DNA of 64,000 nt from the NCBI RefSeq assembly GCF_028502605.1, contig NC_079232.1, forward strand, positions 5,518,001 through 5,582,000, in the 5' to 3' direction. This stretch comes from Trichoderma breve. Lineage: Eukaryota > Ascomycota > Sordariomycetes > Hypocreales > Hypocreaceae. The notes beneath the pieces are model-generated. The model was not told the origin of the DNA and made no database searches. It saw only the letters and a list, made by a program, of their open reading frames with translations. Made by a program: the position numbers and the translations under genes. The first letter of the stretch is position 1. Every line of letters begins with the position of its first letter. Positions 1 through 64,000 of this stretch are shown piece after piece.

Positions 1-2501
1 CTGGTGGGCCGTCGTGTTCGTCTAGAGCATCGATGAAAATGTAAAGATCCAAGTCAATCAGCTGTTGATTAGTAACGAGACTGAGTGCTTGATTGAGATG
101 TTCTAGACTCCAATCCACCGTTTCAGTACGGCTCCGTTCCGCTTTTCGAGAGAAGAATCTACTCAAAATCGGCTTTATCAAATCATCAGGCTGAACTTTG
201 GTATTTTTAACCATATATGAGTCATTCGATCTTCGACTCATCAAAAAGTCTCTGAAGCTTGATAGCTGCCTGTTTATGTCGATAGCCTCAAGCCATTTCT
301 TGACTAGAGAGATGAACTCTCTCTTCTTTGTCCATAGTCTTTGGATTTTAGAGAGAATATCATCCAAAGTGGGAAGTCCACTGGACATGTAAATACTGCT
401 CATACCGTACGCCTTCAACAATGTATCTCGAAGGGGATAGACCTGTTGTAGAAGGTCTTCATCCCTGTAAATGGTGCCGGTGGATAGCATTGGTTCGACA
501 ACCATCGTCCGAAAGGCTTTTAGAGGTATCTCACAACATAAAACCTTGTGAAACTGCCTCATTATCTCAGTATTTGGAGTGACTTTGTAGGATGCAACCA
601 AGGCTTCCAGATCATGAGAAAGGCTTCCAAGATTCTTTGCACGGACAGAATCCTGGTATTTTTGTACAAGAAGAGAGTGGATAGCCAGGAATGACTGAGG
701 GGCTTGTTTGAGAACCTGGCTCAAAATTCCGCGATGGAGGCCTTCGAGTGACTTCTGGATTGCTGTACCGCGATGATGGAAGAAGAATGTCGCGCGGACA
801 TGATTAGCACTGCGGCGCCATATGCGTAGGTAATCCGCCGTGAGCGGATTGCTGTGAAGGTACTTCATGAATGTTGATTTGCCGGACCCTGGCTTGCCAG
901 ATATCCAGAGCAGCTTATCATCGTTTTGCAGCCAACTGGTTAACCCAACAGATAATTTCTCAAACGCCCATACGAAAGAGTGACCAGCTGCTACGTCAAT
1001 CTGCTCCAGTCGACTGTCCCGTTCCGGGGCGTGGATTGCCTGTATGATGGCTATAAAATGCCAGTTTGATTAGCATTCTCCACATATACAATAAGAATAT
1101 ATACTTACAATGGATTTCCCAGAATTCCGGGTCCATTGCAGGATCGACATGATTCACAAAGGTCTGAGCTGGTTGACTCTCAATATCGAAGGCTGCCATA
1201 TTTTCAATAGATGGCTCACTTGCTTCTTCATCAGCCTCTTCAGTACCATCTTTGAGCATGTCTTGAAGTTTATAGGCAATGCGACCAATGAGCTCGCTCC
1301 CCCCAGGAGAATTTGACCATATCTGAGTGGTTGGCATTGATTTGGATGGTCGACCCTGGTTCGAAGTGTAGCGTTGGCTTGTTGCAGAGAGCGGAGACAA
1401 AAACAGTTCCAGGTCTACATCTCTTGTATTTTCCGTCGACCGTCTAGAGACGTAATTAGCATGAAATTTCTTCACAGTAATGAAAGATGGTGATGCAACC
1501 ATACTGTTACTGTCGGCGTTGTCTCTGTCTCGTACGCCCAGAGCAGTTTCATCTTTTGAAGATGAGAGATGCCTAAGAATTGCTCCTCCAATACCTCGAT
1601 GAACGGCGATTCATTTGAGATTTCTTTAACAAGGGCATCCTTGTTTGGCTGACCTTCTAGCATAATCTGTAGATCCGAGACGTCTAAGCCTTGACTTGGG
1701 ACTCCGAAAAAGATCGCCCCTCGAGAGCGACTAAGGATCAATTCATCTCTTACACCGCTGTCGGCTAACATGCGGAATGCTTCCTTCAGAACGATACCTC
1801 CAAGGCTATGGGCGAAAAAAAAATGAGCTTTGTAGAGCCAGGTCCAGCCCATCCTCCTTGTTGAAGGGTGTGAATGAAGGTCAAGGCCATATCTGGAACT
1901 GTTTGAAATGACCTACTTCCAGCTAATTTAGTGTCGTAGCCATACAAAATAAAGTTAACGTTTGGAACAAAATGAGGAAGGGCATCCCGAATCCACATAA
2001 ACGACTTGTCCTTGCCATGTGGCTGCCATGAGCCCATGGGGTGACTGGCAAGGCCGGACATTACAATGCAGCTACACGGTGTTTGTGTCAGTTTGACTGT
2101 TGTATAATAACAAAAGGTTGTTACACTTTGTGTTTCAAACCAACGTACTCATAGCGATGCTCATTTTTTGGGACATCATTAAGAGGTGATAGCCCGAAAA
2201 AGGTATCATCAAGAAGAAGGGGTGTAGCCAAAGCAGGATCCCGCAGTGGCCATTCACCTGCGTCTGGATTCTTGCTGACAATGTCTGAAAGCTTCTTAAA
2301 CGATAGAGTCGCCGTCTTGGTGCGTTTAATGACCCATATTTCACAGCTTGGAGCGAGCGAGGCTACACTGACGTCCCCCTGATCGCCGTTGGCGATAAAT
2401 TTGCTGAGAAGAAGGGCCACTCCGAGTCGATCCAGGTGCGCAGGAATACCCCGCAGGCGATAGACTTTGCTCTCCACGGAAGACATTTCTTCTATCAGCA
2501 A
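1..2501 (-). CDS. NACHT-domain NLR-like protein with alpha/beta-hydrolase N-terminus (3' end off window)
   Basis: Fungal NLR-type protein, probably in self/non-self or heterokaryon recognition (known of the family; the role here is inferred). The N-terminus (2501 down to about 2150) begins MLIEEMSSVESKVYRLRG; MSSVESK at 2486 is an alternative start. An alpha/beta-hydrolase segment follows, with GLASHPMGSW and the nucleophile-elbow motif AHSLGGIVLKEA (about 1780-1825), then NANHSDMVKF (about 1320). A good intron at 1051-1108 joins to the NACHT core: Walker A GKPGSGKS near 870-900 and Walker B YIFIDALDE near 10-40. Other introns lie near 2100-2145 and 1444-1515. The frame breaks twice, each time in a homopolymer: 9 A on the plus strand at 1815-1823, just before AHSLGG, and 6 C at 1299-1304, just after HSDMVKF. 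Either these are indel errors or the gene is decaying. Repeat or effector domains after NACHT would lie left of the window. Confidence 0.8.
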
Positions 2502-3009
2502 GACATGTGCTTCTTCCTTGTCTCTGACTCTGGCCGGACACCGATCACTTCGTCTCGCCTAGGCGGTGCCCAACGGCTTCGGATCAGCTTCAGTTGCAGA
2601 TTACACATATGTTTGTAATGGCATAGCCTTGATGCGGCTGAATATGCGTGGATCCATTGCGAAGATTCAGGCAGCGGTTGATATGCATCTTCCACTGGGC
2701 CACACGACCCCTGTCATTCATGGTGCCCAACAGTCACCAAATCAATACAGCAGACAAGTATATGTAGCATATCGTGGTGCCAAAATGCATTCTGCAAGGC
2801 TCCAGCCTCCTTTTGCTTTCTTAACGTTTTTTACAACTGTGTCGATATCTATATCTTACGATCGATCTCGAGCTCGTTTTAATAGACTACAAGCTTGATG
2901 CACGCGCTCTCTATTCTTGACACCAAATGGGGAGAGCGGCTCAATATATTATAACCCTGAAAGTTGACGATACGAGAATCGTAAAGGCATCTAGTCATCA
3001 TGAGACTAA

Positions 3010-4569
3010 TTAACGTGTTCTCGTTAGAGTGAATTTGCAATGACTTGGGTTTACTAACGGACCCTAGATATAGATTGTTAGCTTAGCTCGCTGTTCTCTT
3101 CTCTGCTGTGCTCTACTTACCTTGCGCAAAGTGGTCATGTTGTCGTTACATATACTCCATTCAAATTCGCTGAATAGCTCATATAGGACAATCTTCAGCT
3201 GCATCAGTGCAAAAGAAACTCCGAGACAGGTCCTTGAACGTGTCGAGAAAGGAATAAACATTGCCTTCGCTTGCTGGACCCGGAACATGGCATTGATACT
3301 CGAGACGTCTTTTCCCCATCTGCTGGGACGGAATTCAAGGGCATCCGGTCCCCAGATCCGCGTATCAGTGTGGACTGCATATGCATTCCATCCAATCCAT
3401 ATACCGGCGGGGAGGCTGATGCTGTCCCCCAGAAGGACTGGGCGGGTTGTGTAGCGGTTCGTGAGCGAGGGAAAAGGCGGATGAAGACGTAAAGTCTCTA
3501 AAATAACCGCTAAAAGAATGGGAAGCTTGTCCAAATCTTCAAAATTGTATGGGGCCGACACAGAAGAAGACATTTCGGCGCGTAGTGCAGATTGAATCTG
3601 GGGCTTCTTTGCTAATAACACAGCGGCAGACAGAAGGACTGATTCGACTTCCTCAAAGCCGGCAAGGAGTAACTGCTTCATATTGGAGCGATAATGAAAG
3701 TCTGAAATCGCTCCGTCTTTCAGAGCAATGTTTAGGCGATTCCTTATTGAGTTGCCATCAACTCCAGACGCATCGTCTGCTTTAAGCTTGGCAATTTCGA
3801 GAACGACTTCTTCAAATTCCTTGACTAAGCGAAATGCTCGACGGTTTGACGGAAACAACCAAGGAAGTCGTTGCAAGATAGGGAAGACCATAGTAATCCC
3901 CCCCATAAGGCCCTTCTTTTGGTCTGTCAGGACCCGAGTCAGTCGATTGGCAATATCAGGTACATTCTCCAAATCGATGCCCATGAAGTATTTGCAACAA
4001 ATAGAGAGCGCCCAATGCTGTACATGCTCGTCAATATCAATGCCAATCACGCAGCCTTTATCCTGCACCTCGTGCTGTTGCCACAACCTGGCACGTAACT
4101 CTGAAGATGTCTGCTTCATGTACGCAATGTCAAACTGTCTTTTGATCGCAGGCTGCAGGATCTCTCTCTGTTTCTTCCAAACCTGGCCAGTTGTATCGAT
4201 GATATTCTCCCCAAATAATTGGGCTAGAGGGCCCCATGGGACTCTCGCATATGAGCCACCCTTAGCGAACGTCGTGTCGTCGCAGAACATCTGCATTAGA
4301 TATTCAGGCTTTGTGATGTGGACACTCCATTTGCCAAGGTGCCAGATAATAATCGCTCCGTGTTTTTCTGCCAGCCCGCGTACATATTTATTATAAAAGT
4401 TGACTCTTGAGGTACCATAGAAGGTATCATAAAGTGTGACCCAGATTGGAATTCTGGGGACATTTCTAGGGAGCTTGTATGTATAGGAGGTGGCATATAA
4501 AATAAACAAAAGGGCGCCAATGGCAAGGATATAGATACCCATCATAGAAGTTAGGAGGTAAGACGTCAT
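3010..4569 (-). CDS. Cytochrome P450 (DIT2/CYP56-like)
   Basis: ER-anchored monooxygenase of 500 aa. Model: complement(join(3010..3063,3121..4569)); the frames close in phase. Residues 1-25 form an N-terminal membrane anchor (YILAIGALLFILYAT). The K-helix motif is ETLRLHPP and the C-terminal exon ends GPLVNPSHCKFTLTRTR, as in typical P450 tails. The I-helix reads LLLAGFEEVES, without the usual Thr pair; CYP56/DIT2 relatives also carry a non-canonical AGHEN-type I-helix. The heme loop is PFSTRSRTCLG: the Cys ligand and both flanking anchors are present, but the usual Gly of FxxGxRxCxG is Arg. The substrate is unknown. It is divergent from the sulfotransferase-like gene, about 0.9 kb away. The unspliced frame would give a false basic tail, so the GTAAGT donor at 3120 decides the C-terminus. 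Confidence 0.9.
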
Positions 4570-5466
4570 TAAAGAAGAAAGGACAATGCAGCAACTGATT
4601 AAACTAGAATATAGCCCAAGTTGGCTACTTATACTGGTAGTTCGTCATGCCGTTGAGTACCTATACTACATATGTATTTACATATCGCACGTAAGCTTGC
4701 TGCATATGTTAGTGATAAGTGTTAGCCCCTATTTTCTTGACCCCAGTTCTTTCTGCGGATGGCAACGTAGTGGTGAAGTCATATCAGAGTGTACGTGTTG
4801 TGATATGGGAGCTTAAGGGTAAGCTCGGAGCGACTTCATAGCCCGGTGGCAGTCGAGATTTGCTTTCTCCCTTCGATGAGGTCAAGGAAAGGGCAGAATT
4901 GTGTCGGTCTGAGTAATGAACCCTTGTAAAGGTAGTAGTGCTAAACGTAGCGTTATGCCTAGGTTCATTTCGTTGAGGTCATCTGGGATGGCGATGTGCC
5001 GAAGTGAGACATTAGGATGGCGACGTGCCGTGTACGGCAAGGGATGCCGCCAGTCTTATGGAGAGAATCGGTCACTGCAACCCAGATCAAGCTCATCATG
5101 GACAGAATCTGGGGCATCGATCGGGACATGACAAAATACTTTTGACATAATGACATAGTACTGAGACCTGGCATTTACCGTGACATGCTATACATAGTAA
5201 TCTTGAGACACAATACAATAAGTGAGCATCCATTACTAAGAAAACATGAAGAAACTGAAAGGCTTATAACTCCCTGTGGTGAGAATGGTAAGTATTTAAA
5301 CGCTACTGGGAAATGGATGAGAAGTTCGCTAGAAAACATGATCAAGTTGCATCTTCGTACACTCAGCATCTCGAAATAGATGGAATCTCTGAATTTACAT
5401 ACAATCTTCTGAACTCGCGTTTTTTCCAGTCCCCTTATCCGATTTAAACGATCATCTAGACAAAAC
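4570..5466. other. Intergenic, divergent promoter region
   Basis: Between the divergently transcribed P450 and sulfotransferase-like genes. It holds only short overlapping frames with no family resemblance. It must contain both promoters, but I see no clear shared operator. Confidence 0.5.
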
Positions 5467-6304
5467 ATGGCTCCGCTCAAGATAATTGGCGCAGGCTTTG
5501 GTCGAACAGGCACGCTGAGTCTCTGCTATGCCTTGGATATGCTCGGGTAACTCTATATCATCCCATTGAGCTTATACTAGCTGAGAAAGCACGCAGAGAC
5601 TGATCATCATCTACAGATATAACTGTCACCATATGGAAAAGCTGATTTTAGATCCATCGCAAGACCCTGAGGCGTTCAAGGATGCGTATCACACTCGAAC
5701 TGCAGACTGGGACAAAATCTTTGCCAACTATGACGCAGCCGTGGACTGGCCAGCTGCCGAGTTCTGGCCTGAGCTTTTGAAGCAATACCCAGATGCCAAG
5801 GTGATTCTTACCGTGCGCGATCCAAACGACTGGTACGCTTCTGTGGGCAAAACGATCAAGGAATGGCCGATGGACTCTACCATCCGATGGCCAGAGCGAA
5901 TGCTAAAGACAAGAGCCATGGCACGAGTCATTGTCAAGGAGGGAGCTCTAAAGGACTACGCAAACAAAGACTTAATGATTTCCAAGTTTATGGAAAATAT
6001 TGAGCGCGCCAAGGAGACTGTTCCAGAGAATCAGCTCCTGATTTTCCGACCTAGTGAGGGCTGGGGTCCTCTTTGCAAGTTCTTGGACATGCCCGAGCCA
6101 GAGGCTGAGTTCCCTCGGTGCAATCGTCGCGAAGATTTTGTAGATAGATTGCGCTGGGTGAGAGAGTCCCTGGAGAATGGCAAGTTTCTTTCAGCAATGT
6201 AAGTGGTTCCAAAAGAATCCTGTGGATGATGAAGTGACATGAATGGAGTTAACTTGTGGATCAGGCCATACAGAGGAGACGTTATCAATGTGAGTTCAAA
6301 CTAA
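5467..6304 (+). CDS. P-loop sulfotransferase-family protein
   Basis: Fungal Sulfotransfer_4-type P-loop protein, often mislabelled as an NAD-dependent epimerase. Model: join(5467..5546,5617..6198,6265..6304). Exon 1 encodes the phosphate loop GAGFGRTGTLSL, and the first intron splits the Gly of MLGYNCHHM. Exon 2 carries ILTVRDPNDWYAS, a conserved segment of the family, and the helical C-terminal half ending VRESLENGKFLSAM. A GTAAGT donor overlaps the apparent stop at 6200, so a short third exon (PYRGDVINVSSN) is likely; a further GTGAGT at 6290 leaves the extreme C-terminus open. No C-terminal membrane segment is seen, unlike many relatives. The substrate is unknown. Its position beside a P450 and a methyltransferase suggests, but does not show, a small tailoring cluster. 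Confidence 0.82.
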
Positions 6305-6893
6305 AGAAATCGGTTACAATTGAAGGAGGAGTATGGTGTTTCAAGTGCGTATCTGGATGACGCGGTCTAAGAGGATTCAACATCCGCATTATTTGCATAT
6401 ATGGCGATTCCAATATAGCATACAAATCCATAACAGTTTAAACACGAATTAATTAAGCATGTGCTGAGTTATGCTCATTATAACTACCGTCCAAAGCCAC
6501 CATGACTTATTAGCTCTACTCTCATATGTCTCTGTGGCGCCTTCAAACATGGCATGAATGCCCATCCAGATACCAGTATCTGACTACGGTATAATTGGGG
6601 ACAAAGAAAGGCCAAGAGAGTCATCTATTAGCCATGTAATTCGTTAGCAGCATCGGCCATGGCCTTGATTCGCGTGTCAAGTGATGCCAATTCTTTCTTC
6701 AGCAAATAATATCTCTTCCCACTTAAACGTCGACGTGAACAATCCTCCCCATATGTGATTGCCATATTCAACATGAACTTCAACTTATGATAGTGAATAT
6801 TTAGCATCCAATATTATCCAATTCACAAGGTATACACGCGCAAACACATATGTCGTTTCTATACAGAAAATGATTTCGCACCGCTTCCGAGTC
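6305..6893. other. Intergenic between convergent genes
   Basis: No gene seen. The AT-rich sequence should hold the 3' ends of the sulfotransferase-like gene and the convergent methyltransferase. Confidence 0.5.
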
Positions 6894-7697
6894 TTATGCT
6901 TTGGTGGCGGTGATGCGCGCACCACCCAACTGGCGGCTGGAGAACAACGCATCAACAGTATCGTAGAATAGAGTAAGGGGCGCATCAGCTGTCCCTTTTT
7001 GGCGGTTATTGACTGCCCGTTCGTGGACAAATTCGGTCCACTGCTCTGATACGTCCTCAAATTGAACGTCATGGAAGCCAGCATTTGTCAGATCGCTTAT
7101 ATACTGGTCCCGGCTCGGCAGGTAAGGGCAAGATAGCACGTCGCGTAATTGATCTCCCGCATCTTTACTGAATGTTGTCTGAGCAAAGAAGTCCTCAATG
7201 TAGATTTTCCCTCCCGACTTGAGCGTGCTGGCTGCTTTTTGGAACAAGGTATCCCTATCTGGGATGTGCAGAATGCACAGGAATGAGACAATGTAGTCGA
7301 CAGGAGTATCCAGAGTTAGCTTTGTAAAGTCGGCGTTGACGGAGTGTACACTATCAGAGAGACCATTTTTTTGTGTGATAGTTTCGGCAAGTTGGTGAAT
7401 CTCGGGCTGCAGCTCAATGCCCGTGACATCAACGCCGTAATGTTTGTGCAAATAGCGGCCAGTGGCACTGAAGCCGGCGCCGATGTCGACAACGGTTTGT
7501 CCCTGTTGCATACCTAACGTCTGGCCTGCATTCTCCAAGGCAGCATTGCCTAAGTAGTGCATGCAATCGAAATCCGCCGTGTCGTCGAGGTCCCATGTGG
7601 GTTTACCTTCCAGCGCATCCAGACGTCGGTTAGCTCTCTCCAAGTTATACAAGGCCATGTCGCCAACAGGCTTGTGGACAATGCTGCTATCGCCCAT
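6894..7697 (-). CDS. Class I SAM-dependent methyltransferase
   Basis: Rossmann-fold methyltransferase of about 267 aa in a single exon. SAM motif I is VVDIGAGFSATGRYL. The acidic end of strand beta2 is GIELQPEI, motif II is VDYIVSFLCILHI, and motif III is LKSGGKIYIEDFFA. The overall pattern resembles the small-molecule N-methyltransferases (phosphoethanolamine, sarcosine or dimethylglycine type), but the substrate cannot be read from sequence. I chose the ATG at 7697 (MGDSSIVHK). The frame stays open upstream to 7772 without an ATG, so an additional 5' exon encoding about 25 more residues (LPEDTLDPPPVVRADSSD) is possible. It faces the sulfotransferase-like gene. Confidence 0.85.
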   Translation of the reverse strand: MGDSSIVHKPVGDMALYNLERANRRLDALEGKPTWDLDDTADFDCMHYLGNAALENAGQTLGMQQGQTVVDIGAGFSATGRYLHKHYGVDVTGIELQPEIHQLAETITQKNGLSDSVHSVNADFTKLTLDTPVDYIVSFLCILHIPDRDTLFQKAASTLKSGGKIYIEDFFAQTTFSKDAGDQLRDVLSCPYLPSRDQYISDLTNAGFHDVQFEDVSEQWTEFVHERAVNNRQKGTADAPLTLFYDTVDALFSSRQLGGARITATKA

Positions 7698-9092
7698 TTT
7701 GTATATATCCGATGAATCCGCTCTAACAACGGGAGGTGGATCTAGAGTATCTTCTGGTAAGACTTGTGTCACTATGCCTGGCTGGACTTGAGGTAGTCTT
7801 ACACGATCTGTAGCGTCGATACCTACGGTCCCTCAGTACCTCCCAGATTGTATTAAAGAAAAACGACCGTGAAGAGATGGGTGAAAACAGCAAGTAGAAG
7901 CAATTGATGATTTTAAGCAAAGCAAACGGTATGGTGTCGTGGAATCGTGATTGAAGTATGTTGGTGATGGAGGCAAGCTTAGGTAGCTAGGAAGAACACC
8001 AGGATTGAAGGATACAAGTAATACATATGTCGGACTTCACAGAGTAAGAGTGAGAGGAATGAAACATGCCCCTCTTTCAGGTCGTTATCTAACACCTGGG
8101 CATTAATGCAGATGCCAAATCTTATATGGATGTCGGTGAGTTAGCCCAAAGTATAAACCAAGACATGTTAAACAGAGCTCGAATGTATACATGCATAGGT
8201 ACAGTATGATGACATCCAGTGCGGCCCGGTTTTGTGCTGTCGGGCCCACACGGAGATGCAAGGGGGACGCGCCTAAAACTGCCGAAAAGCTGCAGCCAAA
8301 ATTATCCCGGTTTTCAGCTGTATGTAGGTACGTATAACGGTATAAGGCTTCAGTATGGGCACATCAAAGAAGAAACGAGCAAAGACAAAGAGTCCAATTC
8401 GGAATCACCGGGATACCATTGATATGGTGGCTACTTAATGTACGGATTCTCATCATAACAAAGTCAAACAAACGTATTATGTGATGCGCCAAGCTTGGGA
8501 ATCGGACATGGCCATCGGCAGTGGCTTCTCCCTGTCGCACATGTCAGCTGAAAAGATGCAGCATTCCCTTTGTGGCCGGGCATGTGATGAGAAGAATAGG
8601 CTGCGATTTTCGTCAATGTCGGTGAGAGAGGCAAGGTTGTCCTTGACAACCCACTCAGCAGCATTGCGATTCTTCCTATTTCTCTTCTGGATCGGAGATT
8701 CCCTAGGTAGGACACTGTCTACTCCCAGAGAATAAGAAAACAAGAATACTAGATATAGGGCTTATTCTCCCTTGAACCGTGGGATTGGTCGAATTACGTA
8801 TGAGCTGTAATACCTAGCTAAGCAAGCTACGGACTCGTAGTTGGAACAGCCTCGTGACGTGTAAGCTACCTTATCAAGAGGCATCCCTTACATTTCACTC
8901 AAGGTACGATATGCAAGCTTCCAATGACTGTGGACTTGGGTTCGAGTGATGTATGTACCTAGATTGTTACGTATTCACACTGATAGAAGGAAGGAAGGCA
9001 AAAAATGGAATTGATAGTGTACCGGGATAAAAAAGAAAAAGAAAAAAAAATGAACCACCATGATCTTTTAGCCAGGTGCTTGTTATAGGAAA
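7698..9092. other. Intergenic
   Basis: No convincing gene. Open frames around 8480-8740 exist on both strands and are mutual shadows; none has an ATG start with family resemblance. Possible upstream exon and promoter of the methyltransferase lie at 7700-8000. Confidence 0.45.
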
Positions 9093-9191
9093 AGCCCAAT
9101 GCGGGGGTCGAACCCGCAACCTTGAGATATCGCGACATCAGAACGTGTGTCTCGTAAGAGTCTCACGCTCTACCGATTGAGCTAACCGGGC
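9093..9191 (-). tRNA. tRNA-Lys(CTT) with a 26-nt intron
   Basis: Read on the minus strand, the acceptor stem GCCCGGT (9191-9185) pairs with ATTGGGC (9100-9094), with two G-U pairs. The D-arm is GCTCAATCGGTAGAGC. The anticodon stem TGAGA (9165-9161) pairs with TCTCA (9127-9123). The anticodon CTT is at 9158-9156. The intron at 9154-9129 starts one base 3' of the anticodon, the usual place for nuclear tRNA introns. The T-arm contains GGGTTCGAACCC-type sequence. The 3' CCA is not encoded, as expected in eukaryotes. Confidence 0.93.
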
Positions 9192-9551
9192 CGGTGATTA
9201 AGCGACCTGGCTAGTGCTCCAAGGTGGTTGCTGCTTGTTGGATTCTGGCCGATGCTATCTGCATTATAGATTCTTGACATGACATGACTCGGTTTAGCAC
9301 TGCCTACTTGTACGATCCGTCAATTTCAGAATCGAAAATGGACATTCGGTCAGCTTCACCATTCTCACAAGTATCAGCCAAATATTAGGCAATTTCTTTT
9401 TCTAAGGTTAGTCAGCTGAGAAATCTAACAAAATTGTGTATTGCTCTCCCTCTTCGATCAAGATTAATTTTGCACTGTCTAAGTGGTACGTGAAAGCCGC
9501 CACTAACCCGGCTTGATCAGGGGACAAATGCTATTCACAAGCTGTGATCAT
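9192..9551. other. Intergenic
   Basis: Between the tRNA and the 3' end of the broken hydrolase. No gene or recognisable element seen. Confidence 0.4.
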
Positions 9552-11689
9552 CTATAAGTCATCGCGAGGCACAACGGGAATTGTAATGGAGCTAGGAAAT
9601 GAGGCTCCAGCTAAGATGCGGTTCGTGGCCCCGGCATGGTATGATGCATGGTACTCGCGCTCCCATCCCGGTAGGCATCCAGGGCCCTCCACTGGCGAGA
9701 TTTCGACGCGCAGCTGATGACCTTTTAGAACACGTCCAGTAGCCGGCATGATCTCGACATCAATCTTGACCACTTCTCCTGGGACGAGGGGCTGAGCATC
9801 CTCGCGTTGATGAGTGTGCCAGGGGCGCTCTACCGTACTGCGCTGAGGATTGGTCGCTCGACGGGAGACTTTGAGGCATCCCCAGGTCAAAGGGGCGGTT
9901 GACCCTGTCTCGTACGTGCGATACGGAACCTCTCGCCCGCCATCAATAACACGGAGAGCAACAAAGACGTCAGCGTCAGACGTCGTGGACGATACCCACA
10001 GCGTTGCCCGAAAGTGCCCCACCAATTCGAGGTCTTCCTCCAACGGAGCTGACTCGAAAACTGCCATGGGCATTGCATTGTTTCCATCTTCTACATCAGC
10101 CGAATATTCAGCTTCTGGCTGGGCGTGCGAGTAGAAATATGGCCAACACCCGCGCTTGTAGCCCCCAGGAACAGCTCGCGATATTCAGTTTTGGGGACTG
10201 GCCAGGTCGATGCAGTTCGCCACTGCCATCCTCCATCCCCAGTTCGAAGCACCATACGCACAATTGGCGGCTCCTCTACAAGTTTCTCCCCCTTGAGGTA
10301 CTGGTCAAAGAAAGCCTCCAGGTCAGGCTGGAAGTCTTTGTACATATTTCCAGAGTATACGGCATCCATGACCATGAGCCTTTTGACTCGTGAGGATAGA
10401 GTCGAAAATGCTTTGAATCCGGAACGAGGGTGAATCGTGTTGGTCATGCTCACTGCCGTCAGGACAGGTATGTCGATGCTGGGGAAATCGGCAGACAGAG
10501 CCCCGTTACCGTAATAGTACTCGTCATCCCAAGGGTGACTGCGGAGGCCACCGACATAATCTTCGACCTCAGTATTGGGGAGCTTGACGGACAGCACCAG
10601 CTCATTCCACCACCAGCGACGATAGCCCTCGAGGAAGATTCCACCAGGATATGCCAGGTCACGGATATCTCCATCTGCAGAAATCGGAGCCATGGCCTTC
10701 AGCGAACGTGGATGCAGCGCGGCTACGTGCCACTAAGTTGTTGCGTTATACGAGGCGCCGTAGAGACCAACGTTGCCGTCGCTCCAAGGCTGCTTAGCTG
10801 CCCATTTAATAGCGTCGTAGTAATCACGAGCCTCTTGCTTAGAATAGGGGCTCAATTTGCCTGGGACATTGCCCACTCCACGCCCGTCCACCAATACCAC
10901 AACATAGCCGCGTGGGACCCAGACAGAGGGACTGGCACTTGCCGCATTTTCAGACCACCTTCAGTATGGATGAAGATTGTCTCGATCTCCCTGAAACCAG
11001 GAATCTTCACGCTTCTCGCTTATCTCGCGGTCTTCGTCGTTGGATATAGCCCCTATCCGAAACGCTCTTCCATAGATACCAAGTCTCAACAATACAGGAT
11101 ATCTTCCAGCATCAATAGGATGAAAGACATCTGCAAGGAGGTAGCTGTTATCACGGGTGGGAACCCAAACATCTCTAAGAGCCTTGATACCTGTCTGAGC
11201 GCGTCTCAGATGGTTTCGAGCTTCTTGTACGCCTCGAAAACGGCTCCCGAGCTCGCTGAAAACGCCGCGGACAGCAGGGGATTGCTCAAAGATGTCGATG
11301 TCGGAAGTGAACGAGATGCCAGCTGCATGTCTGCTCACAATATCACGTATTGTATCATCGATAGATACGCCATTCCGGAGGTCTGTCTCAACTGCCAAGC
11401 TCTGAACGAAACGCGCTCGGTTGACCGTCTCTGGAAGTGTCAAGTCTGGATTCCCTAGTTCAGTGACACTATCGCGGAGCGCAGCAAGCGTCAATGAACC
11501 ACCAATCGCGGAGCCAATAGGCAATTTGCCAATCGAAAAGCTCACAGTTTCGCCACCTTGGTAGAAGGAACGTCCTTGCTCGTCAGTAAAGCCTTGCTGG
11601 GACGCTGTCTGATACCCTAAGCCAACCAACGGCCCATCGTCAAATCGGCCACTGGAAAGCTCGGGAAGTTTCGATTGAAGCTCAGCCAT
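9552..11689 (-). pseudogene. CocE/NonD-type serine hydrolase (X-Pro peptidase S15 family), broken
   Basis: The family holds alpha/beta hydrolases with a C-terminal jelly-roll. One reading frame runs from MAELQSKLPEL (ATG at 11689) through DVWVPTRDNSYLLADVF, the glycine-rich VDGRGVGN, the nucleophile elbow GLYGASYNATT and HPRSLKAMAPISADGD, to GHISTRTPSQ near 10110. In this frame there are two premature stops: TGA at 10961-10963, after DNLHPY, and TAG at 10733-10735, directly after GASYNATT where relatives have Gln. Near 10105 the frame shifts by one base; the C-terminal domain (AEYSADVEDG to TIPVVPRDDL) is in another frame ending at 9552. No intron with usable splice sites removes the stops. 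Apart from these three lesions the sequence looks conserved, so inactivation seems recent. Confidence 0.85.
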
Positions 11690-12185
11690 TGGATTTTCAC
11701 AATTCTGTCCAGATTCAAACAGTCGGCTTCCCTGCAAAAGATGGGAATGGATTCTATGAAGATAAGCGTGCAAGTGATGGAGTATGCGGAAGCTTTTCAC
11801 GGAGACATTGAGCCTGACAGCAGATGATTATAGACGCCTCCATCATCATATCTATACCCATTTCGATCGTCCTTACCAGCAGTGATTCAGGTCGATTTGA
11901 TTGCCGAATAATTTGCCGCCGGATGACGCACTGCTGAATAGATAATATGCCGCTTGAGAATACGCCGCTCTCCAACAATAGATGTACCGCGACATTGGAT
12001 GAGTCTCCCCGCCCGCGGGACAACAAGACTGCGGCTTCTGCCATCAGGGGATTGTGTGACTATAAGACTTGTATTGCGAGCTGCAATGAATCTTGAATCA
12101 ACATCAGGATAAGAATTATTGTCTACAACGCTTTCGCAATCGAAAATATCAACTGGTTCTAAGATTTTAACAAGAAAAGTCCAAG
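11690..12185. promoter_or_regulatory. Divergent intergenic region between hydrolase and dioxygenase-like gene
   Basis: About 0.5 kb separates the start of the hydrolase (minus) from the dioxygenase-like gene (plus), which would allow co-regulation. No specific operator was identified. The hydrolase frame is open upstream to 11800 but without an ATG. Confidence 0.4.
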
Positions 12186-13632
12186 ATGCATCTCGTTACA
12201 GATTTTGCAGTCAAAGAGAAGTATAGCTATCATGAAGGGTTTGGAAATCACTTCCGGTCAGCCTAATACCCCTTGGGACCACGGAAAGTGAATCAAGTTC
12301 TGATACTCTGTCCCTAGGTCCGAAGCCGTTCCTGGTGCTGTTCCTGTTCCCAACAACCATGCTCAACGTCCTCCCCTCGGATTGCGCACGGAGAAAATGT
12401 CCGGGGCGTCTCTGGTAGGCCCGCGATCGCACAACTTATACACATATATGTATCGCATCGAGTCCTCGCACGAGCACCACCAATTCACTCAGTGGAACCA
12501 TCATCTCGAATATGCCAATCCACCCCCAGCCAAGAACCTGACTCCAAATGCTGTGTCATGGCCCACCGTTCCATGGCCAGAAAAGGGAGACTGGATCTCG
12601 CAGCGCTTGGTAGGCAGCAACGGCGATCCTCAGCAGAAGACGGGCTTATCCATCTGGTTCTTTAATGTCCATAAGGACATGGATCCGCAAACCGTCTTCA
12701 GCAGCCTGGACGGCGAGGCTCTTATCGTCCCGCAGTTCGGCTCGCTGGATATCACGACGGAGCTTGGCAAGATGCTAGTTAGGCACAACGAGATCGCCGT
12801 GATTCCGCGTGGCATCAGATATCGTGTGACGCTGCCTGATGGAAAGCCGTGCCGGGGGTACATCTGCGAGCTCTATCAGGGCCATTTCCGTCTGCCTGAA
12901 CTCGGTATTATTGGGACGACCGGCCTGGCCAATTCCTATGACTTTCAGATACCAAAGGCATCTTTCGAGGGCCGCGTTGAAAAGGGGCTGAATGGTGATC
13001 AAATTGCCGTCACCAACGAGACGTCGGAATGGAACATTGTATCTCGCCTGAATACAAAGCTGTGGCGCTGTTCACAGCCTACGAGCCCTTTCATTGTCGT
13101 CGGCTGGCAGGGCACACTCTATCCGTACAAGTACGATTTGGCACGTGTCGATACCATCACCAACATCCGCTACGGCCACGCCGATCCCTCCGTGTTTGTT
13201 GTTCTAACAGCTCCTTCGTTTGGCAAAGCCCCCGGCACTGCGGTGATTGACTTTGCCTGCGTCGGGCCTCGATGGCAAGTTGCCGAAGGCACGTACCCGC
13301 TGCCCTGGTTCCACCGCAACACGATGCAGGAGTTTGTTCTTGGCATTATTGATGACCAACGTCTTGACACTCCGCTCAACGACCCTAGAGCCGACTTTAG
13401 CCCCTTTGCAGCCTTTCTCAACGGGACAATGGTGACGCATGGGCCTGATGAGAAGCATTACCAGGCCATGAAGGCATCGGACACTACTAAGCCAGTTATA
13501 GTGCAGAATGAAGGCCTCACTTTCGGTCTCTTTGAGTTTGAGTGTCCCCTTTATTTGACGGATTGGGCTTTTGAGTCGGCGAAACAGAACTCCAAGAGGC
13601 AGTTTTCAGGTCAATTCATTGAGACTAAGTAG
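12186..13632 (+). CDS. Homogentisate 1,2-dioxygenase-like protein
   Basis: Non-heme iron ring-cleaving dioxygenase family; true HGDs convert homogentisate to maleylacetoacetate in tyrosine/phenylalanine catabolism. Model: join(12186..12256,12318..13632), 461 aa, phases closing exactly. The start MHLVTDFAVKEKYSYHEGFG leads into FGNHFRSEAVPGAVP, the family N-terminus, split by a 61-bp intron with a CTAG acceptor. Conserved blocks are EALIVPQFGSLDI, VIPRGIRYRV, RGYICELYQGHF, GWQGTLYPYKYDL and VLTAPSFGKAPGTAV. Metal-ligand region: FHRNTMQEF (His and Glu) and THGPDEKH (His). It is rather divergent from housekeeping HGD, so it may act on a related aromatic substrate. It sits between the broken hydrolase and the Zn2Cys6 regulator, which suggests a small aromatic-catabolism cluster. 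Confidence 0.88.
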
Positions 13633-15120
13633 CGAGATGGGAAATATGACAGTTGTATATGCCAATAGAATGTTTAGATTGAACCTCCTTTCAGTAGCTT
13701 GTGCCATATAGCGTTTAGCATCAGCAGTGTTCTAGCTTGCCTTGATCAGGCCTTGGCATCAATACAAATAAGGTAGCAGCAAGACTTGATTCAGCTTTAC
13801 GTATCTCTATGGGATTGGAGATGGACTTGATACAGTCCCCCCTATACAATGATTAGGCGCCTATTCCTACGATGGCAAATACAGTCAAAGGTTAGGCCCT
13901 GCGTCTCCATGGACGATAAAATCCTATGAATCAGAATCCTTCCCCAAATATTTTTATCCAAGACATATTTCACCGCATTGAAATGAATGCGATGGGCCGT
14001 GGGACTACTCCGCTGACGAGCAAACATGTAGTTATCCAAGATGTTACGGTCTGGCGATGTGCTTGGCCGTTGCCGCAGAGGTCGAGGCCCGCGCATGAGT
14101 GTGATTTGGACTGGAGCCAAATGCCCAACCGGACTCGGGAGTCTGAACAAAAGTTGGAGCAGCAGTATCCCATGGTAGTCGTGATATTTCTTTTTTCCTG
14201 GAGCCGGGTCTCGTATTTTGCGTGCGTAAGTAGCCTCGTCCGGCGGGAGGGAGGGAACGTTCGATCAAGGGGAAAGGCGTCACCCACCGCCAGATGCAAA
14301 ATTAGATATCGGCGTTGGGAATCTTTCGACCATCACGGTAACAATATTATGTCCATGACAAATTCTGAGTAGGATAGCCTTGTGGCTGTTGTTACTGGAG
14401 CGCGAGTTTGTCACTGTTACATCTCAAGACGGCCCGTCTGAAGACAGCCCGCCCGACACTAGAGACCTGAACAGTTTGCCCGACACAACACCTGGACACT
14501 CCGCCCGAACTGCAACACGGGTTGTGAACAGCGTCTTCGGCCACGACATCAACGATTCCAACATCAATCGAGATCCCACCCCCGGATACACGTCATGTCT
14601 GAATGCCGCCGCACTCGTTCAATATCCTCGACGCCCAAGGGCTGCCTCTACTTGACAACAACCAACATAATCCCCAAACGCAGTCACCTTTACAAATAAA
14701 AGTTGAGTTCGCTGGATATTTGAATACATTAATGGCTAACCATTAAAACTCTAGTCTTGGTCCGATAATCTCTCCCATCCCATTTAGATACGCCGACGAC
14801 TCAACTTTTGATACCATACGCTATGCGAGACCCGTGCAGGTGTTCTACTCAGCCGACTTCGACTTAAAACGAACGAGACGATCGAATAAGACGATCGTAC
14901 CAGATAATGGCATTGCTCTGGACACCAGTCAAGGATATATAAGAGAAAGGAGGGTTGTTTGTCGAGAACTATACGAGAATAAAAATTGTTTGATGCTTCA
15001 TCATTCATGGCAATTAGTCTAGAGGCTCGCATGTTGAAACTCCCAAATGATTGCCTGTACAATAAGCTGATAGTCTTTGAGCTACGCATGTTCAAATTTG
15101 GATAGACAAGAAATCGCAAA
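13633..15120. other. Intergenic, no supported gene
   Basis: Contains several overlapping open frames on both strands (for example 13842-14372), with no domain, no splice structure and mutual overlap. I regard them as chance frames. Convergent 3' ends of the dioxygenase-like gene and the regulator lie at the borders. Confidence 0.45.
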
Positions 15121-17628
15121 TTAGAATCCATTAACGCCTTCTGACCAGATCCAATTCGAGTCTTTGGTGATGTAGTCAAAGCTATCAATGCCATCTTGCA
15201 CAATAACATCTCTCCCAATGCTGAATTGTGCGCTGGGTTCCTGATACAGAGCGAGAGCGGGATCTACCAGTCCCTCTGAATGGTCGATTGATGTCACCTC
15301 CTTCAGAGACAGAGCATTGATGTGGTCCGGAAAGAACAAGATGCGTGACAAGATCCAATGGTCGTCGTCACCCGGTTTGCTGTCTGCCCACTGCAGGTCA
15401 GTCAGCTTCTTCTCGTACCGCCGGAAAGAATCTATACGCAGCCCGTCAGTTTGTGTCTCCGTCGCATCTACATTCCATTGCAACATACTCAAGACGAATC
15501 GGCCAAGACCCGAGAACTCAGCAAATCGCTCCAACGTCATGGTCAAGATTTGCAAGGAAAGCGACGCCCTCTCTGCCAGTTCCGGATCGGCTCGAGTGAA
15601 TAGCTTGACAAGCAATTGGAGGCATGCGGGCACCCATAGGACAGAGGCGGGGTAAGGACAGGAGCGTGGCACATCGTCGGCCGACGAATCTCGAAGAATG
15701 GAGCAAACGGTCTCGGATGCAGATAGCGCCCGAGAAAACGCTTTGGTCTCGGGCGATGTGCCATTGTCGTTGCCCTGTCGTCGCCGGCGGGACAGATCGT
15801 GGCAGAGATTAAAGATGTCAGAGGGTGTTGCATGTTTGAAGCATCGAATCTTGCTGGAAATGGCAAATACACTGCATTGTGGTCAGCGGTGGAACTACTG
15901 AGCCGGGATAGATCGAGACTTGCGATTCGAGCAATAAACGTAGATGAAAGTGATCGGTCGAGATCTTAAATTGCCCGGCATCTCCCGTCTTCGATTCCAG
16001 GGGCATGTTCTGTTTGTAAAACGTAGCACACTCTTGGATTTTGGTGAGAATTTCGTTTGATTCAAGAGCATCGTCATGATTCATAGCTTCTTCGAGCATC
16101 TTTGCGCCAAGATGCATTGTTCTGATCCGATATGCCAGGACAGAGAGTTGAGGCTGTACTGTCAGAGATGCTCGCAAATCGTCGAGGCTCGCTGGTAGGA
16201 AATCCGATGGGCAATAACGCCCTTGGAACCAGACCTTGTCGTCACACGGAAGCTTCGTCTTGCATTTTCCCCAATCAATCATGCGCGGCCTGTCTTTTGT
16301 TACGCAGATGAAGTTCTCCAGATACGCAATGACCCACCAGGTGCGCCGCAGCTCCTCCTTCTTGACCCATGTGGATTTGCAAGGCTCTGAATCGCTATCC
16401 CTCGACATGGATATTGTTTCGTCGTTATAGTCGACTTGATCCAAGCCACAGTCATGGGCCAATCGCACTGTGGTTGATAGCAAGGAATACGTCCGACCAC
16501 TAAGTCCGATTCCCATTTGTGCAAAAGTAACAATGGCAGCAGCTTGCACGACTGTAATCGACGGCCTCTGCATCTCGCCGCTTTCAAGCTCCAGCCTGTC
16601 CATTCTTGAGGTTTCATTCATGAGGAGCCGGTATGCCTGACTGAGAAAGCCTTGGCCACGCTCCCATCGCTTTCGGCTCTTGTAGCGGATGTCATCTTGG
16701 CTGTCGTAGCTGCCAGACGCCCGACGCAGCAGCATGCGGTCAAAAAGGTCGACTTCAGGATGATCCGAATATCTCGCCGCCAAAGCAAATATGCTTGACA
16801 GGATGAGCGTTGCCTGCTCGTCCAACGCGTACGAGCCACTTTCAACCCGGCTGACAAAGCTTGGTTGGTGGAGGAGGCGGATCTGCGGATGGACGTAGTC
16901 AAAATAGACATCTAACAGGTGAACGATGAGTGCTTTGGAAGGAAGAGGAGAGTCCTTTATTGGGGAATTGCTCCACGGCGGTTGTGAAGGTACGGATTCG
17001 AGGGTTGTCGCCAATGCTGTAACTTCGAGTGTGGGATCCAGGCTTGAAAGGGGATGAAACGTGTCTCCGGAGAAGGAAGATTGAGACCAGCTCATCTGTC
17101 CCAGGGCATTTTGCGACCAACTTTCATCCCATTCGCCATTGTCGTCGAGTGCTGAGCCCAAAGTCTGTGTTTCTTGGGGCGGCAGAGGGTCTAATTCGGT
17201 GGGTCAGAAGATGTCGAATGCGCCGCTGAATGTGTCGATAAAGTGATCAACTGCGCTCACCATTTGATTTGTCGCTGGTGGGTGCTATTCTCTTGTAGCC
17301 CTTTCTCGGGCCAGGTTTCTTTGTAAATGCAGGGTAGATACAAGTTGCCATAGTTTGAGTGCATAGCAAACACTGCGGCTTCGTCCCGCTACCTAAAGGC
17401 ACGTACGTAACACGAACATGAGCATGGGTATAGATATGGATGCAACAACGATTCATTCTACGCCACAGAACATCAACTCACATCTCTTTTTCCTCCTGTT
17501 TGCAGCAATAGGTTAGCTGGCAATGGCCCATCCATCACGTCAAGTAGAATCCAAAGCCAAATCAAGAAGGAAACTCACCGGCTGCAATTCTGACAGGCCC
17601 GGACCCGTTTGCTTTGGTGAGAGAGCAT
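15121..17628 (-). CDS. Zn2Cys6 transcription factor with fungal-specific regulatory domain
   Basis: Nuclear DNA-binding regulator, 738 aa. Model: complement(join(15121..15849,15899..17190,17261..17392,17482..17495,17579..17628)). The zinc cluster is spread over three exons: ACQNCSR in exon 1, RKKR in a 14-nt exon 2, and C-SGTKPQ-CLLC-TQTMAT-C in exon 3. Together these give CX2CX6CX6CX2CX6C, an exact match to the binuclear cluster, followed by the basic linker KKPGPRKGYKR. The fungal-specific TF domain covers roughly residues 120-550 (LIVHLLDVYFDYVHPQIRLLHQ, GRTYSLLSTTVRLAHDCGL, RRTWWVIAYLENFI). Intron 3 has donor GTGAGC and branch CTGAC. The last intron uses an unusual AAG acceptor at 15850 and is the weakest junction. 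It probably regulates the neighbouring dioxygenase/hydrolase pair (inference from position only). Confidence 0.88.
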
Positions 17629-19957
17629 TTCCAGCAGTGACTGGATCCAGTCGTTGGGCCACAGAAGCGCTATGCAATCCGAATCGCACCACCTTTGATC
17701 TTTCGTCTGCAGCAAGCCGACATGTCCAAGATTACCTTAGGCACAAACAAACCCGACAAGATTCCGCCCAGGTACAGTCACTTGCTGGTATTACTGTCTC
17801 TCCCCTCGCTTAGTGGATTAGTCAGCGCGCGACACCACTTGAGATGTGCACAGCATGACGCCTGAATCCTACCTCATAATCCAGTACCTATGATGGCGGG
17901 TAGGTACTATTAGTACCTAGACAGTAATGCAAATATCGGCAAAGACTCGACTTCTGTTTCAGATGGATGCCCTCGCTCAACAGGCAGAATTGATAAGGGC
18001 TAATTATTCGTCTTATCATCATGCTATCGTGATTCTCAAGACGCGTATCATCACGGATCAGCATTTACTTCGATCCAGCATCTTATAACCACAAAATACC
18101 TACATATGTAGCAAGGAGCAACAGGTGGGCATTGGGCAATCGACAACAATAACCTGGATCAGTTGCTTCGTGGCCAGGCTTCGAAGAACCCGCTCGGGGA
18201 CATGCTTCCCTTGTTTGCTAGAGCTTTTGCTAAACATTTGCCAGATCTGGCTTGATAGAGCAGATAGAAACAGAATTGAGAACATGAATACACCCCCTCC
18301 GCGACAACCTCCACCATTGTCGATCTCGTTCGAGCGCCTGGAACCTGCCGTGACACTCCTGGCGGGGGAGCCTAAAGCTGGCTACGGTAGCTCCCGGTGC
18401 TACGGCTAAAAGGTACCCTGGATGGCTTGGCCAGCAAGCTTAAAGCCCCCGATCTGGTAGTAAGGTAGGTGGTCTACCACGAAACTACTAAGGAGGCTGA
18501 CAATCTTGCTTTCCTAGGTACTATATCTCATTGGAATCAAGGCGGTCATTATGTCTCCGCAGTCACCCTTCAAGAGTGTCAAGATCATCTAACTACATGT
18601 ATTCAGGTCGCCAGCAATCTGACACCATCGACTGCAATCATAGAGGGACTTCAAAGATATGATGGGAATATTGGCTCAATATGCCTCGCAAAGTGCGATC
18701 CTTACTTGCCAGGGAGGCTTCATCTTCTGACCCATTTATCGGTATGCAGAGAGGCATCGTCACGCGTTCAGCAAGAGGCTGTTCGACAAAGCCCTTCAAC
18801 TAGCCCTTCAACTAAGCGAAAAGAGAATTCTCGGTTGGATCAGGCTACCATGGGCTAAACAACCTTCCTACATGAGTAAAAAGATTACCTTTCCTTGGGG
18901 GCCAGTTCCTTCGGCGTGTCCATATTGTGAGTCAAGGACTCCAAGTGACGCCGCAGTCAACGACGCTATTCGATCGGGCTGGCGAGCTTACCGCGTCTCT
19001 GGAGGTATTGGGACAGCAAATCCATGGATCCTCACTGGCACAGGCCATTAAGAGAGTCGTCGTTGAATGCACGCACGTAGCAGCCCTCGGGAAAACACGG
19101 TCAGTTGAACAATATCCAAGGTCGCTCGGCCTGCCAGCCAGCGTACACGAGGCGCCAGAGATACTTGACGTCAAATCGACAAACTCGCGCTCTATCTGTT
19201 CCTTTGCAAAGATCTCCTTCATATCACCAAGAAAGGCGAATACGCAGATTTGTTTAGAGATTTCGATGTAATACATCTCGAAGCCTTTCCTGACATCTCT
19301 CGGCCGGTTATCAAAGAATATTGCCATGTCCACGCTTTTGCGCAACGAAAACGAAAACGAAACGAAAAGGAAACGAAAAGGAAGCCCCGTTCATGACTGG
19401 ATTCCACATGCTGATGTGCAAATTCGTCCGAAGCTCGATGTTTCATGCATACATGTAACCCTTTATTATGCTGCGGGTTTTATAGCTCTGAACCCGCACC
19501 CTCGGATACACTTCCGAAATAGCAGGGGGCCGAAGTCCATGGACGCCAAACACTTGCTAGTATGAGTTGCTTGCCAAGCTGCCTTAAAAGGCAATTGCAG
19601 GTACAGGCTTAGGTGGTTAGCGCCGGCTAGCCTGAAGTGTGTGCCACAGGTAACTACCTCTCTAAGGTCTAAGGAACTGCTGGCCTGAATGTCGGGCCGT
19701 TTCGAGCTTCCCAAACAAATCAGGTGTCCCTGTAGAGCCGCCCTTATTCGTGCAAAAATCCTGCAATTCATGGACTCGTATGCCTACAGTAGAGCTCATA
19801 CGGCGGATATTATGCCTCCAGTAGATCGGGCTCTAAGGGGCTCTGTGCTGATCGGTTGGGTGCTGGCTGACCACTCGGGAAACAACATATCTGGGGTAGA
19901 ATTAGTAGTCCCAAGGGATCTAAGGCTGCGTTGTGGTTGACTCAGTTTTGTCTACGA
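17629..19957. other. Gene-poor region with degenerate coding fragments
   Basis: Contains no intact gene that I can support. Several frames of 60-130 codons overlap on both strands. The part that looks most like decayed protein-coding DNA is listed separately at 18872-19396. Confidence 0.45.
18872..19396 (+). pseudogene. Possible decayed coding fragments, unknown family
   Basis: Two stretches read like protein but lie in different frames separated by stops. The first runs from the ATG at 18872 (MSKKITFPWGPVPSACPYCE, then SRTPSDAAVNDAIRSGW) to a stop near 19050. The second, about 19170-19396, reads DKLALYLFLCKDLLHITKKG, then FRDFDVIHLEAFPDI, and ends in a Lys/Arg-rich tail (KRKRNEKETKRKPRS). 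I do not recognise the family. They could be the remains of one gene or chance frames. Confidence 0.25.
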
Positions 19958-19966
19958 GTATATATA
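19958..19966 (+). promoter_or_regulatory. TATA box of the lyase-like gene
   Basis: GTATATATA lies about 90 bp before the ATG at 20058, followed by a pyrimidine-rich leader (CATCACCATCAACC and CTCCTCGTTG) as is usual for strongly expressed secreted fungal proteins. Confidence 0.5.
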
Positions 19967-20057
19967 GGGACTAAGGTTCCCTCTCAAGTGTTCTCCTTCG
20001 TACATCACCATCAACCATCCTCTTTTTACTCCTCGTTGATACTTTCCTACCATCGCC

Positions 20058-20843
20058 ATGTTCTCTCACAAGTCTGAAAAGGCGCTTCTTGCCTTTGCTC
20101 TTTGCTTCTCTGCTGCTTCTGCCTTGAACCCATCCTGTGCTCCAGGAGGCAACTTCAACCTTAGCCCATTCGTACTTCAGTTGCCAAGCGGCACCACCAA
20201 CAATCCGGACCAAATCCCCGCCTCAAAGCTCACGGGCTGTGGTGGCTATCAAGATCCTGGCCACCACTACTTCTTCACCGAGTCTGGTGATGGCGCCATG
20301 GTCATGAAGGCCCCAGGTGGAGGAAATTGTGCTACCTTCCCGGGTGCACCACGCTGCCGCTCCGAATTCGGCGAGACTCAACCGTGGAGTTCTACAGCTG
20401 CAACCAACCGCCTGACGGCTGACCTCCTCGTCACGGGCGGCAGCAGCATCTGCATTGGCCAGGTGTTCCAGTCAAACTCCAACAACAAGCCTCTCGTAAG
20501 TCTTGCGGGCAAACCACTACGCATCACCTAGGTATGTTGCTAACAAAACCAGGCTGAGGTTTACTACAACGGCAATGGCCAAATCACCGTCGGTGTTGAG
20601 TTTGTTGCAACTGGTGGCCAAGGCCAGGACTTGAACAAGATTGGCACTGTCACCCCTGGCAGCCGATTTACCTACGATTTGCGCTTCGAGAATGGCCAGC
20701 TGCAGTTTGGCCTCAACGGTGGAGCATTAAAGACCCTAAAGCAATACTTCAGCACTCCCAAGGCTTTCTTCAAGATGGGTAACTATAATCAGGGTGGCGA
20801 CGACTCTGATATTCACGTTTTCGGCCTCACTGTTCAGCACTAG
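20058..20843 (+). CDS. Secreted alginate-lyase-like (PL7-type jelly-roll) protein
   Basis: Probable extracellular polysaccharide lyase, 242 aa. Model: join(20058..20495,20553..20843) with donor GTAAGT and branch GCTAAC. A signal peptide spans about residues 1-22 (LLAFALCFSAASA), and the mature part starts near LNPSCAPGG. Conserved strand motifs are RCRSEFGE (residues 99-106), GQVFQ (134-138) and FFKMGNYNQGG near the C-terminus, matching the R-x-E and YFKxGxYxQ signatures of the PL7 fold. The usual Q-[IV]-H catalytic motif appears as Q-V-F, so the His is absent at that position; His69-His70 (GHHYFF) could substitute. Substrate (alginate, glucuronan or other uronan) cannot be decided. No clustered partner genes. 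Confidence 0.75.
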
Positions 20844-22581
20844 ACATGTCCCGTTCAATAAATGAACCAGAGGTTACATGTAACTAAAGAAGCATCTCTT
20901 GCATTTACATGTATATATTATGTTACGGACCAGCCTTAGGTGGCGTAACACATAAATAAGGCAGAGGATAATAGCACATATTTCGATTCACTTATTATAT
21001 TAAACTGCAGCAGTCATTGAACTTGTATTGATATTCAAAAGTCTGGTTCGCTTTAGTTATACAAAAGACACTTTTTTCCATCCAGTTTGGCAGCTCCTGA
21101 CGGTGCTGGTCTCGATGTGCGCATGATGTCAAGGCAAAAGTGAATGAACGCGCTATTAGCGATCTATTCTTTGCTCAGTCAACTAATCCTCATATCTAAT
21201 AGTACACCGCGGCACATGACAAAGGATACCTGTATATTGTGGCATATGTACAGATTACGGAAATATTCGGTCCAGCGCGGACGGATATTCCACATGTTAA
21301 TACGAGATAGTGGTGCTGTGCCACTCCTGGTCTCCTCCTGGTAGGCCTGTGTGCTAATGATCTGCAATATATCCAGTTTCAAAGAAACCTAGCCTCGTGG
21401 GCCGAACTTGGCGTCCTGCCTATTCCGGGGTAGGCGCTAGTAATGTACCCAGTAACACATCGCACAAAGTTGCACTCACTGAAATGTTACCCAACCACCT
21501 TCCGCACACGGGCGAAAAAGCAGATCTTGGTTCAATAGGGAGCTGTAGAGTTGCTATAATTACTCCGTATCTGCTACATGATGATGCCATTGGTGGTAAG
21601 ATGACGTCCGGTATGATTACCGGGACCTCGTATGCGAGACATGCGATCAGGCAGGTCCCTGACACTTGAGATTCTGTAGTATTTGCCGAGAGGCGTGTTC
21701 CATGTTTCCATCGGAGGCTCCGTTGTCGTGGAATACCTGACCACTGGGGCCTCTGGGTCGCTGAGTCTCTGGATGGACCGGTAGCTGTGGGGAATCAGTA
21801 GCTGGGAGATACTAGGTACATTAGTATGTAGACTCTGGATGGACCAGCTGATCCAGAAACGGGCTGCAAGAACTCAGGGCAGCAAGTGGATGCGCGGAAC
21901 AAGCCAGAACATGCTGAGTTTCATTCCGAGTGGACTCTCTCCTTCAATTTGGGCAAGTGCCTGGCAACAATTGGTCGGAGCATCCTGGGACTGACAAACG
22001 GCAAGATCCCGGCAATAACCGCTGGAAGGTCCGCCTATCACAAAAGATTTGGAAGCTTCTATATGAGTAGGCATTATTGTTTCGCTCTACTGAACCTCGT
22101 ATTGACCAGCAGCTGTGCGGGCGTGAGCAAGGTGCTTATATCATATCTGAACTGGCTGGATTGTCACAAGGGTTCCGCCTGATGCACAACTGCATCGCCA
22201 AACACCTTCTCAATATTAAGTTGACGAATGGGTGACAAGTCGGAGATAAACGTGGAGTTGGGGTAAAACTAAGGTGGTTTAAACAGGTGCAGTATTCTTC
22301 GATCGGTGTGGTGGATCTGGGCTTTGATAGGTGGGAACACTTCACGATGATACCTGCAGACTTTCACGAATACGTCTATTCTGAGCCAGGATCTCGCGGC
22401 ACGGGGGGGTTAGAAACAACCCTTCGATAAGCGCAGCGAACTTAGCTAACCTTAATCTACAGACCTGTCCAAGTATCTCTTCCTTCCACCTGAGCGCCTG
22501 GCTTGGAGCTCCTTCTTAGCGCGGCAAAGGAATACGGAGTAAGAACAGGTATATGAAAACCTATTTCAGCCGTCGCAATAG
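20844..22581. other. Intergenic, no supported gene
   Basis: About 1.7 kb with only short, unsupported frames on both strands. It contains a near-duplicated phrase (CTCTGGATGGACC at about 21768 and again at about 21833), otherwise nothing recognised. Confidence 0.4.
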
Positions 22582-23981
22582 ATGTTAAGATCGTATCATG
22601 ACAAGGTTCCCATGTTGCGGGATGTTAGCTCCGGAGATCTTGGGCTCGGCGTCCGTTCCGTGACATCATACAACGGGCTTCGAGTCACAGCGGACTCAGC
22701 ATACCTATTTGATATACCTCCCAATTTGATCATCAGGACAGAATCACCTGTGGCCCGAAATCTGTTTGATGGGAAGAAGGCAATAGGAGTTGAGTTGACC
22801 AGTGGCACGCAATGTTGGTTACTTCGCACTCAATCCTCTGGGGTCCCTCAAATTACCTCTACTAACACCGAATCACAGACTTTGCTACTCAAGAAACCAT
22901 AATCAGCACTGGTGCTATCGACTCGCCAAAGATTCTGCTGCTCTCTGGAATGGGGCCCCAGGATGAGCTGGCAGAACTCGGCATTCCGGTCACTTCGGTC
23001 CGCCCAGGAGTTGGAAACAACTTCAAGGACAAGTGTATGGTCTATCTAAAGGCCCATCTACAGCCAGGCACAGTGCTGAGCATCAACATGAGTGACGTGG
23101 CCCATTGGCAGCAGCAATGGGAAGAAGATCGAACGGGACTAATGGTTGTTGAGCCCTGTCGGATCACGACGAGATACTTTAAGCTCGAAAATCCGGGGAC
23201 ATTTGCCGAATTCCAGCAGCTTGATGAGCAGGCAAAGCAGCTGCTGATGCGGCCGCGGACTACTGCGTACGAAATAGCGCCAGTAAGTGAGATCAACTCA
23301 ATGCGGTATGTGTCAGGTTGGAGTTTTGATGAGCAATATTACCACCTCAACAGGGAATATTTGCGGATCCAACAACTGGCGGTTCCTTGTTCGGGACGCC
23401 TGTCATCTTGATGCACCCTCAATCAACGGAAAATTCTCCCTCCGAAGCTCTGACCCGGCGGCAGCTCCTATTATCCCGTTGGACTACCTGAAGAACCCCT
23501 ATGATCGTCGAGTTCTTGTGGAATCGACCAAGAACGCGATCGATTTCATATACAGCTCCAAATCCCTGCTGTTGAGCCCATCGTGGGCCTCACAGGTAAA
23601 ACAGACGAGGACATTCTGGTACAGCAGTCTCCAAAGATGAACTTTGATCACCCCCTCTATCTGCAAGTATACTGACATAAAGCTTTCAACAATTCGTTCG
23701 AAATTATGTATCAACCGCTTGGCACCCCCAAGGTACAGTCAAGATGGGAAAGCTAGACGACGAAACTGCTTGCGTAGGATCGGACTTCCGCGTCATCGGC
23801 ATAAAGAACTTGCGAGTCCCAGATCTGAGCGTGGTTTCCGTGACTTTGAGGTTAGTTTCGTCGAGGCGTTTTTGAGCGTCGGTTTGTCTTGATTCTTTTG
23901 TTTAGCAACCATACCTAGGCCGATGCGTACGTGATTGGCGAAATTGCCACCCAAAAGCTAATCAGCACCTATGGCTTGTAA
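22582..23981 (+). pseudogene. GMC oxidoreductase remnant (5'-truncated, disrupted)
   Basis: Remains of an FAD-dependent glucose-methanol-choline oxidoreductase. Recognisable pieces in order: GDLGLGVRSVTSYNG; ADSAYLF; VARNLFDGKKAIGVEL; ISTGAIDSPKILLLSGMGP (GMC signature 2) with LAELGIPV and RPGVGNNFKDK; KFSLRSSDPAAAPIIPLDYL; then LDDETACVGSDFRVIGIKNL and a true family C-terminus, ADAYVIGEIATQKLISTYGL, ending at the stop at 23979-23981. The FAD-binding N-terminus (GxGxxG and the first about 200 residues) is missing upstream. Some frame changes can be introns (for example GTAAGT at 23284). A shift near 23425 and another near 23740 cannot. A TAG at 23916-23918 replaces the residue after the catalytic Asn-His-Thr (Gln in relatives). 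Confidence 0.85.
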
Positions 23982-24211
23982 TCTTTTGATGTCTGGATAA
24001 GTACTCAAGTCGTTGATATGAATCTACCTATTCATAGAATTAGATGAATGCGAAGACTACCTAGGTAGGTAGGCTAAGCTGGCCCCATATACATGGATCA
24101 GCTTAGTTTATGTATTGTACAAAAAAGAATTGATGTATCGAAATAATTAGACGGAAAAAGCGCTTTAGTATGTGTATAATTGTAAGAAACCCCATACTAA
24201 CATTCTCCCCA

Positions 24212-25681
24212 TCATCGGAACGAACTCGTCGGTCGAGGCCCCAGTCCGCTCTTCTCATATGCCATGTCGACCATCTTCATCTGGGCAATGGAATCTTCCC
24301 TCTCGACCCAGTACTGCGTCTTGCGGCCCTTGACTTTGTTGACAAACTGCTCCAGCTGGTGTCTGTACGACATCCAGTAGGTCTCGCCCGGCAGATTGGC
24401 AAACTCACCACCGGCCTCTTTCCAGGTATAAGCCTTACGGGACGATGTCTCTTCCCATTTCCTGACGACTATGTCCTCCTTAGTGCGGATCTCGTTGATA
24501 TCCTTGATGTCAATGCGATGCCAAAAGACACCGTGCACGAGGCCCTGAAGAGTTAGCTCCCGCTTCTGGTACTGTGTCTGGCCAGCTGGGAGAGTATCGT
24601 TGGGAATGATAGCTTCCTTGGTATAGACAGTGACCCAAGAGGGCTTGATGATGGCTTCGCCCATGAGCGTGCTAGAGGCGATACCAATGCCACCATTGGG
24701 GAAGCGGAATGTGGCCTTGAACTCGTAGTCGCACTTGTCGTGGATGCCGTCAGTAAAAGCTTTTGCATCGCAGCTAACGCATTCCTCGGGACTGTCGCCA
24801 AAGAGCAGACGCAGGGCCGCAAAGTTGTAGGTACCCATGACCATAATAGTGCCGCCAGACAGGTTATAGTTGAAGTGAATTTGGTCCTTGTTGCTGGCCC
24901 ACCACGGAATCATGGATCGCGTCTCAATACGTTCAATCTCGGCGGGTTTGACGAGAGAGCGAAAGAGGGCCCAAGAAGGATAGAAGCGGTTGTGGAAAGC
25001 CTCGAGCAGCACAGGTCCATCTGGCTGATCCAGCTCAGGCAGGTTGAAGAGGATCTCGGCCTCGGTAGAGTTGGACGTGCAGGGCTTCTCAAGAAGAACG
25101 TGCTTGCCGGCGCGAATGGCACGGACAGCCCACTCAAAGTGAAGACCGTTGGGCAAGGAGATGAAGACGGCATCAATGTTGGGATCATCGAGGATTTCTG
25201 ACAGTCGGATGAGCTTATGCGCGACAGAATGAGATGACTTGTATCTACCTTGATAGGTATCCTTGACTTCGAGGACGCCGTGGGTCTTTGCATACTCCTC
25301 GGCCTTTTTGCGATCGCGGGCGCTAATGGCCTGCACGATGACCTCGGGGTGCGATTTGGCAGGTTTGAAGAGAGCAAGGGGCTGTAAGTATGTTTCCGTT
25401 AGCCACATAGATTTCTAGTAATAGAAAAAGAAAACAAAGACAATGCGATAGGCTAGAGCTGAGGCTGTGGGAGCTGGGCAGGGCCGGGTGAAGTTGGAGA
25501 ATAGCATCGTCGCTTGGGACATCGGCTGTGGTCCCAATAAATTTAATCTATGCCGGCCCAGATTCGAATGATTTAGTAAAAAAAAAATCAAGCCTTACGC
25601 AATATCGGCCGCCCCCAAGACGCCGAAACTTATAGCATCGGTGCTCTTGGGCTCTTGGGGGGTGTGGGTGGGTGGAAGCAT
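24212..25681 (-). CDS. Gfo/Idh/MocA-family NAD(P)-dependent oxidoreductase
   Basis: Sugar/diol dehydrogenase-type oxidoreductase. Main exons: 25197..24212 and 25381..25249, joined across a 51-bp intron (DTYQ|EILDDPNIDAVFISLPNG). The cofactor-domain start is in a first exon, 25681..25599 (MLPPTHTPQE to AISFGVLGAADIA), with donor GTAAGG and a perfect GCTAAC branch before the acceptor at 25382. It supplies the Rossmann GVLGAADIA. The exon 1/exon 2 junction is one nucleotide short of the expected reading IAPLALFKPAK (four C where five would be in frame). EKPCTSNSTEAE is the family EKP motif; SGGTIMVMGTYNFAALRLLFG is the catalytic-region helix; the C-terminal beta-sheet domain is complete. Substrate unknown. 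About 425 aa if the junction is repaired. Confidence 0.82.
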
Positions 25682-27661
25682 CCATAGATTCGACTGATAA
25701 TGCCCATCTTTGGCTGTTAGCGTCGATGGTATCGAAAGGTGCGATGAAGCTTTAAATCAAGCTGAAAGTTTATATTCGTACTAGAAGTATCAAGAAGATA
25801 GCTGTCGTAGAGGCGAGGATGCTGTCTGATGACTGGAGGGAAGATGGTCTCTGTCGATCCGGCTGGCCACTGTTATATATGTGGAAGCAGAGGATGCCGA
25901 CAAACTGTGGAAATTAGTCGCTGCCATGACGATTCCTTCTTGTTGCTGGCTTGCGTGTCCTCTTGCGTGTCCCTTGAGCTTTTTTGATCTGTTAGATGTA
26001 CTGACGGAGATCGAGATCCAAGGGAGAACATTGGAAGCATCAAGAAAGCCTCGCGGAGGAAACAGACGGATCGGAGAGATACATGTAGATTTCAGTGCTG
26101 TAAGTGGACGATGGCGTTTGTGGCGTTTTAGCACCCGGCCGGCGCTATCCATTGATTCCTGTGAGGGCCGTGCCGAGCAAATCAGGGCCCTCGGGTCGGC
26201 TAATTCAGGCGATAACCACCTGTGAGAGACGTCCACTCCACTGTGAAATTGATCCCCAGGCCCTGTCAGCTAGCGTCGCACCCGCTATACTCCCTGTAAA
26301 ATAGACCCCAAGTGCTGGTGCTTTTAGCGCCATCTGGATTGAATTGCGCCGTTGCCGATTTGGTGGCTTGACCGAGGAATGCATCGCGGAAATGCTACTC
26401 GTATTTCGACTTCAAGGCTGCAAATGACTTTGCCGTCACAAGCTCGAAAATCACAAGCAAATGGCGAATTGCATTGCAACAAGCGAAATAATGAATCATC
26501 ATGACTGTTTAATTCCTTTCAATTTCCGCACCTCGCCAGATTCTCCGCCTGCAAAGCTATTCCGTCGGTGGCGTCTCTTCCAGTTCAGTCCGGTCCAGTC
26601 TAGTCCGATGGTCCTTACGTGAGTTTCAACTTCATGCGCCAACAGATAACTGAGCAGTTCGTCGTCACGTGCTTCCATCAACGATTCATTCTTGGAGCCA
26701 TTATCGCCGTCATGGATCCAATGACTCAAAGTGAGCCTTGCAGGAACTTTGTTTTTGTTCAGCCAGCAGCCTCAATTCGCCATGCAGAGGTGCCCTGTAC
26801 AGGACATGCAGCCAAAACATTCACAGTCAAACAGTCTTGAATCCTTCCAAGCATTCCATCGTGTCCGTATGTTGATTCCATGTGCGTTAGCTGCTGAAAG
26901 TTGGAGATACACATCCCAATGTTCTCAAACGCACCTCACCTAGCCATGACAGCAAGAGACTTGCAAGTGGTTGTGGTGGACAACACTCCAAGGCAACTTC
27001 AACTTCGATATCAACCGTTTTACCATCTAGCCGCGTCATTTCACGATAACGATTCTTCTTCGGAAACTTCTTTATAGCTTTATCTAATCTACTTCTGTTC
27101 TTTTGTTGGTACCACCTCGAATACGCAGTGCGAAAGACAAAGCCACAAACCGACTCATCCAAGGAAGAATCCGGACTGGGGGAAAGGCATAAGAAAGCGC
27201 CACGAATGGAAGAGGTGTGTACTCGTACATGTATGGAGCTAGCGGTGAGACTTGGTAGCAACATGGCCTCGCTCTTCTTCCTCATACCTTTGGCCGTAGC
27301 CTCTCGTCAAGCCCATTACGTATACGGGCTTCACGCTACCAGGGATGCTGCCGTTGCCTTCAGGTCTGTTATCTCTTGCGAAGCGCAGAATGAGACAAGA
27401 GATAGCAGATATTGTCACATGAAGAACCGGCTTGGTAATACGTACCTAGAACATCAAAGGCCTTGAAACTATAAGGCCAGCTAAGCCCATTGACTCATAG
27501 ACTAGGCTTTTCCTTGAGCCTTATAGTTTGAACTGATGCAAAATTTGATTTCAAGAGACGCATATAAGGAGGTAAGAAGCCCTCCACTATCCAAAAAGAA
27601 ATCTCCCACCACAAATACTCTTCAAGACAATCCTCCGCTCGATATCAGTATCACTGCAAAG
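25682..27661. other. Intergenic, no supported gene
   Basis: About 2 kb upstream of two divergent genes. A possible tiny secreted ORF begins at the ATG at 27263 (MASLFFLIPLAVASRQAHYV, 67 aa), but nothing else supports it. A short inverted repeat lies at 27466-27529. The frame of the downstream repeat protein is open from an ATG at 27536. Confidence 0.4.
27466..27529. repeat. Short inverted repeat (12-bp arms)
   Basis: AAACTATAAGGC at 27466-27477 is repeated as its exact reverse complement GCCTTATAGTTT at 27518-27529, with a 40-bp spacer. It could form a hairpin in the leader of the downstream gene, or be the ends of a tiny decayed element. Confidence 0.6.
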
Positions 27662-29617
27662 ATGTACCCTGACAAGCAACCCAGTGATGCCTCTGGCGCT
27701 GCCAACTTGTTTGGGAATCTCCCTCCCGGTGTGCCTGGAGCAGGAGCAGCCTGGACTGGTAATGACACACAAGCTGGAACAACAGCACAAGTCCCAAATG
27801 CCGCAGATGCACCTGAACCAACCGATCACTTTTTCGATGCTACTTCCATGAGCTTAAATCATGCTGCCCAGGCCCTGGACGCAAATCATGCTGCCATGTC
27901 GACGGAGAACCTCTCCATGGGAAACGGAGCTGGTCATCAAGCCGACAACTTTGAGCATATCACCCACCCTAATCACTTTGATTATATCCCGGAGTCTAAC
28001 AACTTCGAACTCCCGGAGTCTAACCACTTCCAACTTCCGCACTCTAACAACCTCGACCTTCCGCGCCCTAACATTTCCGACCTCCCGCACCCTGACAAAT
28101 TCCTGTGGCTGTTAGACTACAACGGCGACGACGAGCCTATCGTGGACGATAAAGACTTCAAGCTCCCGCACCCTGACGAATTCGAGCGCGCCCTGCTTGA
28201 AGATCTTGGGGAACTCCCGGAAGATGTAGGCTCTGCTTTCCCGGCCCAGCAGCAACTCGATGAGCAGCCCCAGCAGCTGCTTCAACCCAATGTCCAGCAA
28301 CAGCAGCCGCAACCCAATGTCCAGCAACAGCAGCCGCAACCCAATGTCCAGCAACAGCAGCCGCAATCGATTTTGGATAAGAAAATCAAGCTCCTCAAGG
28401 ATTTAACTGAGCTACTGGAAACTCGACACACTGTATCTCCCGCTCAACTTGAGGAGAGTATAAATCAGCTGCTGGGATCTCAACAAAGTGCATCTCCCGC
28501 TCCATTTCAGGAGAATTCAACTCAGCTTTTGGAACCTCAACAAAGTGCATCTCCCGCTCAACTTCAGCAGAGTGCACTGCCTGCTATGGCTCAACCTATC
28601 CAGCAGCAGCAGCAGCAATCTAGGGCAAGCCTTTCCCCCCAACGACTACCCGATCTTGACGCCATGCTTGAAAAATTCTCCATAATCACAGACAATTTCA
28701 AAGAGGTTCACGCGAGGACCTGCGAATGTGTTGGCGGCGTGAACATGCGGGTGGCCCAAGGTTCTAGTAGGGAACAGGAGTTGGCGACGTTCCAAGTCGA
28801 TAACCAAGTGCATCGGTGGGTCAATCACTGGGTGAAAGAAGATGCAAAGAATCCCTGGGCCCCAATCTTGAGGGACACCCCCCCAGTACCCAGCGCCAAC
28901 GCCAACGCCAACGCAAATTTCAACTTCAACGAATTTTTGAACAGCTACAACCGGAGCTTTAGTTGGCTGTACTGGAGGGCAATGTCTGCCTCGAGTGGCC
29001 TGAAGAGGATCCTTCAAGGTCTACCGCATGAGTGGATTTTCGGAAAAGGGCCCGATGCCGTTCCTGAAGAACTTCGTCAAGCCGTGATTGAGTGCCACAC
29101 ACTCTCGCTCAACACTTTCAATGCACTTTTGGCCTTCATGGAGCACGATAAAAATCTTCTGCCATTCAGGTTCACCTTTAATGGGTACTTTGACGTCCTA
29201 CGCGTCATCAATCAGACCCAGGGCCAAGGAGCACAAAATGCCCATCAGACCCAGGGTCAAGGAGCACAAAATGCTAACCAGAACCAGGGCCAAGGAGCAC
29301 AACCCTCCGCTGCGATACGCTATCTTACAGAGAAATGCCATGAGAGGATTCTCGCCCAATCCCGTTATGTTCACAGCCTCTTGCGAGACCTCTTCCCATA
29401 CCCCGTGCTGCCAGGCCTACAGCAAGTTCAAGCCATTACCGATGACCAACTTCAGATGCTGCTGCAACAACAACAAGAAGCCGCGCGAGACTACCCAATG
29501 CTGAGGGTCTGCCCATTTGTGACAGGACCTAATACAAACAACGACCAGATTAAGACGCTGGAGTTTTGTGTTTTCTACCGCCTTAATTTCATTCTGCAGA
29601 GACTCCCCCGGATGTAA
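27662..29617 (+). CDS. Repeat-rich Q/N-rich protein of unknown function
   Basis: Single exon, 651 aa from the ATG at 27662 (context GCAAAGATGTACC, MYPDKQPSDASG); the frame is open to another ATG at 27536, adding 42 unconvincing residues. I do not recognise the family. The N-terminal half is low-complexity with several internal repeats: ESNNFELP, ESNHFQLP, HSNNLDLP, RPNISDLP, HPDKF (a decapeptide-like period); three copies of PNVQQQQPQ; and SPAQLEESINQLLGSQQSA, varied three times. The C-terminal half (from about GLP..DLDAMLEKFSIITDNF) looks globular and helical (WLYWRAMSASSGLKRIL, AVIECHTLSLNTFNALLAF). It is interrupted by an NQTQGQGAQ repeat (three copies) and an NANANANFNFN run. No signal peptide or membrane segment. 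Isolated between unrelated genes; probably lineage-specific. Confidence 0.72.
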   Translation: MYPDKQPSDASGAANLFGNLPPGVPGAGAAWTGNDTQAGTTAQVPNAADAPEPTDHFFDATSMSLNHAAQALDANHAAMSTENLSMGNGAGHQADNFEHITHPNHFDYIPESNNFELPESNHFQLPHSNNLDLPRPNISDLPHPDKFLWLLDYNGDDEPIVDDKDFKLPHPDEFERALLEDLGELPEDVGSAFPAQQQLDEQPQQLLQPNVQQQQPQPNVQQQQPQPNVQQQQPQSILDKKIKLLKDLTELLETRHTVSPAQLEESINQLLGSQQSASPAPFQENSTQLLEPQQSASPAQLQQSALPAMAQPIQQQQQQSRASLSPQRLPDLDAMLEKFSIITDNFKEVHARTCECVGGVNMRVAQGSSREQELATFQVDNQVHRWVNHWVKEDAKNPWAPILRDTPPVPSANANANANFNFNEFLNSYNRSFSWLYWRAMSASSGLKRILQGLPHEWIFGKGPDAVPEELRQAVIECHTLSLNTFNALLAFMEHDKNLLPFRFTFNGYFDVLRVINQTQGQGAQNAHQTQGQGAQNANQNQGQGAQPSAAIRYLTEKCHERILAQSRYVHSLLRDLFPYPVLPGLQQVQAITDDQLQMLLQQQQEAARDYPMLRVCPFVTGPNTNNDQIKTLEFCVFYRLNFILQRLPRM

Positions 29618-29802
29618 GTCTAGGGCGAAGCGTCTCTACGCACATATGGAGCAATTGTGGATAATCGTTCATGTTATCATTTCACGTTGGAGGACATTCT
29701 TCTCAAAGTGTCATGCTGGTTATGGTATGCAGTTCACCAAGAAAAGAAAAACCAGGAAAACGGAAGGAAAAGGAGAAAAAGAAAAGAAAAAAGATGGTTT
29801 GT

Positions 29803-29922
29803 TTTGTTTGTTCAATGGGTTGGCTATGGTTGGATTGTTTGTTCACTGGATTGGTTATGGAAAGATTGTTTGTTCAATTGCTTGGTTATAGAAATACTTT
29901 TTGTTCAATCGGTTGGTTATGC
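29803..29922 (+). repeat. Imperfect tandem repeat, about 31-bp unit, 4 copies
   Basis: The unit reads TTGTTTGTTCA, then about 4 variable bases, then TTGGTTATG and about 6 variable bases. Copies start near 29803, 29834, 29865 and 29897. It lies in the 3' flank of the repeat-rich protein gene, right after a GAAAAG-rich purine tract. Confidence 0.75.
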
Positions 29923-30712
29923 GTAGATATCTACCTAGGTAGGGAAAATACAAAAAAAAAGTCTGCTTTCGTAACCACCTTGTGCACAATGCATGTTAGC
30001 TCTGTGATACATCACCGCATGGCTTTCTTTCAAGATGATGTGTCTATGGTCGTCTATTGTACTGAGTATCCATGATATTGTGATGTATCGAATGGTGACA
30101 CTTGATAGTGCCCATGTTCATATCATCTGCATTGTAGCCTCGCGTTTTAAATTCCAGCAATGTTGAGCGGTAGTTTGCTTCAACATCATCCCATATGCAA
30201 GCGAGAATATAGATAGAGAACAAATAACACACACTGAATCTAGTTCCCTTCTCTATTGTCACTCCACTGCTATTTTCGAACGTGACGCGATGACGAATAA
30301 AGTCTATCTCATCAACAAGATTCACTTTCTGGCGCCGCAGCAACAGTCGTCTGGAGCAACAAAAGTATAATACACGAGTATTCATGGTGAGATAGGGGCG
30401 TCCATTTAATCTTGATGGCGTAGTTCGGAAATTTCCTGCGGCGCGAATCTAGGTTCTTCCAAAACTTTGTCGGATTAAGCCGCAGTCACTGCGTACGTAT
30501 ACCTATATAAACATCAGTCGTTCCCCAGCATTGGCGTTTATTTTTTTTTTTTTTTTTTTACCCTCCCACACACAGATCCTTTTACTACGTCAAATCAGTC
30601 TCACCTCACTATATCGCGAATACCGAATCATATTTGCTAGATTCTAACATATCTTGTCTATTATCTATATTCAGACACTATCGATCAACTGAATTCCATC
30701 CCTTTAGTAACG
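29923..30712. other. Intergenic with T-tract promoter
   Basis: No supported gene. A minus-strand frame from the ATG at 30385 (113 aa, MNTRVLYFCCSRRLLLRRQK) has no recognisable domain. A TATA-like CCTATATAAAC near 30500 and a 19-T run at about 30541-30559 precede the small gene at 30713. Confidence 0.4.
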
Positions 30713-31108
30713 ATGGATCCACAAGAAGGAACCCCCGGAACAACATTGATATATTTCTTCTTGCACTTCGTGGCGGCTGGAATTGCAAGTGTTGGGATTA
30801 ACTTTCCGGACATTCTTTGTACAGTAATATTGGCAGGCTCAGATCATTGGAATTTCGAAGCTTTCATCTCCAGTGATGTGGTATTGATGTGGACCTCAAT
30901 TTATCGGCTCTACCTCTATTCTGAGATGATGGAATATCTACTCTGGCTTTATGTCAAATTCTTCTTAGGTCAAAGCACGGAATTCACCAGGGATGTCTAT
31001 AAACCCATGTATGTTAAACCTCAGCTTATACAGATGGGTGCAGTAACGTATGTATACCAAGTATTGTTGCCTCAAAGCTCAGTGGCACTGTCATTCATGG
31101 GAAGGTGA
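30713..31108 (+). CDS. Small hypothetical protein
   Basis: 131 aa, ATG in fair context (TAACGATGGATCC). It has a TATA-like box and T-tract upstream. The N-terminal segment TLIYFFLHFVAAGIASVGINF is hydrophobic enough to be a membrane segment, and EYLLWLYVKFFLG is a second hydrophobic stretch. No family recognised. An intron near the 3' end (several GTATGT-like sites at 31045-31055) cannot be excluded. Confidence 0.4.
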   Translation: MDPQEGTPGTTLIYFFLHFVAAGIASVGINFPDILCTVILAGSDHWNFEAFISSDVVLMWTSIYRLYLYSEMMEYLLWLYVKFFLGQSTEFTRDVYKPMYVKPQLIQMGAVTYVYQVLLPQSSVALSFMGR

Positions 31109-31260
31109 GAAGTATTGGGGACAGGGAGGAATATCAAGTAATTTAGATATACATTGGGTATCTGAGAAGATGTTATGTAGTTATAAAACTGTGGATTATG
31201 TCTAAATAATATGAAACCCCTCACTAGGTGCACGCTTGTAAAGATGGCCAATATGCCGAG

Positions 31261-34200
31261 TCAAGATTTGAAGCCAGCTTCGGCTTTTCCCGCGCTCTTT
31301 TCAATAGTAAACCAGGTTGGTAATTGTTCGTCATCCCCTAACTCAGTGTTGGGTAATTTGTCGATGTAGGTATCCGCAGGAAGGAACATCATTGCTCTTG
31401 GTGTAGTAGGATTAAATTTCGACTTTGTAGATCTTGGCTCAGACTTAGGAGACAAAGTGTTGACGGTGGGTTTGACAAATGGGGCATCACTTCTACCCAT
31501 CTGCCCATTTGCAGCAGGATGTGAGAAATGATCATTGGCTCCGATCAATACGTCTGTGGTAGCAGCCCGTTGAGTCAAAACGTGATTCAGTCCCGTTTTC
31601 TTCGTTCCTCTCTGTCCCTCGGTGATATCATAAATCCGGTTAGTTTGGAAATCCGACGTCACATCTCGGATAGAGTGTCTTCTTTGGCCGGATGGATCAG
31701 ATAGCCGTTTGGAGGAGCCATTAGTAGAAGCAGATTGGCGACCATGAACCGGACAACTAGGACAACTAATAACCTCGACTCTCTCAAATTCTGACTCCCC
31801 AGGGGCACTCTGGGGGTGTTGATGTTGACACTCAGTGTGAGAAAGCACATCATCAGACGGGTGTTGTGAGTCCTTGTCGAAGTGTCGCTTTCCAACTCTG
31901 GAGTGCAGTATCGTATTTATCACAGAGTCCGCAGAGGTGGCCCTTTCAGACTGTGGATCAAATTTGGCTGCGTCGGTAGATGCAGCTCTCCGTTTAGGCT
32001 GACGGCCTCTGCTTACAGAGCGTGCGGATTTCGTGATTTCGCGGTTGATCGGAGTAGCCTTTTGTTTGGCATTGTTGGTAAATGCTTGGTGACTAGCGAT
32101 ACTGTTGTTGCCATAGCCTCCCGGCTTAGAGCCATCATCAGACACCTGTGAATACGTATTGGGAGGAGTTGCTCCAATTGTAGAACTTCGGTAATAGTCT
32201 ACCGCTACGGGCGTTGGTATGTATGCTCGAGTCCCAGGCCCCAAGAGACTAGGGCTCGCAACAATGGGTATCATATGATCCATCGCAGAATCTGCTCTAG
32301 TACTGTGCTGGCCATCGTTTGCCAGATTTAGAGACAAAGGACGGCCAATAGCTAGCCCGGTTTGATGATAATCCATGTTCTGTCTATTCCTCGACTCGGC
32401 TCGTTGAGAGATTTGCTCGATATGCTGCGATACTGCGCTCGGGATGTTTTGCGGGCTTAGTGATGAATCAGATCTGCCTCTAATCCCCGAGCGACTGGCA
32501 TTCCGTGACTTCGGCGACGAGGGCCTTGAAGGATTCTTCCCATTGGGGGGCTTTACGCGCTGCTTCTGCGCCTCTGTGGACGATTTTGACTTTCCAGTTC
32601 TATTGGACGACGTGTTCGATCTCGGAGACTGTGAATATTTGGATCTGGTCTGCTGTAGCACTGGGCCGTCGTTTATGCTCTCAGTCTCCCTCGTTATATT
32701 CGTCAAGGGAGTGGTGTTCTTGATCGCCGCCCATGGAAAAGGTTCTGCTTTTCGCCCGACCGGTGTGCTAGGAGTCCACTCTCCACCGACGACAGGAGTC
32801 CGAATTATGCTGTCGTGTGGTCGCCAAAACCAGCGGGGCGACGTCGTAGATGCAGCAAATGGAGATGTCGGAGAGAAGGAATCTGCACCGTGGCTAATGG
32901 TCACATTGCCGCCATAGATACGTCGCTCAAACTCATTCTGGAAGGAGTTTGAGGGATATCCGCTCAGGGGAAGGCCACTGTGAGGATATGGTGTGCTGTC
33001 TTCTGGTGGTCTTGGATTGGAACGAATTGTTTGCGTTGAGACCTCCGATTCATTGGATTTGACTGATTGTATCGACTCTGCAGATCTTATGGATATTGCA
33101 CTTGGAAGGTTATCCTCAGAAGTTTGCTGATTTTGTGTCGAGGCTGGTGACTGCGGAATAACGAGTCTTGGACGAACAGCCATGGGGGTTGGACTAGGGG
33201 CAGAAGGAGTTGGAATATTGCCATCTGCTGCATTAGTCGTCTGGTTATGGTCGACTGATTCGAATGGGGGTGGGATTGAGATAGAAGGCGCTCGTCGTTT
33301 CGCTGTTTGCTTGGTGGAAGATTTTTGCTGGGGTTCCCCAATCAACTGAAGTGGAGATGGTTGTTTGCGTTTCGTAGTATCCAGCACTTGAGGGGAGATC
33401 GAGGTATCGGTAGGCGGTGACTGCTGGATCACAGACGGATCTAGAGCTTCAATAACATGTTGTGTCTTAGTGTATACTGGGGTCTGGCCATTGGTATGAG
33501 AAGGCAGTTCGAGCGCGCCAACAGGTTTGTTCGAAGCACTGGCGTCTGGTCGATAAACCATCTTGGCATAAGGCGGGTTGGTCGTGTCCACAACCAGCAA
33601 GTCTTTTTCACCCCTCCCCAGCAGACCATATACATTCACTTCTCCCTCCTGTATGCCTATAACAGCACTGGTGCCGGTGTATGTTGCTTCATCTTCGACG
33701 CCGGTGCGATTGCAAAAGACGACGATGATTTCGTCTTCGTTATTAGAGCGGATAAGGGGTTCTAATCGCGTGACCCAATATGTCAATGTATCCATGTCTG
33801 GCTCATTGGGCATTCGACTGTAGTGGCGGCGATCCTCTCTGGTCATCCATGCCATGGAAACAATGACAAGATTGGATTCGACTTCAAGTACATGAAAGGC
33901 GAACTCGAATGCGTGCCATGGTGTTTCAAATTTATAAGGACTAAGAAATGTAAATTAGCACACGACATATGACGGTGGAAGAGTACAGGTATGTTGAAGC
34001 TCAACACCTGCTGACTTACTTGATATCCATGCCTTGTAACACGCTGTTAGCAAAATGTTGCCTAGAATAGGAACGAAAGTTTGGTTGCGGACTCACAAAT
34101 GCCAATAGAAGTATTGCCGAGTCCTGGAATATATCCATCGTAGAATCCACGATTCCCTTCTAACGCCCATGACTCATCTGTGTAGTAAAGGAAAGACTTT

Positions 34201-34656
34201 CGATAATTGGCGATTGTTTCGCCATCACCATTCACCACGATGGCCGAGTTGTAGTACTCGGGGCCGGTGGGCCACTTGGGAGACACATCGACTTTCTCTG
34301 GGTATCCAACAAGAACGGTGCAGTTGTACTTCAAGGCCATCGTCCGAGCCCATAGCGCAGTAATGCCTGAGCCTGAAGGCTCAAGAAATGGTGAGATGTC
34401 TTGCAGCGACTTGAAATTGTAGCCTAGCGGAAATCAGGTCATCTGCCAAACTCACTTGGTGTTTTGTCGCCGCAATATATGAGGTGAGAGCTCAGGGAGC
34501 AGACATAGAGTGATTCATACCAGAAAACGCCAGCTCGGGCAAGACAAGAAGGTCCAGATCCTCTGGATTTGCTTTGGAGAGCACTGCATCGGCACGGTTC
34601 AGGTTGTTGTCAACATCGCCCACCTGGGGTGCAAACTGCAGGCACCCGATTCTCAT
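31261..34656 (-). CDS. nta1: Protein N-terminal asparagine/glutamine amidase (NTA1 type) with long disordered extension
   Basis: Nitrilase-fold amidase deamidating N-terminal Asn/Gln for the Arg/N-degron pathway. Model: complement(join(31261..33940,34020..34032,34097..34423,34521..34656)), 1051 aa, all phases closing. The start is MRIGCLQFAPQVGDVDNNLN. Catalytic triad: Glu in LPELAFSG (exon 1), Lys in YRKSFLYYTDE (exon 2), Cys in GICMDIN. The Cys codon is split over a junction and MDIN is encoded by a 13-nt exon (34032-34020). PYKFETPWHAFEFA and NRTGVEDEATYTGTSA continue the enzyme to about residue 340. The remaining roughly 700 residues are Ser/Pro/Gln-rich and look disordered, with scattered basic stretches (SVSRGRQPKRRA) and a possible zinc-like CPSCPVHG. 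Such tails occur in filamentous fungal homologues; yeast NTA1 lacks it. Confidence 0.9.
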
Positions 34657-36594
34657 CTTCGTCGAAACGCCTCGGACCGCAAGACCAAGATAACCAAGCC
34701 AGCCTCTTCCCTTTCCCCTAGCCTCCTAATATCTGTGCGAGAGAGAGAAAAATTCCGTTTCAGGGTCCGTATTGTCAAGTTTCAGTAGATATTGAAGAAT
34801 AGGAAGAGGCGGGCTAGAAGCGCATCGAGATGGATGTGAGGGGTGGATGTCTCTTAGTGTGAATGGGAGCCTCAAGATTATTTATCTCCCCTATTACGGC
34901 TGGGAAAAATCGAAGCAAGGGCTGTTAGTAAAAACATACTACAAGTACTGCTTATTGCGCCTTTTATGCCAAGTAAGGAGGTGGGAGGGTCAGGAAGCAG
35001 CGGAACTGTCGTAGCCCATCTGTCCTTGACAAGTTCGCTGTCGTTATGTATGTTGGTTGAACATCTGTAGCAGTGCGCATGTGGGTACCTGTAATAGCCA
35101 ACGGTAGGCCAATATTAACCGCTCAGTGACAACCCCGCTGCATCCTGATCAACTGCTGTTGGCGCGGATTGGCTGCAGACTGGAAACACCTGCTGGGCGC
35201 GAACAGATGGTGGGAGTCTTAGCCTATTAGAGTAAACGAGGAATAACACTAGCCGGGGGTAATGGGCCCATTAGCATGTAATTTGAACCAACACTCGGTT
35301 GCATTGAAGAGAAATTCCTGTGACAGCTTACCAACCGAAGCATACTTCTCGTCGTCCAAAAATCATGCCCAAATCTTCACTTTACATGCGGACTCAGTAG
35401 AGAGTTTACTCGTGTGATAACAACACATACAGAAGTAAAGATATTGTTAGATACCTAGTATCTAGGTAGGCAGAAGATGGGTTCAATAGCACCAGGCATG
35501 TACGAAGTGCTGCGTGCGTCGTAAAGTAACTCGTTCCTCAATTAGTCAACGCGGCAAGTAGCTCTCCTATAATGATTTATTTAACCGTTTATTATTTAGC
35601 ATGCGAAAGATTTCAATTCCACACTTTTCGTTCATTTCCAGCATACGTTCATTTCTTTTATCCATTCTAGTCATACGTCCAATATTTTGCTACAATTCAT
35701 ATAGGCACGTAAAGCTGCTGCTTTTGACTTATTGCGACAATAGGTACTTTGCTTATCTGAACACCACGCCCCCTTTTTAGAAAGGAAATTACTACGACAC
35801 AGTATTTTCTTACCAAGTGCCAATACCTAATAGACAGCACGTAAGTACCTATGGAACTACCCAAGCAAAAACTGCCTACTAAATTGCAGGGCGGAGTTTT
35901 GACATTTCTCAACCTAAGCGAATACACATTGAGCGATGACGAAACGCAATGCCTATTCGGTAGTTTGCTCGAATAATGTATGGTCAGGAGGATTAGCCGC
36001 CAAGCCGTCGGCGGCAACGAAGCGTCAAATCACTAGCCGGAAAAACGAAGCAGACATCTGGATAGAAGGTAGGTACGGGATAGGTATAGGTTATGTTAAC
36101 ACCGTCTACCATTACCTCTTTTTTCTCTCCTTTGCAAATATGAAGCGGTGAAATAATAGAACGACAGCATGAACTACATTAATCTCTCTAAATATCATAC
36201 GCCCTCATCCATCTCAAATATCCGAGAACGAGGTAAGTACTACCATTATTGTTGTAAGAGTGGGCGTGTATTGCAAGAGAACAGCGATAAAGGCTAGAGG
36301 ATAATGAAATCCTTCAAATAATAGATTGTACATTTATCAGCTGCCCCTGGCAACATATTGCTATGAAAAGAAGATACATCTGAGGGTGATAGAAAAACAC
36401 AGTGAGTATTTGACTCTCATTGAGAGAAAGGTCAGAAGAAAATGCACAAAGAGCGCAGATACAATGACGAAGTAGAAGACAAATGTCAAAGAAGAAAAAA
36501 AGAAGCAGATAAGTCATTTAAATGATAAAGAAACGAAAAAAAAAAAAAATTGCTGAAGAGCATAGAGACCATGGCTCTGTTGATGTGCACCAGT
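34657..36594. other. Intergenic, no supported gene
   Basis: Nearly 2 kb, AT-rich, only short frames. It should contain the NTA1 promoter (34660-35100) and the 3' UTR of the RNA-binding protein gene. Confidence 0.45.
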
Positions 36595-39452
36595 TCAGTT
36601 AGCTCTTCCCTTGTCCACTTCGCCGGTGTTTTGGCCGCCCTTTGGAGACATTCCATATGCTTCATTCCGGCACTCTTCCTGTAAATTTTCAACGCCATGA
36701 GATGTCGTAGAAGGGCGAGTAGGAGTGTCCACCGCAGCAGTTGGATATCGTTGCATCAATGGATACATGGTGAACACATCGGAATATGGTGCGGTGCTAT
36801 AGTACGACTGTCCGAACGAGTTGTACATAAGAGGACCACCCTGTGGTGTCATGGAGTGAGCCATCAATGATTGGATCGGGTGAAATCCATAAGGCGAATA
36901 GGTATAAGGCTGAATGATTGGGTAGAAGCAAGATGCCGCTGACTCAATACTATACGCCGGAGAAGGCTCTGCAGTAGTCTTTATCGGAGACTTGGTTGGA
37001 GTTTCCAAAGTTTTTTGATCGTCATTTGTCGCGCTGTTCCCAAATTCGACGTCCTTGGAATCGCGGAGATGCTCATCTAACTTGCCTCGGTAACTGTCGT
37101 TGGAACAAAATTCTGGTTCGTGCGTGCTTTGGATAGCTTTTGGTCCTCTTTCTTCCTCTTTGACTTCGGCATTGTCAGTCAAATTCTCCTGTTGTATTTC
37201 ATCTCTGCCCTTGGTGGTGCTGCGCTCTTCTACTTCTTCAAGCTCGGTCTCCTTGACATAGCTAATAACCGGTAGCTGGCTAGTGGAGCTATACTTCGGA
37301 TTTATTGGGAGGCTAACAAAGGCAGCAGAGCTCTCATCGCTGATGGTAGGTCTGGTAATGGTGGAGTGGGTATAGCGTCCAGCATTTGTTTGAGGAAGAG
37401 GATGAGACCCATCTGCCTTTGTAGGAGAGACTTCATTATCCTCCTCGTTGTCGAGCACGGTTGGAAGATATGTTGCTGATAACCCTGCAGTTGGAGGAAT
37501 GAAACTGTCAGCAGTCATAATACGGTTGCCACGACCATGGTGATTGCCCCCTTTGTTCCCATGCCAAGTAGATGGAGCGCCAACGAATGCTCCTCTTTGA
37601 GAGCCATTAGTGGCGTAAGAAGGCCCATTGAACATTCTCGTACGCTTCCTCTCAACTTTGATAATATGGCCATCAATAGGCTTGCGGTGCTATTAGAAGC
37701 GTTAGCGATAGCCGCATCAATGTGTAGGACCTCTGCCAAAAGACAGAGCCAACTTACATAATTCATGATAGCGTTGTCAATAGAATCGGGTCGGACAAAC
37801 TCTACAAATCCAAAACATGTTGTAGTAGCTAAGTTCAATCGTTAGTCCGACTCATGAGCAAGCGTATAAAGGAACACTTACTCCTGTCACCAACTTGAGG
37901 AATTTCTTTTGTCGCAACCTCAACACAGAGCACTTTGCCGCACTGGCTTGCTAGAGACTTCAGAATATCCGCCGTCATATTCAAGGGTAAATTGCCAAAA
38001 TATGCCGATCGACGGTCTTTCTCGTACTGTGCATAGCTCTGCTGGTCGCTTTTCTTGTGCTGCTGCCGAGTCTCAGCCTTGGGGTCGTATGCGTCAACGC
38101 GAAAAACCGGGTGGCCCTCAAAGGCCTATAATCGCGGAATCAGATGTTAGCTCGATTCTGATACAAATTAAGCTGGAAGAAGGAGGCGATAACCAGTCAG
38201 CATACATTACATACCTTTGTTACAGATCGCGAAGAGTCATAGCGTTTGTAATGAACGACAATAGCAGGCGGGAAATTCTCTGCCTTGTGGCCGTTGAGAT
38301 CCAGAGGATATGCCTTGGCTATTGGTCCTAGGGCACCAAGAAGATCTATAGCTTCTTGTCTAGTCGTTTCAGCTCCAGAGAGCTTATAAACAAGAAAGCA
38401 TGCTATGGAGGACTTTGGTTAGTTTGCCATCTTGAAACGACCGAAGAGGAGTGGTATAGCTACAATGAGCGGTGGCTTTTTCGACGCGACAAGGGCGACC
38501 GAGTATGACAGAGCCGTTTCCATGTTTTCCGGCGTTCTCGGCATCGGCATCACACTGTAATCGAGTTAGCAAATAACATGTGCTTGTTAAATCAGACGTA
38601 CTATCTCTGCTTACTGTAAATTGACAAAAAGCAAATGGCATCTGGCGACTATCTCGACGAATCTTGACGAAAACGGTACCAAACTGCGAGAAGTACTTGG
38701 TAACTTCGATTTCCAGCTTTCGATCGTCAAAGGCTTGGGTTAGACTTGAAAGTGTTGGTTAGCAAACGCTTGAGGATGGGACTTTGGTGATATAACAGCA
38801 ACTTACTTGGCGACAAATACGCAGGCTGACGATGGATAAATATTCTGAGCATCAACTTGAAGAGGGTCACGAGGAACCAGAGACCAGTTGCCGACGTCTG
38901 TTTGCAAAGCCTGTTCTTCGCTCCCGTTTGAGGCCTCCTCAGTGCTACGCTCATCTCCTTTCGAGGACGAGACTCTACACTCCGCTCCTGATACTGGTCG
39001 ATCGGTAAATACATCATCATTGTTGGTATCTCCAACTTGAAAGGCAAGTGAGCTAGACAAACAAGTTTAGTATACAGCATGAGAAATCAAGGGCACAAGG
39101 CTGAGGGTAGAGGCATGAATACCTTTCATGCTCGGCACACTTGGCACTCTGGGCAATCAAGTTGCCGGACGAGGCAGGTCGCTTAGGACTTTGACACTGT
39201 TAGAACCCGAGGAATCCTTTTCTCTGAAGACAATACAAGCTTGGGAATGACTGACGTGTTATCCTGTTTTGGCAAGCTACGTGGGCCTTTGCAATTTTAG
39301 CGACCGAGAAGAAGGAAGCGAGAAGATATAGCATGCTACTTACCAGGGTTGAAAACATTCTCTTGATCAGACGAGAGCTGGCGGAGGATGTCGAAGGACG
39401 ACGCTTTCATGAGTGTCATCTTCGGATGGCGAAGAGAAGAATGCGCTGGCAT
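36595..39452 (-). CDS. Three-RRM RNA-binding protein
   Basis: RNA-binding protein of at least 712 aa. Exons (minus): 39196..39123, 39052..38807, 38744..38615, 38554..38464, 38402..38215, 38125..37882, 37828..37758, 37689..36595; phases close at every junction. RRM1: SSACVFVANLTQAFDDRKLE and FGTVFVKIRRD with MPFAFCQFT as RNP1-like. RRM2: HSCFLVYKLSGAETTRQEAI and PPAIVVHYKRY. RRM3: RRSAYFGNLPLNMTADILK and CFGFVEFVRPDSIDNAIMNY (RNP1). The C-terminal third is low-complexity and Tyr/Pro/Ser-rich (YPIIQPYTYSPYGFHP). A first exon 39452..39344 (MPAHSSLRHPKMTLMKASSF) has a perfect GTAAGT donor but leaves the frame off by one against 39196, so the N-terminus is unresolved. The target RNAs are unknown. 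Confidence 0.85.
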
Positions 39453-40831
39453 CTTTGCCTTTCTGAAAACATGTGTCAATGTTTGTGATTAAGGGAAAGA
39501 AGTAGAAGTTGGCAGTGAAGAGAGAAGAAATAATGTAATGTTAACAGATAAAAGAACAGCAGTGGAGAGATGGAAGGGAGGTGGAAGAGAAGTAAATTGT
39601 GGGAAAAGAGAGGAAAGTAAAGCGAGAGCGCAAAGAAGAAAGGGGAAAAGAAGGTAGAAGTAGAAAAAGAGAAGATGGATAGAGGCCGCGTGTATGTACG
39701 CAGGTTCAACCTACTTGCTTTCAAAAAGAGGGACTAGTAAAAGAAACTCTGCCTAATGCAATGAAAACTGGCCCAAAATCGGCCGCGATGGAGTTCAATG
39801 GACAAAACGCGACTGGGGTTCCCTCCAAGAAAGAGAGAAGAGTAAATATAGGGTAACGACTGAGAAACAGATGATTCTGAGAGCAGTTTTGGACTGCTTT
39901 GTAGTGGTGGAAGACTTGCAAATCCGGATGAGGTTTGGCCTTGAAAATGGCGGTTGATAGTGGACGATTTGAAAGTTGAGGATTGGAAGTGAAGTGGAGA
40001 GGGGGGGTAAACATCAAATGGATTGGAGATGGACTGATTGGTTGCCCGGAAACCCAATCACAGCAGTGCCAGCAGATGGCAAGAAATTGACAGTAAAACA
40101 GCCTACAGTTGGCACCACTTTTGGTAGCAGCCGTCAACTCCCTGAGGTTAGGGGAAAGGCCAAGTAAAGGCCAATAGCATTAGTGATAATTGTCCAAAGC
40201 AATATGCATCAAAATTGACTTGAAAATTGTAGAGTTGTTATCGTAGAATTCAAAACTCATCTAATGGAGATTGGAGATATAATCATGAAGGGACTCCAGC
40301 GTACGCAATCTTTCAAAGAATTTTGGGAGGCTATCTCGGCTTTTTACCAACTTTAGGGCATGTGAGAATCCTCATATCAAGAAGACAGCTGTTGAAACAG
40401 CTTTACCCATGGCATATCACTCATTTTATGAACACAGAAATTTCAAGACTACTTTTATGAAATATCACATTAATTAGAATAGTAATCATACCACAATGAG
40501 TTGCGTCGGCTACCATTCGAAACACTCTACCGAAACCCCCACAATTGAGTCCATTCAAGCTTCCTGTCAATCAGCAAATCGTGCACAAACTAATCGATTT
40601 GTATGCTACCTCATCAAGATATTCTAATATATTCCACTCTCCTACTGTAATTCTTGAGTACTACTAATACATTTACCGGTCCAGTTCCATTGTACTTTAC
40701 ATTTTCAAGTCTTTCTGCGTCAGCATCGTTACACGTCAAATGCCTGTGATACAGCATATAGTATCACATCCATTGATAGCATGGATTTATCTCGTTTGTT
40801 CTACCACCCAGAAACCGAGAAACCTAAGCAG
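39453..40831. other. Intergenic
   Basis: Upstream of the RRM gene: a purine/pyrimidine-biased leader (GAAGAGAAG-rich at 39485-39680 on the plus strand, so a CT-rich leader for the minus-strand gene), then about 1 kb without supported frames. Confidence 0.45.
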
Positions 40832-41936
40832 CTACTTGGACGCAGGCTTCCATCCAGCTCGTCTCGCCTGCTCCTTGTCGATAGCTTCCTTCTCTTCCAG
40901 ATATGCTTCCAAAGTTGTGGGAGATGTTGTGCCCCAAACTCTCCACGCGTCCGATTCGAATGTGACCGCATTGACCTGTCTGGAGAGCACCACATATTCC
41001 ACCTTGTCTTGAATCTTAACGCTGCCAGGGATCGTCTCTCCTGTAGACGCATCATACCGAGACACCTGCTGGGTGGATGAAATGGCAACAACGGCTTGTT
41101 CTGTCATGAGGTTCTTGTCGTACATGTTGATCTGGTGGATCTGATGTGCTATTCGCTTGGGATAGAAGAGCGAGCTGTTGTACTTGGTAACCTTGAAGTG
41201 AACCCGCTCTCGAGGATTCCGGCGGTCTATTGCCGCAATGAGCTTCTTTGCAAAGTCATTGACGCAAATTCTTTCGAGTGTCGCTTTGTCTCCCGCAGCA
41301 AAAGCCTCTAGCACTTCCTGATATAGAGCCTTGGCCGTAGGCGCAATCTTGCCGCGGCGGGCTTTCCACTGAGGTCGAGTCGTCCAATTTGGCATGGATT
41401 TCAATTTGAAGTTGAGCAAAGAAACGGTTTCAATCACCCAATGTCTTAGCCTGCTCCATTGATATTGCGCGAAATCTGCAGGGTTTAGCGGCAGACGAAA
41501 TAACGGGAGGGTTACAAATGTGCCTAGCGAGAGAGAGTTTTGTGTTAGCCAGAGTGCATTCAGCTACATCGCCTGTTATGGTAAAGGTATAAGACGCCAA
41601 TTTCATCATGAGACATCATGAAAGCAAGGAGACAGATGGTTAGAGAATTGAGGACATGCGCGAACCTGGAAACAGCGGACCCCCTCCATCCTTGAAGTAC
41701 TCTGCGTTTGCCATTTTCTGCAACTGCGAGATGCTCTGTTCTTTTGTCATCCTGCTTGAGCCAGCACGAGCCGCACGATCCATCTCTCTCATTGTTCTGC
41801 TCCTTGATGGCTGTGTCGCATATTGTCGAAGCATCTGCGCGGCCAATGGCCTTGCGGCGCATCTTGGAAGATTATTCGCAGTGCCATGGCGAAGTGCCGG
41901 TGCCGCGATTGAGCGCATTGCGGAGGCGGGAGACAT
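40832..41936 (-). CDS. Mitochondrial MBA1/mL45-type (Tim44-like) protein
   Basis: 320 aa. Model: complement(join(40832..41523,41666..41936)), with a 142-bp intron. N-terminal mitochondrial targeting sequence: MSPASAMRSIAAPALRHGTA with many Arg and no acidic residues up to MLRQYATQPSR. The C-terminal domain (FKLKSMPNWTTRPQWKARRG; LYQEVLEAFAAGDKATLERI; YEVVLSRQV-type strands; DAWRVWGTTSPTTLEAYL) fits the Tim44-like fold shared by MBA1 and large-subunit protein mL45. These hold mitoribosomes at the inner membrane near OXA1. Divergent from CIA30, another mitochondrial gene, with under 600 bp between starts. Confidence 0.82.
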
Positions 41937-42526
41937 GATCTTGATTAAATCGTACAAATGAGACAGTGGAAGAGACTTCTTCTGCCTTTTTTCAAAGGAA
42001 TTATGCCCGATTCTCAGCATCCAAACATCGTCATCATCCCACCAAGACAATCTCTAAAAAGCCGGCCCAGGTGTTGAACTTCTGCGGTTGGATGAATTTG
42101 GTGGATTAATAATAATCCAGATGCCGACACACCCTGTGCGGGGTGTTAGAATGGTCAGGCTTCTCGCTAAGAGCCAAGATTCACACCACCTGCCACGTGC
42201 GAATCTCTAGCCTCTTCATGTTTGGTCTTTCTCTCAACACCAAACGGCTGCACATCGTCTCCCGCAATCAGATGTAAGGCTGAGAGATTTGTCTGCTGTG
42301 TAATTCACAACGCAGAATCTCTCATGTTACTCAACTTCAGGTGAGCCGATTGGCTCGTCCGCTGTTACTGTCGTCAATACGCTTGTTTGCCCATCATGAG
42401 AGCCACGCAGCCTCTTCTTGCAAAGAGCTTCCTTGCGCGGAGCTTTGACGAGCTCAAGAGGCGCTCCAGTATAGGTAACTAGCATCACGCCCTCTGATTG
42501 CATATACATGCCTTCGGATTCCTCAA
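41937..42526. promoter_or_regulatory. Divergent promoter of two mitochondrial-protein genes
   Basis: 590 bp between the MBA1/mL45-like gene and CIA30, read in opposite directions. No specific motif identified. Confidence 0.45.
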
Positions 42527-43243
42527 ATGCTCTCGAAGTCGCTAACATTCGCATCATCAGCCTGGAACCTCGACGCCGTCAAGGGTCCCTCAGGCCCCCG
42601 CGAGCTCTACGACTTCCACAGCGCCGATTCCGTGAGCAACTGCATTGTCATGTCCGACAAATTGATCGGCGGCTCCTCCACCAGCAGTCTCGACTTCATC
42701 CATTCTTCGACTTCCTCCTCCTCACCGTCTCACGCACGCTTCTACGGCCACATCTCGACCTCACTCCCACCAGATCGCTTGGCAATTCAGCGGACAGGCT
42801 ATGCGGCGTTTCGGACACCAGACCAGCCGCCCACAGTCTTCGGTCGCTCTGTTTGGGATATAGACCCTTACATATATCTCGCATTGCGGATCAAATCCGA
42901 TGGCAGAGCATATTACGTCAACGTACAGACAGAGAGTGTGGAGCCAACAGACCTCCATCAGCATCGGCTATTCACAAAGCGCCCTGGGCAATGGGAAACG
43001 ATTCTCATTCGGTGGAATGACTTTGTGCGCACAAACCATGGCTTCGTCGTTGAGCCACAAACAGAGCTTTTAAGACAAAGAGTCTATAGTGTAGGCATCG
43101 GGCTGACGGATCGCGTGGAAGGGCCCTTTGAGCTCTGCATCGAGAGAGTGTGGGCAACAAATGGAGCTGAAGAGACACGCACGACGAAAGAAACACAGGA
43201 GGGGGAACTGAAGAACAGGAAGGGCGAAAAGATTCAGTGGTGA
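42527..43243 (+). CDS. cia30: Complex I intermediate-associated protein 30 (NDUFAF1/CIA30)
   Basis: Assembly factor for the membrane arm of respiratory complex I, 238 aa, single exon. CIA30 domain features in order: RELYDFHSADSVSNCIVMSD at about 27, LGGSSTSSLDF-like (LIGGSSTSSLDF), ARFYGHIS, GYAAFRTPDQPPTVFGRSVW, IYLALRIKSDGRAYYVNVQT and RPGQWETILIRWNDFVRTN. The end, IERVWATNGAE, is followed by a basic tail. CIA30 is a standard syntenic neighbour of fungal MAT loci, usually beyond APC5; here it is directly next to the MAT region. Confidence 0.93.
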   Translation: MLSKSLTFASSAWNLDAVKGPSGPRELYDFHSADSVSNCIVMSDKLIGGSSTSSLDFIHSSTSSSSPSHARFYGHISTSLPPDRLAIQRTGYAAFRTPDQPPTVFGRSVWDIDPYIYLALRIKSDGRAYYVNVQTESVEPTDLHQHRLFTKRPGQWETILIRWNDFVRTNHGFVVEPQTELLRQRVYSVGIGLTDRVEGPFELCIERVWATNGAEETRTTKETQEGELKNRKGEKIQW

Positions 43244-43924
43244 AATCGCAGCAGTAGCATGTTGGACTAATTCCATGCAAATGATTGATCCACCATGTAT
43301 GAGCGAGAAGATTATCCGCTTCGTTGGCATACGAAACTACGAAGCTAGATGATATGATTGAGCAAGGCGACATTGTTCAACTTCGCCCACAATATATCTA
43401 GTTAACTGTGATCAATCTGAATGGCTTCATTCAACCAAGGTGGTCCAAGCTAAACAAGCTATTGTGGACCAAAACCTATTCACTTTTGGCAGGCTCTCTT
43501 GTTTACAGGAGACTTACTCATTCCCTTTCAAATACAGGATTCCCGATCTTGTTCCAGCAACGTTTTTTCAAGCAAGCAGATGTCCATGTTTCAACAGAGT
43601 ATTCTCGATCGAGCAAGTTGTTATATACTTGTTTAGACAATGTTATTTTGGTCAGTCAATGTGGCCTCGGCTGAATGATCTCGTTGTCCAAAGGCAACGA
43701 TCCAGCTTCGCTGAAGTACTCACGACCACCACCGCCTGTGAACTTCCACTATAGCTGACCGCAATCAACGGGCACGTAAACACTTTCGTAGAAATCAGAC
43801 TCATAGTCTCATATGCATTCGACTATATGACGCATCCATCAAAAGTGTTTGAGTTGCGTTAGGTATCATTACATGCAATATCATATCGAAACCAGTCCCA
43901 GGGCTTGCTACCTTCACTCTCCTC
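43244..43924. other. Intergenic; CIA30-side border of the MAT region
   Basis: No supported gene. If the MAT-APC5 block is inverted, one breakpoint should lie here. Confidence 0.4.
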
Positions 43925-44294
43925 CTAGTAAGCCTGCTTGCCATTCCCAAATAATTTCAGCTTCCTGTTTTCTCCGAAACCACAGTACAAGCTTATGGCA
44001 GTGTTGTCAAGTAAACGTGGCCAATGCTCCCCCTTCTTCGAATACACAACGTAATGGAATGCGGGCACCGTGCATGATATAACTTGGTCACCTAATTCAA
44101 AAGGTGCAATAGAATCCATTGTGTGGGTTATATTGGTTGTTAGGGGGTAAGCCGGCATCTTCTAAATATAAGCAAGATGTCGGGACATAAACTGCATGCG
44201 GAAACATACCTTTCTCGCCTTCGTTCTCCTGGTAGTCCGGCATCTTATCAATATCCCAAGGATTGCCGACATCGATCGTATCGCTCTCAGTCAT
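43925..44294 (-). CDS. Small unassigned gene in the MAT region (83 aa)
   Basis: Model: complement(join(43925..44091,44210..44294)). Exon 1 reads MTESDTIDVGNPWDIDKMPD, YQENEGEK; donor GTATGT at 44209. Two acceptors are possible. The one at 44092 (GAATTAG) gives GDQVISCTVPAFHYVVYSKK, EHWPRLLDNTAISLYCGFGE and a stop at 43925 (83 aa). The one at 44162 gives a shorter, 50-codon product ending NGFYCTF. The first uses far more of the open sequence and has branch-like CTAAC/ATAAC upstream. Acidic N-terminus, basic C-terminus, no signal peptide or known domain. It lies between CIA30 and the next unassigned gene, on the same strand. Confidence 0.5.
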
Positions 44295-44708
44295 CCTGAA
44301 ATATCACATTTGCGGCATCTCAATCTGATATTGTTGTGCGGCAGTAGAAGATGCGTAAGTGTAATTGTAAAGCCGCGGTGTGTCTGGATATACGAACTGC
44401 AGCGGGAGGTGATTCAGTACATTGAGATCGTCGACTAAATGAGACTTGACCCCTAGGACTGGCACTCGTTTCTCTTCGTAGTGTGTACCTAGAAGCTCTT
44501 TGGCTGCTTGAAACGGGTCTGCTTCTATTACTTTAATGAAGTTTGGCCTTTTTGTTATTGAAAAGATGAAAAGAGAGCCAGGCGAGTTCTGATGCCACTG
44601 CTACCAGCTTCTTTTTCTTTTTATGTTATTCTACTACTATACTAGTAACAGTGTGACCATTTGCCCAAGAAATTGGTTCAGCGAAAATATGAGGTTACAG
44701 CAAGATAA
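44295..44708. other. Intergenic between the two unassigned MAT-region genes
   Basis: About 0.4 kb, no gene seen; promoter of the 83-aa gene and 3' end of the 249-aa gene. Confidence 0.4.
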
Positions 44709-45505
44709 TTATGAATGCTGCGAGAAAAAGGTATCCCAGTCTCCGTCAGAGCCCTGTGTAGTGTTGGGAGTTACATGAGCCCAGTTCTGCTGCCAAGCAC
44801 TCAGAAACATTGGAGTGTCTTGGGGTAATCCGAATTCAGTGTTAGGTATGGAAATCGAGGCGTTGCCTACAGCTGTGGGAAATAATTCATTGCTCAAAGG
44901 CCACTCAGTAGTTTCAGGAGCAAAACTATTTTGTGAAAGCTGTTGGTGATTAGGCATATTCAATCTTTGGCCGTGTTGGTAAAAATGAGATTGAGGAGCA
45001 AGTGTCGTTTCTTCGAATTGAATACTGGCTTGAGCTTGCGATTCAGATGGTGAAACAATGGTTGCTTCAGTGTTAAAGAGAAGATGCTCCTGGAGCGGTT
45101 GCTGGATTTGACCCGTCGAGTATGGTCGTAATGCGCTCTCCTCTTGTGATTGGTAGAGTATTGATGCTGCTCCTTGTGTATCTCTAAACTCTGTGGGAAC
45201 TTCGTGCACGTTTTGGTGGTGATATTCGATCTCAGAAACTAAAAACTGTCAGATCCAGTTACCGAACTTGGAAGAGGAGCCATACCGTTGTCATTATATT
45301 CGTAGACAAAAGATGCGCAATGTTTCCGGATATCATCCTCATTATGGCAGTGACGCAGGGTATAGGTGATTGCCTCGGCGCCGTTATCCATCACATATGA
45401 TAGAGAAGTGCTGTCCCCATCATGTCCGTTAACGGCCCATTGGCCATCGGGCCGTGGCTCTAGAGCTGTCAAAGCGGAAATTGGTGGAATTTTTGGAGAT
45501 CTCAT
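44709..45505 (-). CDS. Unassigned MAT-region gene (249 aa), candidate MAT1-2 secondary gene
   Basis: Model: complement(join(44709..45238,45286..45505)), intron 47 bp with donor GTATGG and acceptor TTTTAG, phase closing across NDN|VSEIEYHHQ. Start MRSPKIPPISALTALEPRPD. The N-terminal part (ITYTLRHCHNEDDIRKHCAS, FVYEYNDN) looks folded. The rest is Gln/Ser/Thr-rich and acidic (QIQQPLQEHLLFNTEA; SQAQASIQFEETTLA; QGSDGDWDTFFSQHS), like an activation region. No HMG box and no alpha box. It is divergent from MAT1-2-1 across 1.3 kb. In Fusarium and Metarhizium a second gene (MAT1-2-3, renamed MAT1-2-9) accompanies MAT1-2-1; this could be its counterpart, but I cannot confirm homology. Confidence 0.6.
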
Positions 45506-46821
45506 GATGGTATCGGTCGACTTGGTATGGTAATTGGCAATGCTAATTGGCAATGCTAATGGAGAAAAGAGGTTTTCAGGTAACGGGATCGGAAATCCTT
45601 CAGTGTTTATTTGAAGATTTAGGAGGATGTAAGAGGCGGGAGTATCAACTCAGGAGAGCGGGCAGCTGAAGTATTTCTCCTCAAGAGTGTTTGCCTTGCC
45701 TAAAATGTGTTTGTCTAGTAGTAAAAGTGAAAAGAAAGATCGAGAGCAGAAACTGAAGTCCATGGTTTCGCCTCACTTTTCACTCACTTGCATTTCAAGT
45801 ACTGTGCAAGTACTGTGAATCTTTTCCTGAGGGGGGAGGCCCACGCCACCATTTATATACGTATTCCATGCGGATATCCGCTAAGCACGTCCGTTGTTTG
45901 TGTTGGTTCCTTGCCGGATTCGCCATTAGAATCTCCCAATATTCAAATTCATGTGCATATCATATAAAATGTAGCGTAGAGAAAAGTCATATTTCTGATC
46001 CAGGTCCTCTACATATGCTTTGGATTGCAGTCTCAGTAAAATTCTGGAAAAAAGCTCAGAAGTCCAATATAAGGGGGAAAGCCATTGTCGGCTGTTGGAA
46101 TTTTTATTCTGGGCTATTATTTCTTGCCTCAGAAGTATTCGCAACCGTCTGCCAATCTGCATGAGTATTGTGGTTAATCCATATGCCCAGTATAGTAAAT
46201 AAAAAGGCCAGCATAGAGTTTCTTCATTTTGCCATAGAACTAAATCCTCCTGCCGAGCGTAGTTGACTCTGCTTTCACAACTTGTATACACCATGCAGGA
46301 GGGTGCCATATAAATCTACGGCTGGGGTACCGGTAAAATTTTGGAGAAAAACGAGAAGTGGGACGGCTGAAGTTTAGCTCCAACACCTTTGTTTGTTAGC
46401 ATATTGTTGGTCGAGGGAAAGCCAATTCCTTCCGCCACAGAAGTTGGAGAATGGTCCCAGAGGGAGTGAAAACTGAAGTGGAGGGCGCACTGACCTAGCA
46501 CTAAATAAAGGGGGGCTGGTGGGTATTCAGATTAACTCACTTGGCAGCTCTCAATAGCCACTAATAAGTGAACTACCATGCAGATTCCAGGCTCACTTGT
46601 AGCTCACTATCACCCATAGCTTTTCAATTCTTCGTGGTACTGAACTTTGGAAATGTTTTATTTCTTCAATATTTCCCAATTATCACATCAAATCTATCAA
46701 CTCTGAATCTACGACTACTCTTTTTTTCACGATACCTCTTCAAGCGCCTTTCGGATTTAGAGATTGGCGCCCCATCATCACCCGCGAATAATCATTCTGA
46801 GCCAGCCATCTCTACGTCATC
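45506..46821. promoter_or_regulatory. Divergent intergenic region upstream of MAT1-2-1
   Basis: 1.3 kb between MAT1-2-1 and the 249-aa gene. A duplicated 12-mer (ATTGGCAATGCT, at about 45534 and 45546) lies just upstream of the 249-aa gene start. A plus-strand frame at 46568-46876 overlaps the MAT1-2-1 start and is unsupported. Confidence 0.45.
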
Positions 46822-47657
46822 ATGGATATGTCACAGCAAATATCTTCTCCGAATCATGAAATTGCAGTTTATCTAGCCGCCATCTGGGATGGACTGAAAG
46901 ACCAGATAACTCCCTTCCTCAGTGTCCTTTACATCGATGACACTATTTACCGAATGCTGGACAGCCATGGGAGGCGCTATATCGCCAGGAAATTCATGTG
47001 AGTCCAATAACAACAGCGAAGATGTTCGCAAGTATTAACCTTACTACAGGGAGCATACGAGAGAAGCCGTAATGTATTGTCGTGATGGTAACAGAGGAGA
47101 CCGTCATTATCTCGGCCCACCGCGTTATTTTATTGCCAATGGCGGCGTGATACATTCTCCTGATGGCCTTGAGCCAATCTGGGCGATGAACGATGGCTTG
47201 AATACTCGCCTTGAAAGCGTCGCAGCTTGCCAACCTACGGTGCCACTTAAGCCAACCAAGATTCCACGCCCTCCCAATGCATACATTTTGTACCGCAAGG
47301 ATCGGCACAATCTGGTTAAAGCTGCCAATCCTGGTATTACCAACAACGAAATCTGTAAGCTTTCCTCCATCTTTAGTGAGACTCCTCAGCTAATTACTTT
47401 TTACTACAGCTCAAATCTTAGGACGAGCTTGGAATCAAGAATCAAGAGACGTACGGCAAAAATATAAGCAGATGTCAGAAGAAATCAAAATCGCGCTACT
47501 GGAAAAGCATCCAGATTATCAGTACAAGCCTCGGAAATCGTCAGAGAAACGCCGTCGCACTCGCCGCAGCCAACAAGCGCATGCTATATTGGTCGATGCC
47601 AATCTTGCTGCTCCCGACGATGACGCAGTTGAAGGCCATTCTGTTACCTCGGTTTAG
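46822..47657 (+). CDS. MAT1-2-1: MAT1-2-1 mating-type HMG-box protein
   Basis: Master regulator of MAT1-2 identity, a nuclear HMG-box (MATA_HMG) DNA-binding protein, 242 aa. Model: join(46822..46997,47050..47354,47410..47657), phases closing. N-terminus: MDMSQQISSPNHEIAVYLAA, YIDDTIYRMLDSHGRRYIAR. HMG box about residues 127-195: KIPRPPNAYILYRKDRHNLV, NPGITNNEIS, QILGRAWNQESRDVRQKYKQ, EEIKIALLEKHPDYQYKPRK, then a basic run EKRRRTRRSQ. The second intron interrupts the box at the Ser codon after NNEI, the classic conserved position in ascomycete MAT HMG genes. Its 3' end faces APN2. No MAT1-1 alpha-box gene is present, so the strain is MAT1-2 and presumably heterothallic. Confidence 0.96.
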
Positions 47658-48709
47658 TGCCTCACACAATTAGATGCTGAGAAGATTCTGTGCGAACGCC
47701 TTCAGCTATGGGCTATCATTCTTGCCCTATGGTATGCGTGCAATAACTATAAATCACAAAGCTTGTAATCTGACGAGTTTCAGGATAAATTTGCAACTAT
47801 GTTGGATATCCTAGGCGATGATGTGCGCGAAGCAAGTCGATTCCCTCGTTCTCACAATAGCTGGACCTTGTACTGCCAGGGTTGGTTGAGAGAATTTGCC
47901 AAATGTTAGCCGGCAATAGGTGCAGCAGTGCTTTGTAAGTGTGCATTTACATCAAATTACATTAGTATCTACATGTGCTAATGTATTGTTACAAACAGCA
48001 ACTATCATCTTAACGAAGCAGAAGAGCGAGATACCGCATGAGAAGAAATCTTTCTTATAATTTGGTTGAACGGGAAAGACCCAATCACAAACGGAAATAT
48101 CTAGTCTACAAGTGGAAGGTTAGGACACTCTAAGCGAACAAAAGGGAAGGGAGGCAAACTACGGGCATCACTGCATTTGAGACAGATTGATCACCACAAA
48201 GTCACGCATCCAGCTGGAGTACTTAGTAGTCTTAGCTCTACTTGAGATTCATTGCTGTTAATTTGCCATATAGAGCTGTTAGGTAGCAGGACAACAGACA
48301 CCCAGATTCCACGATTCCTTCATCTCTATTCTACAAGATCATACACAGCAGTCTCCCAAAGCATCGCGTTCCAAATGTACTTCTTCAGGCATCGACATTA
48401 GATCTCCCAGGCCTACTCCTTCAGCAAATGCCAATACCAGATCCATTAGTTGCCTTCTTCTGACATAGACACTAAAGCTTTATACTTCTACTCTCTTCAC
48501 ATGAACGCCGCCGAACATCCCGTAGATTTTCGTAAAGGAATATTACGGATGCCACTTGGCATTTCAGGACACCATGAATACGAGTCCAATGCCGCCAAAA
48601 CAGTTCCAGTGGCAAGCAGACTTCTGTGCTCTCATTGGAAAGAAAAATGCCGCGGACTCTGCAGCCCAGTACGCAGATGCATCCAAGCTCAAATGCAACC
48701 GGCGCTCTG
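47658..48709. other. Intergenic between MAT1-2-1 and APN2, with a coding-like remnant
   Basis: Directly after the MAT1-2-1 stop, one frame reads LTQLDAEKILCERLQLWAII (about 47665-47730). After a possible short intron, 47784-47909 reads DKFATMLDILGDDVREASRF, PRSHNSWTLYCQGWLREFAK, then a stop. The pieces do not join cleanly in phase. They may be a relic of an idiomorph gene or an unspliced extension. The rest (47910-48709) shows nothing convincing. Confidence 0.35.
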
Positions 48710-51377
48710 CTACGATGGTGATCCGTTCCAGTCGCTACTCCAAATGAAAGTACCGCAACGCCACTCAGAGCCTCGTTCTTTTTCGCCAGAGGGGCCTAGT
48801 GGCCGGGCGCAGATATAGAATGACCGTCCTAGAACAAGCGTCAGCCACAAGCCTGTCTGAGCACGTGGTGAATATGATGGCGTCCAGGCAAACAAGAAGG
48901 GTGAGGGCGTGTCTCCATCATTGGATCTAGCAACCAACAACATCCGCTAAGAGAAGAGGTGTGGTGGTGAGAGCGAACGAGCCAACAACTGAAAGTCGCA
49001 AAAGCAAAAAGCAAAAGCATAAAGCATAAAAATAACTCGCCAAATGCTAGAGCCATGTTCGGAATAGTCATTGGACTCGGCTGAAAACATGGAGGTGGAG
49101 GAGGGGAAGAAGGAGGAAAAGCAGAAGGAAAAAGGAAAAGGGAAAGGAAACGGGAGAAAAAAAAAAAAAAAAAAAAGGACGTACCACAATTCACACCTGG
49201 TCTCTTCGTGGTGAGGCTGATACAGGGCTCATTATGCTCGCATCGGGGAAGCATCCGTCTTCCCAGAAGTTTCGACCAGGATTCCTTTGCTTGAATCGGG
49301 TCAAACACTCTGGCAGCAGCTTCCATCGACTGGGTGGAGGCTTCAGGAGCTGACTTGGCTGGAAACGCTGAATCCGGCAACCCTTCCGGCCAATTACCGC
49401 CGCTTGTCTCTAGTGGCAGATTGGCAACCGGGGAAGCTAGCTGGGCCTGGTGTGACGACAGGGGCTCAGAGGGCTGCGTTGTTGTTTGCTCGCCAGAAGA
49501 TGGGGCGTTGGCATTGGCATTGGCGCTGGCGCTGGCGCTGGTACTTGTGGTCGTGTCGCTGTCCTTTCTCCCTAGCATCCGGTTAGCGGGCGAGGGCTGA
49601 AAAAAGCCCTGTAGAGTTTTTTGGCCTTTGATGCCAGCGCGAGAGCTTCTGGCATTCTTCCTTTCCGTGGCGCCCAGATTAGTGTTAGCACCAGTGTCAA
49701 GCACTTTGTTGCGCTTCGGAGAGGGTGGTTGAGCACGATCGACGGACCCCGCAGCACGTTTTGTGGATTGCGCCTCTGGCCCCGACCCAGTTGGCGATTT
49801 CGAATCTGCGGAGTGGCTAGCGCCGCTCAGTCCGAGCCTGTGATGAGCGTGGCTCGTCGTCGTCTTTGTCTGGCTGCCAGTCTGCTCCAAGCGTGCCAAG
49901 TCGGCCACTGGCTCTCCTTCTGGGGTAGACTCTGTGGCGCTGGAAGGCGCCAGTGACGAAGAATAGCTCGACGGCTTAGCGCCAGCTTTCTTCGTAAACA
50001 TGTCCCGGATGCTCTGTCGCCGGTCGAACTCAGGAATCAGCTTGGCTGATAAAGGCAAGACGTCCTTGAGATGCCATTCACGGAGGCGTCGACCGTCCCT
50101 GTCAACCATGCCAGCTGGGTTGACAAGGTTCAGCAACGGCACCTTTTCGGTGCCAGTCGTAACGACATCAGCTAGCGTAGCAAAAACTGGGCAGTGATCA
50201 GATCCCATTAGGCCCTCCTGGATGTTGGCCTCTGTGAACCAGTCTTTCAGCCCATTGCTGCAAAGCACGTAGTCGATGCGGCTGCCGTTGTTGGCCGGCC
50301 GTGTGTTTCGTTTCGTATCCCAGCATGTGTTCATGCCCTCTCGTGCGGGGTGGAATTCTCTGCATAGATCCCACAGCGTAGGCTGCTCCCGCCCTTCATC
50401 CCGATCTCCTTGCACCGTGCCTCCGTAGACCAGATGATTGAAGAGGCGGCGTGAAGGTAGGTTCATCCACTCCTCTATGCTCAGACCTTCTTTTCGAAGG
50501 TTCTCGACAACGTTGGTGGAGTCGGGCACGGAGCGACTCACGTTCAAGTCCCCCACCAAAACCACCTCCTTGCCCTCAGCGACCAAGTTTCGCACCCTAG
50601 CATCGAGGGCCTGCAGAAACTCCATGCGAAATTCCACCCTTGACTCATCGCGGTTAGCCGGGCTGTAAACACCCAAGAGCACAAAGGCAGGAAATTCGAG
50701 AATGACGCATCTTCCTTCGGAGTCCAGTAGCAGTTCGTCGATGTTTCCTGGGAGCTGCCCTGGTCTTGGGTAGCCCCCAATCTGTTGGTCTTTGGGGAGG
50801 TTTCGGAACTGTGTCGATGATTTGGGAGGACAGAGCACACCCAATATGCCTTCTTCAGCCCTAATAGGTGCACAGGTGGCATTTCGTGTGTATATGGCAA
50901 CGCCAGAGTACCCTTTGAAGCGTCATGTTAACTGCTGCCTGCTGCTCCTGTGGACACCACGACGGCGTTGACTTAAATGCACCTACCTTTCTTGTGCCTT
51001 GGTAGACTGAAGTATACGTCCCACCCAGGAACCAGAACCATATCATCCGTCAAGTCTTTCCGCTGAATCTTGGTCTCTTGCATCACAACAATGTCGGCTT
51101 CGAGAATATCGAACATCGCCTAGGTGGGAGATGACGTATTAGTAGCGAATCAACTCTGGTCAGGATACCTTACGAACCTGAAAAGTACGCTTTTCTCTCC
51201 ATGGCTGATACCCAAATGGATTTCTGCAATTGTATAAGTCTATAGATTCGCTGCAGGCGTGCGAGAAATGGCGAGACAGACCTTATGCCGTTGACTTGAA
51301 ATTTGTCAGCGTCGTGGTTATTGTCAACGGATATTTTCGAAGTTCTTACCGTTCCACGTCGTAATACGAAAGCCCAT
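48710..51377 (-). CDS. apn2: AP endonuclease 2 (DNA lyase)
   Basis: Class II AP endonuclease for base-excision repair in the nucleus, 688 aa. Model: complement(join(48710..48828,49185..50912,50987..51119,51178..51223,51282..51294,51350..51377)), all phases closing. Exons 1-2 give MGFRITTWNVNGIR, with VNGIR in a 13-nt exon. Catalytic blocks: DIVVMQETKIQRKDL, SLPRHKKGYSGVAIYTR, VVLVGDLNVSRSV, GSRIDYVLCS and MGSDHCPV (the His of the DH pair). A PIP-box-like QKTLQGFF lies in the middle of the disordered linker. The C-terminal GRF zinc finger is CEHNEPC, CGRSFYICARPLG, WRCGTFIWSSDW; an intron splits it. That last intron is long (356 bp) and carries a 22-A run on the plus strand. Confidence 0.95.
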
Positions 51378-51856
51378 CTTACCTAGAACTATTCCTTCAC
51401 TCTTGAACACTATCGCAATCTGGCCACTCTTCCACCGCGTGTCGCAACGAGAACATCCCGCTTCACTGGGCCGAATGGGATGAGGAGAATCGATGACGGG
51501 AGAATGTGGTTGAGCGGGAGGAGATCCGTGCGCATTAAACGACTGATGGCGCTCAGAAACAATCACATTGAGAGGATTGGCAGTTATAACAGAGTCGCAG
51601 AGGCTCACATGCGCCGCCAAGGCACTACATAACAATTCATAGAGAAGACAGGCGGATGAAGCTGCCCCACGCATCGCGAGAGCTTCCCAGCTTCTGTGCG
51701 CGAATACGTCACGAGATCACGTGATGGTATCACATTGATGGTGGCCTGGAGATTGAGGCATCCATGGCATGGTCTAGCCGAGCTCCATCGAATATGACCT
51801 GATCTCACAATCTGCACTTTATAGACTCAAACATCGACGAATTCGAATCGCCCACG
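51378..51856. promoter_or_regulatory. Divergent promoter APN2/COX13
   Basis: 479 bp between the two starts. A palindromic ATCACGTGAT lies near 51714-51723 (CACGTG core), a plausible bHLH-type site. Confidence 0.5.
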
Positions 51857-52596
51857 ATGTTTGCCGCCCGACAGGTTACCCGCAACGCCCCGCGCTTCGC
51901 TGCGCAGCTGCGCGCTCCCATGCAGCGCCGCTTTGCCAGCACCGCCGAGAACGAGTTCATCGCTGAGCGCCAGCACATCAAGGAACACGCCAAGGGCACC
52001 ACTGGTGAGTGTTCAAGGTCCCGGTCGCACCAATTGGGTTTGAGGGAAGCTTCTAACTGTGTGTCTAGAGCTCTGGAAGAAGATTTCCATCTAGTACGTT
52101 CACCGCCGGCTCTCGATTGAGCGAATTTCTACGCCGCCCAGCGATGAATGAGGGGAAAAGCTCTTTGAATGCGCCGATACGTTTGGATCAAGACAAAGAA
52201 GGCTGACAAGGTCAAAGCGCCGTCGTTCCTGCGCTGGCTATCGCCGGTGCCAATGCTTACTGGCTGTGGACTGAGCACTGGGAGCACTGGAGCCATCTTC
52301 CTCCTCTGCCCGAGCGCACCGAGTACCCCTACCAGAACATCCGCACCAAGAACTACCAGTGGGGTGATGGTGACAAGGTGAGTCGTCGTCTTGCCGTAAA
52401 TTCTGTGATCTGAATGCTAACTAGTATCACAGACTATCTTGTAAGTTCTTTTGTTGCTCGTCCTCAAGAGCAAGGTTTTACTGCGATCGCCGTCCCACCT
52501 TTGGCAAAATACTATGACGAAATGCGTGTGCTAACCATGTTGGAAAAAAGCTGGAACGAGAACGTCAACTACCACAACAAGGACAAGACCAAATAA
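51857..52596 (+). CDS. cox13: Cytochrome c oxidase subunit VIa
   Basis: Inner-membrane subunit of respiratory complex IV, 128 aa. Model: join(51857..52004,52069..52093,52218..52377,52433..52440,52551..52596); phases close. Presequence MFAARQVTRNAPRFAAQLRA (Arg-rich, amphipathic), then HIKEHAKGTTELWKKISIY, the membrane helix AVVPALAIAGANAYWLW, and the strongly conserved TEHWEHWSHLPPLPERTEYP and YQNIRTKNYQWGDGDKTIFW. Two exons are tiny: 25 nt (ELWKKISIY part) and 8 nt (Thr-Ile-Phe start). The last introns use GCTAACC branches and the AAG acceptor at 52550. A standard MAT-flanking gene, here divergent from APN2. Confidence 0.94.
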
Positions 52597-53436
52597 GCTG
52601 GAATAATGGCTCCCGGAGGAAAACTGCTAGTATTTGTAGATTACCCTTTTTGGGACCGCTCTGTATATTTCCCTTGGAGCTTCAATCGATTACACTGTGG
52701 CTGAGGAGAGAGAGTTCCATGTTGTGTTTGTGACATGGCGACTGAGCTTGAACCTTTTTTCAATGTACATTATTCCCCTGTGTCCCTACCTAGTACTAAC
52801 CTACTGCGTACGTCCAACGCTTCTGAATGGCCTCCATTTATACTCCAGCCCCGTAGCAGAAAGCCAGCTCCCACCTGCTATTGCTACATTGTTCTACTGA
52901 TCACATACTTTTACCGCCGCTAGGTATATTTGTAATTGAGATTTTATAATGCAGAAGGAGTTGTACAATAGTTGGCCATGATTCTCCGAGAAAATCCCGG
53001 CATCATGCACGAAATGTTGCTTCCTCCCGATCTGGTATGTACTGCCACCCACGATCTGAGAAAGGTCATATCTGGATTACGTAAGCTGTTTTTGAACCTC
53101 CAAGATACCTCAGTAGCGCTTTACTCCCTCCAACGCGTCCAGCTACCTGGTACCTTATTCAAGGTACAACTAATTCTTCATATCACGTCAAGTATACTTG
53201 GCTTCCCAAACATGAAAGCGTCAATAAGAAATTGACCAGAGGCGCTGTTTGATCTATTTTTCTCTGATTTGCTCTCTTGCATCGTTCACGCAAAGTCTCA
53301 ACGCTAAGCTGCCAGCTAGCTGTAATATGGAGAAGCATTGAGCTTTCCGGGCTGGGCTTTACAATCACGATTCCACCTGCTGGTAGTCGTGGGATTCCCA
53401 ATATTCTATTCCAGACCGGGTGTCTCAACATTCACC
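52597..53436. other. Intergenic
   Basis: 3' flank of COX13 and promoter of APC5. Short frames only; no gene supported. Confidence 0.45.
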
Positions 53437-56017
53437 ATGTCGCGATATCTCACGCCGGCCAAGGTTGGCCTTCTTGTCCTCATTGAGCTTTACGTTGAAG
53501 AGGCGATCCCCAGCGATGCAGTCGTGCCTGTCCTGTCATTCATTGCGTCTCATATGATAGGCTACGATCCCAACGGCCCTTCTACAAGCCAAGCGACGAG
53601 ATGGACAAAGGCTGAACGCGCCGTCAGTCTAGTGGTCTCGATTAAAGACTTTGAAAAGCTTCTCAGCAGCTATCCATTGTTGATGGGCTTACCCGGGAAG
53701 AGACTATGGGACCAATTTCTCAATAATCTGTGGGGGATTGATTCGCTTCACGCACTTGAAGATTTCTTCGCAAATCTTTCGTCAATATTTCCCAAATCAA
53801 AGGAGGAGCTTCGAAAAGAAGGTCTGGACCCTGAAGAGCCTGAGCTGGGCGTCAAGCTCTCCCACAACTCTCCTCTTGGTGCTTTCGTCCGCAGAGCTCG
53901 CCTTGAATACCAACGTCTTCAGTTTCATGACTGTGCCGAGCTATGGAAGGACTTTGTTCGCTATCGACAGCCGACATCTCACTACCAGAAACGGAAGAAC
54001 CCGGACTTTAGCAGATACAGCTTCGACAATGTGTTGCTGCGTGGCGAGCTGGAGGATTGGGATGTCGACAAGGTTGCGGGCTTGGCATCAGTAGCATATG
54101 GCGACATGTTGGCGGGTGATCGCACCGGGACACTTCCCGTCAGCTTAGATGACGTTGAAAATCTACTAGACTTTCAAATTGAGCAGATGCAGAGTAAGGC
54201 TGCCAACAACATGGAGACCAATTCTCCTGATCTATCGCCATATGTTTTTGCTGACGGTTTAATACGCAGAGTACGGTAACAGGATACCTTTGGAGATTCG
54301 GCACCAGTTTCACGACCTCCTTAACGATACCTTCCTGATCCCAAGTCTTACACACTATATCACGTAAGCCTGTGCTCTGTCTATTTGCTCTTTGTCTTCT
54401 GATGGCGTGCTAAAATACGTGTTCAGCTTCCTTGATGCTTGGAGAGCTGGAGATTATCCAACTGCATTCGAATTCCTGCACCGGTATTTCGACTACACAA
54501 TGCAGCATCGTGATCGTCTCTTTTACCAGTACGCTCTGATGAATTTGGCTGTTTTGCAAGCCGACTTTGGCTGTTATAAGGAAGCCATGACGGCGATGCT
54601 TGAGACAGTAACCGTGGCGAGGGAAAACCGCGATATGACATGCCTCAACTTCTCCTTAAATTGGTTATTTCACTTTGGACAGGCACATCCAGAGCTCATC
54701 CGTGGTCTACAATCAGATAACCTGCTCGGTACGGGAAAAGAAACGCTGGCCTTCCTCCGAGTCAAGGCCAGAGAATCTGGGATGTGGACTCTCTGGAGTT
54801 CTGTGCTGCTAAGCGAGGCAAAACTCTGCCTTATCAACGGCGACAGCATCGCGACCGCCCTTGAACACATGGTAAGAAGCTCGCAGATTATCGTGGAAAA
54901 GAATATGAAAGGCATGTTTGGGGCGCACCTCAGCTTGTACTCGTCGCTCTGGGGTAGGCTCGGCCTAGGCCATCTAGCCGCCGTCTCGTGTGAGATCTTT
55001 TTACGTTGTCACACCTACCATTCCATGTTCGATGACGAGCTCAAGATACTCAGCCGGTTTTGTCTAGCGCTTCTCGACCAGGGGAAATATCGCGAGGCCA
55101 TGGAAGTTCTCGACAACGTCGACGAAAACTCGTTGCGCTCATGGAAGCCTAGCCAGTATTGGTATAAATACAGGGGGATTATACGACTCAAAAGAGACTT
55201 ACACCACAATAACTTGGATGGAGCAGAGCAGCTCTTGGATCAGTTTCTCCAATCCAAGGGCGACGACTTCGAACCCGACCTGGCCTTTGTGATTGACACC
55301 GCACATATAGACTACTTGACACGCCGTGGAGACCTATCATCAGCCTCTGAAAAAGTAGACAAGATGATATCGGAGCTTCAAGATGAGAATAGGGATATAT
55401 GCCTGCGTGTCAAGGCACTTCTTGTCAAAGTTTCGCTTCTAGATCGATGTGGACGGCCTCAGCGTGCATTTTCGGTTGCTCTCCGAGCGGCAAACTTGTG
55501 TTTACGGGCGAGGCTGATGTCTCTGCTCTGGGCGTCAATCGGCGCAATAGCTAATATACTGGTATCGATGGGGGAATTCGAAGCCGCCACACAGCTTCTC
55601 ACTGCTGCATTACCGCGCAGTCTAGAATGCGAATCTCCAGCCCTCGCAGCGAAACTATATGCATACCTCGCTGATGCTAATATGGGACTAGCAGGCCAGT
55701 CCCAAGACGAAACCAGAGCTGGTGAAGATGGAGAGACCCCAAAACGGGACCGGGAAAGCAGGGGAAGTGAAGCAACGAAAGCAGCTATCCAACGACGCGA
55801 TGAATATTTAAATAGGGCGGCGATGGCGGTCCAAAGGGCATTTGACGAGTACTCCAGCATTGAAGATATCAGCAGCCAATGTGAGATGATGGCGAAGAAG
55901 GCCGTAATCATGAAAGTATTAGGGGATATGGCCTTGGCTGCAGATTACGCCGCAGCATATGTTGGGCTGAAGAAGAAGGCTGAGTCACTGAGTTTACAGA
56001 GAGGGGAAACTGGATAA
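53437..56017 (+). CDS. apc5: Anaphase-promoting complex subunit 5
   Basis: TPR-containing scaffold subunit of the APC/C ubiquitin ligase, 813 aa. Model: join(53437..54193,54270..54363,54427..56017), phases closing. Start MSRYLTPAKVGLLVLIELYV (ATG context TTCACCATGTCG, and the canonical APC5 N-terminus). The Apc5 domain with TPR helices covers FLDAWRAGDYPTAFEFLHRY, MQHRDRLFYQYALMNLAVLQ, YKEAMTAMLETVTVARENRD and LNFSLNWLFHF. Further TPR-like helices follow to VILKVL-type repeats, with an acidic/basic linker (DETRAGEDGETPKRDRES) near residue 720. It is a standard MAT-flanking gene; here its 3' end faces the 3' end of SLA2, with 287 bp between the stops. Confidence 0.93.
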
Positions 56018-56304
56018 CATCCTGAAGAGCGGAACGGAGGTCAACTGGCCATGCGCGAGGGAAACTGTAGCATGTGCATCAAGACACCTTGTCACCAAAT
56101 AATCTTACCCTGAGGATACAATCTGAGCATGGGAAAAGTGAACCATTAATAGGACGCATCTTCTATGGATAAAAATATGACGAAATACACAGTAATATCA
56201 CCAAAATGACTAGACCGTGAAAGCAACGATGAGGATATCAGGACTACATTGGTTAAAGTTGTTTTGTTCGAGAAGCTCGCAGACAGAAAAAAAAAAGCAG
56301 CCTT

Positions 56305-59300
56305 CTACTCCTCTTGGTAGGAAATCTTCCGCATTTCGCCGAGACGGTGTCTTGCTGAAGCAAGCGCGTTTTCCAGTTGTAAAATCTCCACCTGTGATGG
56401 TAAAAGTGAAAAGTCACTCCGGTTAGCTCATGTTCATCAGTGTTTAGGGATAGAAACAATTGTCGGCTTACCTGTTGCTCCATCTCGCGAACCTTGAACT
56501 CATGTGCTCCAAGCTTGGAGTAGTCTACCTGGTCCTCCTCTTGGCTTCGCTCACGAATCATGCTCTGAACTTGGCGCACCAGCGATCGGCAAGCTGCTCC
56601 AACAGCCTTGCTAGCTTGCTCCAGATGATCCTGGCTCTTGGACATGAAGCCGGCCTTGACTCGGCTAGCTGCCACCAACTGCGCCGTAGACGCTGCGACG
56701 TCGTTGGATGCGACAATCAGCTGCTCTGGGCTGTTGCGGTTGGACAGGACTCCGTCCGCTGTCTCAATGAGCGTATTGGTTGACGAAGCTACTGCCTTCG
56801 CCGCCGAGATGAGACCCTCGGTCCATCTGTTGTTCTTCTTGTAAAAGGCTGTTCGCGATGATGAGCCTCGTCCAGCCTGCACAATCTCCTGCTGTGTCGC
56901 CGTTGCCGCGCGAATGAGCTCCGCGATGGCCGTTGTGATGGCTGTAGCAGCATCCAAGATTGAGTCGTGCACCTTGACCTCGTACGAAGTGTATCCATCA
57001 CGAGGCTTGTTCTTCAGCTTAGCAAGGCGAGCCGCCGCCGCCGCAATGGCGTCAGCCGCTTTGCTCAACTCGGAGTCGACCAGGTCTCCCAAGTCTCCCT
57101 TGTTGTTCATCAACTTTCCAAAACCAGGAGCGAGGCCCTCGACTAGCTTGTTGAGCTTCTGCAGTTTCATCTGCACATCATTGTTGCTGTTGATGACAAC
57201 GTCTGTCTTTTGCAATGGCTCCATTCCTTCCAGGCGGAAGCTCTGTAGGCCCCTGAAAAACTGCACGGTAGATTGGGCCGATTGCCTTGCGCCTTGCATC
57301 AGCGCGTCGGTCTTTTTGTCATCCGTCGCCAGGCGCACCACACCCTTTGTATTGCTGCAGACATCGGCAACAGCTCCGGAGAAGACATTGATGGCCTTGA
57401 TCAACTCTGAGTGTGTGCTATTAGGTCCATCAGCGATGAAGTTGTTGAAAGCAGTGGCAAACTCCATTGCGCTTCCAGATGCCTTCTCAATCTGAGAGAG
57501 GACATATGTTGGCGACGCATTCTGATTACCGGCTTGCATGGACGAATCCAACTCGTAAAGAGCGTCATCCACTCGCGCGACACCGGCCTGCAGCACCGAA
57601 TCAATAATATCGTTAATCTTATCCAAGTTGGACAAGATCAGTGCGTCGATTTGTCCGTCCAAAGCATGATCTGTCTCTCCCTGGTTCTGCTTCAGCTCGT
57701 TCAACTCAATGAGTGTCTGATCCATTCCTGCCTTGTACACCTCAAGCTCTTCTTCTTTGTCGCGCAGGAGCTGTTCGAGATCGGAATCGCCATCTCGGAT
57801 TTTGCTCTGAGCCTCCTCCAAGGCCCGGGACTTAATCCGCAGTGCCTCTTCCAAGTCACTCATCTCACGGTTGTACTTGGAGAGCATTGTGGATAGCTCG
57901 TTGCCCTTGCTACGCTCAAGATTGTCGGCCCGATCTTGCGCCAAGCGGAGCTCTCGTTTGAGCTTCTCTACCTCATCCTTGCTGCTTCCGCTAGCCCGAT
58001 CCTTGTCGTGAAGAGCTCGGTCACGCTCTCGGATCATATCAGCTAGCTCAAGATTCTTCGTCTTGATCTCTCGCTCCAACTTTTCGCGCTTCTCAATGGC
58101 TTCCTGGGCGCTTGCGGCCTTGAGCTGTACTGCCTTGAACTTTTGCAGGAGATCCAGGTGCTCATGTCGAAGCTGAGAGTATAGCTTCGCGAGGGACTCA
58201 TACTTTGATCTCCAAGTGTTGACTTGCTCTTGCAGCGCTTTGATCTGGTCATCCTTGCTACTCATCTGGTGACCATAGCTGTTTTGAATTTGCATCAGCT
58301 CGCCTTCCAGAGCCTTGACACGTTGATCGTATTGCTGTAGCATCAGCTGGTCACGCTCGTATTGCGCCCGTGCGTTAAGGTTCTCCCGCTCGAGTTCGGC
58401 CAGGCGACCTTGCGTCTGCCATTGCGCTTGTTGCGCAAGAAGCGCCTCCTGTTCTCGCTGCTGCTGTTCCATCAAACGCCGCTGTTGCTCTTCGAACTCG
58501 CGCTGGGCCTGCTGCTGGGCCTGTTGTTGCGCCAAAAGAGCAGCCCTCTGTCGCTCTTCAAGAACTCGCTGTTGCTCTTCGTATTCACGGTTTTGACGGT
58601 CCAGTTCACCCTTCCAAAATTCGGAAATCTCATCTGGCTCCTCCGACTTGGGGGCTGGCGCAGGAGATGGCTGGCGCTCGATTTCTTGCTTTGGTCTAGC
58701 GGGCAAGGCCGGGGCATCATCATCGGTAGCAAGGAGGTTCGGCGGATCTTGCGGCAGTTTGGGGATTGTGATAAGACTTGTCAGGTATCGAAGGTTGGAA
58801 CATTCGTAGTAGAATTTGACCAAGCGATAATGCTGAGCGTCGTATCGCTGACGAAGGGGCTGCAGTGCATCATCGTCACCAGTGACTATTACGGCTCAGG
58901 TCAGTACTCATTCTCTACAGGTGGGAGTCTTGACTCACTGGAGTGCATGGCGCGCAGCATGCTAGTAATGAACTTGTAAATGCCGTAGCTCTCCTGAACC
59001 AGGGGCACCAGAGCTGCAATTCGACACTCATTGTTTCCAACATTTCTAAAATGCGAAAAGATCAATTTCTGAAACTGCTCTATCTTGTCTTGCAGCACCA
59101 TCAAGTCAGAAATGGTCTCATATCCCTCGTTCGGGTCGTTGATGGCCTTAAGACTGAGGTATTCCTCATACTCAAAAGTGCCGTTGAACTCTGGGTGCTG
59201 TTGGTGAAAAGACAGCTTCGCAAGGAGGTAGTATACGTATTCGCGAATCAATGGTCCGTATCCTCGAACTCCTTCTCCGCTCATTCCGCGGTTCAGGGAA

Positions 59301-59743
59301 TCAATCCACGAACGGTTGGCCATTGCTTCCTTCAAAGCCGAAGGGTGGCCTTCCTGCAGAACTTTGTGGACAGTGATCAGAGCTTTGAATGTCTGGACTT
59401 CGTCGGCAAGAATGGGTTGGCTGCATGGACATGGGGCGTCGTAATCAGCACAAGCTACTGCAAACCAAGGGCGTCTCGAGCCAACTTACACCTTCATGGC
59501 TGCCCAGAAGGGCTGCGAGGTCCGGTGATCCCATGTATAGACGATACATGCTCGCACATGTTTGCGCTTGGGAGAGATTTCATCGGGGTTGGTAGCCTTC
59601 TTGATGCTAACGGCAAGCTCCTGGTCGGTCCTAGTTGGTGCAACAGACACAAATAAGCAAGTGTCGTCTTGAACAGGTAAATACAAATCTAGGGGAACGG
59701 GCTTGACAAACTTGGTATGCTCGGTGGTGCGTATGGAGGCCAT
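56305..59743 (-). CDS. sla2: SLA2 (HIP1R/talin-like) actin- and clathrin-binding protein
   Basis: Cortical actin-endocytosis adaptor, 1078 aa. Model: complement(join(56305..56391,56472..58885,58939..59420,59490..59743)), phases closing. N-terminal ANTH domain (about 40-280): KRKHVRACIVYTWDH, LADEVQTFKALITVHKVLQE, RGYGPLIREYVYYLLAKLSF, VQESYGIYKFITSMLRAMHS, ECSNLRYLTSLITIPKLP. A Pro-rich stretch (ERQPSPAPAPKSEEP) leads into a Gln/Glu-rich coiled coil (about 330-640). The C-terminal I/LWEQ (THATCH) actin-binding module includes RNNRWTEGLISAAKAVASST and AGFMSKSQDHLEQASKAVGA. The last exon is VEILQLENALASARHRLGEM, the usual end. Residues 20-37 may be a 54-bp in-frame intron. Normally SLA2 adjoins MAT; here it lies 9 kb from it, beyond APC5. 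Confidence 0.95.
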
Positions 59744-60948
59744 GGTGGGCGTAATACAGCTCAAAGAGCTCGGCGGCGGAGCTTGGATAGGAGGCACACG
59801 ATGGAGCAGTCGCAAGAGCTCGCACCCAAGGCGCTGGAGGTTAAAGAACAGGGACCGGTGAGGCTGTAATTTGCAGTGCTTCCGGAGAGCCGAACTGCCC
59901 CTGATCAAAAAGATTATGGCCCAATCTGCAGCACACAGAAAGGCAGAACGATGGCCAGTTCGGAATGGAGGGAAGACGAATGCGATTGAAGCTGCGGACA
60001 GGCGAGCATCGTCACCATGTGGGGCTTAGCGGGCCATTAATTACCTGGGCGACGCGGTCTTAATATTAATCCGATTTCTTTCAAGAAGCATCAGGAGGTT
60101 GAGCCTTTGTGCTGCAAAATTACATAATCTTGTCATGAGATTATATTTGTTTTATTCCTCCAGGGTAATTAATTACCTGAGTACCGAGTAGTATCATGGA
60201 TCAGATGAGCATGTGAGCTGATCATCAGAGGAGGGGGATCTGTAGGTTGGACGGAGGCAACAGATTTGTAGTTCAATGCGGGACTAAAGTGCGTGTGACA
60301 AACGTTGTGGAATTTAAAGTCCCGTATATAGAACGGCGATGGTGGTAAGGGATTACATAGTATCAAATATATATCCTTCAGCTCGCTTATGACAACACTG
60401 CTACTGGAACAATACAGCCCCCAATTGGCACACCTCATGAATGGTTATGATGGCTTTGAACAAGTTTCCATTGCGAACTCGCGGATCCAGCTGTTCACCC
60501 AGGGAACAAATCAAAATACTCATAATTGAGTCGGCAAAGAGTGATTGCTCGGATGAGTAAACGTCATGCTTTACTTAGGCAGCCAGCGTCGAGCCCACTG
60601 TTATCCCGAGTTCACAATTCGAGCTTGAGAGATATTAAATTGCCATATGATCACCATGTCTATTAGGTTGTGTCTTCAAAATCAGTTCCCAATGCATCCA
60701 AAAACCAGCCAGTCACCACGGAATGAACGGGAGACACTGCACAATCTGTACAAGGTATTTGGATACTCGACTCTTCCAAGAGGAGTATTCACGGAGAATG
60801 AATGCACTCTTTGTCGATGTCATATTGTCTCATTTGCTATGAACATCAAATAAAAAAAATGCAGACCTTGGTCACATGCTGAGTTCTTTTTCCATCCGAA
60901 CGCAACACCCTAAGAAAAACCGAAGCAAGCACCACGCCGACCCTTCCT
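59744..60948. other. Intergenic
   Basis: SLA2 promoter (59744-60100) and about 0.8 kb without a supported gene. An 11-bp AT-rich stretch (GGGTAATTAATTACC) at about 60164-60178 is a perfect palindrome. Confidence 0.45.
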
Positions 60949-61625
60949 TTAAATAGTGGTTTCGTATGCCAGAGGGACAACAGTCTCAGGAGGGTTGTCA
61001 GTCAGAGAGACTGTGACGGCATCCCGGGGGAGAGCAGGCTGTCGCTTAACCTGGACGGTAACGCCATCGGCTCTGGCCTGCTTCTTGGCGGCCGCGTTCG
61101 CCTTGACTCGCTTGATGAAGTCCTCACGGGATCGAGAGGGCTGGATGTGCTCGATTCGGACGTTGATGCGCTTCTCGATGTAGCGGTGCTTGACCTTCTT
61201 GTAGATGATGATGCCGACGGCGCTCTTGGTGACGTTGTAGATAACGCCAGTCTTGCCGTGGTAGACCTTGTAGGGCATACTGCCAAGTGTGTTAGTTTCC
61301 TCTTGAATTTCGCAATGTCCAGACTCCCAAGCACAAGGTTTCCTTACCCCTTCTGGACAGCACCGTTGGCCTTGATGTCGACAATGTCACCGACGCTGGG
61401 CAATTGTTAGCTGGATTGATTTCGTGCGCCAGAGATTTCTCGGACTGCACTCACTGATACACCTTCAGGTAGGTGTTCAGGGCGATCATGCCCTTTTGGC
61501 GGAAGTCCCTGCTGAAGGCATACTGCAAACCCGTTAGCAACAGCGTCTTCTTCAACATCACCACTCCATCACAGATGGGATAGACCAACTCGGGTGCCCG
61601 CTCGCTTTCCGTAAGAGTGACCCAT
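60949..61625 (-). CDS. rpl21: 60S ribosomal protein L21 (eL21)
   Basis: Large-subunit ribosomal protein, 160 aa, the same length as yeast Rpl21. Model: complement(join(60949..61279,61348..61395,61455..61522,61590..61625)), all phases closing. MGHSYGKRAGTR is in a 36-nt first exon, then YAFSRDFRQKGMIALNTYLK, VGDIVDIKANGAVQKGMPYK, YHGKTGVIYNVTKSAVGIII, HIQPSRSREDFIKRVKANAA and the end ETVVPLAYETTI. The 61589 donor is GTTGGT, weaker than usual, but the family sequence fixes it. Divergent from RPS9. Confidence 0.96.
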
Positions 61626-62011
61626 CGCGCCTGATTGCCGTCGATATTTCGTTCGAGGATTGACGAGGATGGAGTTGAAGCTTTGCTAATTTGGCGTGGT
61701 GAAATTACGCACGGCGTGTGGAAGCGAATATGCTTAGATAATCCACTTAATTTTTTTTTTCCGCCGTGGTGATAGGGCAGGCTTGTGCGATTTGGTGGAA
61801 ATGGCACATGTAGTCCGGCTTAGGGCTCGCTGCGGGCGGTCACGTGGGTGAATTTCGGCGCCAAATTTCCTATCCACACAACCTAGATGATTTTCGAGAT
61901 CACCTGCGCAAAAGTTCACCAGCAGCCACCAACTCCAGGAAGCAAGTCAAGTGAGTCTTGAGAAATCTCAATTCTGACGATCCAAGTCATAATCTCTGAC
62001 CATTATACAGA
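61626..62011. promoter_or_regulatory. Bidirectional ribosomal-protein promoter
   Basis: 386 bp between the RPL21 and RPS9 starts. It holds a CACGTG element (GGTCACGTGGGTGA near 61840-61853) and GGCGCCAAATTTCC near 61858. The RPS9 side also carries a 5'-UTR intron (GTGAGTCTTG at about 61950 to ATACAG at 62010, ending one base before the ATG). Confidence 0.6.
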
Positions 62012-62732
62012 ATGGCCCCTCGTGCGCATTCCAAGACCTCGCGTGTCCCTCGTCGACCCTTCGAGTCTGCTCGTCTGTCAGTATTCACCGGCCACTGAAC
62101 TTAGAGCATGGCTCTGTTCAAGTCGATTGTGACAAGGAAACTGACATGTTTTCATCAGGGACTCGGAGCTGAAGCTCGTCGGTGAATATGGCCTGCGCAA
62201 CAAGCGTGAGGTCTGGCGAGTCGGTTTGACTCTGTCCAAGATCCGTCGTGCTGCCCGGTAAGTTTTTGTTGCCGTAGCCACCTCGAAGCGGTTTTCAAAC
62301 TAATGGTCAATTCCTTGCAGTCAGCTTCTTACCCTCGACGAGAAGGACCCCAAGCGACTTTTCGAAGGCAATGCCCTGATTCGCCGTCTCGTCCGTGTCG
62401 GTGTCCTCGACGAGTCTCGCATGAAGCTCGATTACGTGCTCGCCCTGAAGATTGAGGATTTCTTGGAGCGCCGCCTGCAGACCTGCGTCTACAAGCTCGG
62501 CCTTGCCAAGTCCATCCACCACGCCCGTGTTCTGATCCGCCAGCGCCACATCCGCGTCGGCAAGCAGATCGTCAATGTTCCCTCTTTCATTGTCCGTCTC
62601 GACTCCCAGAAGCACATTGACTTCGCCTTGACCTCACCATTCGGCAGCGGCCGTGCTGGTCGTGTCCGCAGAAAGAAGGCCAAGGCCGCCGAGAAGGGCG
62701 AGGATGGCGAGGAGGAGGAGGATGACGAGTAA
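62012..62732 (+). CDS. rps9: 40S ribosomal protein S9 (uS4)
   Basis: Small-subunit ribosomal protein of the S4 family, 191 aa. Model: join(62012..62076,62159..62257,62321..62732), phases closing. [20 protein letters not shown], then [40 protein letters not shown], and the S4 RNA-binding domain [40 protein letters not shown]. The C-terminus is basic then acidic ([23 protein letters not shown]). Known in MAT-synteny literature as S4 or S4-9. Confidence 0.96.
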
Positions 62733-63066
62733 ATGCATCACATATTGTGCTAATGACTCTCCTACATAAGAAGCTGGTGGTGACTGAAGGATATCACAAG
62801 CAGGGGAAAAAAGGTTTCTCTTCCTAGCTTTCGGCGTTGGCCAAAGGATACAATGGAATGATTTAAAAAAAAAAAAACATGAAAACGTAATTTCCACAGG
62901 GATTTGACATGCCGTTCGTGAAAATGGAATCCCACGTCAGCTGTGAATAAAGTACATTTTGATGTCCGTAAAATGTCTGGCGAGGGTATTGGTTATGTAA
63001 AGAAATATGTATATGCAAAAAGATCGCTAACAATGGCGATTAGGTTTATATACAAAGTGATGTCCT

Positions 63067-64000
63067 TCAGCTTAAGAGCTCGTCTGTGCCTAGCAATTTT
63101 GCCATCGGATCCTGGGCAACGGTTCTCTTTCGGCGGTACTCATCCATTTCGGCTTCCGAGACCCCATTCATCATCTCTGCCTGAGTACGCTTTTTGGTCT
63201 TGGCGCTTTCGTTCGTTGATTCTGGTTCAGGCTCTTCTTTCTCCGTAGGCACCGGTTCAGCCTCCTGATCCAATGCAGGAGCACCAAATCGCTGACGCTC
63301 GGCAGCCTCCCATGCTTCTTTGCCTTCTTCGCCAGTACAATAACTGTTCTTGATGAACGAGTGACAGCATGCATAGCCCCATTTGAAATTTGACCACCAG
63401 CTGCCCCAGACAGATGTATGGTTGTTGATCAGGGTATCCTCCACGTATTTTGATTTTGCGCTCCTGAGAGGGGCTCCCTTGATAAGACCTGCCTCATCGT
63501 ACTCAACAAACGTTTCAGATTCCGCAATGGCCATATTGCGCAGTGCGGCCGGCATTGCTTTATGCCCATCGCTCCCGTACTTGTCCAAGAGTTTTTGTTC
63601 TCGCTCCATGCGCTTCTGCTCTGCCTCTTCCGCTTGCTTCTTACGGTAGAAGGCACCGGCCGTTGGATTGGCTTGCAAGTGTTGTGATGTATCACCGCTT
63701 TTCTCTTGTGCTTCCCACGCATACCTTTGCGCCTTTTCGAAGTCACCAGCATCACCAGAGGATCTCATGAAGCCTTCTTCTGCAAATAAATCGGCTGCTT
63801 TGTCTGCCGTTGCGCCTGAATTGACGAGTGCTCTGGTTTTGGGGTCATACTTTGCAGATTCCAAGTCAAGATTGAGGAGATACTTGGCAGTGTCTTCTCG
63901 TATTCTAAGTTGTCTGGTTGCCGTGCTTTGATGCTTGCTCATGTCGTTTTCTTCAGCATATTTATCGCCGTCATCCTTCTCGTCGTCATCGTCGCCATCG
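63067..64000 (-). CDS. slu7: Pre-mRNA splicing factor SLU7 (N-terminus off window)
   Basis: Second-step splicing factor that positions the 3' splice site. The frame runs off the right edge with no stop (acidic GDDDDEKDDGDKYAEENDM just before MSKHQSTATRQLRIREDTAK), so only the C-terminal part is visible. Diagnostic blocks: AKYLLNLDLESAKYDPKTRA, GDAGDFEKAQRYAWEAQE, KAMPAALRNMAIAESETFVE, NNHTSVWGSWWSNFKWGYAC and CHSFIKNSYCTGEEGKEAWE. The zinc-knuckle region expected near the N-terminus lies outside. The C-terminus, MDEYRRKRTVAQDPMAKLLG, is typical of the family. Confidence 0.93.
   Translation of the reverse strand, partial: DGDDDDEKDDGDKYAEENDMSKHQSTATRQLRIREDTAKYLLNLDLESAKYDPKTRALVNSGATADKAADLFAEEGFMRSSGDAGDFEKAQRYAWEAQEKSGDTSQHLQANPTAGAFYRKKQAEEAEQKRMEREQKLLDKYGSDGHKAMPAALRNMAIAESETFVEYDEAGLIKGAPLRSAKSKYVEDTLINNHTSVWGSWWSNFKWGYACCHSFIKNSYCTGEEGKEAWEAAERQRFGAPALDQEAEPVPTEKEEPEPESTNESAKTKKRTQAEMMNGVSEAEMDEYRRKRTVAQDPMAKLLGTDELLS

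What the first reader, a model, noticed from the sequence alone, without database searches (positions are those of the whole stretch)
44709..45505. Undescribed 249-aa gene divergent from MAT1-2-1
An intact two-exon frame with closing phase, acidic Q/S/T-rich tail (DWDTFF near the end) and no HMG or alpha box lies on the side of MAT1-2-1 away from APN2. That is where MAT1-2-specific secondary genes sit in Fusarium. It may be a MAT1-2-9 (MAT1-2-3) counterpart or a new idiomorph gene with a transcription-activation-like tail.
Basis: partly seen in the sequence, partly recalled or inferred. Interest (0 to 1): 0.75.

Follow-up and report, generated by a model that had tools for sequence, protein, structure and literature searches.

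The report
MAT1-2-9 mating-type gene of Trichoderma breve
The gene is real and sits in the mating-type locus of the mould Trichoderma breve, but it is the local copy of a mating-type gene already reported in related fungi (MAT1-2-3, now called MAT1-2-9), whose job is still unknown.

Summary
The two-exon, 249-aa gene is real: it equals the annotated protein T069G_01640 of Trichoderma breve letter for letter, and 0 of 200 dinucleotide shuffles gave a model that long. It is not undescribed. Its T. virens ortholog (73%) is TRIVIDRAFT_221797, which a 2017 paper names MAT1-2-3 (later renamed MAT1-2-9, recalled). My profile reaches three Clonostachys proteins, a genus with published mat1-2-9. No named Fusarium protein came up; that link rests on print (28% over 55 aa). 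Two parts are conserved in both genera: an N-terminal module (predicted alpha-beta-beta-beta-alpha, moderate confidence) and an acidic-aromatic C-terminal tip (DWDxFF). Best guess: a MAT1-2 accessory protein without a DNA-binding domain. A spliced, unfused T. reesei-type sequence (P0012) suggests that the published T. reesei MAT1-1-1/MAT1-2-3 fusion is a gene-model artefact. In passing: seven 80-195-bp pieces of this idiomorph and one alpha-box piece lie scattered over four contigs; of four control regions three gave nothing and one gave only what look like diverged gene copies.

The parts
45286..45505 (-). MAT1-2-9 (MAT1-2-3) exon 1, start codon at 45503-45505; encodes the conserved N-terminal module (residues 1-73)
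   Evidence: all 26 invariant columns of A1 and 27 of 33 of A2 lie in residues 1-72, though truncated rows in both alignments rule out invariant columns further on in part
45239..45285 (-). 47-nt intron, GT..AG
   Evidence: same junction joined in P0012 and in the annotated relatives
44709..45238 (-). MAT1-2-9 exon 2, Q/N/S/T-rich tail ending in GDWDTFFSQHS and stop
   Evidence: C-terminal tip shared with Clonostachys
44100..44534 (-). remnant of the 3' part of MAT1-1-1, broken by one in-frame stop (44304-44306) and holding an intron-like GT..AG stretch (about 44162-44209, by eye)
   Evidence: tblastn of five relatives' tails, 57-71% identity, E 1e-42 to 2e-63; open frames; that these tails are MAT1-1-1 rests on PMC5608430
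45506..46821 (.). shared intergenic region between the divergent start codons of MAT1-2-9 and MAT1-2-1 (1,316 bp)
46822..47657 (+). MAT1-2-1, HMG-box gene; likely exons 46822-46997, 47050-47354, 47410-47657
   Evidence: PF00505 matches at window 47261-47359 and 47412-47522, exon search, Pfam
42479..43243 (+). CIA30 gene (open frame), conserved flank of the Trichoderma MAT locus
   Evidence: PF08547, E 4.7e-40; PMC8672877 names apn2 and cia30 as the flanks
49185..50922 (-). APN2-type exonuclease/endonuclease/phosphatase frame, the other flank
   Evidence: PF03372, E 4.7e-12; the name APN2 is inferred from its place

Best explanation
This is the Trichoderma breve ortholog of MAT1-2-9 (published in Trichoderma as MAT1-2-3), the secondary gene of the MAT1-2 idiomorph, transcribed divergently from MAT1-2-1 (identity: about 0.95). 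How it most likely works (inferred, about 0.4): it binds no DNA itself but is an accessory factor for the MAT1-2-1 programme. The conserved N-terminal module (alpha-beta-beta-beta-alpha in the prediction) would dock on a partner, and the long, presumably disordered Q/N/S/T-rich tail with its conserved acidic-aromatic tip (DWDxFF) would recruit the transcription machinery. It would be expressed in MAT1-2 cells only. Shown: gene model, locus, orthology, two conserved modules, absence of a known DNA-binding domain. Inferred: partner, activation function, MAT1-2-only expression.
For: Orthologs: P0003 TRIVIDRAFT_221797 (73%, E 3e-113) is the protein ID that PMC5608430 calls MAT1-2-3; P0006 is from T. 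spinulosum, the species of that study. Position between CIA30 and MAT1-2-1. A profile of Trichoderma sequences finds a Clonostachys protein at E 7e-14, and a second profile two more; PMC13401452 says that the five mat genes, mat1-2-9 among them, were also found in a list of species that includes C. chloroleuca and C. solani, two of the three. Conservation is two-peaked: mean pairwise identity of ten Trichoderma proteins 0.69-0.78 for residues 1-73 and 0.41-0.56 after that; Trichoderma against three Clonostachys proteins 0.68 (1-20), 0.34 (21-62), 0.27 (63-73), 0.06-0.23 (74-235), 0.32 for the last 14 residues. AF2 of exon 1: mean pLDDT 71.6, elements H9-15 E22-29 E32-39 E44-51 H56-62. Tail composition. 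P0012 suggests transcription and splicing in T. reesei.
Against: No named Fusarium protein was returned by either profile search, so the link to the founding MAT1-2-3 rests on a published 28% over 55 aa. Deletion of MAT1-2-3 in F. graminearum had no effect on sexual reproduction, and the C. spinulosa work found it not key to homothallism, which argues against an important activator role. A 9aaTAD pattern count is not informative. The five AF2 models of exon 1 range from 52.0 to 71.6 in mean pLDDT and the whole-protein model is poor, 41.5. One unnamed relative (P0034) looks frame-shifted near residue 61 (my reading).
Confidence: 0.75

Rival explanations
1. A Hypocreaceae/Bionectriaceae MAT1-2 gene that only shares the place, not the ancestry, of the Fusarium gene; the name MAT1-2-3/-9 would then be given by position.
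For: No named Fusarium row among the 35 and 17 hits of the two profile searches; the published similarity is short (28% over 55 aa); in F. [quoted passage not shown]
Against: The published 55-aa similarity is about as long as the conserved N-terminal module found here (whether it is the same stretch was not seen); position beside MAT1-2-1 and lack of domains agree; Clonostachys proteins bridge part of the distance, and the Clonostachys gene is called an apparent homologue of Fusarium mat1-2-9 in print.
Confidence: 0.15
2. The true product is a fusion of MAT1-2-3 with the MAT1-1-1 C-terminus, as published for T. reesei QM6a, and the standalone stop in T. breve is derived.
For: Five annotated models are fused (P0005, P0007, P0009, P0015, P0023); PMC5608430 reports the fusion from the QM6a sequence.
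Against: The five fused models leave MAT1-2-9 at four different points and all drop the conserved DWDxFF end; the models P0011 and P0013 of related species are standalone; P0012, whose first 72 residues equal those of the T. reesei RUT C-30 model P0023, is spliced at the usual intron and ends in GDWDLFFSQP; in this window the MAT1-1-1 remnant begins about 175 bp after the MAT1-2-9 stop and has its own in-frame stop. No T. reesei DNA was in hand.
Confidence: 0.05
3. A dispensable relic: transcribed by virtue of its place in the idiomorph but without a selected function.
For: No phenotype of the deletion in F. graminearum, not key to C. spinulosa homothallism, fast divergence after residue 73, possible frame-shifted copy P0034.
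Against: Open frame kept in more than ten Trichoderma species' entries and in Clonostachys with two separately conserved ends; PMC13401452 found no premature stop or frameshift in the mat genes of homothallic C. rosea strains and no significant relaxed selection on mat1-2-9 there.
Confidence: 0.2

Closest known systems
MAT1-2-3 of Trichoderma virens Gv29-8 (JGI 221797) and of T. spinulosum (Chromocrea spinulosa)
   Same: 73% and 50% identity over 99% of the length; beside MAT1-2-1, standalone in T. virens
   Different: The T. spinulosum entry P0006 (264 aa) seems to read through the intron; other species
mat1-2-9 of Clonostachys
   Same: N-terminal module and DW-x-FF-like tip; same idiomorph with mat1-2-1 according to PMC13401452
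   Different: 29-31% identity over the alignment (P0033, P0036, P0037); Clonostachys has a longer, proline-rich N-terminus and a G/N-rich C-terminus; I did not see the locus of these proteins
Fusarium MAT1-2-3 = MAT1-2-9 (renaming recalled)
   Same: MAT1-2 idiomorph gene next to MAT1-2-1 without DNA-binding motif or conserved domain
   Different: not reached by my searches; published similarity to the T. reesei protein only 28% over 55 aa
MAT1-1-1 (alpha-box) 3' part
   Same: lies directly downstream as a broken remnant and is fused in several relatives' gene models
   Different: not part of this gene; no alpha box in the 249-aa protein

Membership tests
MAT1-2-9 (syn. MAT1-2-3) | lies in the MAT1-2 locus next to MAT1-2-1 between the conserved flanks | tested here: met
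   flanks per PMC8672877
MAT1-2-9 (syn. MAT1-2-3) | orthologous to a protein already named MAT1-2-3 | tested here: met
   P0003 = TRIVIDRAFT_221797, 73% over 99%, named in PMC5608430
MAT1-2-9 (syn. MAT1-2-3) | sequence similarity to the Fusarium type protein | tested here: inconclusive
   0 named Fusarium proteins among 35 and 17 hits; no Fusarium sequence was in hand for a direct comparison; 28% over 55 aa in print
MAT1-2-9 (syn. MAT1-2-3) | no DNA-binding or other known domain | tested here: met
   Pfam: 0 families for P0001; two stray matches, each to one of 19 relatives; one stray match in the fused model P0005
MAT1-2-9 (syn. MAT1-2-3) | absent from MAT1-1 strains | not testable with these tools
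   the genome tool holds no relatives of this genome; PMC5608430 says it is not present in strain Cs27, which carries MAT1-1 only
MAT1-2-9 (syn. MAT1-2-3) | expressed, with rise during sexual development | not testable with these tools
   only an indirect sign of transcription and splicing in T. reesei (P0012); Fusarium expression in PMC6568001 (passages)
HMG-box MAT proteins (MAT1-2-1, MAT1-1-3) | HMG box PF00505 | tested here: not met
   genome scan finds HMG matches in MAT1-2-1 but none in 44709-45505; hmmscan of P0001
alpha-box MAT1-1-1 | alpha box PF04769 | tested here: not met
   the one match in the genome at E<=0.001 is on contig C7; hmmscan of P0001
9aaTAD-type activation domain | short acidic-aromatic motif that activates transcription | tested here: inconclusive
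   4 pattern hits (pattern recalled), one at the DWDTFF end, against 2.2 expected by shuffling; activity needs an experiment

The most novel reading that the evidence does not exclude
MAT1-2-9 is an idiomorph-specific co-activator made of a small docking module whose fold I could not match to a solved one and a disordered activation tail, working with MAT1-2-1. The MAT1-2 idiomorph of Trichoderma is also unusually prone to shedding short pieces of itself, as well as pieces of the opposite idiomorph, into other chromosomes, perhaps because idiomorph DNA has no homologous partner for break repair in meiosis.
Probability: 0.2. Interest if true: 0.6.

Novelty: new member of a known kind. Interest (0 to 1): 0.36.

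Why it matters
MAT1-2-9 is an accessory mating-type gene without a known function or domain. Its two separately conserved ends, shared by two hypocrealean genera, give concrete handles for a functional test. If the T. reesei fusion is a gene-model artefact, the starting point of a published model of how the Chromocrea spinulosa MAT locus arose falls away. Scattered MAT fragments can also disturb PCR mating-type tests, as a paper on Cercospora beticola supposes for its multiple bands.

Tried and rejected
1. Chance frame or non-coding artefact: rejected (100% annotated match; 0 of 200 shuffles).

2. HMG/alpha-box or other known domain: none that holds. The profile against PDB sequences gave 3 rows, all DnaJ, at E 1.2 to 1.3, taken as noise.

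4. Reaching Fusarium MAT1-2-9: two profile searches gave no named Fusarium protein; only the 7997 candidates sharing most words were scored.

5. dN/dS: not possible, since I had no DNA of relatives; protein conservation was used instead. Codon-position mismatches between the gene and two ectopic fragments (2/1/0 and 3/3/10 at positions 1/2/3) are too few to use.

6. MAT1-1-2 family PF17043 in the own genome: no match, but the control rang in none of 14 genomes either, so this says nothing.

7. A fifth place in the protein search of the own genome, C1:3325365 (31%, E 0.22, two stops inside), was taken as chance and not counted.

8. Junctions of the ectopic fragments: I saw no target duplication or common edge by eye; no formal test.

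Full report
The window comes from Trichoderma breve. The spliced 249-aa protein of the finding is 100% identical to T069G_01640 [Trichoderma breve] (P0001), which lies on a contig of 7,587,385 bases, the length of contig C1 of the own genome. A script that looks for the longest start-to-stop model with at most one GT..AG intron finds 249 aa in 43300-46800 (minus strand). In 200 dinucleotide shuffles the median was 82, the maximum 181, and none reached 249.

Surroundings: CIA30 (PF08547) at 42479-43243 (+); a broken 3' part of MAT1-1-1 at 44100-44534 (-); the gene itself; a 1,316-bp intergenic region; MAT1-2-1 with its HMG box at 46822-47657 (+); and an exonuclease/endonuclease/phosphatase frame that fits APN2 at 49185-50922 (-). 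PMC8672877 (passages read) names apn2 and cia30 as the flanks of the Trichoderma MAT loci. In the passages I saw, it mentions only mat1-2-1 for the MAT1-2 strains P1, Gv29-8 and QM6a, although a T. atroviride protein with a P1 locus tag and a Gv29-8 protein are among my hits (P0008, P0003).

Identity. The first protein search gave 10 hits, among them TRIVIDRAFT_221797 of T. virens Gv29-8 (73%) and a T. spinulosum protein (50%). [quoted passage not shown] virens strain Gv29-8 (protein ID 221797'. It places MAT1-2-3 between a MAT1-1-1 fragment and MAT1-2-1 in C. spinulosa (T. spinulosum), says that it is not present in strain Cs27, which carries MAT1-1 only, and gives 28% over 55 aa between the T. 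reesei protein and F. graminearum MAT1-2-3. So the gene is known in the genus. That MAT1-2-3 was renamed MAT1-2-9 is recalled; two papers of 2026 use MAT1-2-9 for Fusarium and Clonostachys (passages read). One paper in the held library holds both 'Trichoderma' and 'MAT1-2-9' (search listing only), and its title is on Phyllosticta.

Reach of the family. A profile of nine Trichoderma rows (A2) gave 35 hits at E<=1, the most distant named one being a Clonostachys byssicola protein at E 7e-14. A profile of 11 rows led by that protein (A3) gave 17 hits, adding C. chloroleuca, C. solani and one unnamed row like them. PMC13401452 (passages) says that the five mat genes, mat1-2-9 among them, were also found in a list of species that includes C. 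chloroleuca and C. solani. It reports neither premature stops nor frameshifts in homothallic C. rosea strains, and no significant relaxation of selection on mat1-2-9 there. I did not see which protein accessions it used, so the equation is likely but not proven. No named Fusarium protein was found in either search. MAT1-2-3 has also been reported in Metarhizium acridum by synteny and similarity (PMC4869207, passages).

Anatomy. Conservation has two peaks. In ten Trichoderma proteins mean pairwise identity is 0.69-0.78 over residues 1-73 and 0.41-0.56 after that. Between Trichoderma and three Clonostachys proteins it is 0.68 for residues 1-20, 0.34 for 21-62, 0.27 for 63-73, 0.06-0.23 from 74 to 235, and 0.32 for the last 14. 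The N-terminal signature is PPISAL.ALEPRPGG.W ... Y.L..C.TEE.IR..C..F.Y. The C-terminal tip is GDWDxFF or near it (GEWDAFF, GDWDSLL, GDWDLFF; in Clonostachys GDWDQLF, GDWNQFF, GNWTQFF). AlphaFold gave a poor model of the whole (mean pLDDT 41.5). Exon 1 alone, with 24 sequences, gave 71.6 (other models 52.0-61.4), with H9-15, E22-29, E32-39, E44-51, H56-62. Fold searches gave nothing convincing. No Pfam family fits.

Mechanism. There is no known DNA-binding domain and an acidic, Q/N/S/T-rich, presumably disordered tail with a conserved acidic-aromatic end. With the location beside MAT1-2-1, this makes an accessory co-factor of the MAT1-2 programme the most likely role (about 0.4 for this step). 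Against a strong role stand the published absence of an effect of deletion in F. graminearum (PMC3691137, passage) and the finding that the gene is not key to homothallism in C. spinulosa. A plain 9aaTAD pattern scan is not informative (4 hits, 2.2 expected).

The T. reesei 'fusion'. PMC5608430 takes a MAT1-1-1/MAT1-2-3 fusion in T. reesei QM6a as the start of its model. Five database models are fused in this way (P0005, P0007, P0009, P0015, P0023), but they leave MAT1-2-9 at four different points (P0005 and P0009 at the same one), and all lose the conserved DWDxFF end. P0012 (source 'lgn', 4 member sequences, 9 contigs, longest 2,386 bases) has the same first 72 residues as the T. reesei RUT C-30 model P0023, is joined across the usual intron and ends in GDWDLFFSQP. 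Eight other rows from lgn, jgi or ena with an undisturbed Trichoderma exon 1 (P0010, P0020, P0022, P0024, P0025, P0026, P0028, P0030) appear to read on into the intron, among them P0028 with the same T. reesei exon 1. P0034 and P0035 were left out of this count because their exon 1 is disturbed, and P0038 because it is Clonostachys-like. The simplest reading is that P0012 comes from RNA-derived contigs; what 'lgn' stands for is not stated by the tool, and I had no T. reesei DNA. In that case the T. reesei gene is transcribed, spliced and unfused. In T. breve the remnant begins about 175 bp after the MAT1-2-9 stop and has an in-frame stop of its own. That these tails are MAT1-1-1 rests on PMC5608430; I had no full MAT1-1-1 protein to compare. 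A MAT1-1-1 3' remnant beside MAT1-2-9 thus appears in T. breve, in the species with fused models and (in print) in T. spinulosum, which suggests that the misaligned exchange is older than T. reesei.

Scattered MAT pieces. DNA of 43400-46560 and 46560-48700 (5.3 kb together) has seven further places in the own genome: C2:6603188 (173 bp, 92%), C1:6723953 (87 bp, 97%), C1:3669239 (110 bp, 85%), C4:3069443 (80 bp, 91%), C4:1227123 (84 bp, 77%), C7:2310332 (195 bp, 87%) and C2:6791695 (111 bp, 74%). Four of the seven lie in MAT1-2-9 (one of these across its start), one just beyond the MAT1-1-1 remnant, and two in MAT1-2-1 (one across its start). In addition the one alpha-box match of this MAT1-2 genome at E<=0.001 is a fragment on C7:1063664-1063834. 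Controls of 5.3 kb each gave: 38100-43400, no further place; 48700-54000, none; 54000-59300, none; 10000-15300, four further places, three of them on C8 between 779561 and 782149 and one on C2, at 63-88% identity, which look like diverged gene copies and not isolated fragments, a judgement of mine. If pieces fell evenly, seven of seven in one fifth of the searched DNA would have a chance of about 1e-5 (my arithmetic), but that leaves out the four places of the fourth control, and the controls all lie in this window and are not a random sample. An unnamed relative (P0035, 20 contigs) has the C1:3669239 piece with similar surroundings (76% over 92 aa), which argues against an assembly fault for that piece. 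[quoted passage not shown] Five held-library searches on MAT fragments or Trichoderma MAT genes showed no such report for Trichoderma among the rows listed (20 of 20, 11 of 11, 20 of 55, 20 of 222, 20 of 620); the rest of those papers were not seen.

Interest is modest for the gene itself and somewhat raised by the doubt about the T. reesei fusion and by the scattered pieces.

Noticed in passing
own genome C1:3669239, C1:6723953, C2:6603188, C2:6791695, C4:1227123, C4:3069443, C7:2310332 (L016-L020, L022, L023; L012 and L013 are the two C1 places again): Seven isolated 80-195-bp fragments of the MAT1-2 idiomorph (MAT1-2-9, MAT1-2-1, remnant flank) lie scattered over four contigs. Of four 5.3-kb control regions three gave no further place and one gave four that look like diverged gene copies.
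   Followed up: partly
L009:1474-1755 (C7:1063664-1063834): The one alpha-box match (E<=0.001) of this MAT1-2 genome is a fragment on another contig (PF04769 positions 75-131); by my reading MAT1-1-1-like text goes on in other frames, so it looks like a broken piece.
   Followed up: partly
window 44100-44534 (-): Remnant of the 3' part of MAT1-1-1 with one in-frame stop inside the MAT1-2 locus, as reported next to MAT1-2-3 in T. reesei and T. spinulosum.
   Followed up: yes
P0005, P0007, P0009, P0015, P0023 against P0012: Annotated MAT1-2-9/MAT1-1-1 fusion proteins in several Trichoderma species look like gene-model artefacts; a spliced unfused T. reesei-type sequence exists.
   Followed up: partly
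P0034: An unnamed relative seems frame-shifted near residue 61 of MAT1-2-9; it could be a broken copy or a sequencing error.
   Followed up: no
P0006: The T. spinulosum database entry (264 aa) seems to keep the intron in frame, which adds residues that the other aligned full-length orthologs lack.
   Followed up: no
window 40835-41563 (-): A Tim44-like domain gene (PF04280) lies beyond CIA30 on the same side of the MAT locus.
   Followed up: no
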